Shown here: piece by piece, positions 1 through 56,111 of the stretch
Numbering within the stretch: position 1 is the first letter of the stretch
How the letters are laid out: every line of letters starts with the position of its first letter
Program-made: the position numbers and the translations under genes
IMG/VR virus record: IMGVR_UViG_3300025771_000033
Location: 1-56,111 of that record
DNA from: a virus
Strand: one strand, 5' to 3'
Length of the DNA stretch: 56,111 nucleotides
Notes under the pieces: generated by a model
The model's input: the letters and a program-made list of their open reading frames with translations, nothing else
The model's database searches: none
Told to the model about the DNA's origin: nothing

Positions 1-1
1 A

Positions 2-64
2 AACGCTAGTGCAATGCGTGAAGATGCCGTTTGGAATGCAACCAATAGTCAAATGGAGGACTAA
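2..64 (+). CDS. C-terminal part of a 44-residue protein split by the window ends
   Basis: Open frame from base 2 to a TAA at 62-64, coding NASAMREDAVWNATNSQMED. Base 1 completes the last codon (GG) of the open frame at 56041-56111, so end and start join without a frameshift into one 44-residue protein. The stop directly abuts the ATG of the next gene (TAAATG), as is usual in this module. No family recognised; small hydrophilic early protein. Confidence 0.65.
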   Translation, partial: NASAMREDAVWNATNSQMED

Positions 65-733
65 ATGTTTCACATCACGCCCAAATCAAAGAATGCCAAA
101 GTAGGCAAGATGGCGGTGACCACTAGTACTGCGACAACATGTCCCAGCGCATGTCCATTCAAAGATAATGGATGCTATGCGGAGAGTGGACCGCTGAAGC
201 TGCACTGGCTCAAAGTCACCGAAGGTGAGCGTGGCGATGATTGGTCTACATTTCTTGACAAGATCAAAGACATGCCGGAGGGTAGCAAGTGGCGACACAA
301 TCAAGCTGGCGACCTGCCGGGTGACACAAAAGACCTTGACAGCGCTAAGTGCGCTGATCTTGCCAAAGCTAATGAGGGCAAGCGTGGGTTTACATACACA
401 CACTATGACGTACTGGACAACTTCCAGAATGCCATAACTGTCAATATTATGAATCACTTAGGCTTCACTGTTAATGTGTCGGCTAATAATCTTGATCATG
501 CAGACCAGCTATGCGATCTTGACATAGCTCCGGTGGCAACTGTATTGCCGATTGAGCAGACAACCAACACTGTGACACCAAAAGGCAGGAAGGTTGTGGT
601 ATGTCCCGCCACCTACAAAGATGAAGTATCGTGTGCAGATTGTATGCTGTGCGAGAAGCGTGATCGTAAGGTTATCGTAGGCTTCCCGGCTCACGGTACA
701 AGCAAGAGGAAAGCATCAGCAATTGCCGCTTGA
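65..733 (+). CDS. Cysteine-rich conserved phage protein (222 aa)
   Basis: 222 residues with two cysteine clusters: an N-terminal TTCPSACPFKDNGCYAE (around residues 24-40) and a C-terminal CPATYKDEVSCADCMLC (around 180-196). The spacing suggests metal or Fe-S binding, but this is inference. Similar Cys-rich early proteins are known from several phages (some annotated as gp88-like); I do not know a reaction for them. The start is the ATG directly after the stop of the preceding gene, with GGAGG at 55-59 upstream. The gene is followed by the hairpin at 735-787, which separates it from the next small gene. Confidence 0.75.
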   Translation: MFHITPKSKNAKVGKMAVTTSTATTCPSACPFKDNGCYAESGPLKLHWLKVTEGERGDDWSTFLDKIKDMPEGSKWRHNQAGDLPGDTKDLDSAKCADLAKANEGKRGFTYTHYDVLDNFQNAITVNIMNHLGFTVNVSANNLDHADQLCDLDIAPVATVLPIEQTTNTVTPKGRKVVVCPATYKDEVSCADCMLCEKRDRKVIVGFPAHGTSKRKASAIAA

Positions 734-734
734 C

Positions 735-787
735 TTAATAGGTGTTATGTAGTAGAGTATCTAACGATACTACATAACGCCTATTAA
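735..787 (+). repeat. Early-module long hairpin, copy 1
   Basis: Inverted repeat with 20-base arms at 735-754 and 768-787 and a 13-base loop (GAGTATCTAACGA). The arms pair throughout with one T-G wobble. The outer ends read TTAAT/ATTAA. The loop nearly matches that of the copy at 55653-55704 (GAGTATCTACGA) although the stem sequences differ. It lies between two early genes, 26 bases ahead of the ribosome site of the gene at 823. There is no T-run, so it is not a standard terminator; an RNase III site, mRNA-stability element or protein-binding site are possible. Confidence 0.85.
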
Positions 788-822
788 TTATTCCATTATA
801 GGACTGTTTTTTGGAGATTGAC

Positions 823-1044
823 ATGAAGAAAGTTATCCACATAAACCAGCATGTTATCAAGAGTAACGCCAAGAGTGGCGAACGTGAGCCAGTGATAACC
901 GTAAAGACATACAAAGATAATAACTATGCTCACGAAGTTTATGTTGACGGACCATGTAAAATAGTATATAGTCCTGACAAGCCACTGAGTTGTGGTGCTA
1001 AAGTGTGGATCGAAACCGAAGCAGAGGTAAAGATAAATGAGTAA
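823..1044 (+). CDS. Small conserved early phage protein (73 aa)
   Basis: 73 residues beginning MKKVIHINQHVIKSN, with a predicted beta-rich body (VITVKTYK, VYVDGPCKIVYSPDKPLSCGAKVWIETE). Similar short proteins occur in other marine phages; function unknown. An in-frame TTG at 811 is possible, but ATG 823 is preferred because TTGGAGATTGACATG places GGAG seven bases upstream. The same leader (GGAGATTGACCATG) precedes the gene at 55466, and both follow a long hairpin, suggesting shared early regulation. The end overlaps the next start by eight bases. Confidence 0.8.
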   Translation: MKKVIHINQHVIKSNAKSGEREPVITVKTYKDNNYAHEVYVDGPCKIVYSPDKPLSCGAKVWIETEAEVKINE

Positions 1045-1186
1045 CCATGAAAACGAAGCGATAAAAGAAGACATCTTTGATATGTGGCTGGAGCATCTGT
1101 GGCTGGATGGATGGGATAAAGACGATCTTGAAACCTACAAAGAAGCTGCACGTAGAACTGAATCAGAATGGCTGGAGATGAACTAA
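1037..1186 (+). CDS. Small acidic hypothetical protein (49 aa)
   Basis: ATG at 1037 lies inside the end of the previous gene; the frame stays open to a TAA at 1184-1186 that overlaps the next ATG (TAATG). The 49-residue product starts MSNHENEAIKEDIFDMW and is rich in Trp, Glu and Asp. The tight overlap on both sides and the absence of any other sense frame across 1045-1185 are the support. No family recognised. Confidence 0.65.
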   Translation: MSNHENEAIKEDIFDMWLEHLWLDGWDKDDLETYKEAARRTESEWLEMN

Positions 1187-1365
1187 TGAACGCACTACAC
1201 ATACACGGCGTAGAGAATATCAAAGTAAGGCAAGATAGCAGCTTTGATACCTTCACAACTGTAACCGTGACTGTTACGGATAGAGATAACAAACGCTTTG
1301 AATTACAGTTATTTACAGATAAAAACTTTGTACCTAACATGGAGGTAGAGCATGTCGATGATTGA
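1186..1365 (+). CDS. Small hypothetical protein (59 aa)
   Basis: 59 residues from ATG 1186 (MNALHIHGVENIKVRQDSS), a beta-rich sequence with a run of alternating Thr and Val. GGAG at 1173-1176 lies nine bases upstream, and the ATG overlaps the preceding stop, so 1186 is preferred to the in-frame ATG at 1168. The last 14 bases overlap the next gene. Not recognised. Confidence 0.65.
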   Translation: MNALHIHGVENIKVRQDSSFDTFTTVTVTVTDRDNKRFELQLFTDKNFVPNMEVEHVDD

Positions 1366-1567
1366 TTTCGTAGAGATAGAGCTTGGTGGTGACAAGTGGA
1401 AGATATCGTGGGACACTAGAACCCGTAAGAAGATTAAGACTAGAGGCGAAGAGGCTGGTCTTATGTATACGATATACTCTCTAAAAGACTTGACGCCAGC
1501 ACAGGCGTATGATATAGCTATGCTTCAACTTGAGTGGCTGAAAAAGGATCAGGTCTATGTTATCTAA
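1352..1567 (+). CDS. Small hypothetical protein (71 aa)
   Basis: 71 residues (MSMIDFVEIELGGDKWKIS...), a mixed alpha/beta small protein with a basic stretch TRTRKKIKTR. GGAGGT sits about six bases before the ATG, a strong site located inside the previous gene, so the two are probably translationally coupled. Ends 11 bases into the next gene. No family recognised. Confidence 0.7.
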   Translation: MSMIDFVEIELGGDKWKISWDTRTRKKIKTRGEEAGLMYTIYSLKDLTPAQAYDIAMLQLEWLKKDQVYVI

Positions 1568-1739
1568 ACAAGAGTGGGACGAACTGCAACAGTTATCCTA
1601 CAATGTGATGCCACAGTGGTGGTATAATCTTGACGAGCGTGATGCTATGTATAAAGCATATGTAAAAGGACATCAGGAATGGGAGAAAAAAGAAAGCGTA
1701 AAGGTTCTGTGGGGAACTCCAAGCGTGGACATGGAGTGA
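1557..1739 (+). CDS. Small Trp/Tyr-rich hypothetical protein (60 aa)
   Basis: 60 residues beginning MLSKQEWDELQQLSYNVMPQ, rich in aromatic residues. The ATG overlaps the end of the preceding gene by 11 bases. Its last 61 bases also code, in another frame, for the start of the basic protein at 1679, so it is one of several nested pairs in this module. Function unknown. Confidence 0.6.
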   Translation: MLSKQEWDELQQLSYNVMPQWWYNLDERDAMYKAYVKGHQEWEKKESVKVLWGTPSVDME

Positions 1740-1840
1740 AACGCAATCCCCATGCAAAGGTATTAGAGCAATACCTGTACCGCAATCGCATCCTTCCCAA
1801 TAAAAAGAAGGATGTTAAACCGGAGATAACTGATGAGTAA
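1679..1840 (+). CDS. Small very basic protein (53 aa), nested start
   Basis: 53 residues from ATG 1679, beginning MGEKRKRKGSVGNSKRGHG, with about a third Lys/Arg. AAAGGA at 1665-1670 is a plausible ribosome site. It overlaps the previous gene by 61 bases and reaches a TAA at 1838-1840 overlapping the next start, filling what would otherwise be a 93-base gap. The charge suggests nucleic-acid binding (inference). A shadow of the upstream gene is possible for the first 20 codons, but not for the rest. Confidence 0.6.
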   Translation: MGEKRKRKGSVGNSKRGHGVKRNPHAKVLEQYLYRNRILPNKKKDVKPEITDE

Positions 1841-2078
1841 TGAAGCGAAGAAATACAACTGGTTTTATGGTGATAGTGTACAATACACTGTAGAAGAATA
1901 TATTAGTAAGATACACGAACTTATATCTAGTGCTACTAACCAAATGCAGGAATGTGATGGTGATCTATTCATGTCTGAGTATCAAAAACTTATACAGGGC
2001 GCACATAAGTTAAGCTACCTTAACGATCAAATGGGACAAGAAAAAGTAAGCCATCTTAAACTTCAACCAAAGGAATAA
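1833..2078 (+). CDS. Small hypothetical protein (81 aa)
   Basis: 81 residues (MSNEAKKYNWFYGDSVQYTVEEY...), mainly helical in appearance, hydrophilic, no membrane segment. CCGGAGATAACTG upstream supplies GGAG about seven bases before the ATG, which overlaps the end of the basic protein gene. Stands two bases ahead of the likely repair gene at 2081. Not recognised. Confidence 0.7.
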   Translation: MSNEAKKYNWFYGDSVQYTVEEYISKIHELISSATNQMQECDGDLFMSEYQKLIQGAHKLSYLNDQMGQEKVSHLKLQPKE

Positions 2079-2080
2079 GA

Positions 2081-2617
2081 ATGAATATATTCTATCTACA
2101 TAAAAACCCAAAGACCTGTGCTGAGATGCACTGCGACAAGCATGTGGTCAAGATGATCTTGGAATATGCACAGCTACTTAGCACAGCGCATCGTGTACTG
2201 GATGGCGACGAGTGGGCAGATCGTGTAGGCTTATATAAAGCAACGCACAAGAACCATCCGTCTGCTGTGTGGGCCAGAGAGTCGGCAGGTAATTATTTCT
2301 GGTTGAATAAATTGTTTCAAGAACTATGTAAGGAGTACACCAAACGCTATGATAAAATACATGGCAGTCAAATCAGATTGGGCGACTACTTATATGTATT
2401 GCCAAGCTCTTTGAATGAAGGCTTTGAAGGCATTGAGACAGGCTTAACAGAGCCGCCGCAGTGTATGCCTGATTACTGTAAAGCAGAAGGTGATGCCGTC
2501 ATGGGGTATCGTAACTACTATATCAGAGAGAAGTCATACATGGCACATTGGAACTTTACACCGGAGCCGGTATGGTATACCATTGGCATGGCAGCAGAGG
2601 TGGCGAAGGTAGCATGA
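2081..2617 (+). CDS. Pyrimidine-dimer DNA glycosylase-like conserved phage protein
   Basis: 178 residues. The start MNIFYLHKNPKTCAEMHCDK, the block HVVKMILEYAQLLSTAHR and the block YKATHKNHPSAVWARES match a phage and bacterial family usually annotated as pyrimidine-dimer glycosylase/AP-lyase related (T4 DenV class); I recall this by pattern, not search. Such an enzyme would excise UV-induced dimers from phage DNA, fitting a sunlit-ocean habitat. The cytoplasmic location follows from the lack of a signal peptide. An unrelated member of the same small superfamily is possible, so the reaction is less sure than the family. ATG at 2614 of the next frame overlaps its stop. Confidence 0.6.
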   Translation: MNIFYLHKNPKTCAEMHCDKHVVKMILEYAQLLSTAHRVLDGDEWADRVGLYKATHKNHPSAVWARESAGNYFWLNKLFQELCKEYTKRYDKIHGSQIRLGDYLYVLPSSLNEGFEGIETGLTEPPQCMPDYCKAEGDAVMGYRNYYIREKSYMAHWNFTPEPVWYTIGMAAEVAKVA

Positions 2618-2772
2618 ACGCATTGTATGATATAATAGAGGAACAAGAATATGGAAATGAAAGTGTTCGATCAGGTCTACAACGAACTAACACTGCTACA
2701 ACAGGAGGACGTGGACGACCTAAGCATAGCCGAGCAGTCCCTGATGGCGGCTATGGTTTTTACTATGACTAA
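2614..2772 (+). CDS. Doubtful small ORF (52 aa) overlapping the next gene
   Basis: ATG 2614 overlaps the preceding stop (ATGA), which is the usual coupling here, and GAAGG lies upstream. The 52-residue product (MNALYDIIEEQEYGNESVR...) ends in a Gly/Arg/Tyr-rich tail that looks like an out-of-frame reading of the gene at 2651, with which it shares 122 bases. Either only the first part is used to couple translation, or it is a real short protein. Confidence 0.35.
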   Translation: MNALYDIIEEQEYGNESVRSGLQRTNTATTGGRGRPKHSRAVPDGGYGFYYD

Positions 2773-2872
2773 TGCACCGTCCGTGCTAAACGGATTGTGC
2801 TTGATTTCTAACACCTTTAATGGTATACTAGCAGATTATACATTAAAAGATATCCAACTTGGAGGAGAGTAA
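2651..2872 (+). CDS. Small acidic helical protein (73 aa)
   Basis: 73 residues (MEMKVFDQVYNELTLLQQED...), a likely all-helical protein with a hydrophobic middle (SLMAAMVFTM). GAGG lies nine bases before ATG 2651; a second ATG at 2657 is also possible. The gene ends two bases before the next start. It is preferred over the overlapping frame at 2614 because its composition is that of a folded protein. Function unknown. Confidence 0.6.
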   Translation: MEMKVFDQVYNELTLLQQEDVDDLSIAEQSLMAAMVFTMTNAPSVLNGLCLISNTFNGILADYTLKDIQLGGE

Positions 2873-2873
2873 C

Positions 2874-3092
2874 ATGAATATTCCTGCGTTTAAAGACATC
2901 GAAGATGTTCAGAAGTTTCTTCGCTATGGTGGTGATGAGTGGTGTCGCCCTATGGTAGAGGAGTATATGGAACTTATTGCCTTTGATGCAAAGCCAGAGG
3001 ACATTGATATTGAAGAACTCAATGGCTGGCTTGAGCATGAACTGGTGTCTGTGACCGACGGCTACAGGGGTTGGGGCGATGAACACTGTTGA
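2874..3092 (+). CDS. Small acidic hypothetical protein (72 aa)
   Basis: 72 residues (MNIPAFKDIEDVQKFLRYGG...), strongly acidic in the second half. GGAGGAG precedes ATG 2874 by about six bases, so the in-frame TTG at 2859 inside that ribosome site is rejected. The next small gene begins 14 bases before the stop. Not recognised. Confidence 0.7.
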   Translation: MNIPAFKDIEDVQKFLRYGGDEWCRPMVEEYMELIAFDAKPEDIDIEELNGWLEHELVSVTDGYRGWGDEHC

Positions 3093-3240
3093 AGCAATAG
3101 AGGAGACGCTAGAGATACTGAGCCAGCTTCAACTGAATGGCTCAGTAACGATGGAAGACAGTGACAAAGTGTCACAGTGCATCCAACAACTACATCAAAT
3201 CCGTTTCAACCTAAAGATGAGAGATAATCAAAATGTTTGA
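3079..3240 (+). CDS. Small hypothetical protein (53 aa)
   Basis: 53 residues from ATG 3079 (MNTVEAIEETLEILSQLQLN...), predicted as two amphipathic helices. GGGG at 3073-3076 is only a weak ribosome site, but the gene overlaps its neighbours at both ends (14 bases upstream, 8 downstream) and fills the interval before the DUF932 gene. Not recognised. Confidence 0.65.
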   Translation: MNTVEAIEETLEILSQLQLNGSVTMEDSDKVSQCIQQLHQIRFNLKMRDNQNV

Positions 3241-4093
3241 CCATGACAAACTTAACTTTTCTGTAGAGAAGTTTGACCTGCAAGACGTACCGACTGACAT
3301 TGGTGTGGGCTTGCGTCGTGTAGATACTGGACAGACACTAGCTATTGTATCTGATAGCTACGAACCTGTACAATATCTTGATATTGTGGAGAACCTTGAA
3401 CAGTCAATCAATATGTCAGGCATTGATCTAGAGGCTGCTAAATTTGAAACCAACGTCATCAATGATGGTATGCAGCTAGAGCTTACTGCTAAGTTCTTTG
3501 CGGAGTCCACAACCATTGATGGCAGGAACGATATGGTCACGCCGCAGTTCAAGTTTCGTACCAGCCACAACAGGACATGGGCTAACAACGGGATGATGGG
3601 ATACTTTCGTTCCGCATGTTATAATACTCTGGTTGACGGCAACAAGCTGGCGTATGTCTATGGCCGTCACTCTAAGAACTTCTCTGTGCCGAGCTTTGCA
3701 GGTAAGATCAGGGCAGCATCGGACTATATCTCCAACGCTGGTATAAATAAGATGCACCGCTGGTATCAGACCCCCGTGTCCAGAGATCAGGCTATCAATT
3801 TGTTTAGCCGTACACTGGCAAAGCGTCTGGACAACGTGACCAAAGCACAGGTACCTAACAAGGTGATGCTCTCCAACCTGATGAAAACATTTGACGAGGA
3901 GAACCGTCACATTATTGGGCGTGGCAACTATGAGAAGTATGGGGAGCGTACTGAAGGCACACTCTGGACTGCATATCAGGCTGCTACGGCATGGTCTACG
4001 CACGTACCAAAAGAGAACACCAGAGTCCTGCGTGAAGATAAAGTACGGAAGATGATGGACTCAACCCACTGGAAGGAACTGGAGAATGTCTAA
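3233..4093 (+). CDS. DUF932-family protein (286 aa)
   Basis: 286 residues matching the phage/plasmid DUF932 family by its characteristic blocks: an early SDSYEPVQYLDIVENLE, a central RTSHNRTWANNGMMGYFRS followed by ACYNTLV, and a C-terminal NYEKYGERTEGTLWTAYQAAT. The family is widespread in phages and plasmids; no biochemical role is firmly established. It is cytoplasmic (no signal or membrane segment). Position among early genes suggests a host-takeover or DNA-related role. The start ATG 3233 lies inside the end of the previous gene. Confidence 0.85.
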   Translation: MFDHDKLNFSVEKFDLQDVPTDIGVGLRRVDTGQTLAIVSDSYEPVQYLDIVENLEQSINMSGIDLEAAKFETNVINDGMQLELTAKFFAESTTIDGRNDMVTPQFKFRTSHNRTWANNGMMGYFRSACYNTLVDGNKLAYVYGRHSKNFSVPSFAGKIRAASDYISNAGINKMHRWYQTPVSRDQAINLFSRTLAKRLDNVTKAQVPNKVMLSNLMKTFDEENRHIIGRGNYEKYGERTEGTLWTAYQAATAWSTHVPKENTRVLREDKVRKMMDSTHWKELENV

Positions 4094-4229
4094 GAAATCT
4101 GACGGCAAGTACGACCCGACACTACATCGAATCAAGAAGCGTACATCAATAGGGGCGGGAAATTTATCCCGTCCCAAAAACAAACACAAGAAACTTAACT
4201 GGAAAAAGTATAGAGGACAAGGTCGATGA
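4086..4229 (+). CDS. Small very basic protein (47 aa)
   Basis: 47 residues (MSKKSDGKYDPTLHRIKKRT...), Lys/Arg-rich from end to end. ATG 4086 is preceded by GGAG at 4081-4084, close but usable, and overlaps the DUF932 stop. Its TGA overlaps the ATG of the next micro-gene (ATGA). The charge hints at nucleic-acid binding; no family recognised. Confidence 0.65.
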   Translation: MSKKSDGKYDPTLHRIKKRTSIGAGNLSRPKNKHKKLNWKKYRGQGR

Positions 4230-4282
4230 ACTTAGACTTGATAAGAATACTTATTGATATATTGTTCGCAGGAGTAACGTAA
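4226..4282 (+). CDS. 18-residue hydrophobic micro-ORF
   Basis: ATG 4226 overlaps the preceding TGA and its TAA overlaps the next ATG at 4282, so it bridges two genes exactly. The product MNLDLIRILIDILFAGVT is hydrophobic and could be a membrane peptide, or translation may matter only to couple the flanking genes. A chance frame cannot be excluded for so short a sequence. Confidence 0.45.
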   Translation: MNLDLIRILIDILFAGVT

Positions 4283-4479
4283 TGTCCTACATCATAACTC
4301 AATCTGAAGACGACACAGTTACTGACATAGATAACTTTGATGTTATGATAGATCAGGAGAAGGAAGAAGTATATATCTTCGATCATTATGAGGATGCTGT
4401 CGCCTATCTTATGTGTCATGGTATACGAGAATTGTCTACAGGTTTTCCCTTCAATATAAAGATAGAGAAGTTACAATGA
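4282..4479 (+). CDS. Small acidic hypothetical protein (65 aa)
   Basis: 65 residues (MSYIITQSEDDTVTDIDNFD...), acidic, beta-alpha pattern with DQEKEEVYIFDHYEDAVAYL. AGGAG seven bases before ATG 4282 is a strong site. Its stop overlaps the start of the hydrolase gene, so the two are likely co-translated. Not recognised. Confidence 0.7.
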   Translation: MSYIITQSEDDTVTDIDNFDVMIDQEKEEVYIFDHYEDAVAYLMCHGIRELSTGFPFNIKIEKLQ

Positions 4480-4958
4480 AGTACATTGGTATTTTTCTAC
4501 TAGCTACCTTATTAGTAACTCTTAAAAGTGTAACTGTAAAAGCTGATGAACTATCATGTCTCGCAGAAGCAGTTTATTTTGAGGCACGTTCAGAACCGTT
4601 TGTTGCGCAGCTTGCGGTAGCTAATGTTATCCTTGCACGAGTAGAGTCGCATCGTTATCCAGATAACATCTGTGATGTAGTACATCAAGGAAAGAAGTGG
4701 AAAGGTAAACTTGTACGAAACAAATGTCAGTTCTCCTACTGGTGTGACGGTAAGCCGGAAACCATAGCCAATGTTGATGCTTATCGAGAGTCGGTCAGCG
4801 CAGCAGAGCTTGCTCTAAAAGGTGCTATTCTGAGTCAGACGGGAGGTGCTACTCATTACCATGCCGCCTACGTTACCCCTTATTGGGCAACCGATGAGGA
4901 CTTCATGGTGCTAGGGCAGGTTGGTAGTCACATCTTTTATCTTGACACTCGCAATTAA
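4476..4958 (+). CDS. Secreted SleB-type cell wall hydrolase (Hydrolase_2)
   Basis: 160 residues. An N-terminal signal peptide (about 1-23, MKYIGIFLLATLLVTLK... with a site near VKA-DE) precedes a SleB/Hydrolase_2 domain: CLAEAVYFEARSE at 28-40, whose first Glu (31) is the usual catalytic acid, VILARV, RYPDNICDVV and CQFSYWCDG. The family cleaves peptidoglycan glycan strands. A signal peptide would let it reach the periplasm without a holin, so it may be a SAR-like or Sec-exported endolysin. It is odd that it sits among early + genes while the M15 peptidase is in the late lysis cassette. ATG 4476 is chosen because it overlaps the previous stop; an upstream in-frame start at 4413 would bury the signal peptide. 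Confidence 0.85.
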   Translation: MKYIGIFLLATLLVTLKSVTVKADELSCLAEAVYFEARSEPFVAQLAVANVILARVESHRYPDNICDVVHQGKKWKGKLVRNKCQFSYWCDGKPETIANVDAYRESVSAAELALKGAILSQTGGATHYHAAYVTPYWATDEDFMVLGQVGSHIFYLDTRN

Positions 4959-4970
4959 CAGGAGTATAAT

Positions 4971-5153
4971 ATGTCTGACAAACAGCTACAGTCCGCTTGG
5001 GAGACTCTAAACACCCATGTTAAACAACTGAAAGGTAGGGTAAGAGAACAGGAAAATACAATTAAACAATTAAGAGAAGAGTTAGCAAAAATAAAACAAA
5101 CAGAGGCAAATACCACATGGGTAGAACACGATGACAAAGGTGTACGACTTTGA
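4971..5153 (+). CDS. Short coiled-coil protein (60 aa)
   Basis: 60 residues (MSDKQLQSAWETLNTHVKQL...). Residues about 10-45 form an uninterrupted heptad pattern (LKGRVREQENTIKQLREELA), so it is probably a dimeric or trimeric coiled coil. AGGAG about eight bases before the ATG. Resembles SlyX-like short coiled coils only in shape. Function unknown. Confidence 0.65.
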   Translation: MSDKQLQSAWETLNTHVKQLKGRVREQENTIKQLREELAKIKQTEANTTWVEHDDKGVRL

Positions 5154-5301
5154 TTGGCACCGACTACAGAAAGAAGATGTTCTAAGAAAAAGTCTTGGAT
5201 ATTCTGTAGAAGTCTGGCAGCTAATGAAAGAGTCAGGCTATAATGTTAATAGTGTTGAAGACAGGAACCAATTTTTCAAAGACCTAGAGGATTTAGACTG
5301 A
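5131..5301 (+). CDS. Small hypothetical protein (56 aa)
   Basis: 56 residues from ATG 5131 (MTKVYDFDWHRLQKEDVLRK...). It starts inside the previous gene and ends in a TGA whose last base is the A of the next ATG (TGATG), filling 5154-5300. Helical, mixed charge. Not recognised. Confidence 0.65.
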   Translation: MTKVYDFDWHRLQKEDVLRKSLGYSVEVWQLMKESGYNVNSVEDRNQFFKDLEDLD

Positions 5302-5486
5302 TGAGCAGAAACCTTTGGCAGAAAGAACGAAAAGAATTGTTTCGTTCACTGGTGGGACAGTACAAGTCCGAAGGCTATAACGACAAAGAAGCAAAGAGGC
5401 TGGCCCGACTAGAGGCTGACGAGATTATGGACGACAAAGAAAGTTTCATAGAAAATATCTGGGAGGAAGCCTACGATGACAGTTGA
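5301..5486 (+). CDS. Small charged helical protein (61 aa)
   Basis: 61 residues (MSRNLWQKERKELFRSLVGQ...), very rich in Lys, Glu and Asp. Coupled by overlap to both neighbours (TGATG at its start, 11 bases shared with thyX). GAGG lies upstream at 5286-5289. No family recognised. Confidence 0.65.
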   Translation: MSRNLWQKERKELFRSLVGQYKSEGYNDKEAKRLARLEADEIMDDKESFIENIWEEAYDDS

Positions 5487-6108
5487 ACTGATTGATCACA
5501 TGGGTAGTGATCTATCTGTGGTTAACGCAGCAAGAGTTAGCTTCAATAAGGAGAGCAAGGAACTGTCAGACGGAGACACTAAACTAATACAGTATCTAGC
5601 AAAGCATAATCACTGGACACCCTTTGGTCATGCCTCCGCACAGTTCAGGATTAAAGCTCCTGTCTTTGTAGCACGTCAGTTGATGAAGCATCAGGTAGGT
5701 CTGGTCTGGAACGAGGTCAGCCGCCGCTACATTAAGACAGAGCCAGAGTTCTGGAAGCCTGACTACTGGCGGCAAGCGTCCGACGATATCAAGCAGGGTT
5801 CGCTCAGAAAGAGAGTGGCCTCGCAGTCTGTGATGGATCATATGTTCAGTGATGCGGAACGCCACTGTGCCGATGCTTACAAAGCTATGATTGACTCCGG
5901 TGTATGTGCAGAACAAGCCAGAGCAATACTACCACAAAGTCTATTGACAGAGTGGTACTGGTCTGGTACACTTATGGCTTTCGCTAGAGTTGTTAAGTTA
6001 CGCAACGCCAAAGATGCACAGCTAGAGACGAGAGAGATTGCAAAGGAGATTGATACTCACATGAATGAACTTTTTCCTGTATCATGGAGTGCGTTATGTG
6101 GAAGCTAA
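5476..6108 (+). CDS. thyX: Flavin-dependent thymidylate synthase ThyX
   Basis: 210 residues. ThyX makes dTMP from dUMP using FAD, NADPH and methylene-tetrahydrofolate. Visible features: HWTPFGHAS at 46-54, VARQ at 66-69, and the signature region KHQVGLVWNEVSRRY at 71-85. The classical RHR-x7-S becomes KHQ-x8-S, with one extra residue; I believe similar variants occur in other phage ThyX. Also LPQSLLTEWYWSGTLMAF and a C-terminal FPVSWSAL. Together with NrdJ (12990) it supplies dNTPs for replication. GAGG about ten bases before the ATG. Length is normal for the family. Confidence 0.9.
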   Translation: MTVELIDHMGSDLSVVNAARVSFNKESKELSDGDTKLIQYLAKHNHWTPFGHASAQFRIKAPVFVARQLMKHQVGLVWNEVSRRYIKTEPEFWKPDYWRQASDDIKQGSLRKRVASQSVMDHMFSDAERHCADAYKAMIDSGVCAEQARAILPQSLLTEWYWSGTLMAFARVVKLRNAKDAQLETREIAKEIDTHMNELFPVSWSALCGS

Positions 6109-6254
6109 TATTGAAGAAGGAGTTTGGTGATGTGGTTGTCAAGAATTTTCGCACGAAAAAAGAAGCCGAGGAAGAGCTTCGAAACAGAGACAACCTCACT
6201 CAACATCTTACCCACAAATCTGCAAGAGGAGTATATGAAATCCAAAAAGGATAA
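6096..6254 (+). CDS. Small basic hypothetical protein (52 aa)
   Basis: 52 residues from ATG 6096 (MWKLILKKEFGDVVVKNFRT...), a beta-hairpin-then-helix pattern (KKEAEEELRNRD). It overlaps the end of thyX by 13 bases and the next gene by 20. This frame is preferred to the overlapping one opened by ATG 6124, whose first 37 residues look like a shadow of it. Not recognised. Confidence 0.7.
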   Translation: MWKLILKKEFGDVVVKNFRTKKEAEEELRNRDNLTQHLTHKSARGVYEIQKG

Positions 6255-6447
6255 AGAGATGGAAGTTCTTATTGAAGTATATAAACCAAAGACACGAGGT
6301 AAAATGCAAACATCTTTCAAAGCAGCATGGCGTAAGCTTGAAAGAGTTGACCAGATTGAAACGCTGATATCACTGGAGAAGGAGTTAGCAGCAGAGCGAA
6401 GAGAAATATCTTTGGAACTGTATCAAAATAGCAAAGGTAAATGGTAA
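6235..6447 (+). CDS. Small charged helical protein (70 aa)
   Basis: 70 residues from ATG 6235 (MKSKKDKEMEVLIEVYKPKT...), with a long helix ISLEKELAAERREISLEL near the end. GAGGAG stands just before the ATG inside the previous gene. A longer reading from 6124 is rejected as a shadow. Last gene before the hairpin at 6450. Confidence 0.65.
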   Translation: MKSKKDKEMEVLIEVYKPKTRGKMQTSFKAAWRKLERVDQIETLISLEKELAAERREISLELYQNSKGKW

Positions 6448-6449
6448 AC

Positions 6450-6501
6450 TTAATTGAGTCTTAGTAGTGAAGTTTCTACGAAACTACTAAGGCTCAATTA
6501 A
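6450..6501 (+). repeat. Early-module long hairpin, copy 2
   Basis: Arms of 19 bases at 6450-6468 and 6483-6501 pair throughout with one T-G wobble; outer ends are TTAATTGAG/CTCAATTAA. Inside, AGTTT (6471-6475) and AAACT (6481-6485) offer an alternative inner stem around CTACG. The hairpin begins three bases after the previous stop and ends three bases before the TTTGGAGA ribosome site of the primase-helicase, so it could influence that gene's translation. Stem sequence differs from the other copies while the architecture is kept. Confidence 0.85.
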
Positions 6502-6514
6502 TTTGGAGAAGTTT

Positions 6515-8140
6515 ATGGAAAACAAAACGCACCAACCCTGCCCCGACTGCGGATCATCCGACGCACTAGCGTACTACGATTGGGGTACAAAATGTTTTAG
6601 CTGCGATGAAGCGAAACCCTACAAGAATGGAAACCAAATGCAACACACACCTGCACCCAAAAAGATTGTTAACATGAACCAGCAAGCTAAGAACTTTATT
6701 GTTTCTGATATTCCTGATCGTAAGATTACTTTAGATACCTGTAAGCGTTATGGTGTGTCGGTTGTCAAGGACGGCAACATGGTCACCGAACACATGTACA
6801 AGTATTACGACAAGAACAGCAACCACATCGGAACTAAGTTCCGCCGCACCAGCGACAAGCAGTTCTGGTCGGAGGGCAACTTGTCAGATGCAGGACTGTT
6901 TGGTCAGAACATCTTTGGTCAGGCAGGTAAGTTCATTACCGTATGTGAGGGCGAGCTTGATGCGATGAGTGCGTATCAGCTTCTTGGGTCGAAGTGGCCG
7001 GTCGTATCTATCAAGAATGGCGCACAGTCTGCGCTGAAGAACTGCCGTCAGGCGCTGGACTATCTCAATAAGTTTGATACGATTGTTCTGTGCTTTGACA
7101 ACGACCAGCAAGGTAAAGATGCACAGCAGGCTGTGGCAAAGCTGTTCGAGCCTAACAAGTGTAAGATCATGAGCCTCGAACTGAAGGATGCTAACGAGTA
7201 TCTGAAGGTCGGTCAGCGTGAGAAGTTCGTGCAGACATGGTGGAACGCACAGACCTACACACCAGCAGGTATTATCAACCTTGCTGATCTTGGTCGCAGC
7301 TTGTACGAAGAGACGCACAATCAGACCTGTCCTTACCCGTGGTCAAAGCTGAACGAGAAGACGTATGGTATGCGTACCGGAGAGCTTATCACGTTTACTT
7401 CTGGCGCTGGTATGGGCAAGTCCAGTATCATGCGTGAGCTAATGTATCACCTGATGCACAATACTGAGGAGAACATTGGCGTCCTTGCAATGGAGGAGAA
7501 CACTAAGCAGACTGCGTTCAATCTCATGAGTGTGGAAGCTAATGCACGTCTGTACATCAAGGAGATTCGTGAACAGTACACACAAGAACAGCTTGATGAG
7601 TGGCAAGAAAAGACGCTCGGCACCGGCAGGTTCTATGTGTTCGATCACTTCGGAAGCATGGACAACGATGAGATTCTCAACCGTGTACGGTACATGGCAA
7701 AGGCTCTCAACACCAAGTGGATTATTCTTGACCATCTTTCTATTCTTGTGTCCGGTCAGGAAGACAACGGCGACGAGCGTAAGTCTATTGATATTCTCAT
7801 GACCAAGCTACGCTCTCTGGTTGAGGAGACGCAGATTGGTTTGCTTCTTGTCTCACACCTACGTCGCCCCGCCGGTGATCGTGGGCATGAGGATGGTCGT
7901 GAGATTACTCTGTCACATCTACGTGGGTCTGCATCCATTGCACATCTGTCTGATGCTGTGCTTGCTCTGGAGCGTAACCAACAGGCAGAGGATGAGGTAG
8001 AGGCAAACACTACTACGATTCGCATTCTCAAGAACAGGTATACTGGTGAGACGGGCATTGCTTGCTACTTGCATTACGACTCCAACACTGGTAGAATGAC
8101 GCAGGTAGATAACCCATTCGTGGAGGACGAAGATGAATAA
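6515..8140 (+). CDS. T7 gp4-type primase-helicase
   Basis: 541 residues in T7 gp4 order. A zinc-binding module (C9, C12, C27, C30; CPDCGSSD...CFSCDEA) reads template sites; the TOPRIM primase core carries CEGELDA at 144-150 and FDNDQQG at 194-200; the RecA-like helicase core has Walker A SGAGMGKSS at 296-304, a Walker B-type WIILDHLSIL near 400 and LLLVSHLRRP shortly after. It primes the lagging strand and unwinds the fork for the PolA at 8867. ATG 6515 is used because TTTGGAGA lies six bases upstream; the TTG at 6503 is inside that site. A long hairpin ends just before the ribosome site. Last bases overlap the next ATG. Confidence 0.95.
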   Translation: MENKTHQPCPDCGSSDALAYYDWGTKCFSCDEAKPYKNGNQMQHTPAPKKIVNMNQQAKNFIVSDIPDRKITLDTCKRYGVSVVKDGNMVTEHMYKYYDKNSNHIGTKFRRTSDKQFWSEGNLSDAGLFGQNIFGQAGKFITVCEGELDAMSAYQLLGSKWPVVSIKNGAQSALKNCRQALDYLNKFDTIVLCFDNDQQGKDAQQAVAKLFEPNKCKIMSLELKDANEYLKVGQREKFVQTWWNAQTYTPAGIINLADLGRSLYEETHNQTCPYPWSKLNEKTYGMRTGELITFTSGAGMGKSSIMRELMYHLMHNTEENIGVLAMEENTKQTAFNLMSVEANARLYIKEIREQYTQEQLDEWQEKTLGTGRFYVFDHFGSMDNDEILNRVRYMAKALNTKWIILDHLSILVSGQEDNGDERKSIDILMTKLRSLVEETQIGLLLVSHLRRPAGDRGHEDGREITLSHLRGSASIAHLSDAVLALERNQQAEDEVEANTTTIRILKNRYTGETGIACYLHYDSNTGRMTQVDNPFVEDEDE

Positions 8141-8414
8141 ACAAGATAATCTAGAGCCACTTTGGAATAGACATAATAAAGACTACGGATTTGAAGAAGA
8201 GTCTTATGTTCTAACAATCAAACTGGTAGGTACAGTTATGGGTACAGGAATATCAGAAGAACATGCTCTTTCTAAAATACAGAAAATGTTCTATTCTCAA
8301 CTAGGAGGAAAAGATATAATTGATTTGTTTACTAAACTAAATGAAAGTGAAGTAGGCATTGGATTTGAAGCGAAACACTTCCCACATGAAGATTGGATGG
8401 ACGAAGATGTCTGA
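8133..8414 (+). CDS. Hypothetical protein (93 aa)
   Basis: 93 residues (MNKQDNLEPLWNRHNKDYGF...), alpha/beta, acidic C terminus (FPHEDWMDEDV). The ATG lies in the last codons of the primase-helicase gene, so it is probably translated by coupling. Its end overlaps the next gene by eight bases. Its place between helicase and polymerase suggests a replication accessory, but no motif supports a specific role. Confidence 0.7.
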   Translation: MNKQDNLEPLWNRHNKDYGFEEESYVLTIKLVGTVMGTGISEEHALSKIQKMFYSQLGGKDIIDLFTKLNESEVGIGFEAKHFPHEDWMDEDV

Positions 8415-8895
8415 GGTTAAAAAGAAGTTTGACAAAGCATTGTATGATGTAGCCGATAAGGCTGCGAAAGATGCTATGGTTACGTGGTTAAAACAAAATG
8501 ATCACAACAATATAGATACTAATGAAACAACTTACTTTGATATTGTCAGCACTGTGTCACCCGACTTACCCCGACATTTGTACGAGGTAGAGGTAAAGTA
8601 TTCATGGAAAACTCCTTGGCCCGACTCGTGGGCTGAGATACGAATACCATATAGAAAGAAAAGATTGCTTGACAAATGGAAGAAAGAATGCGATAATGAT
8701 CTCCTTACATTCGTGGTCTTTCGTAACGACTGCACACAGGCATGGTTCATTGACGGCGACACTGTGCTAAACTCAGAAGTTAAGGAAGTTTCCAACCGCA
8801 ACATCAGGAAGGGCGAACAATTCTTTCACATACCAACAGCAGATGCATACCTAGTGGATATGAAAAATGAAAGCAGTAGTGGACATAGAGACTGA
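8407..8895 (+). CDS. Hypothetical protein, possible PD-(D/E)XK fold (162 aa)
   Basis: 162 residues from ATG 8407 (MSEVKKKFDKALYDVADKAA...). The middle, YFDIVSTV...LYEVEVKYSW, has an Asp and, about 18 residues on, an E-V-K step in a beta-strand setting, which fits the active-site layout of PD-(D/E)XK nucleases; LTFVVFRND and WFIDGD are further strands. This is suggestive only. It sits between helicase and polymerase and overlaps polA by 29 bases. In-frame ATGs at 8359 and 8386 are rejected because they lie inside the previous gene. Confidence 0.55.
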   Translation: MSEVKKKFDKALYDVADKAAKDAMVTWLKQNDHNNIDTNETTYFDIVSTVSPDLPRHLYEVEVKYSWKTPWPDSWAEIRIPYRKKRLLDKWKKECDNDLLTFVVFRNDCTQAWFIDGDTVLNSEVKEVSNRNIRKGEQFFHIPTADAYLVDMKNESSSGHRD

Positions 8896-10498
8896 TGCTA
8901 TCAATGCAAAGAAAATACATTGCATAGTCGCACAGCATTATGAGACGGGCGAGATACGTAAGTGGGTAGGTGACGAGTGTAAAGAGTTTGGTGACTGGTC
9001 CAAGAAGATTGACCAGTTCATTATGCACAATGGCATTAGCTTTGACGCACCATTGCTAAACAAATTCACCGGCTCATCTATCACACCGCTACAGGTTCGA
9101 GACACGCTGCTTGAGTCGCAGTTATTTAATCCGGTGCGAGAGGGTGGTCACTCACTGGAGTCGTGGGGAGAAAGACTTGGTTTTGCAAAGCTTGACTTCC
9201 ATGACTTCAGTGAGTTCTCTCCTCTCATGTTGGAGTACTGTCAGCGTGATGTCGAACTGACACGCAAGCTTGCACAAACTTTAGAAAAGGAAAAGAAAAG
9301 GTTTTCTAATCAGTGCTATGATCTTGAACGAAACATCCGTATTATAATCGACAGACAGCAGGACAATGGCTTTGCTTTTGATCTTATGAAAGCACAGCTA
9401 CTGCTTGCTAAACTTGAGGACGAGCAACACGAACTCGAACGAAATGCACAGGAAGAGTTTGAGCCTACGATTGTAGAGTTAAAGACAAAGACTAAAGAGA
9501 TACCATTTAATATTGCTAGTCGTAAGCAGATAGCTGACCGACTGATGCAGCGTGGATGGGAGCCGGATAAACTCACGGACAAAGGCAATGTGATTGTCAA
9601 TGAGGATGTTCTCTCCAAGATTGATATGCCAGAAGCACAGATGTTTAGTAGATACTTTCTGCTACAGAAAAGAACAGGACTGCTCAAGGCATGGATCAAA
9701 GAGTGTGGAGAGGACATGCGTGTTCGTGGTAGAGTGTTAACGCTCAAGACTATTACAGGACGCATGGCACATCATAGCCCCAACATGGCACAGGTTCCCG
9801 CTGTGTACAGCCCCTATGGAAAAGAGTGTCGTGAGCTATGGACTATCTCTAACCCTGACACCCATCAGCTTGTAGGTACGGATGCCAGTGGTCTTGAACT
9901 TAGATGCCTCGCTCACTACATGAACAACGCTGACTTCACTAACGAAGTTCTTACAGGCGATGTTCATACCGCCAATCAACGTGCAGCAGGACTGTCCAAC
10001 AGAGATCAGGCAAAGACTTTTATCTATGCTTTTCTTTATGGTGCAGGTCCAGCAAAGATTGGTAAGATAGTTGGAGGCGGTACTGGCAAGGGGCAGAAGT
10101 TAATATCTAAGTTCCTTGCTAACATGCCAGCACTGCGTACACTGCGATCTAATATACAAGAAGCTGCACAGCAAGGCAGTATTCCCGGCCTTGATGGTAG
10201 GCGTCTTATGATTAGGTCAGAACATGCAGCACTTAATACTTTGCTTCAAGGTGCTGGCGCTATTGTCTGTAAGCAGTGGCTTGTAGAGATAGACAAACGG
10301 GTAAGGAAGTCTGGCCTAGATGCCAAGCTGGTAGCGTCTGTACATGACGAATACCAGTTCGAGGTAGCGAAGCCAGACATAAATAGGTTCACTAAGATAA
10401 CTAAGGAGGCTATGTATCAAACACAGAAAGTATTTAACTTCAAGTGTGATTTAGATTCTGATTATAAAGTTGGAAATAATTGGGCAGAAACACACTAA
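8867..10498 (+). CDS. Family A DNA polymerase with 3'-5' exonuclease
   Basis: 543 residues. N-terminal DEDD exonuclease: VDIETDA (D6, E8), MHNGISFD (53-60) and YCQRD (124-128). Polymerase: LKTITGRM, motif A GTDASGLELR (D339), O-helix RDQAKTFIYAFLYG (379-392) and motif C SVHDEY (D494). The residue matching E. coli Pol I Phe762 is Tyr387, as in T7 and many lytic marine phages. At 543 residues it is well short of T7 polymerase (about 700), and I see no room for a thioredoxin-binding thumb insertion. Replicates the genome with the helicase and SSB. ATG 8867 overlaps the previous gene by 29 bases. Confidence 0.95.
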   Translation: MKAVVDIETDAINAKKIHCIVAQHYETGEIRKWVGDECKEFGDWSKKIDQFIMHNGISFDAPLLNKFTGSSITPLQVRDTLLESQLFNPVREGGHSLESWGERLGFAKLDFHDFSEFSPLMLEYCQRDVELTRKLAQTLEKEKKRFSNQCYDLERNIRIIIDRQQDNGFAFDLMKAQLLLAKLEDEQHELERNAQEEFEPTIVELKTKTKEIPFNIASRKQIADRLMQRGWEPDKLTDKGNVIVNEDVLSKIDMPEAQMFSRYFLLQKRTGLLKAWIKECGEDMRVRGRVLTLKTITGRMAHHSPNMAQVPAVYSPYGKECRELWTISNPDTHQLVGTDASGLELRCLAHYMNNADFTNEVLTGDVHTANQRAAGLSNRDQAKTFIYAFLYGAGPAKIGKIVGGGTGKGQKLISKFLANMPALRTLRSNIQEAAQQGSIPGLDGRRLMIRSEHAALNTLLQGAGAIVCKQWLVEIDKRVRKSGLDAKLVASVHDEYQFEVAKPDINRFTKITKEAMYQTQKVFNFKCDLDSDYKVGNNWAETH

Positions 10499-10503
10499 AG
10501 CTA

Positions 10504-10532
10504 TTGACTACCACAAACTCATGTGGTATAAT
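10504..10532 (+). promoter_or_regulatory. Sigma70-type promoter for ssb with palindromic spacer
   Basis: TTGACT (10504-10509), a 17-base spacer and TATAAT (10527-10532), a near-consensus housekeeping promoter directly after polA. The spacer contains the inverted repeat CCACA-N6-TGTGG (10511-10526), a candidate operator. Transcription would begin near 10539 and give a leader of about 80 bases before ssb. Confidence 0.85.
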
Positions 10533-10562
10533 ATATGCTGTTGTTTTGTAGTAGACAGCACC

Positions 10563-10598
10563 GGGGAATGATCCCCATTCATGGCCGCAATGGTGCGG
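10563..10598 (+). promoter_or_regulatory. Two hairpins in the ssb 5' leader
   Basis: GGGGA-ATGA-TCCCC (10563-10576) and CCGCA-ATGG-TGCGG (10585-10598) stand side by side in the ssb leader, upstream of an AAAGGAGA ribosome site. They could protect the messenger from decay or bind a regulator; no riboswitch class is recognised. Confidence 0.65.
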
Positions 10599-10617
10599 TA
10601 TTTAAAAGGAGAAAGAA

Positions 10618-11076
10618 ATGAACGATCCTATTTACATTACTGGTAAGTGCCACTATGCTTCTATCACTGAGCCGAACACCAAGTTTGACCCGGTATGGAG
10701 CATTCAGGTAGAGGTGGACGATGACAATCGCTCTGTCATTGAAAGCGCAGGACTGCCCATCGCCAACAAGGGTGATGATCGTGGCGACTTTGTAACCATC
10801 AAGCGCAAGGTACTGCGTAAGGATGGTACGCAACGTGCAGCGCCTATTGTAAAAGACTCACAGAATAATCTGTGGAATGGTAAGCTGGTAGCCAACGGTA
10901 GTAAAGTAAATGTTAAGGCTATTCCTTACGAATGGAATTATGCTGGTAAATCTGGTATCTCTGCTGACCTTGCAGCAGTTCAGATTGTTGACTTCATTGA
11001 GTATAGTGACAGCCGAGAAGACTTTGCTCCGGTCGATGGTGGTTACGTTCAGAACTCTGAAGCCGTTCCCTTTTAA
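10618..11076 (+). CDS. Single-stranded DNA-binding protein
   Basis: 152 residues, no close sequence signature but the traits of phage SSBs: beta-rich core (FDPVWSIQVEVDDD, GDFVTIKRKV, VNVKAIPYEW), conserved-looking AAVQIVDFIEY, and a flexible acidic tail ending SEAVPF, like the DDIPF-type tips that bind replication partners. It follows helicase and polymerase. It is expressed from its own near-consensus promoter and closed by a strong terminator, which fits a protein needed in large amounts. A gp2.5-like or DUF2815-like origin is likely; which one I cannot say. Confidence 0.8.
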   Translation: MNDPIYITGKCHYASITEPNTKFDPVWSIQVEVDDDNRSVIESAGLPIANKGDDRGDFVTIKRKVLRKDGTQRAAPIVKDSQNNLWNGKLVANGSKVNVKAIPYEWNYAGKSGISADLAAVQIVDFIEYSDSREDFAPVDGGYVQNSEAVPF

Positions 11077-11090
11077 CTAGCATAGAAAGG

Positions 11091-11131
11091 AAGAGGGAGG
11101 GAGTTTCTGAGTCAGCTTCCTCCCTCTTTTT
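11091..11131 (+). terminator. Intrinsic terminator after ssb
   Basis: AAGAGGGAGG (11091-11100) pairs with CCTCCCTCTT (11119-11128) around an 18-base loop, followed by a T-run to 11131. It closes the ssb cassette. The next gene starts at 11135, leaving no room for a promoter, so read-through must be partial for the downstream genes to be expressed. Confidence 0.85.
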
Positions 11132-11134
11132 ATT

Positions 11135-11995
11135 ATGAAAACAATAGACACTCTCGTTGAAGATATATATAGTCTGTTCTCACTTGATCCTATAGATATG
11201 GACGAGAGTGAAGTAGACAAACACATCGACACCTTTGGTGAAATGCTGAAGGTTCACATTAAAGACTTTATGTATGACACGCCCAAAGATCGTGGTAATC
11301 TAAGGCTCTCTGCTATTGGAAAGCCAGACCGCCGCATCTGGTACGATGTCAATCAGCCGCTTGATCAGGCCGACCTAACTCCAGCCACACGTATCAAGTT
11401 TCTATATGGTTATATTCTTGAAGAGCTTTTGCTTCTATGTTCTACCATATCAGGACACGAGGTGAAAGATCAGCAGAAAGAAGTGGAGGTAGAAGGTGTT
11501 ACCGGACATCAAGATTGTATTATTGATGGCGTCGTTGTGGATTGTAAGTCTGCTAGTGGTATTGGCTTCGACAAGTTTAAGCACAACAAGTTAGCAGAGG
11601 ACGATCCCTTTGGTTATATCGCACAGATATCTGCTTACGCAGAAGCTAATGGTATTAATGAGGCGGCGTTTCTTGCGATCAACAAATCAACAGGAGAGAT
11701 ATGTCTTACCAAACTACATCATATGGATATGATCAATGCCAAGCAGCGAATCTCTCACCTTAAAGGATTGGTTTCACAGGATTCTCTACCTGATAGGTGC
11801 TACTCCGATCTACCTGATGGTAAGTCTGGCAACCGTAAGCTTCCTGTTAGTTGTGTTTATTGTGGCTATAAGCGAGACTGTTGGGCTGATGCTAATCAAG
11901 GTAAAGGTATTCGTGTCTTCAAGTATGCACATGGTCGCAGGTATCTTACCAACGTGGCTAAAGAACCTGATGTGGAGGAAGTGACTGACTGGTGA
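11135..11995 (+). CDS. RecB/Cas4-like PD-(D/E)XK exonuclease with Fe-S-type cysteines
   Basis: 286 residues. RecB-family nuclease motifs in order: LEELLLLC (E97, C102), GHQD (D127), VVVDCKSA (D136, K138) and AQISAYAE (Q164, Y168). Near the end C240-x2-C243-x5-C249 repeats the spacing of the Fe-S cysteines in Cas4, AddB and Dna2, with C102 a possible fourth ligand. Probably the phage exonuclease for recombination or host-DNA degradation (role of T7 gp6). No ribosome site is visible before ATG 11135, which sits three bases after the ssb terminator; the first in-frame alternative Met at 22 would remove little. Stop overlaps the next GTG (GTGA). Confidence 0.85.
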   Translation: MKTIDTLVEDIYSLFSLDPIDMDESEVDKHIDTFGEMLKVHIKDFMYDTPKDRGNLRLSAIGKPDRRIWYDVNQPLDQADLTPATRIKFLYGYILEELLLLCSTISGHEVKDQQKEVEVEGVTGHQDCIIDGVVVDCKSASGIGFDKFKHNKLAEDDPFGYIAQISAYAEANGINEAAFLAINKSTGEICLTKLHHMDMINAKQRISHLKGLVSQDSLPDRCYSDLPDGKSGNRKLPVSCVYCGYKRDCWADANQGKGIRVFKYAHGRRYLTNVAKEPDVEEVTDW

Positions 11996-12387
11996 CACAT
12001 TGGGAGTATCATAAAGAGTTTGACACAAAGAATAACTTTGGCTTTGTTTATCGAATAACCAATAAGAAAACTAAGAAAGCTTACATTGGTTGTAAACAAT
12101 ATTATGTAACACGTAAAGGTAAGAAAGTAGAATCTAATTGGAGAATATATACAGGCTCTAGTAAATACCTTAACGAAGACATCAAGAAGATTGGCAAGAA
12201 ACATTTCCGGTTTCAAGTTGTCGGTGAGTATAAAAACAAAAGAAGTCTTCGGTACTATGAGTGTTATTTTCAAATGATCTACAAAGTTCTTACAGCAAAG
12301 TTAGAAGGTACGGATGAACCCGCCTACTACAATAACTATGTGGGCGGGAAATTTTATCGCCCCGTTCAGGAGGCTGAAGATGAGTGA
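11992..12387 (+). CDS. GIY-YIG nuclease
   Basis: 131 residues with GFVYRI at 17-22 and AYIGC at 30-34 (the GIY and YIG elements), Arg51 in NWRIYTGSS and Glu90 in RYYECYF, which match the catalytic Arg and Glu of the fold. Could be a homing-type (Seg) or Holliday/debranching nuclease of the phage. GTG start at 11992 overlaps the previous stop. It lacks a separate DNA-binding domain, unlike classical homing enzymes, so a role in replication or recombination is also reasonable. Confidence 0.8.
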   Translation: MTHWEYHKEFDTKNNFGFVYRITNKKTKKAYIGCKQYYVTRKGKKVESNWRIYTGSSKYLNEDIKKIGKKHFRFQVVGEYKNKRSLRYYECYFQMIYKVLTAKLEGTDEPAYYNNYVGGKFYRPVQEAEDE

Positions 12388-12700
12388 CATCCTTGACTTC
12401 GATAGTCTTTATGACCTAACTCAAAAAGACCCAGACAGAACTCTTAATCTAGCTATTATACTTCAGGCGTTGCTAGATATGAGTAAGCCAAAAGAACCTA
12501 ATGAAACTAATGAGACTGCTCTTCAGAGAGATCAGGCATCAGCATGGGTGTTTGCTTCAGTTGGTGTTACCTGTGAGAACTTCGAAAGCACATGTCATAT
12601 GGCCGGACTAGAGCCAGACACTGTTAGAAACTTTGCAATTAAAGCTGTAACCTCGGAGAATGTAAATGAAATCAGACGAAAGCTTAACTCGTTCCTATGA
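12380..12700 (+). CDS. Hypothetical helical protein (106 aa)
   Basis: 106 residues from ATG 12380 (MSDILDFDSLYDLTQKDPDR...). CAGGAGGCTGAAG upstream gives a strong ribosome site; the in-frame ATG at 12314 lies inside the GIY-YIG gene and is rejected. Mostly helical, two cysteines (CENFESTC). Overlaps the next gene by 35 bases. Not recognised. Confidence 0.7.
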   Translation: MSDILDFDSLYDLTQKDPDRTLNLAIILQALLDMSKPKEPNETNETALQRDQASAWVFASVGVTCENFESTCHMAGLEPDTVRNFAIKAVTSENVNEIRRKLNSFL

Positions 12701-12974
12701 CGAAGCAAACTACCCAAAAGAGGAACGCAACTATGATTATTATCTTAGACGCATGAAAGAAGAAAGAGCATTAGAACAACAGGTGGGAGGACAACACTAC
12801 AAGGGATGCAAGATACAACCAGTTGAATATATTCACGCCAATGGGCTTGACTATCTGGAGGGCAATGTGATAAAATACATTACTCGACATCGCACTAAGG
12901 GGGAGGGAAGAAAGGATATTGAGAAAGCAATCCACTATGCCCAACTCATATTGGAAATGGAATACGATAAGTAG
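12666..12974 (+). CDS. DUF3310-family protein
   Basis: 102 residues. After a charged N-terminal 38 residues comes the DUF3310 signature: VGGQHYKGCKIQPVEYIH, LDYLEGNVIKYITRHRTKGEG and DIEKAIHYAQLILE. The family is common in phages next to nucleotide-metabolism genes and is sometimes annotated as a nucleotide kinase; I know of no firm assignment of function. Here it directly precedes the ribonucleotide reductase. GGAG seven bases before ATG 12666. Confidence 0.85.
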   Translation: MKSDESLTRSYDEANYPKEERNYDYYLRRMKEERALEQQVGGQHYKGCKIQPVEYIHANGLDYLEGNVIKYITRHRTKGEGRKDIEKAIHYAQLILEMEYDK

Positions 12975-12989
12975 AAAGGGAACAAAGCT

Positions 12990-14675
12990 ATGCCACAATT
13001 TCGATCTAATGAAAATCCTATGTTTCGCTCCAAGTTTAGCGAAGACATATTCAAACATAAGTATGCCCACCATGGGTGTGAGACATGGGATGCACTAGCG
13101 GCCACACTGGTAGATGATGTGTGTCAGGACTACCTACCGAAGGAAGACAAGGACGAACTGAAGCGTATGATCACCGACCTGAAGTTTATTCCCGGTGGTC
13201 GTTATCTTTATTATGCTGGACGTGATAACAAGTTCTTTAATAACTGTTATCTGCTACGTGCAGAGGAAGATACTAGAGAAGATTGGGCTGACATCTCTTG
13301 GAAGTCTGAGTCCTGCCTGATGACAGGCGGTGGTATTGGTATCGACTACTCCGTGTATCGTGAAGAGGGACGTATACTTAACGGCACTGGTGGTCTTGCC
13401 TCCGGCCCTATTCCAAAGATGCAGATGATCAATGAGATTGGTCGTCGTGTTATGCAGGGTGGTAGTCGTAGGTCTGCTATCTATGCCAGCCTTAACTGGA
13501 AACATCCCGACGTTGATAAGTTTCTTGCCAGTAAGAACTGGTATGATATGCCCGTAGGAGAGACAGGTTTCTCTGTTGGTCAGATCAAAGAGCAGGACTT
13601 TAACTTCAATGCTCCACTGGATATGACAAACATCAGCGTTAACTACGATACTGAATGGTTACTTAACTACTGGAAGACAGGAGATGTTGGGGATACTTTT
13701 AAGCAGAATGTTAGACAAGCCCTATCTACCGCCGAGCCGGGGTTCTCTTTCAATTTCTTTGAGAAGGAAAATGAGACACTACGTAACGCTTGTACGGAGG
13801 TTACATCCGAAGATGATTCTGATGTTTGTAATCTTGGCTCTATTAATATGGGGCGCATTGACGATCTAAAAGAGTTTGCAGATGTAGTCGAGCTTGGCAC
13901 TAAGTTTCTTCTGTGCGGCACACTCAGAGCCAAGCTACCCTATGACAAAGTTTACAAGACAAGAGAAAAGAATCGTAGGCTTGGTCTTGGTCTTATGGGT
14001 ATGCACGAATGGTTGATTAAAGGAGGACAGAAGTATGAAGTTACCGAAGGACTTCACAAGTGGTTGGCAGTCTATAAAGGAGTTAGTGACCACGTTAGCG
14101 CCGACTTTAGTAGTACTCTTGGGTGTAGTCGCCCTGTCGCAAATCGTGCCATTGCTCCTACCGGCTCAATAGGTATTCTAGCTGGAACCTCTACGGGTGT
14201 TGAACCTATCTTTGCAGTTGCCTATAAGCGTAGGTATCTAAAAGGTGGCAACCGTTGGCACTATCAGTATGTGGTGGACAGCGCAGCACAGGAGATCATT
14301 GATCTGTACGGCGTAGACCCAGCAAACATTGAGTCTGCTCTTGATCTTGCAGAAGACTACAAAAGGCGTATGAAGTTTCAGGCAGATGTACAAGACTACG
14401 TTGATATGTCCATTAGTAGTACTATCAATCTGCCCAAGTGGGGGAGTAAACTTAACAATGAAGATACAGTTGATGAGTTTACCAATACTCTTGCTTCTTA
14501 TGCTCACAGGCTGCGAGGTTTCACGGTGTACCCTGACGGGTGTAGGGGAGGACAGCCTCTTTCTTCGGTGCCGTATTCTGAAGCTGTAGAAAAGCTTGGT
14601 GAAGAGTTTGAAGAAGGACTAGAGACACACGACATCTGCGATATTACTGGACATGGTGGTAGCTGTGGCGTGTAA
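12990..14675 (+). CDS. nrdJ: Class II (cobalamin-dependent) ribonucleotide reductase
   Basis: 561 residues. Reduces ribonucleotides to deoxyribonucleotides. The first redox Cys is C86 (FFNNCYLL), the radical site N266-x-C268-x-E270 (NACTE), the partner Cys C280 (DSDVCNLGSIN). APTGSIGILAGTSTGVEP and a Cys-bearing tail (HGGSCGV) are also typical. A single gene with no NrdB partner indicates the adenosylcobalamin class, so the host must supply B12. At 561 residues it is compact. AAAGGGAAC upstream. The next short gene starts inside its 3' end. Works with ThyX in dNTP supply. Confidence 0.9.
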   Translation: MPQFRSNENPMFRSKFSEDIFKHKYAHHGCETWDALAATLVDDVCQDYLPKEDKDELKRMITDLKFIPGGRYLYYAGRDNKFFNNCYLLRAEEDTREDWADISWKSESCLMTGGGIGIDYSVYREEGRILNGTGGLASGPIPKMQMINEIGRRVMQGGSRRSAIYASLNWKHPDVDKFLASKNWYDMPVGETGFSVGQIKEQDFNFNAPLDMTNISVNYDTEWLLNYWKTGDVGDTFKQNVRQALSTAEPGFSFNFFEKENETLRNACTEVTSEDDSDVCNLGSINMGRIDDLKEFADVVELGTKFLLCGTLRAKLPYDKVYKTREKNRRLGLGLMGMHEWLIKGGQKYEVTEGLHKWLAVYKGVSDHVSADFSSTLGCSRPVANRAIAPTGSIGILAGTSTGVEPIFAVAYKRRYLKGGNRWHYQYVVDSAAQEIIDLYGVDPANIESALDLAEDYKRRMKFQADVQDYVDMSISSTINLPKWGSKLNNEDTVDEFTNTLASYAHRLRGFTVYPDGCRGGQPLSSVPYSEAVEKLGEEFEEGLETHDICDITGHGGSCGV

Positions 14676-14787
14676 AAAGATGTGTAAACTAGATGAAGAT
14701 AACCGTTACTGCATTGGTTGCGGTAGAACTATAGAAGAAATAATACAGAAAGGTAAAAAAGTCCTTGACAAAATACCTAACAGGTAG
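14653..14787 (+). CDS. DUF1289-like small Cys protein (44 aa)
   Basis: 44 residues with CKKMCKLDEDNRYCIGCGRT, which matches the DUF1289 pattern (C-x3-C-x8-C-x2-C followed by R-T and EI). Probably binds Zn or an Fe-S cluster. ATG 14653 lies inside the nrdJ end; GTG 14665 and ATG 14680 are alternatives, but starting after CKKMC would lose two cysteines. Its last 23 bases overlap the hsp20 promoter. Unknown function; perhaps a redox or metal partner of NrdJ (inference from position). Confidence 0.7.
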   Translation: MVVAVACKKMCKLDEDNRYCIGCGRTIEEIIQKGKKVLDKIPNR

Positions 14788-14793
14788 TATAAT
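14765..14793 (+). promoter_or_regulatory. Sigma70-type promoter for hsp20 with palindromic spacer
   Basis: TTGACA (14765-14770), 17-base spacer and TATAAT (14788-14793): a consensus promoter at both boxes. The spacer holds the inverted repeat TACCT-AAC-AGGTA (14774-14786), again a candidate operator, with a sequence unlike the one in the ssb promoter. The -35 and spacer lie within the coding end of the DUF1289-like gene. Predicted start near 14800, leader about 50 bases. Confidence 0.88.
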
Positions 14794-14851
14794 ATATGTG
14801 TGATGCCAATAATGGGTCACGTTATATCAACTTGCTATAAGGAGAAATGAT

Positions 14852-15295
14852 ATGAACGCATATAGGACGGCGAGCGATGATCCCTTCTTTTCCAAGTTCT
14901 GTTCTTGGACTGTGGGGCATGAGCAACTCTTTAGAGATATGCTAAAGATGAAGAATGAAGTAGGTGGTTATGTTTATAATGCCTACCCACCGCATAATCT
15001 AGTAGAAGAAGGTGATGGGAAATATACGATTGAGTTAGCCACTGCTGGTTTCACCAAAGAGGAGTTGGAAGTAAAAACAGAACACAGCAAGCTAACTATC
15101 AGCGGCAAGAAAGTCGAAGAAGAAGACGATGAAAAGATCGTACATAAAGGCATAGCGAAGCGACCCTTCTCAAAGTCTTTTACTCTTGCCGAAGACGTGG
15201 TTGTAGATGATGTTTCTTTTAAAGATGGTTTGCTTACCATCAAGCTTCAAAAGGTAGTACCTGAAGACAAGAAAGAAAAGATTTACAGCCTGTAA
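14852..15295 (+). CDS. Hsp20 family small heat-shock chaperone
   Basis: 147 residues. The alpha-crystallin domain spans about 55-140: YTIELATAGFTKEELEVK, LTISGKK, KRPFSKSFTLAEDVVVDD and the conserved FKDGLLTIKLQK. Small heat-shock proteins hold unfolding proteins for refolding; marine phages carry Hsp20 genes, presumably to aid host proteostasis or virion assembly. It has a consensus promoter, a TAAGGAG ribosome site, and a terminator directly after, so it is a stand-alone, probably highly expressed unit. Confidence 0.92.
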   Translation: MNAYRTASDDPFFSKFCSWTVGHEQLFRDMLKMKNEVGGYVYNAYPPHNLVEEGDGKYTIELATAGFTKEELEVKTEHSKLTISGKKVEEEDDEKIVHKGIAKRPFSKSFTLAEDVVVDDVSFKDGLLTIKLQKVVPEDKKEKIYSL

Positions 15296-15302
15296 CTAAA
15301 CT

Positions 15303-15335
15303 TGGGGGAGTGCGTAGCGTTTGCTCCCCCATTTT
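15303..15335 (+). terminator. Intrinsic terminator after hsp20
   Basis: TGGGGGAG (15303-15310) pairs with CTCCCCCA (15324-15331) followed by TTTT. It closes the hsp20 cassette. The next ribosome site (AGGAGATATC) begins only a few bases further on, so downstream genes rely on read-through or on an unseen promoter. Confidence 0.85.
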
Positions 15336-15349
15336 ACATAGGAGATATC

Positions 15350-16120
15350 ATGAGAAAGTCACCCAACACAGTTTATATTGGCTACGATCCCAGAGAAGAA
15401 GTAGCTTATGAAGTATTGAAGTTTACTATTGAACGTATTGCAGTTGACAACGTAACTATTAAACCAATTCGTAAAGATGTTGTAGAACGTATGGGTCTGT
15501 ATAATCGTAAGCACACCGTTAAAGATGGGCAGATGATTGATGACATAGATGGCAAACCGTTCTCTACAGACTTTAGCTTCACACGTTTTCTTGTCCCTGC
15601 CTTGAACATGTATCAGGGATGGGCTTTGTATATGGATTGCGACATGTATCTTCGCACAGACATCAATGAATTGTTTGAAGAATACAACATGGATTACTAT
15701 CCATTATACTGCGTTAAGCATCAATATGAACCTACCGAAGAATATAAGATGGATGGACGAAAGCAGGAAACTTATCGGCGCAAGAACTGGTCAAGCCTTA
15801 TTCTTTGGAACTGCGGTCACGAGCTTAACAAACGACTAACGCCTCTGGAGGTAAACACCCAGACAGGTTCTTGGCTTCATGGTTTTCAGTGGCTTCCAGA
15901 TAAAGAGGGCGACATTGGCAGTATGCATCAGGAGTGGAACTGGCTTGATGGTCATTCTCCAGCGGAAGTAGAAGCAAAGAATGTTCACTTCACTACAGGA
16001 GGGCCGTGGTTTAGACAGTGGAAATGTGCAAGAGACATTGACGGAAGATACGCTTCCGAGTGGAATGGAGACTACACCTACCTTGCCGGAAAAGGAATTA
16101 TCAAACCCTATGACATATAA
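15350..16120 (+). CDS. Glycosyltransferase (GT-A fold, GT8-like)
   Basis: 256 residues. VYIGYDPREEVAYEVLKF at the start and ALYMDCDMYL (DxD at 96-98, the metal and sugar-nucleotide site) match GT8-type or related enzymes; later SSLILWNCGH and HFTTGGPW also fit. It would transfer a sugar from a nucleotide sugar. First of three sugar/methyl-transfer genes, so it may modify host surface polysaccharide or the virion. ATG 15350 follows AGGAGATATC; the longer frame from 15302 runs through the terminator and is rejected. Confidence 0.8.
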   Translation: MRKSPNTVYIGYDPREEVAYEVLKFTIERIAVDNVTIKPIRKDVVERMGLYNRKHTVKDGQMIDDIDGKPFSTDFSFTRFLVPALNMYQGWALYMDCDMYLRTDINELFEEYNMDYYPLYCVKHQYEPTEEYKMDGRKQETYRRKNWSSLILWNCGHELNKRLTPLEVNTQTGSWLHGFQWLPDKEGDIGSMHQEWNWLDGHSPAEVEAKNVHFTTGGPWFRQWKCARDIDGRYASEWNGDYTYLAGKGIIKPYDI

Positions 16121-18464
16121 AATTGTAACATGCTTTGACGAGAAGAAGCTCAAGAAAAATGGCTTCAAACTTCTGAATGAGTTCAAAGAAAACTGGCAAC
16201 CTAATATAGAGTTTCACTGTTACTATTATAATCTAGATATTAGTAACTATTCTCTGCCCAAAGCGAAGAACATTCACTACCACAATCTTAACGACGTTCC
16301 TGAGTATGTTACGTTTGTAGAAGAGAACCCCACCCACGATGGTACTGAAGATGGTATGGTGCAGTACACAGAACTTCTGGATGCGCTGTCATCGGGGCCA
16401 GATGTTTTCGCTATTACTGAGTGTGCGTTCAACAATGAGGGTGGTTGGCTGATCTGGGTTGACCCCATGTGCGCTACAGTTAAAGACATTAGGTCTTCCA
16501 CTCTTGATCATTACTTCCCTGATCCCGTCTATAACGTAGACTTTATCTATACGCCTGAGACATCGTACATCATGGCGTTTAATCTGAAACGTCAGACTGC
16601 TGTAGATATCATGGGCGATTGGCGTGGCTCTTACATGTCAGGCGAGTTTACAAATTATCGTGAATGGACCGCTGCTTTTATTCTTAGCAGACTTGTTACT
16701 ATCTATACAGCACATGGTATGAACGTCCATGAGTTTACTGGTATAGAAAATCTAGTAGTAAACATCAATGATAAAAGTTCTATGAATGTCAGGGATAGCT
16801 CTGGTAAACGAGTGATTGAACTTTCAGAAACAGAAACCACTCCAGACATTCTTCCCGGTAGGTATAAACAGCTTGCCGACACTATTCGTTTTTATAAGCC
16901 TAGTACTATTCTGGAAACAGGGACGTGGAATGGTGGCCGTGCTATTGAGATGGCGCTTGCTGCATTTGATAGAACAGATTCAGTTCATTACATTGGCTAC
17001 GATCTGTTCGAAGATGCAACAGTAGAGACGGATAAGGAAGAGTTTAATGCCAAGCCTCACAACACAAAGAGTGCTGTTGCGAAAAGGTTTGATGAGTTCA
17101 CCCAATACATAAAGAAAGAAAAGGGTAAAGAGTTTACCTATGAGTTACATAAAGGTAATGTAAGAGATACTCTTAACTCTATCTATATTGATGAAGTAGA
17201 CTTTGCTTTGATAGGCAGTGGAAACAGTATCGAAACTGTCCAACACGAATATAATATTCTAAAGAATGTTCCCGTTGTCATGGGTGATCACTTCTTTACG
17301 AAGGACGACGAGGACAAAATCCCTGAAGAAAAATATCAGGGTATGAAAAATCTTTTTGATTCTATCGCTACCAAAAAGATTAATGAAGAGAAGACAACAG
17401 AAGATGGCTGGACATCGTTCGATGAAAAGTCTACAGTGCGTAAGTATGTTCTGCCTTCAGATGACAGAGTACTTGGTGGTGGTCGCACACACCTTGTTGT
17501 CTTCCTTCATGACGAAAAGCTAGAGGATATTCCAGCGGAACTGAAACAGGTTCCTATTGTTGTACATCCCAGAGACTCTGTGCCGAAGGAATATATTCGA
17601 AGTAATATTAAAAGAAACCTTCAGCACATTGATAAAGACAGGTGGGTACGGAAGCATCCTGCACACAGAGGCCGAGCGGCTATCGTATCTGCTGGTCCGT
17701 ATTTGGACTATGCGAAGCTTGAAGAGTTTCTTGCATTTAATCCTGACTGTAAAGTTCTTACAGTTAAACATGCATTGCCGGGTCTAATTAAGAATGGCAT
17801 AACTCCATGGGGTTGTATTGTTCTTGATCCCAGACCTATCACTGGTAAAAGCACACACAACATCACACGCAAAGACTTGTTCAAAGACTTTGATCCTGAC
17901 ATGAACTTCTTTGTTGCGTCTATGACAGACCCATCTGTTACAGAGCATCTCATAGAACGTAATGCAAAAATCTGGGGATGGCATGCCTTCACTGATTCTC
18001 TACGTGAAGAGGATGAGCAGGGTAAGGCTATTGAAAACCAGCAGGTTAAACTAAGCAATGAGCTTGGTATTCCACAGGGAGCTACGCTTATTACTGGTGG
18101 TACCTGTGCTGCTATGCGTGGCATTGGTATGCTGCACACTATGGGCTTCAGAGATATACATCTCTTTGGTTTTGATTGTTGTAGAGACGAGCCAACTGAC
18201 GAAGAAAAGACTGAGACTACTGGTGATCTGGAAGGCGGAGAAGTTCCTAAGCCAAAGTATATACAAGTTAATGTAAAGGAAAAAACATACTGGACTACAG
18301 GAGAGTTGCTTGCTATGGCGCAAGACTGTGAGAAAGTATTTAATGATCCCGGTCTTGAGGGTGTACTCTGCTATCATGGTAAAGACACTATGGTTGCAGA
18401 CTTGTGGGACATCAAAGTAGAACAGGAAACAAGGCCACAGTTTAAAGGATATTACGATGACTAA
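16110..18464 (+). CDS. Three-domain fusion: glycosyltransferase-like, SAM methyltransferase, DUF115
   Basis: 784 residues. Residues 1 to about 235 (MTYKIVTCFDEKKLKKNGFK...) look like a nucleotide-sugar transferase-type domain; about 255-460 is a class I methyltransferase (ILETGTWNGGRAIEMA, then YIGYDLFED); about 515-784 is a DUF115/MptE-like domain (GRAAIVSAGPYLD, WGCIVLDPRP, THLVVF before it, and GGTCAAMRGIGM). DUF115 proteins occur in surface-glycan and flagellin-glycosylation loci. The set suggests building and methylating a glycan. Start at ATG 16110 overlaps the previous gene by 11 bases; the in-frame upstream start at 15981 would overlap far more. Confidence 0.75.
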   Translation: MTYKIVTCFDEKKLKKNGFKLLNEFKENWQPNIEFHCYYYNLDISNYSLPKAKNIHYHNLNDVPEYVTFVEENPTHDGTEDGMVQYTELLDALSSGPDVFAITECAFNNEGGWLIWVDPMCATVKDIRSSTLDHYFPDPVYNVDFIYTPETSYIMAFNLKRQTAVDIMGDWRGSYMSGEFTNYREWTAAFILSRLVTIYTAHGMNVHEFTGIENLVVNINDKSSMNVRDSSGKRVIELSETETTPDILPGRYKQLADTIRFYKPSTILETGTWNGGRAIEMALAAFDRTDSVHYIGYDLFEDATVETDKEEFNAKPHNTKSAVAKRFDEFTQYIKKEKGKEFTYELHKGNVRDTLNSIYIDEVDFALIGSGNSIETVQHEYNILKNVPVVMGDHFFTKDDEDKIPEEKYQGMKNLFDSIATKKINEEKTTEDGWTSFDEKSTVRKYVLPSDDRVLGGGRTHLVVFLHDEKLEDIPAELKQVPIVVHPRDSVPKEYIRSNIKRNLQHIDKDRWVRKHPAHRGRAAIVSAGPYLDYAKLEEFLAFNPDCKVLTVKHALPGLIKNGITPWGCIVLDPRPITGKSTHNITRKDLFKDFDPDMNFFVASMTDPSVTEHLIERNAKIWGWHAFTDSLREEDEQGKAIENQQVKLSNELGIPQGATLITGGTCAAMRGIGMLHTMGFRDIHLFGFDCCRDEPTDEEKTETTGDLEGGEVPKPKYIQVNVKEKTYWTTGELLAMAQDCEKVFNDPGLEGVLCYHGKDTMVADLWDIKVEQETRPQFKGYYDD

Positions 18465-19146
18465 TATTAATGTAGAGAACACAAATAGTAGGCATAATCC
18501 TTCTGATGATTATGGTAATCTTATTAAGATGTATGAACAAAAGCATGATCAGGCAGCAGGTATGTTTAATGGTCGTAGCCTTTTAAAGTTTGTTGACATA
18601 ATCAAGGCTTATCTTGAACAGCATAAGTGTAAATCTATTCTTGATTATGGTTGTGGCAAGGGTATTCTTTATAGCGAAGACTACCATACATTAACTAACG
18701 AAATTGACTGCCCTCTTCCTGAGTACTGGAGCCTTGACGAGCATGAACTTTTTGATCCCGGCTACGAGAAGTATAATAAACTTCCTATCCACAAAAAAGA
18801 TGCAGTAATTTGTACAGATGTTCTTGAACATGTAGCAGAGGAAGACTTGTCTTGGGTGGTAGATGAAATATTTTCTTATGCAAAGAAGATGGTCTTTCTA
18901 AACATAGCTTGCTTTGAAGCAGTGAAGACGCTACCAGATGGACGCAATGCTCATATCTCAATCTTCTCTCCAGAGGATTGGATTCAGATGCTGGCTGAGA
19001 AAAGCAGAAACTTTAAACACTTGACTATCTATATGTTTGCTGATACAATGGTAACAGAAAATCCAAAGACCTATCAAACGCAAGGCTATCGCATTGATCA
19101 GTATCCACGTATAATTAAAATGAAAAATGTAAAGGAGTCAGAATAA
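18457..19146 (+). CDS. Class I SAM-dependent methyltransferase
   Basis: 229 residues. Motif I SILDYGCGKGILY lies around 60-72; DAVICTDVLEHVAEEDL around 110-126 is the acidic/aromatic motif II-III region. Resembles small-molecule or glycan methyltransferases. Overlaps the fusion gene by eight bases, so it probably acts in the same pathway. The substrate cannot be told. Confidence 0.8.
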   Translation: MTNINVENTNSRHNPSDDYGNLIKMYEQKHDQAAGMFNGRSLLKFVDIIKAYLEQHKCKSILDYGCGKGILYSEDYHTLTNEIDCPLPEYWSLDEHELFDPGYEKYNKLPIHKKDAVICTDVLEHVAEEDLSWVVDEIFSYAKKMVFLNIACFEAVKTLPDGRNAHISIFSPEDWIQMLAEKSRNFKHLTIYMFADTMVTENPKTYQTQGYRIDQYPRIIKMKNVKESE

Positions 19147-19319
19147 TGTTTACTCTTGTGGTTGTGGCAATGATGTGGACCAAAGCCGGTGCAGATGTTG
19201 AGGTAACATATAAAGATTTTAAATCATCTGTTGCCTGTCAGAGCGCTGTGTCATCCCTTGCAAAGATTGATAAACTAAGTAAAGGCATGAAGATATATGC
19301 CTTCTGTAATAGGAGTTAG
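19146..19319 (+). CDS. Small exported-looking two-cysteine protein (57 aa)
   Basis: 57 residues from ATG 19146, starting MFTLVVVAMMWTKAGA, a short hydrophobic N terminus that could be a signal or anchor, then FKSSVACQSAVSSL and IYAFCNRS with C31 and C54, which could form a disulphide. The ATG overlaps the previous stop. The - strand gene at 31753 has the same plan. Function unknown; near the holin, so a lysis accessory is possible. Confidence 0.65.
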   Translation: MFTLVVVAMMWTKAGADVEVTYKDFKSSVACQSAVSSLAKIDKLSKGMKIYAFCNRS

Positions 19320-19321
19320 AC

Positions 19322-19723
19322 ATGCTAGGTATTGCAGACTCTGTAATTGGAGTAGCAGGTAAAGTTCTTGACAAGTTTGTAGAGGACAAAGACCTTAAGA
19401 AAAAACTGGAGCATGAGCTTCAGACACAGATGATATCACTAGACCTTGCTCAAGCACAGGCGAACATAGAACAGGCAAAGCATCCTTCTATCTTTGTGAG
19501 CGGAGCTAGGCCAGCTATCATGTGGGTATGCTGCTTTGCTTTGGCATGGCAGTTTATTCTTGCACCCATTCTATCTTGGGTTATTATCACTTGGTATCCT
19601 ACGGTAACACTCCCCGCCCTAGAGACAGGAGAGTTGATCAGCTTGATCATGGCCCTTCTTGGTCTTGGTGGTATGCGTACAGCAGAAAAGTGGAAAGGTG
19701 TTGCCAGAAACAACATGAAATAA
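19322..19723 (+). CDS. GTA-type three-helix holin
   Basis: 133 residues. The N-terminal half is a charged helix (KVLDKFVEDKDLKKKLEHEL); the second half carries hydrophobic stretches PAIMWVCCFALAWQFILAPI, LSWVIITWYP and LISLIMALLGLGGMRTAEKW. This matches the GTA_holin_3TM family, which makes inner-membrane holes for lysis enzymes. It lies at the end of the + module, away from the - strand lysis cassette. AATAGGAGTTAGAC upstream provides AGGAG. Confidence 0.8.
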   Translation: MLGIADSVIGVAGKVLDKFVEDKDLKKKLEHELQTQMISLDLAQAQANIEQAKHPSIFVSGARPAIMWVCCFALAWQFILAPILSWVIITWYPTVTLPALETGELISLIMALLGLGGMRTAEKWKGVARNNMK

Positions 19724-20215
19724 ATGTTAAACGAAAAGCAAGAAAAGTTTGCACAGGCTTATGTGCTACACCGTAATGCAACTGAGGCTGCAAAGTCTGC
19801 TGGCTACGCAGAAGCCTCTGCATATAATCAAGGTTATCGACTACTTCAAAGTCAAGAAGTAATTGATAGGGTACATGAACTAGAACAGCAACTTGAAACT
19901 GATGTTAATGTAATAGAAGAGATTGAAAATCAGTACGAGTTTGCCAAAGCAAACGGACATACTAATAGTGCCATTAAAGCACTGGAGTTATTATCCCGCA
20001 TTCGTGGTGCTAATAGTAATACTGGTATGTCTATGGATAAGGATACATTAGAGACAGCCATCGTTGGTTGCCTCAATGTACTAGGAGAAGAGAAGGTTGT
20101 ACAACTTTTATCTAAGTGTGACTTTGCTGACTCATTATTTGAAGAAATTGATAGCGACGATGCAGAAGAGCCGTCTGAAGTTAGTAAAGAAGAGAATATC
20201 GTACTGGTAGAGTAA
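19724..20215 (+). CDS. terS: Terminase small subunit (Terminase_2-like)
   Basis: 163 residues. The N terminus, LNEKQEKFAQAYVLHRNATE, AAKSAGYAEASAYNQGYRLL and SQEVIDRVHEL, is the helix-turn-helix signature of the Terminase_2 family, which recognises packaging sites and regulates TerL. The rest is helical with an acidic tail. Oddly it lies on the + strand at the end of the early module, about 33 kb (on this map) from terL on the - strand. The ATG follows the holin stop directly. No ribosome site is obvious, so translation is probably coupled. Confidence 0.8.
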   Translation: MLNEKQEKFAQAYVLHRNATEAAKSAGYAEASAYNQGYRLLQSQEVIDRVHELEQQLETDVNVIEEIENQYEFAKANGHTNSAIKALELLSRIRGANSNTGMSMDKDTLETAIVGCLNVLGEEKVVQLLSKCDFADSLFEEIDSDDAEEPSEVSKEENIVLVE

Positions 20216-20217
20216 AT

Positions 20218-20550
20218 ATGGAAAATAATACAAAACTAGCAGCGAAGAAAGTTGGAGATTTATTAGAGCTTAAAGCTGTATGCTGGCTCCTTGAGCAGGG
20301 ATATGAAGTCTTTCGTAATGATTGTTCCACTGGCCCTATTGATATAATAGCTTTAAATTTAGAAACAAATGAAATATTAAAAATAGATGTTAAAACTGTT
20401 TCTATAAGTTCAGATGGAAAACGGATGTGCTTTCCAAAATTAAGAGACAATCAAGTAAGCTTGGGGGTAAAACTATTAGGTTTTAATAAAAAGACTAATA
20501 CTTGGATTTTAATTGATGGAAAACCAGAATCACAACAAATTTCTTTTTAA
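20218..20550 (+). CDS. PD-(D/E)XK nuclease, Holliday-resolvase-like
   Basis: 110 residues. KVGDLLELKAVCWLLEQGYEV, then GPIDIIALN (Asp at about 43) and ILKIDVKTV (D-x-K at about 58-61) give the E...D...(D/E)xK active site of resolvase-type nucleases. Could act in recombination or resolve DNA branches before packaging, which fits its position next to terS. AT-rich relative to its neighbours. Last + gene before the convergence terminator. Confidence 0.75.
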   Translation: MENNTKLAAKKVGDLLELKAVCWLLEQGYEVFRNDCSTGPIDIIALNLETNEILKIDVKTVSISSDGKRMCFPKLRDNQVSLGVKLLGFNKKTNTWILIDGKPESQQISF

Positions 20551-20556
20551 TTCTGT

Positions 20557-20601
20557 AAAAAAAAGGGCCAGAGAAGAGCGGTGAGTAGCCTTCTCTAGCC
20601 C
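20557..20601 (-). terminator. Intrinsic terminator of the late (-) module
   Basis: Read on the - strand: GGGC-T-AGAGAAG (20601-20590) pairs with CTTCTCT-G-GCCC (20576-20565), then eight T (20564-20557). A classical rho-independent terminator placed after the last late gene and right after the last + gene. On the + strand the A-run is on the wrong side, so it serves mainly the - module; TAGGTA-TG-TACCTA just beyond may add + strand structure. Confidence 0.88.
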
Positions 20602-20671
20602 GTTAGGTATGTACCTAGCCGAAAGGTACTGATTCTTCTGCAACCTAGCTCCTAGCTCGATACAGAGCGTT

Positions 20672-20902
20672 TTACTTTTTTATGGTCCTTTTAGCGGACT
20701 GAAATGCAGTTGCTCCAAAGTATGCAGCTACAAGACCCGATAATGCCAGATATGCCATCTCCATTACGTTAGCATTCTGGTATCTCTCCGGCCATCCAAT
20801 GATCGCTACAGTCATAGCAGCCATCATTGCAAGAACAACCCAACACATTCTACGTCTGTTGACTTGATATGTTTCTTTATCAGGAATATTATCTTGACTC
20901 AT
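20672..20902 (-). CDS. Two-helix membrane protein, holin-like (76 aa)
   Basis: 76 residues with two predicted membrane helices (about 19-37, WVVLAMMAAMTVAIIGW; about 47-66, MAYLALSGLVAAYFGATAF) and a basic tail KRTIKK. This is the topology of class II holins. It overlaps the Rz-like gene by four bases and ends the lysis cassette and the late module. A second holin candidate exists at 19322, so the division of labour is unclear. Confidence 0.65.
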   Translation of the reverse strand: MSQDNIPDKETYQVNRRRMCWVVLAMMAAMTVAIIGWPERYQNANVMEMAYLALSGLVAAYFGATAFQSAKRTIKK

Positions 20903-21261
20903 GTTGCTTTCCTTTCACTAGCTACTGGTGGGTGTGAGCCATTATGCATGGCATATAGTCTATCACAATCTTTTTGTAGTCTTTCTATGTGAGTAACCAT
21001 CTCTGCTAGTTGCATATGATCTCGTCTGAGATTCTCTGGACTTGCCATCTTAGCAAGAATGCTTATCCTTTGTTCTTGCGTTTCAGTTGCAGTTATTAGC
21101 TTATCACTTCTAGCATCCATCTTACGAAGACGTTGCTCAACATCTTCTAGTTTTTCTACTAGTTGTTTAATCTGCATCTTGGCTACGGCACTAGCTCCCG
21201 CCACACTAAAGAGTATACCAGCCAGAGTAACGACCAAGCGTATATCTATCGCTCCCTCCAT
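20899..21261 (-). CDS. Membrane-anchored coiled-coil protein, Rz/i-spanin-like
   Basis: 120 residues. One N-terminal membrane segment (IRLVVTLAGILFSVAGASAV) followed by a long coiled coil (KQLVEKLEDVEQRLRKMDAR, then a second helical stretch to about 107). This is the plan of an inner-membrane spanin, which helps disrupt the outer membrane. AGGAGG precedes the ATG. No lipoprotein partner gene was seen, so the assignment is by shape and place only. Confidence 0.6.
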   Translation of the reverse strand: MEGAIDIRLVVTLAGILFSVAGASAVAKMQIKQLVEKLEDVEQRLRKMDARSDKLITATETQEQRISILAKMASPENLRRDHMQLAEMVTHIERLQKDCDRLYAMHNGSHPPVASERKAT

Positions 21262-21270
21262 ACACTCCTC

Positions 21271-21342
21271 CTATGTAAAATGAATTATAGCAGTGACTAT
21301 TACCGCAAAATAAAAAAGACCAAGAGCATAGCCTATGTTCAC
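21271..21342 (-). CDS. 23-residue single-helix membrane peptide
   Basis: GTG at 21342 overlaps the M15 peptidase stop (GTGA), with GGAG six bases upstream (GGAGCTACAAGTG). The product is MNIGYALGLFYFAVIVTAII plus HFT, essentially one membrane helix. The frame ends 10 bases before the next gene. Strong ribosome site, coupling and composition support a real gene, perhaps a holin regulator (inference). Confidence 0.6.
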   Translation of the reverse strand: MNIGYALGLFYFAVIVTAIIHFT

Positions 21343-21722
21343 TTGTAGCTCCACACCCATGGACGAGGATGGTGATCTCCATCTTCCATTGTATCCAGAT
21401 GTATGAACCTACGCTCAAACATGCCTCGTTGAGAAATACCGATACCTGTAAACTCATGTACAATCGCCAGACGTAAAAGTCGATAAGCATCATGCCCACC
21501 CACTACAATATCAGCAGCCATACCATAGATATGTGCAGAGTTAGGAGAGCCTCCTATTGTAGTGTTATATGCAATGTCTCTGTATCCTGAAGAAACAATC
21601 ATAGGTTTGCCATAATCTTCTCTTAGACGTATGAGCCGTGCCATGAACTCTTCGTCCATATGACACTCACCTGTACCTTTACAGGCCATCTCTTCTTCAG
21701 TAAAGTATTCCCAATCAGCCAC
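21339..21722 (-). CDS. M15-family peptidase (endolysin)
   Basis: 127 residues. SSGYRD (44-49), SAHIYGMAADI (62-72, with H64 and D71) and FIHLD (106-110, with H108) are the Zn-binding motifs of Peptidase_M15A enzymes, which cut peptide crosslinks in peptidoglycan. No signal peptide, so it needs a holin; the adjacent membrane genes fit. CKGTGECHMDEEF near the start is typical of this phage group. Translation of the following membrane peptide is coupled to its stop. Confidence 0.88.
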   Translation of the reverse strand: MADWEYFTEEEMACKGTGECHMDEEFMARLIRLREDYGKPMIVSSGYRDIAYNTTIGGSPNSAHIYGMAADIVVGGHDAYRLLRLAIVHEFTGIGISQRGMFERRFIHLDTMEDGDHHPRPWVWSYK

Positions 21723-21734
21723 GTTTACTCCTTT

Positions 21735-24700
21735 CTACTCATCAACATCAGTTAAGCTAAATTCTCTACGAACATCCTGAAGTCTTCTCAACAATCCCAT
21801 TGGGTCTTTGTCCGCAAACTTTTCTGTAAATAGATTTATTACCCTTCTATCAGTAGGATCAATAGGAATAAACCTACCCTGTGATGCGGTAACTAAATCA
21901 TTATCCGGCTTTCCTAAAAGACCATTGTCTGTGACGGCTCTAAATACACGATTGGTATCGCTAAAAGTTTTTTCAATTCCCTTTTTATCTGTATATGTGA
22001 TGTTATTAAAGATATCAAACTTATCACGTATTTTGCGAGTTACATTTAGTTTGTCTTCCATACGTGAACGATACTCATCTACAATCTGATTAGCAAGGTC
22101 TTCTGTAACTGCTTGTGGTTTAATCTGACGTAAGTAATTAAAGAACTCACTATCGCTTGCTTTCAGCTGTCTAAGGTCTGTACTAAGACTTGATCTAATT
22201 GCTTTATCAACATCAACAGTCTGCGGTCTAATACCTGTAGCCATCCAAGTTTCAAGATCATCAGGCGATAGCGGATAACCATTGGCCTGTCTAGCTACTT
22301 CGTCTACCTCTTCAGCACTTAGCTGATCCAGATACTTTCTAACAATCTCAACAGTTCCCGGCTCAAATGCGCTTGCTAATTCTAACGCACCACGTTTTAT
22401 ATTTTCTATATTAACGCCGGGACGTGATGGATCATATGTATCTTTTGACGCAATGTTCAAAAGAGAATCAGTTAAGAACTTTGGATTAACATAAGGTCCA
22501 AAGATGGAAGATGCTACGTTCTTTCCTAACTGCTCAAACTCAAACTCAGCCAAAGGTTCACCAGCCAAGGCTCTGCCTATAAGCTGTCTAATAGGAACCT
22601 TCAGATAATCTTGAGCATCATAAGCAGCAGAGCTTACATATCTGGTAGTAATTGTACCATCTTTATTTTCTTCAAACCCTTGTAGAAAAATTCTACCACC
22701 GCCTTGGCCCCATGGTGGAGACGAAGCATCCAATGCTCTTTGATTATCAGATGTAATTCCATATGCTTCGTTATTAGATTCTTCGTATGCTGCAAGGCCA
22801 CCAGCAGTTACGGTAAGACCTCCTAGACGAGCAAGACCTGTTTTCATTTGTTCTACATTTCCAGTACGAATACCTTCAATTAAATCTTTACCGCCAATCT
22901 TGATTACGTTTTTGGTTGTTCTTGCCATTTCAGAAGGAAACAAAGCATACGTACCAATCGGCAACCTAGAAAGCTGACGAGCAAAAGGACTTGCAACTGT
23001 ATAGGATGGCATAGTATCTCGTACACGTTGCGATGCTCTACTAAATATTTCATCTTCGTCTAAATCAGGATATATTTTCTTGAGACGTTTCATCTCTAGA
23101 TTGTGAGCAACTAGTTTTGCATACGTATCTGGTGTACCATACGCCTGACTAAGAGCATCCATACTTTTTCTATAGCCTTTTGAGAAAGCATTAGAAGCTT
23201 CCCTACCATACAGATTTATATTCTTTCTTATAATTTCTGCTGACAGATCACTATCAATAACACCCTGCTCTTTCAACTTTGTTAGACGTTTTAGTCCAGC
23301 ATCGCTCAATCCAGAAACATCAAAGTATTCTTTGTATAAATCTTGTCCAGCTTGTTTAATTGCTTTGGCACCTCTAATAGGTCTAAACAGATAGCCGTTT
23401 GTTGCCAAGCCCTGAACAGCACCCCATGTATTGATAAGATATGCAGGTAAGTCAAAGATTGTTTGAGTAGCCTGACCAAGTGCAGCTAGATTACCAAAGG
23501 TCTGTCCTGTAAACTTTCCGCCGACACTATTAGGATTAGACCAATAGTCTATACCATTGTTAATAAATTTATAGAACTGTGGAGAAGTGTACAAATCTTT
23601 AAGCAGAGGCGTTTTACCCCCAATACTTGCACCTAAAACTTCTGCGGTTAAATCCTCAAAGGATTTTGATGCATCTACAATAGGAGCTTTTTTCTGAACA
23701 ATAGTAGCTGTTTGTTTTGGAAGAAAAGAAACAAGACCACCAAGCTGAACAGTAGCTCTATCTGAAGCACTATCTTTCAAAGCCTGTCGTGCAAACTTAT
23801 CAACATCTGCTAAGAACTCAACTTCATTAAGAAGCTGCTTCTGTTTTGTCAATGTCGTTGACAGGCGACTTATAGCTCCACGCTCTTCACCAAGAAGTTC
23901 AAGGATTGGTTTAGCAAGATTCTTTTTTTGTTTAAGAGACTGCTTTGCAACAGAACTAGCGACCTCTTTACCAACAACACTTCCAAGCAGGTCCATAGGA
24001 TTAATTGTAATTACTGTTTCTTTCTCAGCAGGTTTAGCCAATCGTTGAACCATAGCCAAAATCATGCCGTCTACGGTCTCATCGTCTAGCTGCTTATTAG
24101 CTTTACGAGCCTCTTCTTTTATAAAGGCACGAGCGTTATCTACTTTTGTAAGAAACTCACCGCTAACCTTACCCTTTAAAGCGTCCTCAATTCTATTTAA
24201 ATATTGCACATTATTATTAGCTTCAAAGGTTCTGGTAATATAAGTACCATCACCCTCTCTACGATAACCAATACGCTGTTTTCCTTCCAAGCCCAAGACA
24301 TTGTTTAGTTCGTCTTCATTCTTTGTTATAACATCACGAGCAGACTGAAGCCTCTCAAGGGTTTTTGTTCCCTGTAGATTTTCAGATACAACCCCACTGT
24401 CAAAGAAATCATTAACTTGATCATCAGTTATCTTAGCACCAGCTTTATTATCTCTTTTAATTTCTTTATTAATACCACGAATGGTTCTTTTAATCTCCAG
24501 AGCAAGAGCGTTCTGTCCCCTAGACCTTTTTAAAGCAGCATCAAACATTTCTTTAGGCAGTCCAGCAGTAGAAGAAAACAGCCTACCAGCACCAGTGTTA
24601 ATTCCTGCAAGTATTTCAGTTATTTTAGACCTTGCACTGTCTCCAACAACTTCTGTATCTACTTTTACATTAGGAGTAGATGCTATTTCAGATGCTTCTT

Positions 24701-25733
24701 TAGCAGCCTTCTCAACAATCTTATCTCCAGCTACTGCACGTCCAATCTTTTCACCAAACGAAGGTATAAATCTACCGCCAATACCAGCAGTGATGCCGCC
24801 AATAGTAGCCATACCCGCAGTTTGTAAAGGATCAACTGATGCTTCAACAATATATTGCTGAGAAACATCAAAGGCGCCACTATAAGCAGCACCACTAGGA
24901 ACAGCAACAGCAGCAGTATACCTACCTGCTGTCTTAGCAGCTTTTTTTCTAGCTTTTTTTACAGCCTCTTTTACAAATAGACTGTCAGCATTTTTCTCAA
25001 TAACCTCTTTAGTTAAACCGTTTTGAGCTAACTGCTTCTTTAGCTGCTCTTTAAAAGAAAAACGTGCAGCAGCGCTAGCGGCCTTTCCACCAAGTAATCT
25101 AGCAACACCTGCAATACCTCCAGTTAAAACAATACTACCAAGTGTAGTTGGATCGTATAGAGTATTCTTTACAGCACGTAAAAAACTTTCCATATTTGGA
25201 TCAGCTTTTTCATACAGGTCTAAAGAATCCAGCCACGCATCTTGAACATCGTTCGGCATATCATCAATGTTCAATGCAGTCATGCCCATGCTAACAAGAT
25301 TGTTTCCTAACTTTGAGTGACGGTTCTTAAACCAATCTCCTAGATTATCATACCCTGCCTCTTCTGGATCAAAAGGTTTACCCTCTTCATATTCGTAAAT
25401 CTTTTTTCCAAGATTAATCCAGTCTTCATTTTTTTCCAAGTCATCCATTGAAATACTGGTTACAGTTTCTTCCATAGCTGGTTGACTAGTTACTTCCTTT
25501 GGATCAACAGGCGGCTGCTGTTCTTTAAGAAATTTAATATCATCTTCTAATGTAAAGGTATTAGAAGAAGGAGTAATAGGAACTATTAATCTACCGTCTT
25601 CATCAAACTGATCTGCTGAAGAAGGCGCAACAACAGGTTCCTCTGAAACAGGTTCAGAAGTTTGAACATTCTCTGTAGCAGCTTCTCTTTGTTTAAGAAG
25701 CTCTAAATCTTCTTGAAGAGTAAATGTAGCCAT
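21735..25733 (-). CDS. Giant internal virion / DNA-ejection protein (1332 aa)
   Basis: 1332 residues, almost wholly helical, with no lytic motif that I can see. A Gly/Ala-rich stretch around 200-300 (IVLTGGIAGVARLLGGKAAS, VAVPSGAAYS, GMATIGGITAGIGG) could insert in membranes. Size, place at the end of the virion block and the partner at 25736 match the internal proteins (T7 gp15/gp16-like) ejected to form a DNA channel in podoviruses. Annotation is by shape and synteny. The gene follows 25736 by two bases. Confidence 0.7.
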   Translation of the reverse strand: MATFTLQEDLELLKQREAATENVQTSEPVSEEPVVAPSSADQFDEDGRLIVPITPSSNTFTLEDDIKFLKEQQPPVDPKEVTSQPAMEETVTSISMDDLEKNEDWINLGKKIYEYEEGKPFDPEEAGYDNLGDWFKNRHSKLGNNLVSMGMTALNIDDMPNDVQDAWLDSLDLYEKADPNMESFLRAVKNTLYDPTTLGSIVLTGGIAGVARLLGGKAASAAARFSFKEQLKKQLAQNGLTKEVIEKNADSLFVKEAVKKARKKAAKTAGRYTAAVAVPSGAAYSGAFDVSQQYIVEASVDPLQTAGMATIGGITAGIGGRFIPSFGEKIGRAVAGDKIVEKAAKEASEIASTPNVKVDTEVVGDSARSKITEILAGINTGAGRLFSSTAGLPKEMFDAALKRSRGQNALALEIKRTIRGINKEIKRDNKAGAKITDDQVNDFFDSGVVSENLQGTKTLERLQSARDVITKNEDELNNVLGLEGKQRIGYRREGDGTYITRTFEANNNVQYLNRIEDALKGKVSGEFLTKVDNARAFIKEEARKANKQLDDETVDGMILAMVQRLAKPAEKETVITINPMDLLGSVVGKEVASSVAKQSLKQKKNLAKPILELLGEERGAISRLSTTLTKQKQLLNEVEFLADVDKFARQALKDSASDRATVQLGGLVSFLPKQTATIVQKKAPIVDASKSFEDLTAEVLGASIGGKTPLLKDLYTSPQFYKFINNGIDYWSNPNSVGGKFTGQTFGNLAALGQATQTIFDLPAYLINTWGAVQGLATNGYLFRPIRGAKAIKQAGQDLYKEYFDVSGLSDAGLKRLTKLKEQGVIDSDLSAEIIRKNINLYGREASNAFSKGYRKSMDALSQAYGTPDTYAKLVAHNLEMKRLKKIYPDLDEDEIFSRASQRVRDTMPSYTVASPFARQLSRLPIGTYALFPSEMARTTKNVIKIGGKDLIEGIRTGNVEQMKTGLARLGGLTVTAGGLAAYEESNNEAYGITSDNQRALDASSPPWGQGGGRIFLQGFEENKDGTITTRYVSSAAYDAQDYLKVPIRQLIGRALAGEPLAEFEFEQLGKNVASSIFGPYVNPKFLTDSLLNIASKDTYDPSRPGVNIENIKRGALELASAFEPGTVEIVRKYLDQLSAEEVDEVARQANGYPLSPDDLETWMATGIRPQTVDVDKAIRSSLSTDLRQLKASDSEFFNYLRQIKPQAVTEDLANQIVDEYRSRMEDKLNVTRKIRDKFDIFNNITYTDKKGIEKTFSDTNRVFRAVTDNGLLGKPDNDLVTASQGRFIPIDPTDRRVINLFTEKFADKDPMGLLRRLQDVRREFSLTDVDE

Positions 25734-25735
25734 CT

Positions 25736-27829
25736 TTATTCTACAGATTCAAATTTGCCATTACCCATGTATCTACCAAAACGACCGCTAGGTAGTTTAT
25801 AAATTGTGCCTTTTTTAGGTTCTTGCTTTACAGTCTTTGCATTTCTTCCTCGACCTCTCGTAACAGAAATTTTACCGTCACTGCCAAGAGTCTGAACATT
25901 TCCACTTTCAATAAGCGCCTTTGCTTGCCTTTCTTCAGATATTACTCTTGCTTCTTTTTGAACCTTATTATAATCTTTACCAGTGTCTCTCAACTTATCT
26001 AACAATCTTTCAGCAACCCGTTCAAATTCAACAAGACGTGGATCAGTACTATCCAGAACATCACCACCAATCTTTAGACCTTCGTCATCAAAGACGTAGC
26101 CAAACTGACCAGCAACAATTTGCCGAACTGTTTTTGCATCATTGCGATCTATCTTACCAAGCTTTGCCCTATCTGTTAGAGCTTTGATATTTTCTGTTTC
26201 AGCCTCCAACATGCTGTTATAAATATCTGTAGCTGTTTTAATAGCATTTAGATCAGCAGTAGCCATTCTTAATTCGTAGGTTGCATCTTCCTTTTCAGCT
26301 TTTGTAGTTGCTGCGTCTATTTTTTCTTGTGCATTGCTTAGTTTATCAGCTAATTTATTTTCTTGTTCAACAGTAGCCAAGCTTGCTGCTCTTTGCAAAG
26401 CAATGTTTTCGGATTCAATCGTAGCTTCTTTAGTTTTTCTTTCCTGCTGCATCTTTGATCTTTCAGACATAAACGCTGGAAGCGCCACATTCAACGCACC
26501 AACCAAACCTTTAGTCTCCACATCCGGAGCATACAAAGCTTTCATTGCTTCACCTGTAGGACCAGAGAAAGTATCAACACCTTCAAACTGTTTCATCAAA
26601 GCTGCTTTTTGATTTGCAATACTTTCTTGTGCTATTCTATCTGCATCAGTTATATATTTTCTTCCTGCTTGCTCAATAGCCTTTCTCCTAGCTACGTCTC
26701 TTGCTATAGCCGCTTGATCAAGTTTACGTTGTCCTTCAAGACCTCCTGTTGGACGAGGAAGACCCCTCTGCATTGTTCTTGCAACCAACGGCGAAACACC
26801 AACTCTTGTACCGGCTTGACGCTTAACAACAGGCAAGGAAGCTAGACCACCAGCAACAGAGCCTCCACCCCTTCTAAATATATTACCAAGAGAGAAATCA
26901 GAAAGATTAAAACTACCTTTAGTACCTGCACCAAAAGTAGATAAGCCTGTAAGACCCAGACCAAGAAGCTGCTGTCCCATAGAAGTTGTAGGCTGCAATA
27001 CCCCAGTTGTTGCCTGAGTTGTATCAGGAGTTCTCAAGAATGGATTACCATAAACAAAACTAGAGTACTGAGCAAGAGTACTTTCAGGGAACTGCTCACG
27101 CTCAAGAAACTCTGCATACTGTTCGTTTATCAGAGCCTGTGCTTCAGCACGATCTTCCTGACCAAGCTGCTGCTGTAGTCCTCGTTCAGCCAATCCAATA
27201 TTAAATCGCTGCGTACCAATATCACCAATATCAAAAGCTCTCTGACGTTGGGTTGCGGTTTCATCTCCAAACTGCCTATAAGCCTGTTCAAAGGCACGTT
27301 GCTGTCCCTTGGCTTCTATATCAGCAAGCAACTGACTTTGCGCTCTCTGAGCCTCTGCGGCCTGTACAGCAGCCCTCGTACCTAGACCAGACATTCCTCC
27401 AGCTTGTATGGCCCTTGCCTCTAGTGCTGGCTGTACGTCACGTTCAAATGCCCTCTGAGCTTCTCGCTTTTCTATGTCTGTTACAGCACGTTGATAGGGA
27501 CTCATCAGACGCTGCGCTTCTTCAGCAGTAAACTGAGTAGGCGTTGTCCTAATCATTTGTTCAGCTTCAGCACGATAAGGTTCTTGAGTCCCTACAAGAC
27601 TACGCAACCCTTCCATTGCTGCCAACTCTTCAGCAGTTCTAGGCGCAACAGTTTCACCGGGAAACTCTTTATATCCTTCTCCTTTGCGCTGCTCATAAAG
27701 CTGCTGCGCCTCACCAAGAACTTCTTTAACAAACGGAGCTATCTCTTCTGGAAGCTTAGAAGTTGTTACCTGAGTGGTTGTAGTTGGCGTTGGTTTACTT
27801 CTGCCAAACAAAAAATCTAAAACAGACAT
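25736..27829 (-). CDS. Internal virion protein (697 aa), Gln/Ala-rich coiled coil
   Basis: 697 residues. N-terminal third is rich in Gln, Ala, Arg (EKREAQRAFERDVQPALEAR, GLQQQLGQEDRAEAQALINE), then SSFVYGNPFLRTP and a Gly-rich GLGLTGLSTFGAGTKG, then long helices around 390-600. The combination is common in marine podovirus ejection proteins. Likely located inside the capsid with the 1332-residue protein. Function assigned by pattern and neighbours only. Confidence 0.65.
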   Translation of the reverse strand: MSVLDFLFGRSKPTPTTTTQVTTSKLPEEIAPFVKEVLGEAQQLYEQRKGEGYKEFPGETVAPRTAEELAAMEGLRSLVGTQEPYRAEAEQMIRTTPTQFTAEEAQRLMSPYQRAVTDIEKREAQRAFERDVQPALEARAIQAGGMSGLGTRAAVQAAEAQRAQSQLLADIEAKGQQRAFEQAYRQFGDETATQRQRAFDIGDIGTQRFNIGLAERGLQQQLGQEDRAEAQALINEQYAEFLEREQFPESTLAQYSSFVYGNPFLRTPDTTQATTGVLQPTTSMGQQLLGLGLTGLSTFGAGTKGSFNLSDFSLGNIFRRGGGSVAGGLASLPVVKRQAGTRVGVSPLVARTMQRGLPRPTGGLEGQRKLDQAAIARDVARRKAIEQAGRKYITDADRIAQESIANQKAALMKQFEGVDTFSGPTGEAMKALYAPDVETKGLVGALNVALPAFMSERSKMQQERKTKEATIESENIALQRAASLATVEQENKLADKLSNAQEKIDAATTKAEKEDATYELRMATADLNAIKTATDIYNSMLEAETENIKALTDRAKLGKIDRNDAKTVRQIVAGQFGYVFDDEGLKIGGDVLDSTDPRLVEFERVAERLLDKLRDTGKDYNKVQKEARVISEERQAKALIESGNVQTLGSDGKISVTRGRGRNAKTVKQEPKKGTIYKLPSGRFGRYMGNGKFESVE

Positions 27830-27839
27830 TATGCTTTCC

Positions 27840-28466
27840 TTATCCTATATTTGATTCTAGAGCCTGTTGCAACGAGGCAAGGCCATTAATTTGATTCGGC
27901 TGTTTGGTTGTACCAAATGCTTCTTGCCGTATATCTTTAATTGTTTTGTCTAGTACTTTTGCACCAGCATCAGAACTTCCATTTCCAAGAGCAGCTACTG
28001 TAGCAGCATCTACAATATACTCATCAGGGCTAACAGCAAGTGTAGCAACCTGTTGTCCTTCAGCCCTATCTACTATTGGCATGTAAACATTATCCTCCAT
28101 ACCATGACCTTCGCCGGGAACCATACCAGAGTATCCACTATACACCATACCACCTTCTTTGGCCTGACGCATCTTCATCATAGCAAGATTATCTAACTGT
28201 GACTCAGTTCTCAATGCATTTTGAATTGCTTTTACTCGTGCCATTCTTTGAGGGTCAGAAGGCATTGGCTGTGCTGGAGCGGGAGACATTGGAGCCATTG
28301 GAGGTGGTTGCATCTGCCCCATCTCTCTTTCCATAGCATCTTGATTAGATGTACTTAGTACTCTTTTAGCATTGTCTACTTGTTCACGAGTAATCCCAGC
28401 CCTTGCAGCTAAGTTATCAAGCGCACTCAATCTAACAGTTTCTTTGATATCTTGATTTATATTCAT
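27840..28466 (-). CDS. Virion-associated protein (208 aa) with Pro/Met-rich linker
   Basis: 208 residues. A Pro/Met/Gln-rich linker (QMQPPPMAPMSPAPAQPMPS) at 51-70 separates a helical N-terminal region from VSPDEYIVDAATVAALGNGS, a segment often seen in phage internal or tail-associated proteins. The gene begins about 53 bases after the predicted start site of a late promoter, so it opens the internal-protein operon. Function unknown. Confidence 0.65.
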   Translation of the reverse strand: MNINQDIKETVRLSALDNLAARAGITREQVDNAKRVLSTSNQDAMEREMGQMQPPPMAPMSPAPAQPMPSDPQRMARVKAIQNALRTESQLDNLAMMKMRQAKEGGMVYSGYSGMVPGEGHGMEDNVYMPIVDRAEGQQVATLAVSPDEYIVDAATVAALGNGSSDAGAKVLDKTIKDIRQEAFGTTKQPNQINGLASLQQALESNIG

Positions 28467-28687
28467 TTTATTCGCCCATAATTAGATTGAGAAAAGGTTT
28501 GATCTGCAATAAAGTTACTATTATTATTATACACCGAATCCTTGATTTTCCCAAATTCTTTTATTTTCTGGTCCATGCGAAATCTACTGTGATCTATAAA
28601 CTGACCAGTGTTTAGGTTACCAAAAAAAGTGCTGCTATTAATAAGATTGATGCGATCTCTATTATCCATTAGTTTAAGTCCTGCCAA
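28463..28687 (-). CDS. Small hypothetical virion-module protein (74 aa)
   Basis: 74 residues (MAGLKLMDNRDRINLINSST...), rich in Asn, Ser and Phe. It overlaps the upstream gene by 19 bases and the downstream start by four. A late promoter is embedded in its second half, which constrains its codon choice there (VYNNNSNF is coded across the -10). Not recognised. Confidence 0.6.
   Translation of the reverse strand: MAGLKLMDNRDRINLINSSTFFGNLNTGQFIDHSRFRMDQKIKEFGKIKDSVYNNNSNFIADQTFSQSNYGRIK
28526..28555 (-). promoter_or_regulatory. Late promoter, copy 3 (TTTGGGAAAA-N14-TATAATAATA)
   Basis: On the - strand TTTGGGAAAA (28555-28546), 14 bases, TATAAT (28531-28526) continuing AATAATAG. The -35 part reads TTGGGA with a 17-base spacer. 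Identical spacing and -10 extension to the copies at 53312-53341 and 47644-47673. It lies inside the 74-residue gene and would drive the genes from 28466 down to the lysis cassette. Confidence 0.82.
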
Positions 28688-28944
28688 GATGTTTCAATAC
28701 CAAGACTTACATATCCTTTAAACTTCCCCGTGCTTGCTGAATATGCTATGTCTCCCTTCTGTGGTCGTCCAATACTTGTAACAGTTACCACACGATAAAT
28801 ATTACTTGCTGGTGTACTATCTACCACAGTATCTCTATTGTTTAGTTCACTAATTAGTATTGATCCCCATCGTTGTATTTCATTATACATCCGTCTGATG
28901 TCATCCGTAGACATATTCTGCGGAAGGGTTGGGTATCTTGCCAT
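28669..28944 (-). CDS. Small virion-module protein (91 aa)
   Basis: 91 residues: a helical N terminus (STDDIRRMYNEIQRWGSILI) then a beta-rich end (YRVVTVTSIGRPQKGDIAYS). The second part resembles short C-terminal trimer tips of phage tail proteins, but this is impression only. Abuts the nozzle-like gene at 28944 and overlaps the next by 19 bases. Confidence 0.65.
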   Translation of the reverse strand: MARYPTLPQNMSTDDIRRMYNEIQRWGSILISELNNRDTVVDSTPASNIYRVVTVTSIGRPQKGDIAYSASTGKFKGYVSLGIETSWQDLN

Positions 28945-30791
28945 TACCTTGCTCCATCACCTTGTATGCCAAGCCGAATCGATCCCCAACGCCAGCTTGC
29001 ATTATTTGAAGCACAAGATACCCGTACCTTCGCTTGCCTTCCTCTACTCCTGAAGTTTACTTTTTCTGTTGTATTCGTAATATCAAACTCTTTTGTTACT
29101 GACTCGGTGCTTTCTGGATACTGCTTGGTTGTAAACTTCATCTTTATCTTACCACCAGACAAATCATAGTCAGGAATAATCCTATTCATAAACATGATAG
29201 CGTTACCATCATCAATGTCAAAATCGCCAGACTCAATAAAAGATGTAATCGCTTCACCACTACCCGTGAAGACAGATACAGGTTCATTGTTATAAATATT
29301 ATTACCAGCAGCAGTAACGCCTGTTGTAATTGTGTTTCCAAAAACTTCCTTATCTGCAAAAGTTGTAAAGATCATTTCGCCGTATATCCAATAGTCATCT
29401 ACTGGATTATATATTACATATTTATTACATTCAGTATTATTACCAGAAGGGTACAACCAAACTATCTCATTGAACTCTGAGTTCAGTCCTGCGTATACTT
29501 TATCATAATACTCTCTATTGATATCATCAAAGATATAACGACGTACCGTACATCGTACATCTTCTACTTGACCAGTAAATTTATGAAAGTTATCAAAACC
29601 CATCCAATATGTAACACCACCAAAGTCAATACCAGCATGTTGGCCCACCATACCACAGTTTGTACCAGCCTGTGTAAATCTAAAGGTAAATGGAGGCCCA
29701 GCAAACTCCATTAGCCACAATGCATTATCTGTCCAAATGTTAATAGCATTCTTAGAGCGAACTGCCCCTACAATTTCTGTGCCATCAGTAAGAACAACCT
29801 CGCCAGAAGTAGAACTTACAGAAGGAACCCAGTTAGTTCTATCATCTTGGTCTGACCAACGCACCAGCATAGGATTAAAGGTGCCACTTACAGTAGCAGA
29901 AGGTGAGTATTGATTAGTACCCAGACAAATAAGATGCCTATCATTTGGCGACACAATAATAGAATTAGAACTTACTGGAGAAGTAGTAACAGACGTTGCT
30001 CTTGTAGGTATAGTAGATGCATCACTATCAAAGTAGAATATATTGCTACCTTTACGATTGGCTATAACATCTTCACCCCAGTTATCAAGACTCCACTGCG
30101 TAATATCAAATACAATACCAGATGATCCAGCAGATGCAGGTTGGTTCCATGCCCTTGTGTTTGACGCACAGACAGTAGCTTGATATCTAGCGGCACCGTA
30201 TCCAAGACCAGCAGCGGCTATGGAGTTACCAGTAGGTATGTAATAATTAAAGGTTGCTTTACCTACGCCAGTTTCTGTGGTATCTGCTGCCGCTGTAACA
30301 TTAATAGTAAATACATTTGTATTCTCAACAGATACAATTGGATATGTATTATTAGCAAGACTAACATTACTTGATCCTATAGCAGAAGTAGACGTAAAGA
30401 AAACATAATCACCAACAGATCGGTTATGAGCAGTATCAGAACAACATACTCGCACACTACCAGACGAAGTGCCAAAGCAAGCCGTAAGAGTTACCGCTGT
30501 AGTAATAGGAGTAATGTCATATAGCTGATCACCCTCATGTGCATATAGCTTATCAGGAGTTCCAAAGATAGCTCTTTTCTTGCTTTGAGAATCAGACCAC
30601 ACAATCAAGTCTCTGGCAGAGCCATCAAAGGTTTCTCCCAAAGCTCTTGTCTCATAGCCACGCATGTTCTCTGGACGACCTGCACGAAAGCGTACATAGT
30701 TACCATCAAACCAACGCTGACCTTCAGCATAAGGCGTAGTTTCTCTATGAAACCCCTGCTGAAATTCAAACTTTGCTAGTTTAGTCGCCAT
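28944..30791 (-). CDS. Tail nozzle-like structural protein (615 aa)
   Basis: 615 residues, beta-rich throughout (MATKLAKFEFQQGFHRETTP...; WFDGNYVRFRAGRPENMRGY near the start). Blocks such as VSPNDRHLICLGTN, MLVRWSDQDDRTNW and SKNAINIWTDNALWLMEF suggest repeated propeller blades. Length, fold type and place fit podovirus nozzle or tail-hub proteins (T7 gp12 / P22 gp10 class). Abundant Asn and Thr. Expressed in tight series with the fibre genes upstream. Confidence 0.65.
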   Translation of the reverse strand: MATKLAKFEFQQGFHRETTPYAEGQRWFDGNYVRFRAGRPENMRGYETRALGETFDGSARDLIVWSDSQSKKRAIFGTPDKLYAHEGDQLYDITPITTAVTLTACFGTSSGSVRVCCSDTAHNRSVGDYVFFTSTSAIGSSNVSLANNTYPIVSVENTNVFTINVTAAADTTETGVGKATFNYYIPTGNSIAAAGLGYGAARYQATVCASNTRAWNQPASAGSSGIVFDITQWSLDNWGEDVIANRKGSNIFYFDSDASTIPTRATSVTTSPVSSNSIIVSPNDRHLICLGTNQYSPSATVSGTFNPMLVRWSDQDDRTNWVPSVSSTSGEVVLTDGTEIVGAVRSKNAINIWTDNALWLMEFAGPPFTFRFTQAGTNCGMVGQHAGIDFGGVTYWMGFDNFHKFTGQVEDVRCTVRRYIFDDINREYYDKVYAGLNSEFNEIVWLYPSGNNTECNKYVIYNPVDDYWIYGEMIFTTFADKEVFGNTITTGVTAAGNNIYNNEPVSVFTGSGEAITSFIESGDFDIDDGNAIMFMNRIIPDYDLSGGKIKMKFTTKQYPESTESVTKEFDITNTTEKVNFRSRGRQAKVRVSCASNNASWRWGSIRLGIQGDGAR

Positions 30792-31753
30792 TATCGTGTA
30801 AAGTTCTTTATAAGAATTGAATCAACTTTAGTGGTAGTTCTAACTGCATAGAACAGAATATCTACCGCAGCAGCACTAGATGTAAGAGTTGGAACAGTTC
30901 CATCAGGAAACTGATAAGCTGTATTATAACTTAGTGTACGATTTCCGGTAGCATCTTGAATAACAAAAATATGTCCAGTAGCTCCAATATTTGTAGATGT
31001 ATTAGTAGGAGCAGCTAATGTTCTATTACCAGCTAGAGTAACAGCAAAGACATTGCTAGTATTTAGATCAGGCACTACAGACGTTGCATCTGCAAGAGTA
31101 ACAACTGGAGCAAAAGCACCTGTCATAAATTTACCCTTACCAGAAACAGTTACGGTGCTACCGAAGTATGCAGCCCCTCCAACACTCAAAGTAGAAGCAA
31201 GACTTACCGCCCCCGCTACAGTAAGAGTACCGCTTATATTTGCATTTCCGCCTATATTTGTATTTCCGCTTACGCTTGCATTGCCTTTTACATCAAGATT
31301 ACCAGTTGCTGTGATGTTAGTAAAAGTAGTTTGTGCTACAGGAAGAACAGTTGTTCCATTTGTAACATACATTGCAGTAGAATCATCAGTAATAGTTACG
31401 CCAGTATTACCAGCCACCTTCAGAACAATAGCATCACTACTATCATTATAGGAAACAGAGTTTCTTACAACATATGCTTTTGAATTATTAGGTATAAGAA
31501 CATTAATAGTATTATGCGCTCCACCCACACTACCTTTAAATTCAAGAATAGCAGAACGTGACTGATCACCAGAACCCTGATTTTCACTCAAAGTAACAGT
31601 TGCAGCACTGCCAAGAGATACAGTAGTATACCCAGCAATGGCATCATCAACAAGACTGATAACTCCATTATTAAGGATTTGACCCCAACTATTTGGATTT
31701 TCTCCGTCTGCTTGTTTTGTCAGTCGAAGATTGGTTGTGTATGTGCTTGCCAT
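30791..31753 (-). CDS. Short repeat-built tail fibre protein (320 aa)
   Basis: 320 residues. A central beta-repeat zone (VSGNTNIGGNANISGTLTV, then SLASTLSVGGAAYFGST) is nearly the same as the repeat unit of the 813-class fibre at 36270, and the C terminus (GNRTLSYNTAYQFPDGTVPT) parallels that protein's (GTLSYNACFKFIGGTAPT). The two are paralogues. N terminus (TTNLRLTKQADGENPNSWGQ) is a common virion-attachment start in marine phages. Probably a trimeric fibre or fibre partner. Confidence 0.75.
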   Translation of the reverse strand: MASTYTTNLRLTKQADGENPNSWGQILNNGVISLVDDAIAGYTTVSLGSAATVTLSENQGSGDQSRSAILEFKGSVGGAHNTINVLIPNNSKAYVVRNSVSYNDSSDAIVLKVAGNTGVTITDDSTAMYVTNGTTVLPVAQTTFTNITATGNLDVKGNASVSGNTNIGGNANISGTLTVAGAVSLASTLSVGGAAYFGSTVTVSGKGKFMTGAFAPVVTLADATSVVPDLNTSNVFAVTLAGNRTLAAPTNTSTNIGATGHIFVIQDATGNRTLSYNTAYQFPDGTVPTLTSSAAAVDILFYAVRTTTKVDSILIKNFTR

Positions 31754-31956
31754 TAGACTGTCTTTCCTTTATCTTTCTTTCTACATTCTGAGTCTATTAT
31801 ATTAGTTTCTTCTGTTTGTCTAGCTATATCATAAATTATATTACTATATATAGCACAATCTTCTTTACTTAGAAAAGGACCAGTAACAGAACGTTCTAAA
31901 AGAGGTTCTCCTGTCGGGAGCATTGAAATCATAATTACAGAAATAAAATAATACAT
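31753..31956 (-). CDS. Small exported-looking two-cysteine protein (67 aa)
   Basis: 67 residues. Hydrophobic start MYYFISVIMISMLPTGEP, then FLSKEDCAIYSNIIYDIA and a Cys near the basic end (DSECRKKDKGKTV). The layout (short hydrophobic N terminus, two Cys about 23-27 apart) matches the + strand gene at 19146. Overlaps both neighbours by one base. Possibly periplasmic; function unknown. Confidence 0.6.
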   Translation of the reverse strand: MYYFISVIMISMLPTGEPLLERSVTGPFLSKEDCAIYSNIIYDIARQTEETNIIDSECRKKDKGKTV

Positions 31957-32528
31957 TATTCTTCTAACTCAGGCCAATCATAAAGAATGCCAGATTTAGT
32001 TATGCTGCCATCATCTTCTTCAGTATACGTTACGAATAAAGCAGCGATTGCATCTGTATCAGCAGCACCATCAATAGCTGTTTCCATTTCAGTTGCTTTA
32101 GTACGAATAGCATCACGCCATGTCTGAATGTTAGTAGGTACCGCTGTATTATTATCAGTTTTACGTACAATAGCCCAATCAGTTTGAGAAAGAAGGCTGG
32201 CTTGCTGGTTTTTTACTTCTTGTTTTAAATTCCATTTAACTCCACGAGTAACAAGCTGATTACCATTTTCATCTAGAACAGGATTACCATCTCTATCAAC
32301 TTCATTTACATCATCTAAACTTTTAGCTGTAGATGTAATTGTACCATTAGAGTTTTGTGACCACTTATAAAGACGACTATCTGGAGGAGTTTCATTTATT
32401 ACTTCAACAAGACCAACAGCAGTTTTTTCTTCAGCAGACCAAACATGCCAATTAGCAGGATGCTGCACACCGTTATCATCGGTCCATGCTTTACCTGTTC
32501 TAATTGTTCTGTTTCTATATTGCCACAT
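31956..32528 (-). CDS. Tail fibre-associated protein, possible assembly chaperone (190 aa)
   Basis: 190 residues. Trp-rich N terminus (MWQYRNRTIRTGKAWTDDNG) and a middle region (LLSQTDWAIVRKTDNNTAVP, then WRDAIRTKATEMETAI) of the kind found in tail-fibre assembly proteins that follow fibre genes (DUF4376-like pattern). It lies directly after the 1238-residue adhesin. Whether it is a virion part or a chaperone cannot be settled from sequence. Confidence 0.6.
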   Translation of the reverse strand: MWQYRNRTIRTGKAWTDDNGVQHPANWHVWSAEEKTAVGLVEVINETPPDSRLYKWSQNSNGTITSTAKSLDDVNEVDRDGNPVLDENGNQLVTRGVKWNLKQEVKNQQASLLSQTDWAIVRKTDNNTAVPTNIQTWRDAIRTKATEMETAIDGAADTDAIAALFVTYTEEDDGSITKSGILYDWPELEE

Positions 32529-32541
32529 AATTTATTTCTCC

Positions 32542-35500
32542 TTATCGGGCTGTTGCTGTTTTGAATGGTGATTCGGCAAATGCCATATAGATAAATGTTC
32601 CCCCGCTTGCATTCATGGTCGAATTGCTGCTGCGAAACTTAAATCCGTTAGAAACAAAATCTACATTTCTAGTTCCTGCTCTTCCATCAAACTCAGCGTT
32701 GGCAATGTCAGTACGAAGTGTGCGACCGGCTACGTTGATCGGATCACGTGCTGAATCGTATATAAGCCAATCATTAACCGCATTAGACTGTTTTAGTATA
32801 ATTAGGTTGGGACGGAATCCGGTGTAAACAAAAGTCCCATCAGTCGCACCATTACCAGTGTAGCTGCTAAACTTGCTGAAGCCTTCTACTTCTGCAAACG
32901 AATACATAACATGAGAAGAAGAACTTGTGTTAATGCCAGCGCTATTACCTATCGTGAACACTGTAGAAGTTGGAGCAGCGTCAAATATATTCGTTGCTGC
33001 TATAGCGGCATTGGTACCATCAAGTATGAGCCTTTGCGTATAACCTAAAGAAGCATGATAAACTTGCCATGAATAACTAGAGCTATCTAATTCTTTGAAC
33101 ATCACTAAAGAGGGTGTCTGTCCTAATCCATGCCCAATAGTTTGCGAAGATGTGGCATTCCCGGTATATGTTGCTATACTAAAACCACTCGTAGTATTGG
33201 CTAACACCGTTGACGTAATATCGCCATCAGCGTTGCTGCTTGTTGACAGGCTATCGTTGAGCCACTGCCATGCGACGTAACTTTCAGCACTGGTGTTTAC
33301 CTCTGCATCATTGCTAACTTCGAAACCATTTTTGAGGAAGCGAGTTAGTGTATTTGCATTGGTAACTTCAGCAGCAGTTGAATTTGAATGTATGTCTTTG
33401 GTAACGCCACGCACTGCATCAAAGAGCATGTGATTGTCTGCGGCGTCACGGTTCTTGATCCAGACAAATGCAGATAGGTCGCCGTTGCTTAATGGGAGGT
33501 TGTCGTTATTAAGATAATCAAATCCAGTTGGAGGGGCTATGCCATCCCCATTAGAACCAAACCTAACTATTGTCTTGGATCGGTCTGTCGAAATAGCAAA
33601 ATACTGATTATTCTCTGACATAGTATAAGTTGGAGATGTACCCGCTTCTGGATCACCGCCGCCAACCCATGTCCACGAACTATCCGTTGACTGGGCGTAA
33701 CCAAGCCAAAGTTCTTTGGTATCAGCATCGTATGCGACAATACCTTTATCACCAGCATTTCTAAGCTGGGCTGCGGTTATCTGATCGGCATTATCTTTTT
33801 TCGTAAACCCGTTGTAAAAATCTAAACCAGCATTTTCTTGGTTAGTCGTTTGACCAATCTTTGAACCAGATGTTACGTCTGTATTATTAGTATATGGGTC
33901 TGAGATAATTCCTATTGAAGATATACTGTCGGTGCCAGCAAGAGTAGAACTAACTGCCTCAATTTGAAATGTCCATTTACCACTGTTGGGCATACCAATT
34001 GTTGAAAAGGCTCTAGTGCTTGCAGAACCAGAGCCGCAATCCGCTACAAGGTTCCCATCGCTAAGAGTTACGTCTGACCCTTTTCGTAAAGGATTTAATG
34101 TAGCAAAATTTTCAGTAGGACTATCAGTTACCTGATCTGCCGCAGCAAGACCTGACTCAGTAAAGTTATTGCCGTTGCCCGAGGAGTCAGTACCAGCACC
34201 ACTTCCAGTACCCGGTGCAGTCTCCATGTCAAGGTAAAAGCCATTCGTACCAAACGTCAGACCACTAGCGTCTTTCGGAATCCAACGGTTTGTTGATGCG
34301 TCTAGTTGACCGAAGCTGTCCGGACCTAATGCTTGACCGTCGATGAAATATGTTTCAGCTAAGTAACCGTCAAAATAACCGTTTGCGCTGTAGGCACCAC
34401 GTGAGATGTTGTGTGCTAGGTTATTATTTACGGCGCTGTCATAATTCAAGGACGGATAGCTTTCTGTGCCAAAAATTGTTACTTGTGCGCCGTTGACATA
34501 CAACTTCATACGATCAGAGGAAGTCGCTTGTGTGGTGTCGTACTGAAGGACAAAGTGATACCAAGAGGAAGTATCACGAAATAGCTGTGTCGTTATAAGG
34601 TTTGAAGCAGTACCGCTGGAATAATCACTTATTCTCAACGTGTCATCCGACTGCCCAAACTGCATAATAAAGTCTAGTGTGCTTCCGTTTGCGGCACTAA
34701 AGACGATCTGCGGGACCGATCCATTAAACAGGCTTGCTCTTTTGACCCATGAAGAAAATGTCCAAGTTTTACGATTACCAGCACTGCCCGGAGTACGACT
34801 CAAATACGCCGAGTCATCGTCATTAAAGATAACACTATTAGGCACAGTGTAAGTTTCAGTGATAGGCTGGAATCCACCTACACGCTGTCCGCCGCCGTTT
34901 CCTTCATACAGTACAGTGTTGAAGTACTTCTCAGGTAGGGCAATGGTTGGGTCGGGGAGGTTGGCGGTAGTCAGTTCCTCAAAGCCTGTCGTTGGCGTAC
35001 CGCTAAGTGGCGAAAAAGTAGCAGTGATTACGGTGCCGGAACCATAAGGTGCACAACCAAAGTGCAGGCTGTCATGTCCCGTAAGTCCTACCGTATCACT
35101 GACACCTGTTGCCGCTGGGAAAATTTCTGTGCCGTCGTCAAAGATTGTAATGGTGTCGGCGCTGCTGTCATACTCAATTCGCATCAGTGAGTTGGCTGGC
35201 GCTGTCAACGTGGTCAGGACGCTCGCCGTTGGGTTTGCTTTAAAAACCTCACCATTTCCTAGATTAATTCCAAACATATTGGAATTGCCGGTTTTGTTTG
35301 TATGGTTTCCGTTTTGCATTATGCCAATCAAGCCAAATGTGCCTGACGATTTTTGAAACTCACAGACGTGTTTGCCACCGTCATCAATCGCAAACGTGCT
35401 GAAGGCTCGCTGGTAACTGTTACCGCTAGCCGTGGCTACAAGGTTGCCATCCGATAGAGTAACTCCAGAGAACAACGGGTTGAGAGTCGCTTGGTTATCA

Positions 35501-36258
35501 GTCGGGCTATCCGTAACCTGATCATCCGCAGTCAAGCCACTGCTGGTAAAGTCGTTCCCGTTGCCACTGTCGTCAGCACCTAAGTCAGCACTGTCAGCGC
35601 CTGTGATGTAAAAGCCGTTGGTTCCATAAGAGCCAGTGTAGGCAATCGGCACCCACTCTCCGGTGTCAGCGTTGGTTTCACCGAAGTCTGTGGGTGCTAA
35701 CTGCTGACCATCAACAAAGTTAATTTCTGCGAGATAGCCGTCATAATAGTTAGTACTTGCTGGGTGACGACCAATACGATGCACGACGTTATTGTTTATG
35801 TCGCCGCTTGCATTTTGAGAACCAGTTGCGTATTTAGTTGAGTAGTCAGTTACTTCTGAACCATTAACATAAAACCGCATTCTGCTATCGGCAGTTGCAT
35901 TGGTAGTGTCAAATGCCCAAACCAAATGATACCACGCTGATGGGTCTCTATATTTTGCAGCCGTTTCCCAATACCAGCCAGCATTATAAAGATTGAAAAA
36001 GGCTGAACCAGTGGCGTTTTCATTAATAGAGATATAACTAGGGCCACCCGCTGCACCAAAAATAATTTGCCGTGCAGTGCTTCCGGATAATTTAATCCAA
36101 GCACTCCAAGTCCATATCTGCCTATTTCCAGCACTGGCAAAGGTTTTTTCCAGATACGCCGAGTCATTGTCATTAAACCGGATTGACTGGTCGATGGTGT
36201 AACCAGCTCCAGCAGCAGCACCAGCGGCACCCATCAGAAGATTATTACTAAATACCAT
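32542..36258 (-). CDS. Large LamG/concanavalin-type tail protein, probable receptor binder (1238 aa)
   Basis: 1238 residues. Two copies of a roughly 430-residue unit begin near 22 and near 470: each opens FNDxDSAYLxxTxxSAGNR, then a LamG/concanavalin-like lectin stretch ending in a shared NGFY motif (35600 and 34240 on the map) and a SPRY-like segment (DGNLVA..., RAFSTF/RAFSTI). The last 330 residues form a different beta module (VAWQWLNDSLSTS; GLGQTPSLVMFKE). A sugar-binding adhesin on the tail is the likely role. The first unit is visibly richer in GC than neighbouring genes, hinting at domain transfer. Confidence 0.75.
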   Translation of the reverse strand: MVFSNNLLMGAAGAAAGAGYTIDQSIRFNDNDSAYLEKTFASAGNRQIWTWSAWIKLSGSTARQIIFGAAGGPSYISINENATGSAFFNLYNAGWYWETAAKYRDPSAWYHLVWAFDTTNATADSRMRFYVNGSEVTDYSTKYATGSQNASGDINNNVVHRIGRHPASTNYYDGYLAEINFVDGQQLAPTDFGETNADTGEWVPIAYTGSYGTNGFYITGADSADLGADDSGNGNDFTSSGLTADDQVTDSPTDNQATLNPLFSGVTLSDGNLVATASGNSYQRAFSTFAIDDGGKHVCEFQKSSGTFGLIGIMQNGNHTNKTGNSNMFGINLGNGEVFKANPTASVLTTLTAPANSLMRIEYDSSADTITIFDDGTEIFPAATGVSDTVGLTGHDSLHFGCAPYGSGTVITATFSPLSGTPTTGFEELTTANLPDPTIALPEKYFNTVLYEGNGGGQRVGGFQPITETYTVPNSVIFNDDDSAYLSRTPGSAGNRKTWTFSSWVKRASLFNGSVPQIVFSAANGSTLDFIMQFGQSDDTLRISDYSSGTASNLITTQLFRDTSSWYHFVLQYDTTQATSSDRMKLYVNGAQVTIFGTESYPSLNYDSAVNNNLAHNISRGAYSANGYFDGYLAETYFIDGQALGPDSFGQLDASTNRWIPKDASGLTFGTNGFYLDMETAPGTGSGAGTDSSGNGNNFTESGLAAADQVTDSPTENFATLNPLRKGSDVTLSDGNLVADCGSGSASTRAFSTIGMPNSGKWTFQIEAVSSTLAGTDSISSIGIISDPYTNNTDVTSGSKIGQTTNQENAGLDFYNGFTKKDNADQITAAQLRNAGDKGIVAYDADTKELWLGYAQSTDSSWTWVGGGDPEAGTSPTYTMSENNQYFAISTDRSKTIVRFGSNGDGIAPPTGFDYLNNDNLPLSNGDLSAFVWIKNRDAADNHMLFDAVRGVTKDIHSNSTAAEVTNANTLTRFLKNGFEVSNDAEVNTSAESYVAWQWLNDSLSTSSNADGDITSTVLANTTSGFSIATYTGNATSSQTIGHGLGQTPSLVMFKELDSSSYSWQVYHASLGYTQRLILDGTNAAIAATNIFDAAPTSTVFTIGNSAGINTSSSSHVMYSFAEVEGFSKFSSYTGNGATDGTFVYTGFRPNLIILKQSNAVNDWLIYDSARDPINVAGRTLRTDIANAEFDGRAGTRNVDFVSNGFKFRSSNSTMNASGGTFIYMAFAESPFKTATAR

Positions 36259-36269
36259 TCTTATTAATC

Positions 36270-38699
36270 CTAACTATAAGCTTGTGTCATTACTGCTTGA
36301 ATATTCTCAGCAGTATTATCAGAAGAAACAGATACAACAATATAATCTAACCTATCCACTGCATTATCAGCCGTTGATAGTGTTGGCGCTGTACCACCAA
36401 TAAACTTAAAACATGCATTATAAGACAGTGTACCAGACCCGCCATCCTGCATTAGCAGAATACTACCAACCTGTCCTACTCTTGCATTAGTAGGACGTGC
36501 CAGAGTATGTGCAGCAGTAACAGAAGTAAAGAAGTTCTGCGCTATACCGAAGTTAAGAGATACAGACGTTACACCATTAATAGCTGTGGTATGTACAGCA
36601 GCAGCCGCTGACTCAGTTAGCTGTAGCTGCCCCTCTAGTGAAGTGTTGCCAGACACTCGCACAGTGCCAAGGAAGCCAGCATTACCAGCAGCCGTTACTG
36701 TGCTAAGAAGATTGGTTGCCCCACCAACGCTAAGAGTAGATGCTAGAGAAACCGCTCCTGCTACTGTAACAGTGCTACCAAAGTTAGCTGCACCACCTAC
36801 TGACAGTGTAGAGGCTAATGAGACTGCACCAGCAACTGTTACAGTTCCACCAAGATTGGTATTACCACTTACAGAAACATTTGTTTTAAATGTAGCATTG
36901 CCAGATACAGTTACTGTGCTATTAAATATAGCAGCACCAACAGCAGTTACCGTTCCACCAACATGCAGGTTTCCACCAACTGTTGCATTGTTAACGGATA
37001 TATTTCCACTAATTGGCACATTCGTAAGATTAGAGCCGTCTCCGTAATATGCACTAGCGCAAACACGAGCATTGGTTGCTTGTAAATTTGTACCAGCAAT
37101 AGTCACCGTACTTGCAAAGTTTGCCGCTCCACCTACACTTAGAGTTGATGCAAGGCTTACCGCACCAGCAACTGTAACTGTTCCTCCAAGATTAACATTC
37201 CCACTAACAGAAACGTCATCTTTAAATGTAGCAGCGCCAACGGCAGTTACTGTTCCACCTACATGTAGATTTCCACCAACTGTTGCATTGTTAACGGAAA
37301 TGTTTCCAGATATAGCGGCACCGCTAATATTTGTAAGATTAGAACCATCTCCATAATAAGCACTAGCACATACCTGTGCATTAGTTGCTTGTAGATTTGT
37401 GCCAGCAATAGTTACTGTACTTGCAAAGTTAGCGGCACCACCAACACTCAAAGTTGATGCAAGACTAACTGCACCAGCAACTGTTACAGTACTTCCAAAG
37501 TTAGCTGTCCCACCAACTACAAGATCAGTTACAGATATGTTACCCTCTACCGTTGTGCTGATCCCGGTAAGGTTTGATCCATCTCCATAGTAAGCGCTTG
37601 CACAAACTCTTGCATTAGTTGCTTGAATATTAGCACCAGCTATAGTTACTGTGCTTGCAAAATTTGCTGCACCTCCAACAGATAGCGTAGAAGCCAGCGA
37701 TACCGCTCCTGCTACTGTAACTGTATTTGCAAAGTTAGCTGCGCCACCTACACTAAGACTAGAAGCAAGACTCACCGCACCGCCAACTGTAACGGTTCCT
37801 GTAAAGTTTGAATTGCCGCTTACAGAAACATTGCTTTTAAAGGTGGCCGCACCTACAACATTGAAAGGCCCACTAACTGATACACTACCACCAGCATGTA
37901 TAAATCCTGATACAGAGATGTTTGTGGCAACACCAAGTTCAGCTTCCACATTTGTAAGATTAGAACCATCGCCATAGAAAAACGCAGCAGTTACATTATT
38001 AACTACATTTAGATTACCGCTTACAGACACATCGCTCGCAAACTTTGCAATACCACCTACGCAAACAGAAGAAGCAACATCCAAACGTCCACTAACTGAA
38101 ACATCATTATCAAACTCCGTCTTTGAAGTAAAGGTAGCTGCACCAGCCGCTGCAAACGTACCGCCAACTGATACATTATTTTTTAGTATCGCTGCATTCT
38201 CTACTGTAACTGTAGACTTAAATGTTGCAGCACCTACAGCCGTTACCGTACTCTGAAGCTGTGCAGCACCTGATACAGTTACCGTAGAACCAAACTGTGC
38301 AGCCCCTCCAACTGATACGGTACTTTGTAGATGTGTAGCACCAGCTACTGTGGCAGTACCACCTACATAAAGATTACCACCTACCGTAGCATTGCTAACA
38401 GAAATATTACCACCAACAGAGGCGGTTACACCAGAAAGATTTGAACCATCTCCATAGAAGGCACTTGCACAAACTTTATCATCTACATGAAGATTTGCAT
38501 CTAATGATACATTGCCAGTAACTCCCAAGGCTCCAGTAATCTGAACAGCATTGGTTGCTACCTTCAGTGCAGTGTTCGTTCCATCACCCGTCTGCACAGC
38601 TTTGAGTGAAGTATTAACGCCAGTATTACTGGTAGAAGAACTAACAAGTATTACCTGCTTATATGTATTTGATATTAGCTGTCCGGTTAAATCACTCAT
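36270..38699 (-). CDS. Long repeat-built tail fibre protein (809 aa)
   Basis: 809 residues from ATG 38699 (MSDLTGQLISNTYKQVILVS). Built from many near-identical beta units (VAGAVSLASTLSVGGAANFA and variants) interrupted five times by ASAYYGDGSNLTN-type modules seen in other phage fibres. The C terminus (GTLSYNACFKFIGGTAPT) parallels the short fibre at 30791. It should form an elongated trimeric shaft. TTGGAATCTAATATG upstream gives a weak site; the TTG at 38711 is inside it. The first codons overlap the end of the preceding gene. Confidence 0.78.
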   Translation of the reverse strand: MSDLTGQLISNTYKQVILVSSSTSNTGVNTSLKAVQTGDGTNTALKVATNAVQITGALGVTGNVSLDANLHVDDKVCASAFYGDGSNLSGVTASVGGNISVSNATVGGNLYVGGTATVAGATHLQSTVSVGGAAQFGSTVTVSGAAQLQSTVTAVGAATFKSTVTVENAAILKNNVSVGGTFAAAGAATFTSKTEFDNDVSVSGRLDVASSVCVGGIAKFASDVSVSGNLNVVNNVTAAFFYGDGSNLTNVEAELGVATNISVSGFIHAGGSVSVSGPFNVVGAATFKSNVSVSGNSNFTGTVTVGGAVSLASSLSVGGAANFANTVTVAGAVSLASTLSVGGAANFASTVTIAGANIQATNARVCASAYYGDGSNLTGISTTVEGNISVTDLVVGGTANFGSTVTVAGAVSLASTLSVGGAANFASTVTIAGTNLQATNAQVCASAYYGDGSNLTNISGAAISGNISVNNATVGGNLHVGGTVTAVGAATFKDDVSVSGNVNLGGTVTVAGAVSLASTLSVGGAANFASTVTIAGTNLQATNARVCASAYYGDGSNLTNVPISGNISVNNATVGGNLHVGGTVTAVGAAIFNSTVTVSGNATFKTNVSVSGNTNLGGTVTVAGAVSLASTLSVGGAANFGSTVTVAGAVSLASTLSVGGATNLLSTVTAAGNAGFLGTVRVSGNTSLEGQLQLTESAAAAVHTTAINGVTSVSLNFGIAQNFFTSVTAAHTLARPTNARVGQVGSILLMQDGGSGTLSYNACFKFIGGTAPTLSTADNAVDRLDYIVVSVSSDNTAENIQAVMTQAYS
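36700..38460. repeat. Intragenic DNA repeats of the long tail fibre
   Basis: On the + strand, GATTAGAACCATCTCCATA or close variants recur near 37029, 37340, 37570, 37958 and 38438, and units like CACCAACACTAAGAGTAGA recur between 36720 and 37790 about every 70 bases within blocks. They code for the fibre's repeated shaft. Recombination between copies could change shaft length. Confidence 0.8.
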
Positions 38700-38971
38700 A
38701 TTAGATTCCAATATTTATCTGTTGATCCCCAAGTACTTGAAGCCTCGCTCCATGTAATATTTCTACCGCCCGTATCTGGACGAGGATTGAGAATAGCTGG
38801 ATTATCTCTTACATCAGGTACTTGATTTTGAGGGTGGTTTTTCAGATCAAACGCTCCTTCAAAGTCCTCTGGGCATACCAGCATCCCATAGCTATTCATT
38901 CTCATAGTGCGATGCGGATATACAAATCCACAGGTGTCGCACATAGCTAGTGCATTTTTATTACTAGCCAC
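38696..38971 (-). CDS. Small Zn-ribbon-like structural protein (91 aa)
   Basis: 91 residues. MCDTCGFVYPHRTMRMNSYG, then MLVCPEDFEGAF supplies C11, C14 and a third Cys near 33 plus a His, a zinc-ribbon-like pattern. The rest is Pro/Asn-rich. It overlaps the fibre start by four bases and the upstream adaptor gene by one. Such small Zn-finger proteins are common beside adaptor genes in marine phages; role unknown. Confidence 0.65.
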   Translation of the reverse strand: MASNKNALAMCDTCGFVYPHRTMRMNSYGMLVCPEDFEGAFDLKNHPQNQVPDVRDNPAILNPRPDTGGRNITWSEASSTWGSTDKYWNLI

Positions 38972-39645
38972 TAGATATACCTTAGTCTGGGACGAAGATA
39001 CATAGAAGCCCTTTCACGATCTTCCTCCATAGCTCTCATAAGAAGTTCTTCATAGTTTGCCTTCAACATCATGATCCTATTTTCAGGAACAAGAGGACGT
39101 TTCATTGCCATGTAATAAGCAAGACCGCAGGTTAGGCACGGCAAAAATCTTTTCGGCAAGTCTGCATTTTGTATGGCAGATTTGTTTACATCTTGAAGTT
39201 CAGATATAATCTCCATCTTCAAAACGTCTGTAGAATTTTCAGGAATAGGCCACACAGATAGAGTGGGATTGTCCCGTCCTCTGCGAATAGAATACTGAGT
39301 AGGACGACCTGTCTGAGTTTTGTTAGGAATAAGAAGATATTCTTCAGGAGTTATACGCTCAAGCTGTATATCAGTATCATCCCTATTAAGAACAACTTCC
39401 AAAGCATCTACAGTAGAAGACGCAAGCGAGTATGCTGTAACACTTGCTGCTACAGTTACGCTGGAAACAGAAGTACTCCATAGAAGGACACCCCTGTTCT
39501 GCCAATCTTTAAGCATAAGATTAATAGAACGACGTGCAGAAGCAGGTTCATGACCAAGAGTATCTTCACCCCCAATCATTTCTGTGGCTTCTTGTATAAC
39601 CTCGTCTATATCAAGGTTAAAGTCATATGTACCTGAAACTGCCAT
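38971..39645 (-). CDS. Head-tail adaptor-like protein (224 aa)
   Basis: 224 residues, with IDEVIQEATEMIGGEDTLGH followed by SINLMLKDWQNRGVLLW at the start, a beta section, then KRFLPCLTCGLAYYMAMKRP and a charged helix to the end. The helix-beta-helix order is that of P22 gp4 / T7 gp11-type adaptors that join portal and nozzle. Consistent with its position between capsid genes and nozzle. Pattern-based call. Confidence 0.65.
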   Translation of the reverse strand: MAVSGTYDFNLDIDEVIQEATEMIGGEDTLGHEPASARRSINLMLKDWQNRGVLLWSTSVSSVTVAASVTAYSLASSTVDALEVVLNRDDTDIQLERITPEEYLLIPNKTQTGRPTQYSIRRGRDNPTLSVWPIPENSTDVLKMEIISELQDVNKSAIQNADLPKRFLPCLTCGLAYYMAMKRPLVPENRIMMLKANYEELLMRAMEEDRERASMYLRPRLRYI

Positions 39646-40397
39646 TAACTAACCTCATAAGGATTTTTAATATACACCATAGAAAAGTTTGCAGAAATTA
39701 AGTTATTAGAGCCAGAAGATTCTGCCCGTACTTCTAAGTCTGTTTTTTCAGATACTGAAATCGGATAACGTAGAAGAAAATCTGCAACACCGCCTGAACC
39801 AAGGGTCTGTTTCATCATAACTCGAAACACACCGCCCTGTGTACGTTGCACAATTTGAGCAGTAACGTACTGGTTAGAGTTAGTCGTACCAGTAGCAATG
39901 TTGACATGATCTAAAAATCCTGTGTACCCAGCAGGAACAGTCCACAGAGCCATCAGTGTCTGATTCTCACCAAGAGTAATACGAGCATATGTCGTCCCAC
40001 CGTTGGTAATGTTCAGGTTGCCAGTAGGTGCTTGTGATCCGCTGACATAGGCACGAAAGACACGAAGAAATGTCTGTGTAGTTGTAGCTGTACCAGCACC
40101 AGCAAGAGTTACTTCCTGATTAACTTCGTTGTAATCTTCATCCAAACCAAAGACTATTACCTTTACACCATTATCGTTTGCTGGTGTACCGGCATCTGTT
40201 GTTACAGTCATAGCAACGGCAGAACTAGGATAGGCATAAATACCACCTACATCCCAGATAGTTTCTTCTGTACCGTTTACGTCTGGATTAAAGCCAAACT
40301 TAAAAACTGTTTCATGTTCTAGAATTTGACCCCTAGCTACCTGAAGATAGAAAGGCTCGTGAATGCCTCTAGCAGTTATGGAGGGAATTGTAACCAT
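39645..40397 (-). CDS. Beta-rich structural protein (250 aa)
   Basis: 250 residues, nearly all beta-strand in appearance (FKFGFNPDVNGTEETIWDVG, VTLAGAGTATTTQTFLRVFR, MVYIKNPYEVS at the end). Similar proteins follow adaptor genes in HMO-2011-like phages; I cannot assign a specific part. Shares one base with each neighbour (stop/start overlap). Confidence 0.65.
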   Translation of the reverse strand: MVTIPSITARGIHEPFYLQVARGQILEHETVFKFGFNPDVNGTEETIWDVGGIYAYPSSAVAMTVTTDAGTPANDNGVKVIVFGLDEDYNEVNQEVTLAGAGTATTTQTFLRVFRAYVSGSQAPTGNLNITNGGTTYARITLGENQTLMALWTVPAGYTGFLDHVNIATGTTNSNQYVTAQIVQRTQGGVFRVMMKQTLGSGGVADFLLRYPISVSEKTDLEVRAESSGSNNLISANFSMVYIKNPYEVS

Positions 40398-40735
40398 TAT
40401 GTTCTATACCTTTCATAAGCATAAGCAAGAAATCCTGCCATAATACCTGTAGCTAATGCTTCATAAAAAAAGTCACCAAAGTGTGTTGGATGTACAATAT
40501 AATCACTTATTGATGTAAATAAACCAACTATCCATGCTACTATAAAAGGAGACATATTTTTATTAAGCTTTACTAAGAATAAACCTGTTGCTATTCCTGT
40601 TATTGTAGCTGTTTTAGAAGCAACAAAAGCATGATTTAAAGATAAAGATAAAAAGTTACCTTGTACCATCATAGTACAACAAGATATAAAAGCTTGTATC
40701 CATGCTTCTGAAAATTTATTTAAAAACTTTTTCAA
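40397..40735 (-). CDS. Small membrane protein in the structural block (112 aa)
   Basis: 112 residues with about three membrane helices (TATITGIATGLFLVKL, FIVAWIVGLFTSISDYIV, ALATGIMAGFLAYAYE) and the segment SDYIVHPTHFG. Could be a membrane or holin-like factor, or a tail-tip protein for penetration; it is unusual to find one between structural genes. AT-rich. Not recognised with confidence. Confidence 0.6.
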   Translation of the reverse strand: MKKFLNKFSEAWIQAFISCCTMMVQGNFLSLSLNHAFVASKTATITGIATGLFLVKLNKNMSPFIVAWIVGLFTSISDYIVHPTHFGDFFYEALATGIMAGFLAYAYERYRT

Positions 40736-40736
40736 C

Positions 40737-41135
40737 TTACACTCTATATTTTTTAGTTTTGCGTGCTATCTTTTTGGGCTGCTTCACGAACTGCTTTCCG
40801 GCAGCAGTCCCTTTTCTCTTTGCTTTGGTGGTCGCTGCATATTCCTTTGCCGACAAAGCTTTGATTGCTTTCTCCGGTAGGTAACGCTCTCCGGTTTTGC
40901 CAGAGGGTTTGCCTGATTTCGTGCGCCATTTCTGCTTGCTCCATTTCGACAGTTTATTGGTAGACTTCTTCTTACCTTTATAAGTTCCACCGGCATCCTT
41001 GTAATACTTAACAGCAAGCTGCATAGCTCTGGCAGAGTGTTTACCACCCATCTTACGTTTTGCTTTGGCCTTTGCCGCTGCCCACTTCTTTGGGTCACGC
41101 TTAGTAGCTGTGCCACCTTTCTTACGCTTAATCAT
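40737..41135 (-). CDS. Lys/Arg-rich protein (132 aa)
   Basis: 132 residues, more than a third Lys/Arg (MIKRKKGGTATKRDPKKWAA...), with a motif MQLAVKYYKDAGGTYKG. One of seven small basic proteins in a row between the capsid and tail genes. Similar KR-rich phage proteins occur near head genes in marine phages. Probably nucleic-acid binding or packaged with DNA (inference). Begins at the ATGA overlap with 41132-41284. Confidence 0.65.
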   Translation of the reverse strand: MIKRKKGGTATKRDPKKWAAAKAKAKRKMGGKHSARAMQLAVKYYKDAGGTYKGKKKSTNKLSKWSKQKWRTKSGKPSGKTGERYLPEKAIKALSAKEYAATTKAKRKGTAAGKQFVKQPKKIARKTKKYRV

Positions 41136-41284
41136 TTCTTGTGTATCTTCTGAACTTCAAAGCTGGCTTTCTTGGAAGCACCCTTATGCGGCACATAGCC
41201 ACCTCTAGGATTCTTCATAAGCTTAAAGCTTTTACCAGACTTCATCCAGTGATATCCTTTCGGAGCATCTACAGATTTTTTCAT
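41132..41284 (-). CDS. Small Lys-rich protein (50 aa)
   Basis: 50 residues from ATG 41284: MKKSVDAPKGYHWMKSGKSF, then KLMKNPRGGYVPHKGASKKA and a Lys-rich end. The DAPKGYHWM...G opening is a recognisable start in marine phage basic proteins. Ends overlapping the next ATG. Too short for most gene callers, but it fills a 150-base gap exactly. Confidence 0.7.
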   Translation of the reverse strand: MKKSVDAPKGYHWMKSGKSFKLMKNPRGGYVPHKGASKKASFEVQKIHKK

Positions 41285-41583
41285 TAACATCTCCACCGCT
41301 TACGAGCTTGCCTTAGACGGCTATTCGGATTCTTAGCAGCCTTCGGAAACTTCTTCATTTGTCCAGCAGACCTAGCGCAATATGATTTACGTCTTGCGGC
41401 CCTTTTCTTAGACGGGCTTTTCTCAGTAACAGCAGTTTGTAGTTTAGAGCCGGGGTTCTGTCTACGATACTTAGCAACACCCTTCTTAGTCATACCAGCA
41501 CCAGCTTTGGTAGGACGCTTCATGCCCCGACCAATGGTAATGCCTTTCATGTTGCTAGGCTTTCTTTTTCGCTTTACTGCCAT
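41284..41583 (-). CDS. Lys/Arg-rich protein (99 aa)
   Basis: 99 residues, MAVKRKRKPSNMKGITIGRG then GAGMTKKGVAKYRRQNPGSK and a Arg-rich end (RAARRKSYCARSAGQMKK). Extremely basic. Such GMTKKGV-type basic proteins are known from T4-like and marine phages without a clear function. Overlaps the following acidic gene by 29 bases. Confidence 0.7.
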   Translation of the reverse strand: MAVKRKRKPSNMKGITIGRGMKRPTKAGAGMTKKGVAKYRRQNPGSKLQTAVTEKSPSKKRAARRKSYCARSAGQMKKFPKAAKNPNSRLRQARKRWRC

Positions 41584-41788
41584 ATGTATACCTAAATTTG
41601 TTTCCTATATATTCACATAGATCGTTGATATACTCTTGAAAGTCTTCGTAGTCATTCTTATCTGGTTTAGTTCCTGAGAAGTCAATAAGACTATAGTCAT
41701 CGTATCCTTCTTCTACAGACTTATTGTACCTCTCAAGAAACTCCTTAGTAACCACGCAGAGCTTTACCGTAGCCTCGTACCTTACCAC
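41555..41788 (-). CDS. Small acidic protein (77 aa), start uncertain
   Basis: 77 residues, the only acidic member of this block (LIDFSGTKPDKNDYEDFQEY). The frame opens at GTG 41788, 44 bases inside the previous gene; GTG 41755 (VVTKEFLERYNKS) is an equally good start and reduces the overlap. No clear ribosome site for either. Tyr-rich end with KKKA. Not recognised. Confidence 0.5.
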   Translation of the reverse strand: MVRYEATVKLCVVTKEFLERYNKSVEEGYDDYSLIDFSGTKPDKNDYEDFQEYINDLCEYIGNKFRYTYGSKAKKKA

Positions 41789-42383
41789 CCATGCGACGTT
41801 TTACCTTGCCACCATACTTCTTAATTTCAAAACCAGAGGCAATAAGATCATCAAGCTCTTTACCCGTAGGCATCATTTCAGAACCACGCCTTGCGCCCAT
41901 TGCTTCCTCAACCATTTCACGAGGAGGAGCATACTCACCACGTTTAAGCATACCAGACTTACCAAGACGGCGACGTGCGGCAGGAGACATTTCTTCTTTA
42001 CGTGGGGTGGGAACTTTTGAAAGAAGCGGACCTTGTTCTACTTCCTGTCCTTTAGGTCCAGTGGCACGACGCTTAGGAAGAATATCTGACGATCCTTCTC
42101 GCATCTCTCTCTGCTGTTCACGCCTTAACTTTGCAAGCTCTTTATTTTCAGCAGGAGTTCGTTTCACTCTAGGCTGTTTTTTCTCTTTAGGCGTCTCTGC
42201 TTCTTTAGCTTCTTTGATAAACCTCTTCTGCTTTTCTTCAGGAAGTTTTTTAAACTCCCTAAGAGACATGCCAGCCTGTTTAGCACCAGCCCTTTGAGCA
42301 GGAGTTGCGGCTTTGGCACCACGAGGCCTGCGCTGACGGCCAACACGCTTTGTAACCTCAGTTGCTACTTTTCTTGATGACAT
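41745..42383 (-). CDS. Lys/Arg-rich protein (212 aa)
   Basis: 212 residues, very basic in the first half (MSSRKVATEVTKRVGRQRRP), with a helical charged middle and a Gly-Arg tail KYGGKVKRRMGGKVRGYGKA. Tails of the type MGGKV-RGYGKA are repeated motifs in small phage structural proteins. May condense DNA or sit in the virion; not established. Confidence 0.68.
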   Translation of the reverse strand: MSSRKVATEVTKRVGRQRRPRGAKAATPAQRAGAKQAGMSLREFKKLPEEKQKRFIKEAKEAETPKEKKQPRVKRTPAENKELAKLRREQQREMREGSSDILPKRRATGPKGQEVEQGPLLSKVPTPRKEEMSPAARRRLGKSGMLKRGEYAPPREMVEEAMGARRGSEMMPTGKELDDLIASGFEIKKYGGKVKRRMGGKVRGYGKALRGY

Positions 42384-42386
42384 AAT

Positions 42387-42575
42387 TTAACCCTCTACTT
42401 TAAAGGCTTTGCCCTCGTTGTAGTCTTCGTCAACTACAACATCTTGAGGCGGTCCCATTACCTGCGGCCCTTTACGTGCAGCACCATAGCCCTGTCCAGT
42501 AGGACGGCCCACAATTTTATTAAGATCATGAGGACGATTAATCAACGTCGTTCGCATTTGCGGTGAGTCAGACAT
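42387..42575 (-). CDS. Small hypothetical structural-block protein (62 aa)
   Basis: 62 residues (MSDSPQMRTTLINRPHDLNK...), Gly/Pro/Arg-rich with an acidic end. Separated by three bases from the next gene and immediately next to the upstream one (42576). GGAG precedes it. Function unknown. Confidence 0.62.
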   Translation of the reverse strand: MSDSPQMRTTLINRPHDLNKIVGRPTGQGYGAARKGPQVMGPPQDVVVDEDYNEGKAFKVEG

Positions 42576-42758
42576 TTACTTTCTCCTTTTGCGTTTCTTA
42601 CGCCGTGCCTCGCTAAGTGCAATGGCTACAGCCTGTTTCCTATTTGTAACTTTTCTGCCAGAGCTACTTTTAAGTTTACCCCGTTTGTATTCGCCCATTA
42701 CTTTCTTTACTTTACCGGGGCGAGTGACTTGTTTTCGTATGCTAGAGCGATTAGTCAT
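42576..42758 (-). CDS. Small Arg/Lys-rich protein (60 aa)
   Basis: 60 residues, about 40% Lys/Arg (MTNRSSIRKQVTRPGKVKKV..., ending RRKKRKRRK). QAVAIALSEARRKKRKRRK is a familiar ending of phage basic proteins (the AVAIALSEA helix). Overlaps the upstream gene by eight bases. Probably binds nucleic acid. Confidence 0.65.
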   Translation of the reverse strand: MTNRSSIRKQVTRPGKVKKVMGEYKRGKLKSSSGRKVTNRKQAVAIALSEARRKKRKRRK

Positions 42759-43476
42759 AACAAGCGTTTACAAGGTCTTGTCCGCTCATATTATTTTTAA
42801 TAACCTTACCGCTATGTTTGCGTTTGTAAACTTTACCACCACCCATTTTCTTTTTCTTTTTAGCCTGAGCTTGTGCAGAAAGTTCTTTCGGAACAGAAGT
42901 ATAATCTTCCATCATGCTTTCGCTAACTTTCTTTCCTTTTTTAGCAAATCCCATTCTATTACGAACAGGCTTAGGAAGTTCAGCAACGCCCGGATTTTTA
43001 GCTTTGTCTACAGGTTTTAGTGCGCCACCACCAGCCATTTTCTTTTTCATGTAGCCACCACTCTTCATTGGGGTCATTCCCCTATCTTTAAAGACAGAGT
43101 AAAACTTACTTTTATTACCTTTTAGTCGTTCGGCTCTTTTAGCACCTGCGGTTAGCCCATCATATTCTTCAGCTAGTTTTGCCTTTTTACTTTTAAGAGA
43201 AGACTCTCTCTTAACCATACCAGCAGCCTGCGGCTTATTAGGTTCAAACTGTTTAGCATCCATATTATAATTTCTTTTGGGTTTGCCATTACTTTTTGGC
43301 GCAGCCTTTTTAGCTCTTTTCCCAGCAGCCTGCATATCTTCAAGTTTTTTTGGGTCAGTTTTAGGACCAGTTTGAAGTTTTCTCTTGCGTCCTTTTAGTC
43401 TTTTAGCTGCATCTTCTGGACTAATAATTTTACCTATTTGTTTACCAACAGTAGATGCGATTTTTCTTCCAGCCAT
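42751..43476 (-). CDS. Lys-rich protein (241 aa)
   Basis: 241 residues, strongly basic, low complexity (RKRKLQTGPKTDPKKLEDMQ; KSGGYMKKKMAGGGALKPVD; KKKKKMGGGKVYKRKHSGKV). Gly-Gly-Gly-Lys and Lys runs recur. No globular domain is obvious. First of the basic block after the capsid-side genes. It could be an internal DNA-neutralising protein or an assembly factor. Confidence 0.65.
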   Translation of the reverse strand: MAGRKIASTVGKQIGKIISPEDAAKRLKGRKRKLQTGPKTDPKKLEDMQAAGKRAKKAAPKSNGKPKRNYNMDAKQFEPNKPQAAGMVKRESSLKSKKAKLAEEYDGLTAGAKRAERLKGNKSKFYSVFKDRGMTPMKSGGYMKKKMAGGGALKPVDKAKNPGVAELPKPVRNRMGFAKKGKKVSESMMEDYTSVPKELSAQAQAKKKKKMGGGKVYKRKHSGKVIKNNMSGQDLVNACYD

Positions 43477-44156
43477 TAACTTGCTCCTTGTATAATTGTG
43501 TTAGGTCCACCAGCAGGAGAGCCAGCAACTGCCATATCATCCTGTCTGCTGCGACGTGCTTGATTTCTAAGTTGATCTATTGCGGTCTGATACTGCTGCT
43601 GCCAAACAGGAAGGGTATTCCAATCTTTCATATACATGGTTGCCTCTACCATGCAGCCAGCAAAGAGAGCATCATAACAATATTCGCTAAAGTAGTTTGT
43701 AGTTGTCACGCTAGTTCCCGTAGCAGAAGCAAGGGCAAGCGGCTGTGATTGTGATTCAACTTCTACTGTAAGAACCGACACTGGTGTAGGCACTATACGA
43801 ATAGAAGAATTAGTTCTGCGACTATAATACCGAGGCGTTCCAGTAGAGGCGCTCACCGGCCAGTAGTCATTTACATATTCATTTGTTCTTTGAAGAAGAT
43901 TAGTCGTACTTGTACCGCTGCTAACTACAAAGTTAACATTACGGATAATAAGAGTACGATCATTCAAAGAAACGGCACCAGCATTTCCAGCCGATACCGA
44001 TACATTGGCATATTCGCTCAGACCTACATCGTCCAAGTCTTTCACCAATCGAAACTCTGTTTTCTTTACAAAAGCAGATACCTGCGTAGAAAACTCCGTA
44101 GAGTCATTCTCCGTTGTATTAATCAGGTCTGTCTTTAGATAAGCATAATTAGGCAT
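43476..44156 (-). CDS. Probable head-tail connector / adaptor (226 aa)
   Basis: 226 residues: helical start (MPNYAYLKTDLINTTENDST), a beta section, then YCYDALFAGCMVEATMYMKD and YQTAIDQLRNQARRSRQDDM. The arrangement resembles the adaptor at 38971, so the two may be distantly related connectors (gp4/gp11-type). It follows the capsid genes directly. Call by pattern. Confidence 0.6.
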   Translation of the reverse strand: MPNYAYLKTDLINTTENDSTEFSTQVSAFVKKTEFRLVKDLDDVGLSEYANVSVSAGNAGAVSLNDRTLIIRNVNFVVSSGTSTTNLLQRTNEYVNDYWPVSASTGTPRYYSRRTNSSIRIVPTPVSVLTVEVESQSQPLALASATGTSVTTTNYFSEYCYDALFAGCMVEATMYMKDWNTLPVWQQQYQTAIDQLRNQARRSRQDDMAVAGSPAGGPNTIIQGAS

Positions 44157-44158
44157 AA

Positions 44159-44500
44159 TTAATTAAGCATTACGGTAAGAACGGAACCATCAGTGGGCGC
44201 TGAAACGCTAACCACACCATAGACGGCAACTCCCAAGTCACCCATATAAATATCAGTAGATTCGCTGGCTACCACCTGAAACTTAATTGCAGTACCTTCT
44301 GCTGTCTTATTTGTAATCTGCCTCTGACCTTTAATAGCAAAAGAGCCGCCAAGAGTTGCCACAGCATGTACCGCAACAATCCGAGAGACGCTAGGAATAT
44401 TACTATCAGCAGTTCCATTACTGCCAACAGTCGTATCGTCTTCTACATATTTAAGAACTGAGTCACCTGTGGCTATCGCAACTTTAATATTTGAAGCCAT
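44159..44500 (-). CDS. Small beta-rich capsid-side protein (113 aa)
   Basis: 113 residues from ATG 44500 (MASNIKVAIATGDSVLKYVE...), with AAAGGAG six bases upstream; the longer frame from 44542 runs through the hairpin after the capsid gene and is rejected. Beta-rich and compact (IVAVHAVATLGGSFAIKGQR; TDIYMGDLGVAVYGVVSVS). Possibly a decoration or head-completion protein. Confidence 0.68.
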   Translation of the reverse strand: MASNIKVAIATGDSVLKYVEDDTTVGSNGTADSNIPSVSRIVAVHAVATLGGSFAIKGQRQITNKTAEGTAIKFQVVASESTDIYMGDLGVAVYGVVSVSAPTDGSVLTVMLN

Positions 44501-44524
44501 ATGTATCTCCTTTAAGAATGAAGA

Positions 44525-44546
44525 GAGAGTGGCCGAAGCCACCCTC
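44525..44546 (-). promoter_or_regulatory. cUUCGg hairpin after the capsid gene
   Basis: On the - strand GAGGGTGGC-TTCG-GCCACTCTC forms nine pairs (one G-T) capped by a C(UUCG)G tetraloop, the most stable RNA tetraloop. It starts 13 bases after the capsid stop and lacks a T-run, so it likely protects the abundant capsid mRNA from 3' exonucleases or makes a processing or partial termination point, rather than ending transcription outright. Confidence 0.8.
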
Positions 44547-44559
44547 CCTCATTTGCTGA

Positions 44560-45477
44560 TTAACCAGCGCTACCAAACCAGCCACGCCAATCCGAGACGC
44601 CGAAGCTATAACGCTCACGAGCCTTGAATCGAAGGTTGCCGGTGTCGAAGTCCGGTTCCATCTTGGTCTGAAGCGGCGACCGCACAAACATCTTCGTGCC
44701 GTTCGGAACGTCCGTCTTAACAAACCATGCGTCCGTGTCAGTGAAGCGACGGTTAATGAAGAAGCCTTCAGGAACCATGCCCATGTGACGGGTCGCATTG
44801 ATGGCGTTCGTATTCGGGTTCGCACCGCCAGCACTCGCCTGAGTGTTGCCCGGCGACGAAAGAACACGATCCGCAACCGCCCAGTAATCAACCGGGATAT
44901 GCAGAGAAATCGCACTAGCACCAACCAGAATACCACGATCATCTTTGATCTTCTGAATGGCGGTAAGCGCAGTTTCAAGCGTAGCTTCCGACAGGTCAGC
45001 CGCACCAAGAAGGTTAGACTGAAGACCATCAGAAATCGTCGGATGAGCCGCAGAGAAGAACGGAGCGCCATCACCAATGGTATCAGTGAAACCATTATTG
45101 TAGATGTTAGCAGCCTTCACCTGCTTGGTGTTCGCCATTGCACGGGCAAGACCCCTTGCACGAAGTTTAGCGAACGTGTCATAAAGATTGTCTTCCATCG
45201 CTTCTTCGGTGACAGCAAAAGCAAGCGCAACGGTTTCCGCCGTGTAGCGAGCCGTGTAGCTTTCCTGTGCGTCATCATAAGAAACCGATGCACCCTCTCC
45301 CTTAGTAGGGGCGGTGCCGAAGCCCGTGAAGAGAACTTCTTCTTCAAAGGCACGGTCAGAATTTTCAATCTCATAGAGAGCCTCATGTTCGTTATTGACC
45401 TCTCCATACTCCATCCCAAAAACGGCGTTAAGACCGGGAAGGAGTTCTTTAGCAATACTAGCTCTATTAATAGCCAT
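44560..45477 (-). CDS. Major capsid protein
   Basis: 305 residues. N-terminal MAINRASIAKELLPGLNAVF, EYGEVNNEHEALYEIENSDR and a central PFFSAAHPTISDG, DRGILVGASAISLHIPVDYW match HK97-fold capsid proteins of the Mu gpT-like group. YSFGVSDWRGWFG at the end is typical. Forms the icosahedral shell around the 46638 scaffold. Codon choice is markedly GC-richer than neighbouring genes, as expected for the most abundant product. Followed by a cUUCGg hairpin. Confidence 0.9.
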   Translation of the reverse strand: MAINRASIAKELLPGLNAVFGMEYGEVNNEHEALYEIENSDRAFEEEVLFTGFGTAPTKGEGASVSYDDAQESYTARYTAETVALAFAVTEEAMEDNLYDTFAKLRARGLARAMANTKQVKAANIYNNGFTDTIGDGAPFFSAAHPTISDGLQSNLLGAADLSEATLETALTAIQKIKDDRGILVGASAISLHIPVDYWAVADRVLSSPGNTQASAGGANPNTNAINATRHMGMVPEGFFINRRFTDTDAWFVKTDVPNGTKMFVRSPLQTKMEPDFDTGNLRFKARERYSFGVSDWRGWFGSAG

Positions 45478-45492
45478 GATAAATCCTCCCTA

Positions 45493-46107
45493 TTAAGCCG
45501 TTGACGCCGTAGCCGTTACAAAACGGTCACGGTGATGGTTGAGCCATACTTCCACAATCGGATAAGCATCAGAGTCCTTTTCATCAGGGAACTGAGCTTT
45601 ACCAATCACACGAACGGCAGCAGCAGCTTCCGTGCCGGACGCACCGTCCAGATAGTAGCTCGACTGACCCGTAGTCGTGCTGCCCGAAGAGGCAGTGGAG
45701 CTAACGGTTACGTTGTAGTTTTTGACAATAGCCAACTCAGCCGCCGAAAGCGACAGAGAAGCCTGAATGTAATACGTCTGATCGGGATCAGTGATCACAA
45801 AGAATTTAATATCCGTGGCACTCGTTCCGCCCGGCCAATACCGAGAGAACTTCTGCTCGCCATTTTCAACATACTGACAACCCATGAACACTCCAGACGG
45901 CTTGAGCGTCGCAGCGATATACGGAGAAATCGTCGCAAAGTTCGCACCGGGAAGCACCACCGGATCGCCGGTAAAGATGCTATTGGAGGGCGTCTGAGCC
46001 TGACCCGAAGAGGTCAGAGTAATCATGTCGGTCACGGCTTCGTTGTTGTAGCCGCCACCTTTTTTACGAGCAGGAATGAAACCACGAAATGCTTTAGTAG
46101 TAGACAT
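45493..46107 (-). CDS. Probable capsid decoration / head protein (204 aa)
   Basis: 204 residues, beta-rich, Ser/Thr/Gly-rich (GFIPARKKGGGYNNEAVTDM, TGDPVVLPG, YWPGGTSATDIKFFVITDPD). It lies directly upstream of the capsid gene and shares its GC-rich, biased codon use, indicating high expression. Position and composition fit a decoration protein. No catalytic motif seen. Confidence 0.68.
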   Translation of the reverse strand: MSTTKAFRGFIPARKKGGGYNNEAVTDMITLTSSGQAQTPSNSIFTGDPVVLPGANFATISPYIAATLKPSGVFMGCQYVENGEQKFSRYWPGGTSATDIKFFVITDPDQTYYIQASLSLSAAELAIVKNYNVTVSSTASSGSTTTGQSSYYLDGASGTEAAAAVRVIGKAQFPDEKDSDAYPIVEVWLNHHRDRFVTATASTA

Positions 46108-46132
46108 GTTTCATCTCCTTAATTATGGGAGG

Positions 46133-46621
46133 CTAGTCCTGAAAGGACGGTTGCCTTCCCTTGGTTGTAACAGAACGACTCGTGTTGGAAATAGGAAAAC
46201 GTGAATCAGAGTTTTTCATCAACTGAGAGTTGACAGCTTCCATCTGATCGTTTGATTTACCTTCATAGAATTTCCTACGAGCATTCACTTTTCCGGCTGG
46301 CATTTTAACCAAGGCTACATCACCTCGACACACAGAGCCTTGATACCTGCCTTCATCCCTCACGAAGGATGTAAGAGACATTTCGGGAACTTCATCTGGA
46401 GTTACAAACACCCATCCTGCTTGCAGCTTTTTGCCAACATTCGTGATGTCATCCTGACCCTGAAGGGAGATTCGTATCCAACGTAGCGCCATGCCCTCAT
46501 TATCAAAACGTGCTTTCACACTTTCTGGAATGTCCAGAGCATTCGGCTCTTCAAAAGTCCACTCTTCTTCTCTAGTATTCTGTTCCCGCATACTCTCAGT
46601 ACGTGATTCATTTCGTGTCAT
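46133..46621 (-). CDS. Capsid-block hypothetical protein (162 aa)
   Basis: 162 residues with many charges (MTRNESRTESMREQNTREEE...). RFDNEGMALRWIRISLQGQD and GWVFVTPDEVPEM form the core; CRGDVALVKMPAGKVNARRK follows. It resembles proteins found between scaffold and capsid genes in marine podoviruses; role unknown. No membrane segment. Confidence 0.62.
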   Translation of the reverse strand: MTRNESRTESMREQNTREEEWTFEEPNALDIPESVKARFDNEGMALRWIRISLQGQDDITNVGKKLQAGWVFVTPDEVPEMSLTSFVRDEGRYQGSVCRGDVALVKMPAGKVNARRKFYEGKSNDQMEAVNSQLMKNSDSRFPISNTSRSVTTKGRQPSFQD

Positions 46622-46637
46622 ATTCTTTCCTCCACGC

Positions 46638-47600
46638 CTACATGTTTATGTTAGTATATTCACCATCAGCCGAAGTTACCTTCAGCTTCTCGGCGGCATA
46701 CTGTTCAAGTGGGATGCCCCATTTATTAGCAAGCCTTACGTCTTCTTTGGAAAGCTTTACTTTTTTATTAGAGTTCGGAGACGAGCGTGAAGCCCCCGAA
46801 ACCACTTGAGCAGGTTGTGACGTGCCTGAGTTACTTTGTCTCTCAGTTTCCTGCACACGGTTTGAAGTTTGACCAAAGGCCATTTCAAGGCGCTTGTCAA
46901 TTTCTTCATAAAATTCGTCATCACTGGGATCATATCCTTCTCCCTTCAGTTCAGCATCTATTGCAAGAGCGGCTGCGGTTTTAACTGTATCTTGTCCAAA
47001 CCAATCATTTCGCTGCGCCCATTCATTTGCTTTTGGATCATAAGCCTGAGTCTGCGATACAAGCTCTGGTTCCTTTTCTACTTCTTTTGAAGCTTCTTCC
47101 ATTCGCTTTGCAATATTAGCTTTATAGTTTTGAACGGTTTTAAGATCAGCTTGAGCAGCATTTAGAATTTCCTGCGCTGCCAAAACCTTTTCTTTATCTC
47201 CTTCGTCAAATGCCTGAAGATAAGCTTGACGTGCCAGTTCAATATTTTGAGTTAGCTGCTTCTCACTTGATCCAACGCTACGAGAAGCAATATTATTTAC
47301 TTCTTCTTCTTTTTTATTTAGGTTTTGTTTAAGCTCTTCATTCTGTCGAATAAGCTCATCAATCTTTTCTTCACGTTCTTTGCGCTGTCGAATCAGTTGC
47401 CTAATTCTTTTTTCAGCGCCTTTAGTTTCAATACCTTCTAGTTCTTTCGGCTGTTCAGGCTCAACTTTTTGTTCCGGCTGTTCTTGAACAACCTCTTCTT
47501 TTGCCTGTACTGGTTGTTCTTCTTCTTCAATTTCAAATTCAACTTCTTTACTATCTTCTGAAACCTCAATGGTTTCCCATCCATCATTTTCGTTACTCAT
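46638..47600 (-). CDS. Capsid scaffolding protein
   Basis: 320 residues from ATG 47600 (MSNENDGWETIEVSEDSKEV). Acidic N terminus rich in Glu/Gln, then a coiled coil (about 75-180: RQLIRQRKEREEKIDELIRQ and NEELKQNLNKKEEEVNN), and a basic C-terminal NKKVKLSKEDVRLANKWGIP that could bind the shell. This is the plan of phage scaffolds. AACGGAGAGTAAAATG gives the ribosome site; 47624 in frame is rejected. It has its own late promoter about 44 bases upstream. Confidence 0.82.
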   Translation of the reverse strand: MSNENDGWETIEVSEDSKEVEFEIEEEEQPVQAKEEVVQEQPEQKVEPEQPKELEGIETKGAEKRIRQLIRQRKEREEKIDELIRQNEELKQNLNKKEEEVNNIASRSVGSSEKQLTQNIELARQAYLQAFDEGDKEKVLAAQEILNAAQADLKTVQNYKANIAKRMEEASKEVEKEPELVSQTQAYDPKANEWAQRNDWFGQDTVKTAAALAIDAELKGEGYDPSDDEFYEEIDKRLEMAFGQTSNRVQETERQSNSGTSQPAQVVSGASRSSPNSNKKVKLSKEDVRLANKWGIPLEQYAAEKLKVTSADGEYTNINM

Positions 47601-47643
47601 TTTACTCTCCGTTGTTAACGACACAAACGATTACGTTTATATT

Positions 47644-47673
47644 ATTATATCACAAAAGTCTTAATTTCCCAAA
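47644..47673 (-). promoter_or_regulatory. Late promoter, copy 2 (TTTGGGAAAT-N14-TATAATAATA)
   Basis: On the - strand TTTGGGAAAT (47673-47664), 14 bases, TATAAT (47649-47644) continuing AATA; TGA before the -10 is an extended -10. It begins at the stop of the co-chaperonin gene and drives the scaffold/capsid genes, with a leader of about 37 bases. Confidence 0.85.
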
Positions 47674-48099
47674 TCAGTTAGAACCTTTTCCTAAATTAAA
47701 TGTGGGGTCAAGGTCTTTAGGGTCTTCTACTTTCATAATAATCTGATCATCAAACAAGAGTATTAGACGTACACCCTTGTAAAATAGTTTAGTTCCTGCG
47801 TGTTTGCCATAGCATACATAGTCGCCTACATTACACCAAGCCCCGCCGGGAAACTTCTCTTTATCCATATATGCCAAGTCTCCTAACGCTAGAACCTGTG
47901 CGACAGTCGTGAGATATGCCATATCGTCTTTGGTTGAATCCGGTAGAAAGATACCACCTTTAGTTACACTCTTTACTGAAACGGGTCGCACTAGAACGTG
48001 AAATCCCGGTAGAGTGGGGAGTGGGCTGGGATCGGGTGCGTCGTCCTCAGTTATCCACAAATCATTTTTCATTGCGCCACCTAAACCTACTTGCTGCAT
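47674..48099 (-). CDS. GroES-like co-chaperonin
   Basis: 141 residues. After about 30 variable residues comes a Cpn10 domain: LPGFHVLVRPVSVKSVTKGG, IFLPDSTKD, a VAQVLALGDLAY strand, GDYVCYGKHAGTKLFYKGV and LLFDDQIIMKVED. The mobile loop (VTKGGIFLPD) that contacts GroEL is present. Phage co-chaperonins (such as T4 gp31) adapt host GroEL for capsid folding; its place between portal and scaffold/capsid fits. The start could alternatively be the Met at 10. Confidence 0.82.
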   Translation of the reverse strand: MQQVGLGGAMKNDLWITEDDAPDPSPLPTLPGFHVLVRPVSVKSVTKGGIFLPDSTKDDMAYLTTVAQVLALGDLAYMDKEKFPGGAWCNVGDYVCYGKHAGTKLFYKGVRLILLFDDQIIMKVEDPKDLDPTFNLGKGSN

Positions 48100-48101
48100 T
48101 A

Positions 48102-48299
48102 CTACTCGTCGTCCTCCATATAAATACGTTTCTTTACTATATCAGTTAAATTATCTCTGGCCCACTCTAGGCTGGAGATAGAACCAACAATCTGACGATA
48201 GTGAGGATAGTCCTCCGCAGAGCCATTACCCAATGCTATCCTCAGATTGTTAATCTCTTTATTGTACTCGCTTACTACTTCGTCCCAAATGTCAGGCAC
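48102..48299 (-). CDS. Small hypothetical protein (65 aa)
   Basis: 65 residues, acidic helical (MPDIWDEVVSEYNKEINNLR...). GTG start at 48299 overlaps the stop of the preceding small gene (TAGTG). Reads AMALGN-type helices with a KRIYMEDDE end. GSISSLEWARDNLTDIV suggests a coiled coil. A similar gene next to portal genes occurs in related phages; role unknown. Confidence 0.65.
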   Translation of the reverse strand: MPDIWDEVVSEYNKEINNLRIALGNGSAEDYPHYRQIVGSISSLEWARDNLTDIVKKRIYMEDDE

Positions 48300-48460
48300 T
48301 ACTTCTTTTCACCTTTGTCGGAAGACTTCCAAGAGTAGTCATCCCATTTGTTCAGTGCAGAGCGAATATTACGGCCACCCGTGATGTCCTGTGCATAAGG
48401 GTCGCCAAAGCTTTTGTCGGTATCCTTTACATGTTCAGGATAACCTTTACCTTTCGTCAT
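48299..48460 (-). CDS. Small hypothetical protein (53 aa)
   Basis: 53 residues from ATG 48460 (MTKGKGYPEHVKDTDKSFGD), continuing PYAQDITGGRNIRSALNKWD and a Lys-rich end. It begins inside the last codons of the portal gene and fills 48300-48446, which otherwise would be empty. A second ATG at 48463 is directly in front. Short, but composition and overlap pattern support it. Confidence 0.65.
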   Translation of the reverse strand: MTKGKGYPEHVKDTDKSFGDPYAQDITGGRNIRSALNKWDDYSWKSSDKGEKK

Positions 48461-50963
48461 CATCGTTTATCTCCTTCATTTGTTCATTAGCAAGCTGCGT
48501 AAGATTTTGTAACGCAGCCATATCCATTTCTTTATCGTCTTCCATTTGTTTCTTTAACATATCAGCGGCAATTTTTGCCTCTTCAATTTCTTTTCGTGTA
48601 GCTAGTTCAGCTTCTTTCATCGCCTCTTTAGATTCACGATTAAGCTGAGATTGAGTTTCTCTTGAGTTAGCTGTTGCAGATGCTTTGAGCATTTCAATAA
48701 TCTGTGCAGTTTCTTTGATCTCAAGCTCTTTGTTTTTAATCTCAAGCTCTGCTGCGTCAGTTGCAGTCTCAGACTGAAGCTTCTGTTTCTCCAGTTCAAC
48801 CTTTGCCTGTTCCAGAGCAACAAGCTGTTGTTCAGGTGACTGCGCCTGACCCATGGCTTTATTGGCGTTCATTACCTGTTGCGCTGCTTGCGCCATAGCC
48901 ATCTCAACTACCGCAGGATTATTAGCCTGATCAGGCGTTTCTTTCATAAGCTCTTCAGAAATACCAACCATTTGTTCTTGGTATTTCATTACAGAGTGTT
49001 CTTGAATGTTTGCCTGAAGTATTGGAGAAATCCGCTGCATGATAGGATTAGCACCGTTCACTGGGTCTTGAAGATAAGCCATCTTTACCTGAATATGTGC
49101 ATCATGATTCTGACCGGGGAATGCTGCAATCGGAATACCTTTCGTTACAGCCATAATATCAGATACTGGATCAAGCGGTTGCGGTTCAATCTTAGGCGGA
49201 AGTATCTTTTCAATGTTAGGCATATTAGCCGCATTGAGAATAGTTCTATTTAGTTCTTCTAGATTAAACATTCCGGGTGGCGACTGCTGCGCCATCTGTA
49301 GCGCCATGTTTGCCATCATCATGCGATGTGCGTTGCTAGGAATGTTTGGATCAGATACTGGAATAATATCTATGCGACCGTCAAAGTCTGATTTGAAAAT
49401 GCTACGGTCTTCATAGGGAACATCATAAGGATATTCGTCTGGAAGATAGTCATAGTCAATACGAGCTAGAATACGGAACTCGTCTTTCTGAGACTTGTGC
49501 ATCCTTTTATGAATTGCTGTGAAGAATTTACTACTTGCTTCAAGCAAAGCCATAGTGGTGCCAACGGGTCCATAGGAGGCAGCGTCAGAGATAACTTGCT
49601 CCGTGCTGTCCGCAAACTTCTGACCAGCAGTAGCTACGAAGTTCAGCATCTGGAATAGAGTAGAGGAAGGCTCTTTGTAGGGAAGGGGAATAATAGCCTT
49701 TGATAAATCTACACCAGTTGCCTCAACCTCCTTGAACTCGCCGGGAGCGATAGGATCATTGTCGCCAACCATCCTGACTCCCTTAGCCTTAAACCCTCCC
49801 GGCAAATTGGCAAACTGTCCAGCATCTATGAGGGAACGCATAGCTGCCGTTGCACTCATTGTTAGATTGCCAAGGAAGTGAATAAGACCTAGGCCGTAAA
49901 AACCAAAGCCGGGAACAAATCTATAATGCACAAAGTGATTTACTTTTTCTTTGTTCGGGTCATCTTGCTTATAGTTTCTACGGATACTTAGAACCTGCCT
50001 AGACTGCTGTTCAACAGTCACGATATAGGGACAGGCTTCGTCTTCATCTTCAATATTAAGATAGCAGTGCTGTTCCAGCAGAACATACTGAGGATCATGA
50101 TCTGACGTGGGAGACAAACCAATAATCGTATCCATCTTTTCGCTAAAGGAAGTGCTGGGATAAGAAGACGGAGTTCCAAGCTCAACATCTCCATATACTC
50201 CAGCCCTCATATCCCGCTGCATTTCTACGGGGCTGCGATAGATAACATGCGTATAACGATCTGCATTGGAAAGATCAGTTGCATAGTATGACACGTAGAA
50301 CTGATCAATAGGAATAAACTCTGACTTAGGACGCTTCACGGTAGCATCATAGTACAGCTTTTTAAATGCAGAACCAATTAACGGCAGATGGAACAGCATT
50401 CTTTCAAACTCATCGAAGTACTCAGGCATCTGTTCAGTAAGCTGATAGTTCATGAAGTTCTGAACACGATTAGCCTGTAGTTCTTTTTCTGGTGTGGACT
50501 TACCCATTAACTGAGCTTTAACTGGTCCGTTGGCAGGGAATAGTTCGCCCGAAGCTTTAGACTGAAACTTAACTGCCGACTCAATCAGCAGAGGGTGTAC
50601 AGCGGTGCAAGCACCCTCAAAGGGTTCTGATCCCTGTTCAAGCTTTAGTCCTAGCAGATCAAAGCCACGCTCAAACATAGACTCCCACTCAGCACGAGAA
50701 TCTTTATCTGCTTCAAAGTTTTCTATTACGTCGTTGGCAATATCATCTAGATCATCTTCGTTCATATCCTCTGCCATATTGCCATACCATTCAGCAATAT
50801 CTTCAGAGGCTTCCATCGCTACATTTTCAGAAAAGTCTACAATAACACCACCGTCGTCGTCAATTTCAAAAGTAGCATCAATGTCCTCAACTTCAGGAGC
50901 AAGAGGAACTACGTTTGTTTCTTCTTCAGGTATACGATCAAAAGGATTACGTTCTGTTGCCAT
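48447..50963 (-). CDS. Portal protein
   Basis: 838 residues. Acidic N-terminal 100 residues, then FERGFDLLGLKLEQGSEPFE, IDQFYVSYYATDLSNADRYT, VHYRFVPGFGFYGLGLIHFL and SDAASYGPVGTTMALLEASS, all characteristic of the long podovirus portal group; the C-terminal 180 residues form a Gln/Glu-rich coiled-coil barrel (QQLVALEQAKVELEKQKLQS). It forms the dodecameric DNA gate at one vertex and anchors the terminase and tail adaptors. Length is greater than P22's (about 725). A neighbour with TerL, as usual. Confidence 0.88.
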   Translation of the reverse strand: MATERNPFDRIPEEETNVVPLAPEVEDIDATFEIDDDGGVIVDFSENVAMEASEDIAEWYGNMAEDMNEDDLDDIANDVIENFEADKDSRAEWESMFERGFDLLGLKLEQGSEPFEGACTAVHPLLIESAVKFQSKASGELFPANGPVKAQLMGKSTPEKELQANRVQNFMNYQLTEQMPEYFDEFERMLFHLPLIGSAFKKLYYDATVKRPKSEFIPIDQFYVSYYATDLSNADRYTHVIYRSPVEMQRDMRAGVYGDVELGTPSSYPSTSFSEKMDTIIGLSPTSDHDPQYVLLEQHCYLNIEDEDEACPYIVTVEQQSRQVLSIRRNYKQDDPNKEKVNHFVHYRFVPGFGFYGLGLIHFLGNLTMSATAAMRSLIDAGQFANLPGGFKAKGVRMVGDNDPIAPGEFKEVEATGVDLSKAIIPLPYKEPSSTLFQMLNFVATAGQKFADSTEQVISDAASYGPVGTTMALLEASSKFFTAIHKRMHKSQKDEFRILARIDYDYLPDEYPYDVPYEDRSIFKSDFDGRIDIIPVSDPNIPSNAHRMMMANMALQMAQQSPPGMFNLEELNRTILNAANMPNIEKILPPKIEPQPLDPVSDIMAVTKGIPIAAFPGQNHDAHIQVKMAYLQDPVNGANPIMQRISPILQANIQEHSVMKYQEQMVGISEELMKETPDQANNPAVVEMAMAQAAQQVMNANKAMGQAQSPEQQLVALEQAKVELEKQKLQSETATDAAELEIKNKELEIKETAQIIEMLKASATANSRETQSQLNRESKEAMKEAELATRKEIEEAKIAADMLKKQMEDDKEMDMAALQNLTQLANEQMKEINDDDER

Positions 50964-52309
50964 TATACGATTCCTAACATTCTTTTAGCAGCATCTTCAT
51001 CAATGCCATAAATATTTGCAATACGACTTACCCTTGATGGCGGTGTAGTTGCACGTCCTAAGTTAAAAGGAATAGCCGGAGTTTCTTCTACAGCAGCAGC
51101 AACTTCTAGAGGCTGTGGTTGAGGGGTTGGTCTGGGCTGTCTATAACGTCTGCTATAATCAGTAGGGTCTTCATATTCAACATAGCCTACCTGTTCATTT
51201 GTAGGGGGAGAGAAGTCTAAATCAAAAGACTGAATACCAAAAGTATCTTCAAGACTAAACGCTTCTGGTTCACTGGTTATACCAAAAGAAGAGAGGTCCA
51301 TAGTATCTTCTTCAGGACCAACAAGACCAACGGCCATCTCCTCATAAGAGGGAATACCAATATCAGGTGCCTCTGGAAGATCAACGCCTGTTGCTTCTTC
51401 AAACATATCTGCCATGTGACCCATGACACCCTTACCTGTTCCTGACAATGCAATATCGGTTAATGCACCCAGAGGACTCCCAGTAGCTATTGTTTGCGCT
51501 ACAAGGCCAAGACCCTGTGCAAGTCCTCTATCTCTTTCAGCCTCATTAAAAGATGCTTGCGGTCCAACAGGAGCATTCAAATCATAACCCATATTTTGAA
51601 CATCTTGCACTGAAACTTTTGAGTCTACAGGCGATATAGCATTATATTGAGTTAAAGCTTCTACTGTTGTAAGATTAGGATTTTGTAAAGCAAATTCTGT
51701 AAACTGATATTTTGCTGTCGTTGCTAGATCGGGAGAAGCAAAGGTTACATTGTTAGGATCATATGTTTGTCTAGTTTGTGGTTGAGCAAACCGTGCTTCA
51801 TATGGACCTCTATAGCCTAGACCAAAAGTTCTAAGACCTAGCTCCTCTAATTTGTTCATTTCCTCTGGATTATAAATACCATATTTAGCAGTATTTATAC
51901 TTCTTGCATCTAGTAAGTTTTGAGCAAGGCCGGGGTCAACTGCGGCAACATCAGCAAGCATACCAAAATAGTTTGCTGACAACTCGTTCATAACAGAGGG
52001 ATCAACCATACTGGGATCAAGACTAAAGGCTACATCTAGAGTAGGATCAGACAAAGCCATCGCATTTGCTGCGTCTACTTCTGCTTGACTTAGTGCGTTT
52101 GCCTGCGCTTGAGAGGCCGCTTCTGCTGCTGCCATTGACGATACCATATCAGGATTTGAAAGAGAAAAATCGTAGTCGCCACCAGCATCACCATCAGCGT
52201 CGCCATCACCCTCACCAAAACAAAAATGTTTCTGTTCGTAGGGGTTCACACCTAGAAACTCTAAGTTATCATAAATATTGTATCTGGATTTTTTATAGCC
52301 ATGTAACAT
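50963..52309 (-). CDS. Hypothetical virion-block protein (448 aa), Asp/Gly-rich start
   Basis: 448 residues. Near the start, FGEGDGDADGDAGGDYDF resembles Ca-binding Asp/Gly repeats but is too short to be RTX. Ala/Gln-rich helices (residues 60-110) and a Pro-rich segment near 390 follow; the C terminus (RVSRIANIYGIDEDAAKRML) may bind the portal or another protein. It starts 17 bases inside the acyltransferase gene and shares its last base with the portal start, so it could be the acyltransferase's partner or target. Function unknown. Confidence 0.62.
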   Translation of the reverse strand: MLHGYKKSRYNIYDNLEFLGVNPYEQKHFCFGEGDGDADGDAGGDYDFSLSNPDMVSSMAAAEAASQAQANALSQAEVDAANAMALSDPTLDVAFSLDPSMVDPSVMNELSANYFGMLADVAAVDPGLAQNLLDARSINTAKYGIYNPEEMNKLEELGLRTFGLGYRGPYEARFAQPQTRQTYDPNNVTFASPDLATTAKYQFTEFALQNPNLTTVEALTQYNAISPVDSKVSVQDVQNMGYDLNAPVGPQASFNEAERDRGLAQGLGLVAQTIATGSPLGALTDIALSGTGKGVMGHMADMFEEATGVDLPEAPDIGIPSYEEMAVGLVGPEEDTMDLSSFGITSEPEAFSLEDTFGIQSFDLDFSPPTNEQVGYVEYEDPTDYSRRYRQPRPTPQPQPLEVAAAVEETPAIPFNLGRATTPPSRVSRIANIYGIDEDAAKRMLGIV

Positions 52310-52691
52310 GATGTAACTCTTTCTTCCCCTTTTTAGTTCTAAAGAATTTTATTTTTCCTTTGACACCTAGATGTCTAGGAACTTTCTTTAGCTCTTTGAT
52401 TCCCTCTGCGGTTCCACCCATGGGACAGACAATATCCATAATCCATGGTACATGTCCACTATTCCAATCACTTGCATGAATGTTTCTTTTTGAAAACTCT
52501 CTTGCGTCTGATGCTTCCTGATTCATAAAAGCCCATGAGGCATAGAATAGTGGAACCTTTTCATTTGAAATAAAAATATATTGTTTAAGTTGTAGCGGCG
52601 GTAAAATTCTATGTACTATATCTTTGACGGTCCAGCTTCTATGTACCTCTGATAAACTTAAAGTATATATTATTTTTTCTAATTCAATCAC
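52293..52691 (-). CDS. HlyC-like toxin-activating lysine acyltransferase
   Basis: 132 residues. SEVHRSWTVKDIVHRILPPL (S14, H17), LKQYIFISNEKVPLFYASWA and WNSGHVPWIMDIVCPMGG (D86) align residue for residue with HlyC/ApxC: the catalytic His (HlyC His23) and Asp (Asp92) are kept. These enzymes move a fatty acyl group from acyl-ACP to a lysine of RTX toxins. HlyC is about 170 residues, so this is a shorter version. Function in a phage is unknown; it may acylate a virion protein or host protein. It abuts the cupin gene and overlaps the 448-residue gene. Confidence 0.82.
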   Translation of the reverse strand: MIELEKIIYTLSLSEVHRSWTVKDIVHRILPPLQLKQYIFISNEKVPLFYASWAFMNQEASDAREFSKRNIHASDWNSGHVPWIMDIVCPMGGTAEGIKELKKVPRHLGVKGKIKFFRTKKGKKELHHVTWL

Positions 52692-53305
52692 TACTTAATA
52701 CCTTTTGCGTGTTCTTCTCCTAACTCCTCACCGTTCCAACTATTAGCAATAGACTCTCCAGCCTTACCACTTAACCATTTTTGAACAGAGAAGAAACATG
52801 CTCCATTAGGACCAGACTCTGCGCCATGTACCGTATTTGGCTTTAGTCTTATCTTTCTCATATATGCAGAAGCTTTTCCATTTTTTTCTACATAGTGTCC
52901 TTCTTGTTTACTAAGAACTTCTTTTCCTTTAAACCTAAAATTTGTTCCATAAAGGTAGACAACATAACTATCTACATCAGGATGATTGTGATCGTAAGTT
53001 ACTGTATCAGGTTGCATATAAACAAGTTCTACCTGATACGGTCCATGTCTAAATAAAGTACAAGCAGTATGGCCTTCAATAAATAAAAGTGGATTATCAA
53101 AAGGAACTTGAAACTTATTTGGACACTCCTCAAAGTACCATCGCATAAACCCAGTTAGATCGTCATAAAACTCATAACCCAGATCATCTTTGATATAGGC
53201 CGATGGAAAAAGTTTTACTTCCGGCTTTTTATTTTTTTGAAGAGCAGAGATAAGAGCATTTAACTTATTATCTAGCTCGTTTACTTTTTTTTCTAAATTA
53301 ACCAT
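52691..53305 (-). CDS. Cupin-domain protein (204 aa)
   Basis: 204 residues. An N-terminal coiled coil (VNLEKKVNELDNKLNALISA, 2-21), then a cupin barrel: DHNHPDVDSYVVYLYG gives H106-x-H108-x3-D112 and later KPNTVHGAESGPNG gives H160, the usual metal ligands (Asp for Glu). Either a metal-dependent enzyme or a structural cupin. The ATG falls at the predicted transcription start of a late promoter with no ribosome site, so its messenger may be leaderless. It is followed without a gap by the acyltransferase. Confidence 0.75.
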   Translation of the reverse strand: MVNLEKKVNELDNKLNALISALQKNKKPEVKLFPSAYIKDDLGYEFYDDLTGFMRWYFEECPNKFQVPFDNPLLFIEGHTACTLFRHGPYQVELVYMQPDTVTYDHNHPDVDSYVVYLYGTNFRFKGKEVLSKQEGHYVEKNGKASAYMRKIRLKPNTVHGAESGPNGACFFSVQKWLSGKAGESIANSWNGEELGEEHAKGIK

Positions 53306-53311
53306 GTTATT

Positions 53312-53341
53312 ATTATAGCATACTTTTTCCGTTTTCCCAAA
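53312..53341 (-). promoter_or_regulatory. Late promoter, copy 1 (TTTGGGAAAA-N14-TATAATAATA)
   Basis: On the - strand TTTGGGAAAA (53341-53332), 14 bases, TATAAT (53317-53312) continuing AATAAC then ATG. TGC before the -10 makes it an extended -10. Begins one base after the terL stop; drives the cupin, acyltransferase and portal genes. Confidence 0.87.
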
Positions 53342-54880
53342 TCATACATTCCAGTATGTCGCAGTTTTCTGTCTAGGCTCGTCATCATACTCAGGATCAT
53401 CAGGGTGCGTCAGGTGCCATGAGTCCTTCAGATAGTGGATTGCCATCGTTAAGGCATCCACTTGGTCATCATGTGCTGCATTAGGAAAGCGTATCAGTTC
53501 TTCTATTAGATCGTCTGCCCACTTCTTGCCCTTGGGAATCCAGAGACGACCAGCCTCCATTATAGGAGTAGCCGCATAAACTCTGGAGGTCTTGTCTCTA
53601 TCTGGCAGATACTCCATTACAGGTAGGCCACCTCTACGCATATCCTGTATTAGAGATTGGCCCGAAGCTTTCTTTTCCACCATGCAGACATCAGGTCTAT
53701 GTTGGTTATACAGCTTCTGCGCCAGCCGCCTCAGTTCTGGATATTCAAAGCGGCCCTTGATGTTACCCAGTAGTATCAGGTGAGGAGCAAAGTCTTCATA
53801 GCCTTGCTCATCCTGATTGTACATGTAGAAGATACCCCATGTCTGTATTACGCTGTAGTCAGCAGTACTTGCTGTGGAGAATGCAGTATCAAATGTTTGT
53901 ATGACAAAATCACATGTGGGTGGATCACCATACTCCCAATCCTTGATCCAGCGTTTCTTTATGATGCCGCCTTCTTCCGGTGTGGGGTCTTGCATGTACA
54001 AGGCATTCCAGTACCTGCTACCGTTGCTGGCCTTGATCTCGTTCTCGTCTACCTTCAGCACATGGTCTGGTTTCCACTCAGGAAAGTAGCTGGTGCCTAC
54101 AGGTAGATCAAGAAGTTCTGCTGCATCTTCGTCAACCCATGCAGGTATCTTCACTACCTCCCAAGGTATCGTCTCATAGTCAGGCATGTTCTCCTGTTGC
54201 TTAAGAAGCCAGCCGCAGAGATCGTCATAGTGATATCGGGTGTTGATTATTACAATGGCCCCGTCAGGCATGATACGTGTGCGTAGACCTGCGGGATACC
54301 ATTCCTTGATGAAGCGTCTACCTGCGCTGGAGATTGCATCCTCTTCCGACATTGCATCGTCTAGGATTGCTACATGTGCGCCTCGACCAGCAATCTGAGA
54401 GCGGACACCAGCAGCATAGTAGGTTCCATTCTGGTTTGTCTTCCACTTACCTGCTGCCCTGACATCGCTACGTAGGGCCACTCCTCTGAATACCTTTGAG
54501 AACTCTTCGGTGTTAACAATATCTCTGACTGATCTACCAAAGTCACTGGCAAGCTGATCACTATGAGATATTGTCAGTAGTTCGTGTTCAGGGTTTCTAC
54601 CTATGTACCATGCAGGAAACAACTTAGAACAGACAACAGACTTAGAAGAACGTGGTGGTAGAAAGACCATCAGTCTTTTTATCTCACCATTTTCTACTTG
54701 TTGTAGTTTCTCTGATATAACTTCAATGTGCCGCCCCATTCTAAAGTCAGACACAATTGAAGGTGCCATCAATCTAACAAAAGACAAGAAGTCAGTGTTA
54801 CATTGATCATTAACTTGTTGAGACAACAAACCTTGAAGGTTTATATACGAATCTATGTAGTTACTATTTAAATTCTCCAT
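53342..54880 (-). CDS. terL: Terminase large subunit
   Basis: 512 residues from ATG 54880. ATPase: FLPPRSSKS (73-81) is the P-loop variant, VAILDDA (170-176) Walker B, followed by VIINTRYHYDDL. Nuclease (RNase H fold): FDTAF (D331), MVEKKASG (E402), AHDDQVDA (D471/D472). Pumps DNA into the prohead through the portal and cuts it. The frame extends upstream to 54988 but that part is low-complexity and crosses the promoter. ATG 54880 lies seven bases after the -10, again a leaderless arrangement. The small subunit is encoded far away on the other strand. Confidence 0.93.
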   Translation of the reverse strand: MENLNSNYIDSYINLQGLLSQQVNDQCNTDFLSFVRLMAPSIVSDFRMGRHIEVISEKLQQVENGEIKRLMVFLPPRSSKSVVCSKLFPAWYIGRNPEHELLTISHSDQLASDFGRSVRDIVNTEEFSKVFRGVALRSDVRAAGKWKTNQNGTYYAAGVRSQIAGRGAHVAILDDAMSEEDAISSAGRRFIKEWYPAGLRTRIMPDGAIVIINTRYHYDDLCGWLLKQQENMPDYETIPWEVVKIPAWVDEDAAELLDLPVGTSYFPEWKPDHVLKVDENEIKASNGSRYWNALYMQDPTPEEGGIIKKRWIKDWEYGDPPTCDFVIQTFDTAFSTASTADYSVIQTWGIFYMYNQDEQGYEDFAPHLILLGNIKGRFEYPELRRLAQKLYNQHRPDVCMVEKKASGQSLIQDMRRGGLPVMEYLPDRDKTSRVYAATPIMEAGRLWIPKGKKWADDLIEELIRFPNAAHDDQVDALTMAIHYLKDSWHLTHPDDPEYDDEPRQKTATYWNV

Positions 54881-54886
54881 AGTAAT

Positions 54887-54915
54887 ATTATACACTATAC
54901 TGTAAAGTTCTACAA
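54887..54915 (-). promoter_or_regulatory. Promoter of terL and the late module
   Basis: On the - strand TTGTAG (54915-54910), 17-base spacer, TATAAT (54892-54887), then ATTACT and the terL ATG. A housekeeping-type promoter with no TTTGGGAAA element, so it may fire earlier than the three other late promoters. Predicted start within a base of the ATG, with no ribosome site. Confidence 0.7.
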
Positions 54916-54992
54916 TAGAGATATTAAAAAAATAATAATAAAATACTATTAAGTAGTTAATTAGTACCGCCTTGTGGTATTTATGCAACAGT

Positions 54993-55139
54993 TATAGATA
55001 TCTTTTTTATATTGATGACAAGTCCGTAGTTTTTTGTAAATATCTGGGGGTGTTGTTTATATATATACATGCGTGTATGCATTTGCGCCCACCCCCACGC
55101 ATTATGCAACCCTCCCGACCAAGTTCTGAACAAGGAAAC
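54993..55139. other. AT-rich intergenic segment with nested inverted repeats; possible replication origin
   Basis: No gene on either strand. GGGGGTG (55046-55052) and CACCCCC (55090-55096) form an inverted repeat around an AT-rich segment with TATATATATA and the inner ATACA-TGCG-TGTAT. TGCAT/ATGCA repeats flank the right side. The place between the divergent modules fits an origin or control region, but no initiator boxes are recognised. Confidence 0.4.
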
Positions 55140-55192
55140 CTAATTAATCCCTTCATAGTAGTAACGAAGTGTTACTATGAAGGGTTAATTAG
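55140..55192 (+). repeat. Early-module long hairpin, copy 3
   Basis: Left arm 55140-55160 and right arm 55173-55192 (CTAATTAA-CCCTTCATAGTA type) pair over 20 positions with one bulged T. The core GTAAC...GTTAC offers an inner alternative. No gene follows for 270 bases, so unlike copies 2 and 4 it is not next to a ribosome site; it may act as a processing site of the early leader. Confidence 0.82.
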
Positions 55193-55282
55193 TTATTATA
55201 TTACAAACCCTCCCTGCCAAATTCATCCAGAGGATGCTTTGTAGTCAGCTTTCTACTACTTCGTAGTAATTCCAGAAACCTA

Positions 55283-55370
55283 GTTAAGCCCTTGACAAAG
55301 CGTAGCTTTTCCATGCTATGCAGTCTTTGCAAGACTGTCATGCAGGTGATGATATGCCAGAGGGCTTGAC
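55283..55370 (+). ncRNA. Multi-hairpin element in the early leader
   Basis: Outer helix GTTAAGCCCT (55283-55292) with AGGGCTTGAC (55361-55370), ten pairs with one wobble. Inside: AAAGC-GTA-GCTTT (55297-55309), CAGTCTT-TGC-AAGACTG (55321-55337, perfect) and a weaker GCA/TGC pairing. No open frame with a ribosome site. It looks like a structured leader RNA or small RNA of unknown class; it lies upstream of hairpin copy 4 and the gene at 55466. Confidence 0.5.
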
Positions 55371-55397
55371 GAGGCTTGACAACCCCAAATGATGAGG

Positions 55398-55449
55398 TTA
55401 ATTAATCCCTATAGAACGAACTCTATGAGTTCTATAGGGTATTAATTAA
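55398..55449 (+). repeat. Early-module long hairpin, copy 4
   Basis: Arms at 55398-55417 and 55429-55449 (TTAATTAAT-CCCTATAGAAC type) pair over 20 positions with one bulged base. The loop region also contains GAACTC-TAT-GAGTTC, an inner perfect hairpin. It ends four bases before the AAGGAG ribosome site of the gene at 55466, as copy 2 does before the primase-helicase gene. Confidence 0.85.
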
Positions 55450-55465
55450 ACCAAGGAGATTGACC

Positions 55466-55642
55466 ATGACAAACATCACCGTTCTTCAATCAGAGATTGA
55501 CGAGTTTCTTGATAGCAGCTTTCAGGTTCACACATCTGTGAACGGCGGAGCCGTCGATCTGCATGATGCGAATGGCGTATGGATCGCCACGTTGGACACA
55601 GACGAAGCAACGCTGGAAAACATCTTCCAGTTTCAGCGTTAA
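55466..55642 (+). CDS. First early gene, hypothetical protein (58 aa)
   Basis: 58 residues (MTNITVLQSEIDEFLDSSFQ...), small alpha/beta, acidic. AAGGAGATTGACC upstream gives a strong site and ATG 55466 is preferred to the TTG at 55460. GC-richer than its neighbours. It is bracketed by hairpin copies 4 and 5, and is the first gene of the rightward module, where phages usually place anti-host proteins. Not recognised. Confidence 0.7.
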   Translation: MTNITVLQSEIDEFLDSSFQVHTSVNGGAVDLHDANGVWIATLDTDEATLENIFQFQR

Positions 55643-55652
55643 ATCGGCATAC

Positions 55653-55704
55653 CTAATTAGCCCTTTATAGTAGAGTATCTACGATACTATAAAGGGTTAA
55701 TTAG
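55653..55704 (+). repeat. Early-module long hairpin, copy 5
   Basis: Arms at 55653-55672 and 55685-55704 (CTAATTAG-CCCTTTATAGTA type) pair over 20 positions with one G-T wobble; 12-base loop GAGTATCTACGA, almost the loop of copy 1. Starts 10 bases after the stop of the gene at 55466. Confidence 0.85.
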
Positions 55705-55722
55705 TTTTCGGAATCATTTTTC

Positions 55723-55782
55723 ATGGATGAACGGCAGAAATATCCATTTTCAGAGCCAGTTATCGTTTTTCATGAGCAGTGA
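55723..55782 (+). CDS. Doubtful 19-residue micro-ORF
   Basis: ATG 55723 to TGA 55780-55782 codes for MDERQKYPFSEPVIVFHEQ. GGA at 55710 is a weak ribosome site. It lies between hairpin copy 5 and the large structured element. Nothing else supports it; listed because the interval 55705-55778 has no other content. Confidence 0.25.
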   Translation: MDERQKYPFSEPVIVFHEQ

Positions 55783-55925
55783 AAGTTTGATTAAGCTATT
55801 CGACGGGTTTGGGTTCGATTCCCTTATGCCTTTACGGAGGTAGCCCGGATGCTACATTGGATGCATACGATGCAGTATCACGAAGCGGGACATGGCAAAG
55901 TCGGATAGCTTAATTAAATTTTCGC
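55779..55925 (+). ncRNA. Structured element with 26-bp outer helix and tRNA T-loop-like hairpin
   Basis: 55779-55804 pairs with 55900-55925 over 26 consecutive positions, counting G-T wobbles, with no mismatch. Inside are GGG-TTCGATT-CCC (55811-55823; TTCGATT is a textbook T-loop), GTAGC-CCGGAT-GCTAC (55840-55855), and TGCAT-ACG-ATGCA (55862-55874), a four-way-junction layout. The outer helix holds a TTAATTAA/TTGATTAA core like the other early hairpins. No full tRNA cloverleaf can be drawn. Class unknown: a small RNA, decoy, or processing element. Confidence 0.6.
55849..55908 (+). CDS. Doubtful 19-residue micro-ORF inside the structured element
   Basis: GGAGG (55836-55840) lies eight bases before ATG 55849, which opens MLHWMHTMQYHEAGHGKVG then TAG. 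The ribosome site is near ideal, but the frame lies wholly in the structured element and its bases are also needed for pairing. It may be a leader peptide whose translation unfolds the structure, or chance. Confidence 0.3.
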   Translation: MLHWMHTMQYHEAGHGKVG

Positions 55926-55944
55926 AACTTAATCGGAGATTAAA

Positions 55945-56028
55945 ATGTTTGAGCCTCTTGTCGGTGCTATGGTTGGTGCCTTTGGCTATGTCATAGTATG
56001 GGCTATGTTTTATCTTTTATCCAAATAA
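55945..56028 (+). CDS. 27-residue membrane peptide
   Basis: ATG 55945 with CGGAGATTAAA upstream; product begins MFEPLVGAMVGAFGYVIVWA and continues MFYLLSK, one membrane helix with Gly-x3-Gly spacing suited to helix packing. Followed by a GGAGG ribosome site and the next gene. Strong ribosome site and clear composition support it; it may be an early membrane-acting peptide. Confidence 0.65.
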   Translation: MFEPLVGAMVGAFGYVIVWAMFYLLSK

Positions 56029-56040
56029 CCGGAGGTTATT

Positions 56041-56111
56041 ATGGCGACGATCCAAGTTTTCCAAAGTAGTAGTGGCTATACCACTATTGCGTTGGTTTGC
56101 CCTAAGAGTGG
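56041..56111 (+). CDS. N-terminal part of a 44-residue protein split by the window ends
   Basis: ATG 56041 follows CCGGAGGTTATT. The frame (MATIQVFQSSSGYTTIALVC then PKSG) runs off the end with two bases of a Gly codon; base 1 of the window completes it (GGA) and the frame continues to the TAA at 62-64. A beta-hairpin followed by a polar helix is plausible. Unknown function. Confidence 0.65.
   Translation, partial: MATIQVFQSSSGYTTIALVCPKS

Follow-up and report, generated by a model that had tools for sequence, protein, structure and literature searches.

The sequence analysed here, referred to throughout as the window, is the whole of the IMG/VR virus record IMGVR_UViG_3300025771_000033 (positions 1 to 56,111; 56,111 bases). 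Its genes lie in two blocks, as a preliminary description made from the letters had stated: plus-strand genes run to 20550, minus-strand genes occupy 20672 to 54880 and plus-strand genes resume from 55466. The convergent point lies between 20550 on the plus strand and 20672 on the minus strand, and the divergent point separates the minus-strand gene of the terminase large subunit (TerL), whose start codon is at 54880, from the plus-strand gene that opens with the ATG at 55466. The latter was rightly named the first early gene, for its homologues stand at the same place in three related contigs, G001, G002 and G003. At the opposite end of the record, the gene of a DUF7227 protein is the first intact gene after the contig break. 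The main features are collected in Table 1.

Table 1. Features of the window, with their coordinates, strand and supporting evidence.
Feature	Coordinates	Strand	Evidence
Probable C-terminus of another small early gene (..NASAMREDAVWNATNSQMED, stop), cut by contig start	1..64	+	ASAMRxxxVWN-type match
DUF7227 protein (PF23872), 222 aa	65..733	+	Pfam 308 bits; 34 related viral loci
Terminase large subunit (TerL)	53342..54880	-	phrog_38 351 bits; Pfam Terminase_6C
First early gene, 58 aa	55466..55642	+	Homologues in G001, G002, G003
143-nt element: hairpins, one resembling a T-arm, enclosed by a 24-nt inverted-repeat stem	55781..55923	+	Folding, covariation
Start of 95-aa early gene (first 23 codons and 2 bases), cut by contig end	56041..56111	+	L040, L010, L041
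Hairpin family copies	731-791, 6446-6505, 55136-55196, 55394-55453, 55649-55708	+ (55649-55708)	Model matches

In the late block, a 447-aa protein is encoded at 50963-52309, between the portal gene and the TerL side; it gave no PHROG or Pfam match and no phage record in tblastn, and a homologue was found in G001 (57%) and none in G002 or G003. The same block encodes a 1,331-residue protein (21735-25733), which gave no match in the PHROG search and of which only parts are conserved in G001-G004. Between early genes, at 11084-11135, there is a strong hairpin, rich in GC and with a run of T after it, which is unlike the family of hairpins of about 60 nt described below and looks like an ordinary intrinsic terminator. 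Neither a tRNA nor an Rfam family at gathering score was found in the window.

When compared with isolated phages, the DUF7227 protein is 63% identical to its homologue in Roseobacter phage CRP-345, the DNA polymerase is 46% identical to that of Pelagibacter phage HTVC115P, TerL is 40% identical to that of Pelagibacter phage HTVC027P and the portal protein is 36-42% identical to those of CRP-902 and HTVC027P, while megablast of window 36001-56111 returned no phage record; judged from these sequences, the best isolate matches of the window are distant. CRP-345 is described as an HMO-2011-type phage (PMC9038755). Like the window, it has a plus-strand early block and a minus-strand late block, its record is opened near the divergence and its convergent point lies near 19.9 kb. 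Because this layout is an ordinary one, as in CRP-345, the neat closure of the two blocks is no proof of completeness. Unlike the window, CRP-345 shows no match to the hairpin family in the 30.7 of its 54.7 kb that were searched, 16 kb from the start and 14.7 kb from the end. In addition, the 543-aa polymerase of the window lacks the HMO-2011-type DnaJ motif CXXCXGXG, as do all plus-strand frames of 1-20550, and for this polymerase Pfam gave only DNA_pol_A, with no partial DnaJ domain of the HMO-2011 type.

The two ends of the record can be read into one another in frame. A GGAGG at 56031 precedes an ATG at 56041, from which 71 bases (23 codons and two bases) are left to the end; base 1 of the window completes a Gly codon, GGA, and the frame runs on to a TAA at 62-64, which is abutted by the ATG at 65. 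This arithmetic is correct, and the ORF joined across 56111/1 has 44 aa. From it, together with the two-block layout, the preliminary description had concluded that the record is probably a closed genome, a conclusion to be given up if homologues were found to diverge exactly at the join. When random joins were made in the plus-strand early block, 7,594 of 15,714 (48%) gave a comparable ORF, that is, one started by ATG with at least 20 codons before the join and at least 17 after it, and 3,035 (19%) had an additional ATG at the stop. Since about half of the random early-block joins give such an ORF, the in-frame join carries little weight. Furthermore, neither terminal repeats nor overlapping ends, by which a closed genome is recognised, are seen in the window: its ends have no exact overlap of 6-200 bases, and its first 3 kb and last 3 kb share no 15-mer.

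The sequence beyond the right end is provided by L040 (IMGVR_UViG_3300006869_001541), the only contig found to carry the last 23 bases of the window in a scan of viral contigs, although such short-pattern scans may omit records very near the window. L040 is 99.97% identical to window 49408-56111, the only mismatches in 6,704 bases being at 55773 and 56076, and it extends 1,328 bases beyond 56111 without reaching window base 1. This overhang has no match anywhere in the window and contains the remainder of a 95-aa gene, followed by some four further early genes of which the last is truncated. Because this near-identical contig shows that at least 1,328 bases are missing between them, the ends of the window do not meet. 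Another close contig, G013, agrees with window 497-14856 at all but one of 14,360 bases and ends at window 497.

The ORF at the right end is the beginning of the 95-aa gene. In L040 (6634-6921), the first 24 residues are the same as those of the end ORF of the window and are followed by 71 more. The homologues have 95 aa in L040 and L041 and 94 aa in L010, in which 22 of 24 columns are identical to the first 24 residues of the window ORF, with one gap and one substitution, before the two proteins differ. The residues next after the shared start in the L040, L010 and L041 proteins (IKAYISAQV...) are absent from the window, and the last residue common to the window ORF and its homologue is the Gly, which is encoded by any GGN codon. 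In L040, L010 and L041 alike, the divergence falls exactly at the join, the very finding on which the claim that the ends join was to be abandoned, and it is abandoned here. In L010 other genes fill the stretch from the point where the match to the window stops, at 56111 (locus 6391), to the point where it restarts, at window 54 (locus 7989). In L009 and L005, too, the last match short of 56111 is separated from the DUF7227 gene by other genes. Among the 34 related loci collected by a scan with the DUF7227 protein (65-733), 14 align to the L040 overhang; L010 matches it in the 6392-7334 region (89%) and at 7378-7665 (83%), and the DUF7227 gene starts 336 bases beyond the overhang match in L010, 338 bases beyond it in L012 and 113 bases beyond it in L005.

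The distance between the start codons of TerL and DUF7227 was 1,840-3,119 bases in the 19 of these 34 loci in which it was measured, although not all of the values are independent (L005/L006 and L025/L026 are identical and L019/L020 nearly so), and closing the window would give 1,295 bases, which is below all 19. In L040, 2,559 bases past the TerL start (1,231 within the window and 1,328 beyond it) are covered and the DUF7227 gene has still not been reached. The missing stretch is at least 1,328 bases and probably measures about 1.4-1.8 kb; since 1,328 bases are seen in L040 and some 0.05-0.4 kb more would be expected, the true genome would be about 57.5-58 kb long. As L040 is a different contig, the strain of the window could formally differ from it by a deletion of some 1.4-1.8 kb, by which two early genes were fused in frame in a genome that is truly closed and only trimmed at its ends; early cassettes do come and go among the relatives, and the frame does continue across 56111/1. 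However, such a frame arises by chance about half the time, the interval of 1,295 bases stands against at least 1,840 in every measured relative, the fusion point would have to coincide exactly with the contig ends, and the first 29 bases of the window were found in no other viral contig by a pattern scan, which may omit very near records. A deletion is considered very improbable.

At the left end, window bases 2-61 translate to NASAMREDAVWNATNSQMED, followed by a stop codon. The motif ASAMRxxxVWN, or a near-match to it, occurs in 24 of 64 loci (L005-L068), near the C-terminal end of ORFs some 60-67 aa long, L017 5857-6060 for instance; these matches are weak (each with an E value of 0.095-0.25), most of the 64 loci had been retrieved with the L017 protein as query, L042 duplicates the contig of L017, and among the first 34 loci the match was found in L017 only. 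A degenerate pattern for the first codons of the window matched no viral contig. From this resemblance, the start of the window probably cuts a second, different small gene near its C-terminus.

The circular map of the preliminary description, on the other hand, is upheld by the relatives. G003 (57,305 bases), G001 (53,229 bases) and G002 (47,104 bases) each span the 56111/1 region, which in them is flanked by TerL and by the DUF7227 gene; relative to the window they are cut elsewhere, G003 near 44.5-46.6 kb, G001 at 15-19 kb and G002 at 36-45.5 kb; no end repeats were found in the three. The gene map is supported as circular across the group, a statement that concerns gene order and says nothing direct on the form of the DNA in the particle. 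PhiM6, an HMO-2011-related phage, is described as having a terminase of superfamily 6, with a pac site and permuted ends both predicted (PMC6256558); by analogy only, headful packaging is likely for the phage of the window, whose TerL belongs to Terminase_6C. That no end repeats were found in the window would suit a linear virion genome with fixed physical ends at bases 1 and 56111; but L040 continues past 56111, G001, G002 and G003 are unbroken through the region and such ends would cut a coding gene, which leaves this explanation scarcely credible.

Almost certainly, therefore, the window is a metagenome contig, nearly complete but left open, of a tailed phage with a circular gene map. The break would fall within an island where the small early genes vary, just downstream of the point at which TerL and the early genes diverge. 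At the right end only 23 codons and two bases of the 95-aa gene would be left, at the left end the other small gene discussed above would most likely be cut, and what is missing between them would be the remainder of the 95-aa gene with some four or more further small genes. The 44-aa joined ORF would then be a chance in-frame chimera of two broken genes. Because the small genes between the divergence and the DUF7227 gene differ among relatives, we infer that strain variation in the island was the cause of the break. Like other unclosed viral contigs from metagenomes, the window has ends that cut genes and no terminal repeat, and near-identical contigs (L040 and G013) end elsewhere on either side; unlike a typical one, it is nearly complete, with only about 1.4-1.8 kb presumed missing. 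An attractive but wrong sign of completeness is hereby corrected: in a gene-dense block on one strand, an in-frame join of contig ends is about a coin toss and is unfit for calling a viral genome closed, and one near-identical contig settles the matter.

The early block is also characterized by hairpins of about 60 nt, of which the window has five copies there and none in the late block. A model built from eight copies, drawn from three records (the window with five, L010 with two and L041 with one), gave 124 matches in 23 sources with both strands counted; 73 of them, including 50 distinct ones, are on the early-gene strand, in 16 of the 23 sources. The hairpins were present in 15 of the 22 related loci searched, the model finding no copies in L008, L011, L013, L014, L015, L023 and L028. 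They are often placed at the ends of genes: 33 of the 50 distinct copies begin no more than 8 nt from a stop codon (ORFs of at least 45 codons), compared with a mean of 2.3 and a maximum of 7 for random nearby positions. In the 11-pair stem, 98.1% of the cells are paired and 8 of the 11 pairs change on both sides among 34 hand-picked copies, those from related genomes not being independent of one another. Covariation scored 0.562; shuffled alignments gave 0.184 and slid ones 0.162 at the most. The number of further pair types, at 15, did not rise above the 16.9 of the shuffles. The arms change by compensatory substitution, and the central AGTA...TACT core is nearly fixed. With lax thresholds, the best Rfam match over 54880-56111 was Spy392987 (28.3 bits, gathering score 47), accompanied by plant and animal miRNA families; all of these matches fall on the hairpins and all are below gathering. 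In the literature on related repeated hairpins nothing was recognised as this family, which is no proof of its absence in print. mRNA processing, termination and cassette exchange are candidate functions of the hairpins.

Next to them lies the 143-nt element, which folds as a long stem enclosing a T-arm-like hairpin (GGGTTCGATTCCC) and other hairpins (z -6.56). A model of the element made from five sequences recovered the same five among 47 sources and no others, and a pattern scan of viral contigs gave no new contig. In the hand-edited RNAalifold structure 9 of 46 pairs change on both sides (2.9 in shuffles), and in the RNAalifold consensus itself 10 of 52 pairs do so, numbers that come from five distinct sequences, four of them close, and are to be read as thin. 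As for the identity of the element, a tmRNA is not proposed, since the overlap of the tmRNA model with the T-arm-like hairpin was limited to 13 bases (10.9 bits, gathering score 47). A permuted-tRNA reading was also considered, by eye on the alignment of the five sequences, in which a TGCC strand may pair either with a GGYA close by or with a GGCA farther away, the five sequences favouring neither.

Repeated stem-loops between small genes are reminiscent of the PeSLs, whose original papers are said to be Arbiol 2010 and Comeau 2014. PeSLs are promoter-stem-loop cassettes of T4-like phages (PMC4503421), and like them the hairpins of the window separate small genes where genes are shuffled, the gene content of this region differing among relatives. 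Unlike the PeSLs, they belong to a phage which is not T4-like. Candidates for an early promoter coupled to each stem-loop would be sigma-70-like sites, which in 54900-56111 number 7, against 4.1 (sd 1.9) in shuffles. Tentatively, and with rather more doubt than assurance, the region may be regarded as a shuffling island of small early genes, PeSL-like outside T4-like phages, in which a phage-specific hairpin family closes many of the genes and the hairpins would act both as mRNA processing or termination signals and as homology for cassette exchange, together with the 143-nt element bearing the T-arm-like hairpin. The early-gene island with its covarying hairpins is a possible handle on how these phages exchange their early genes.
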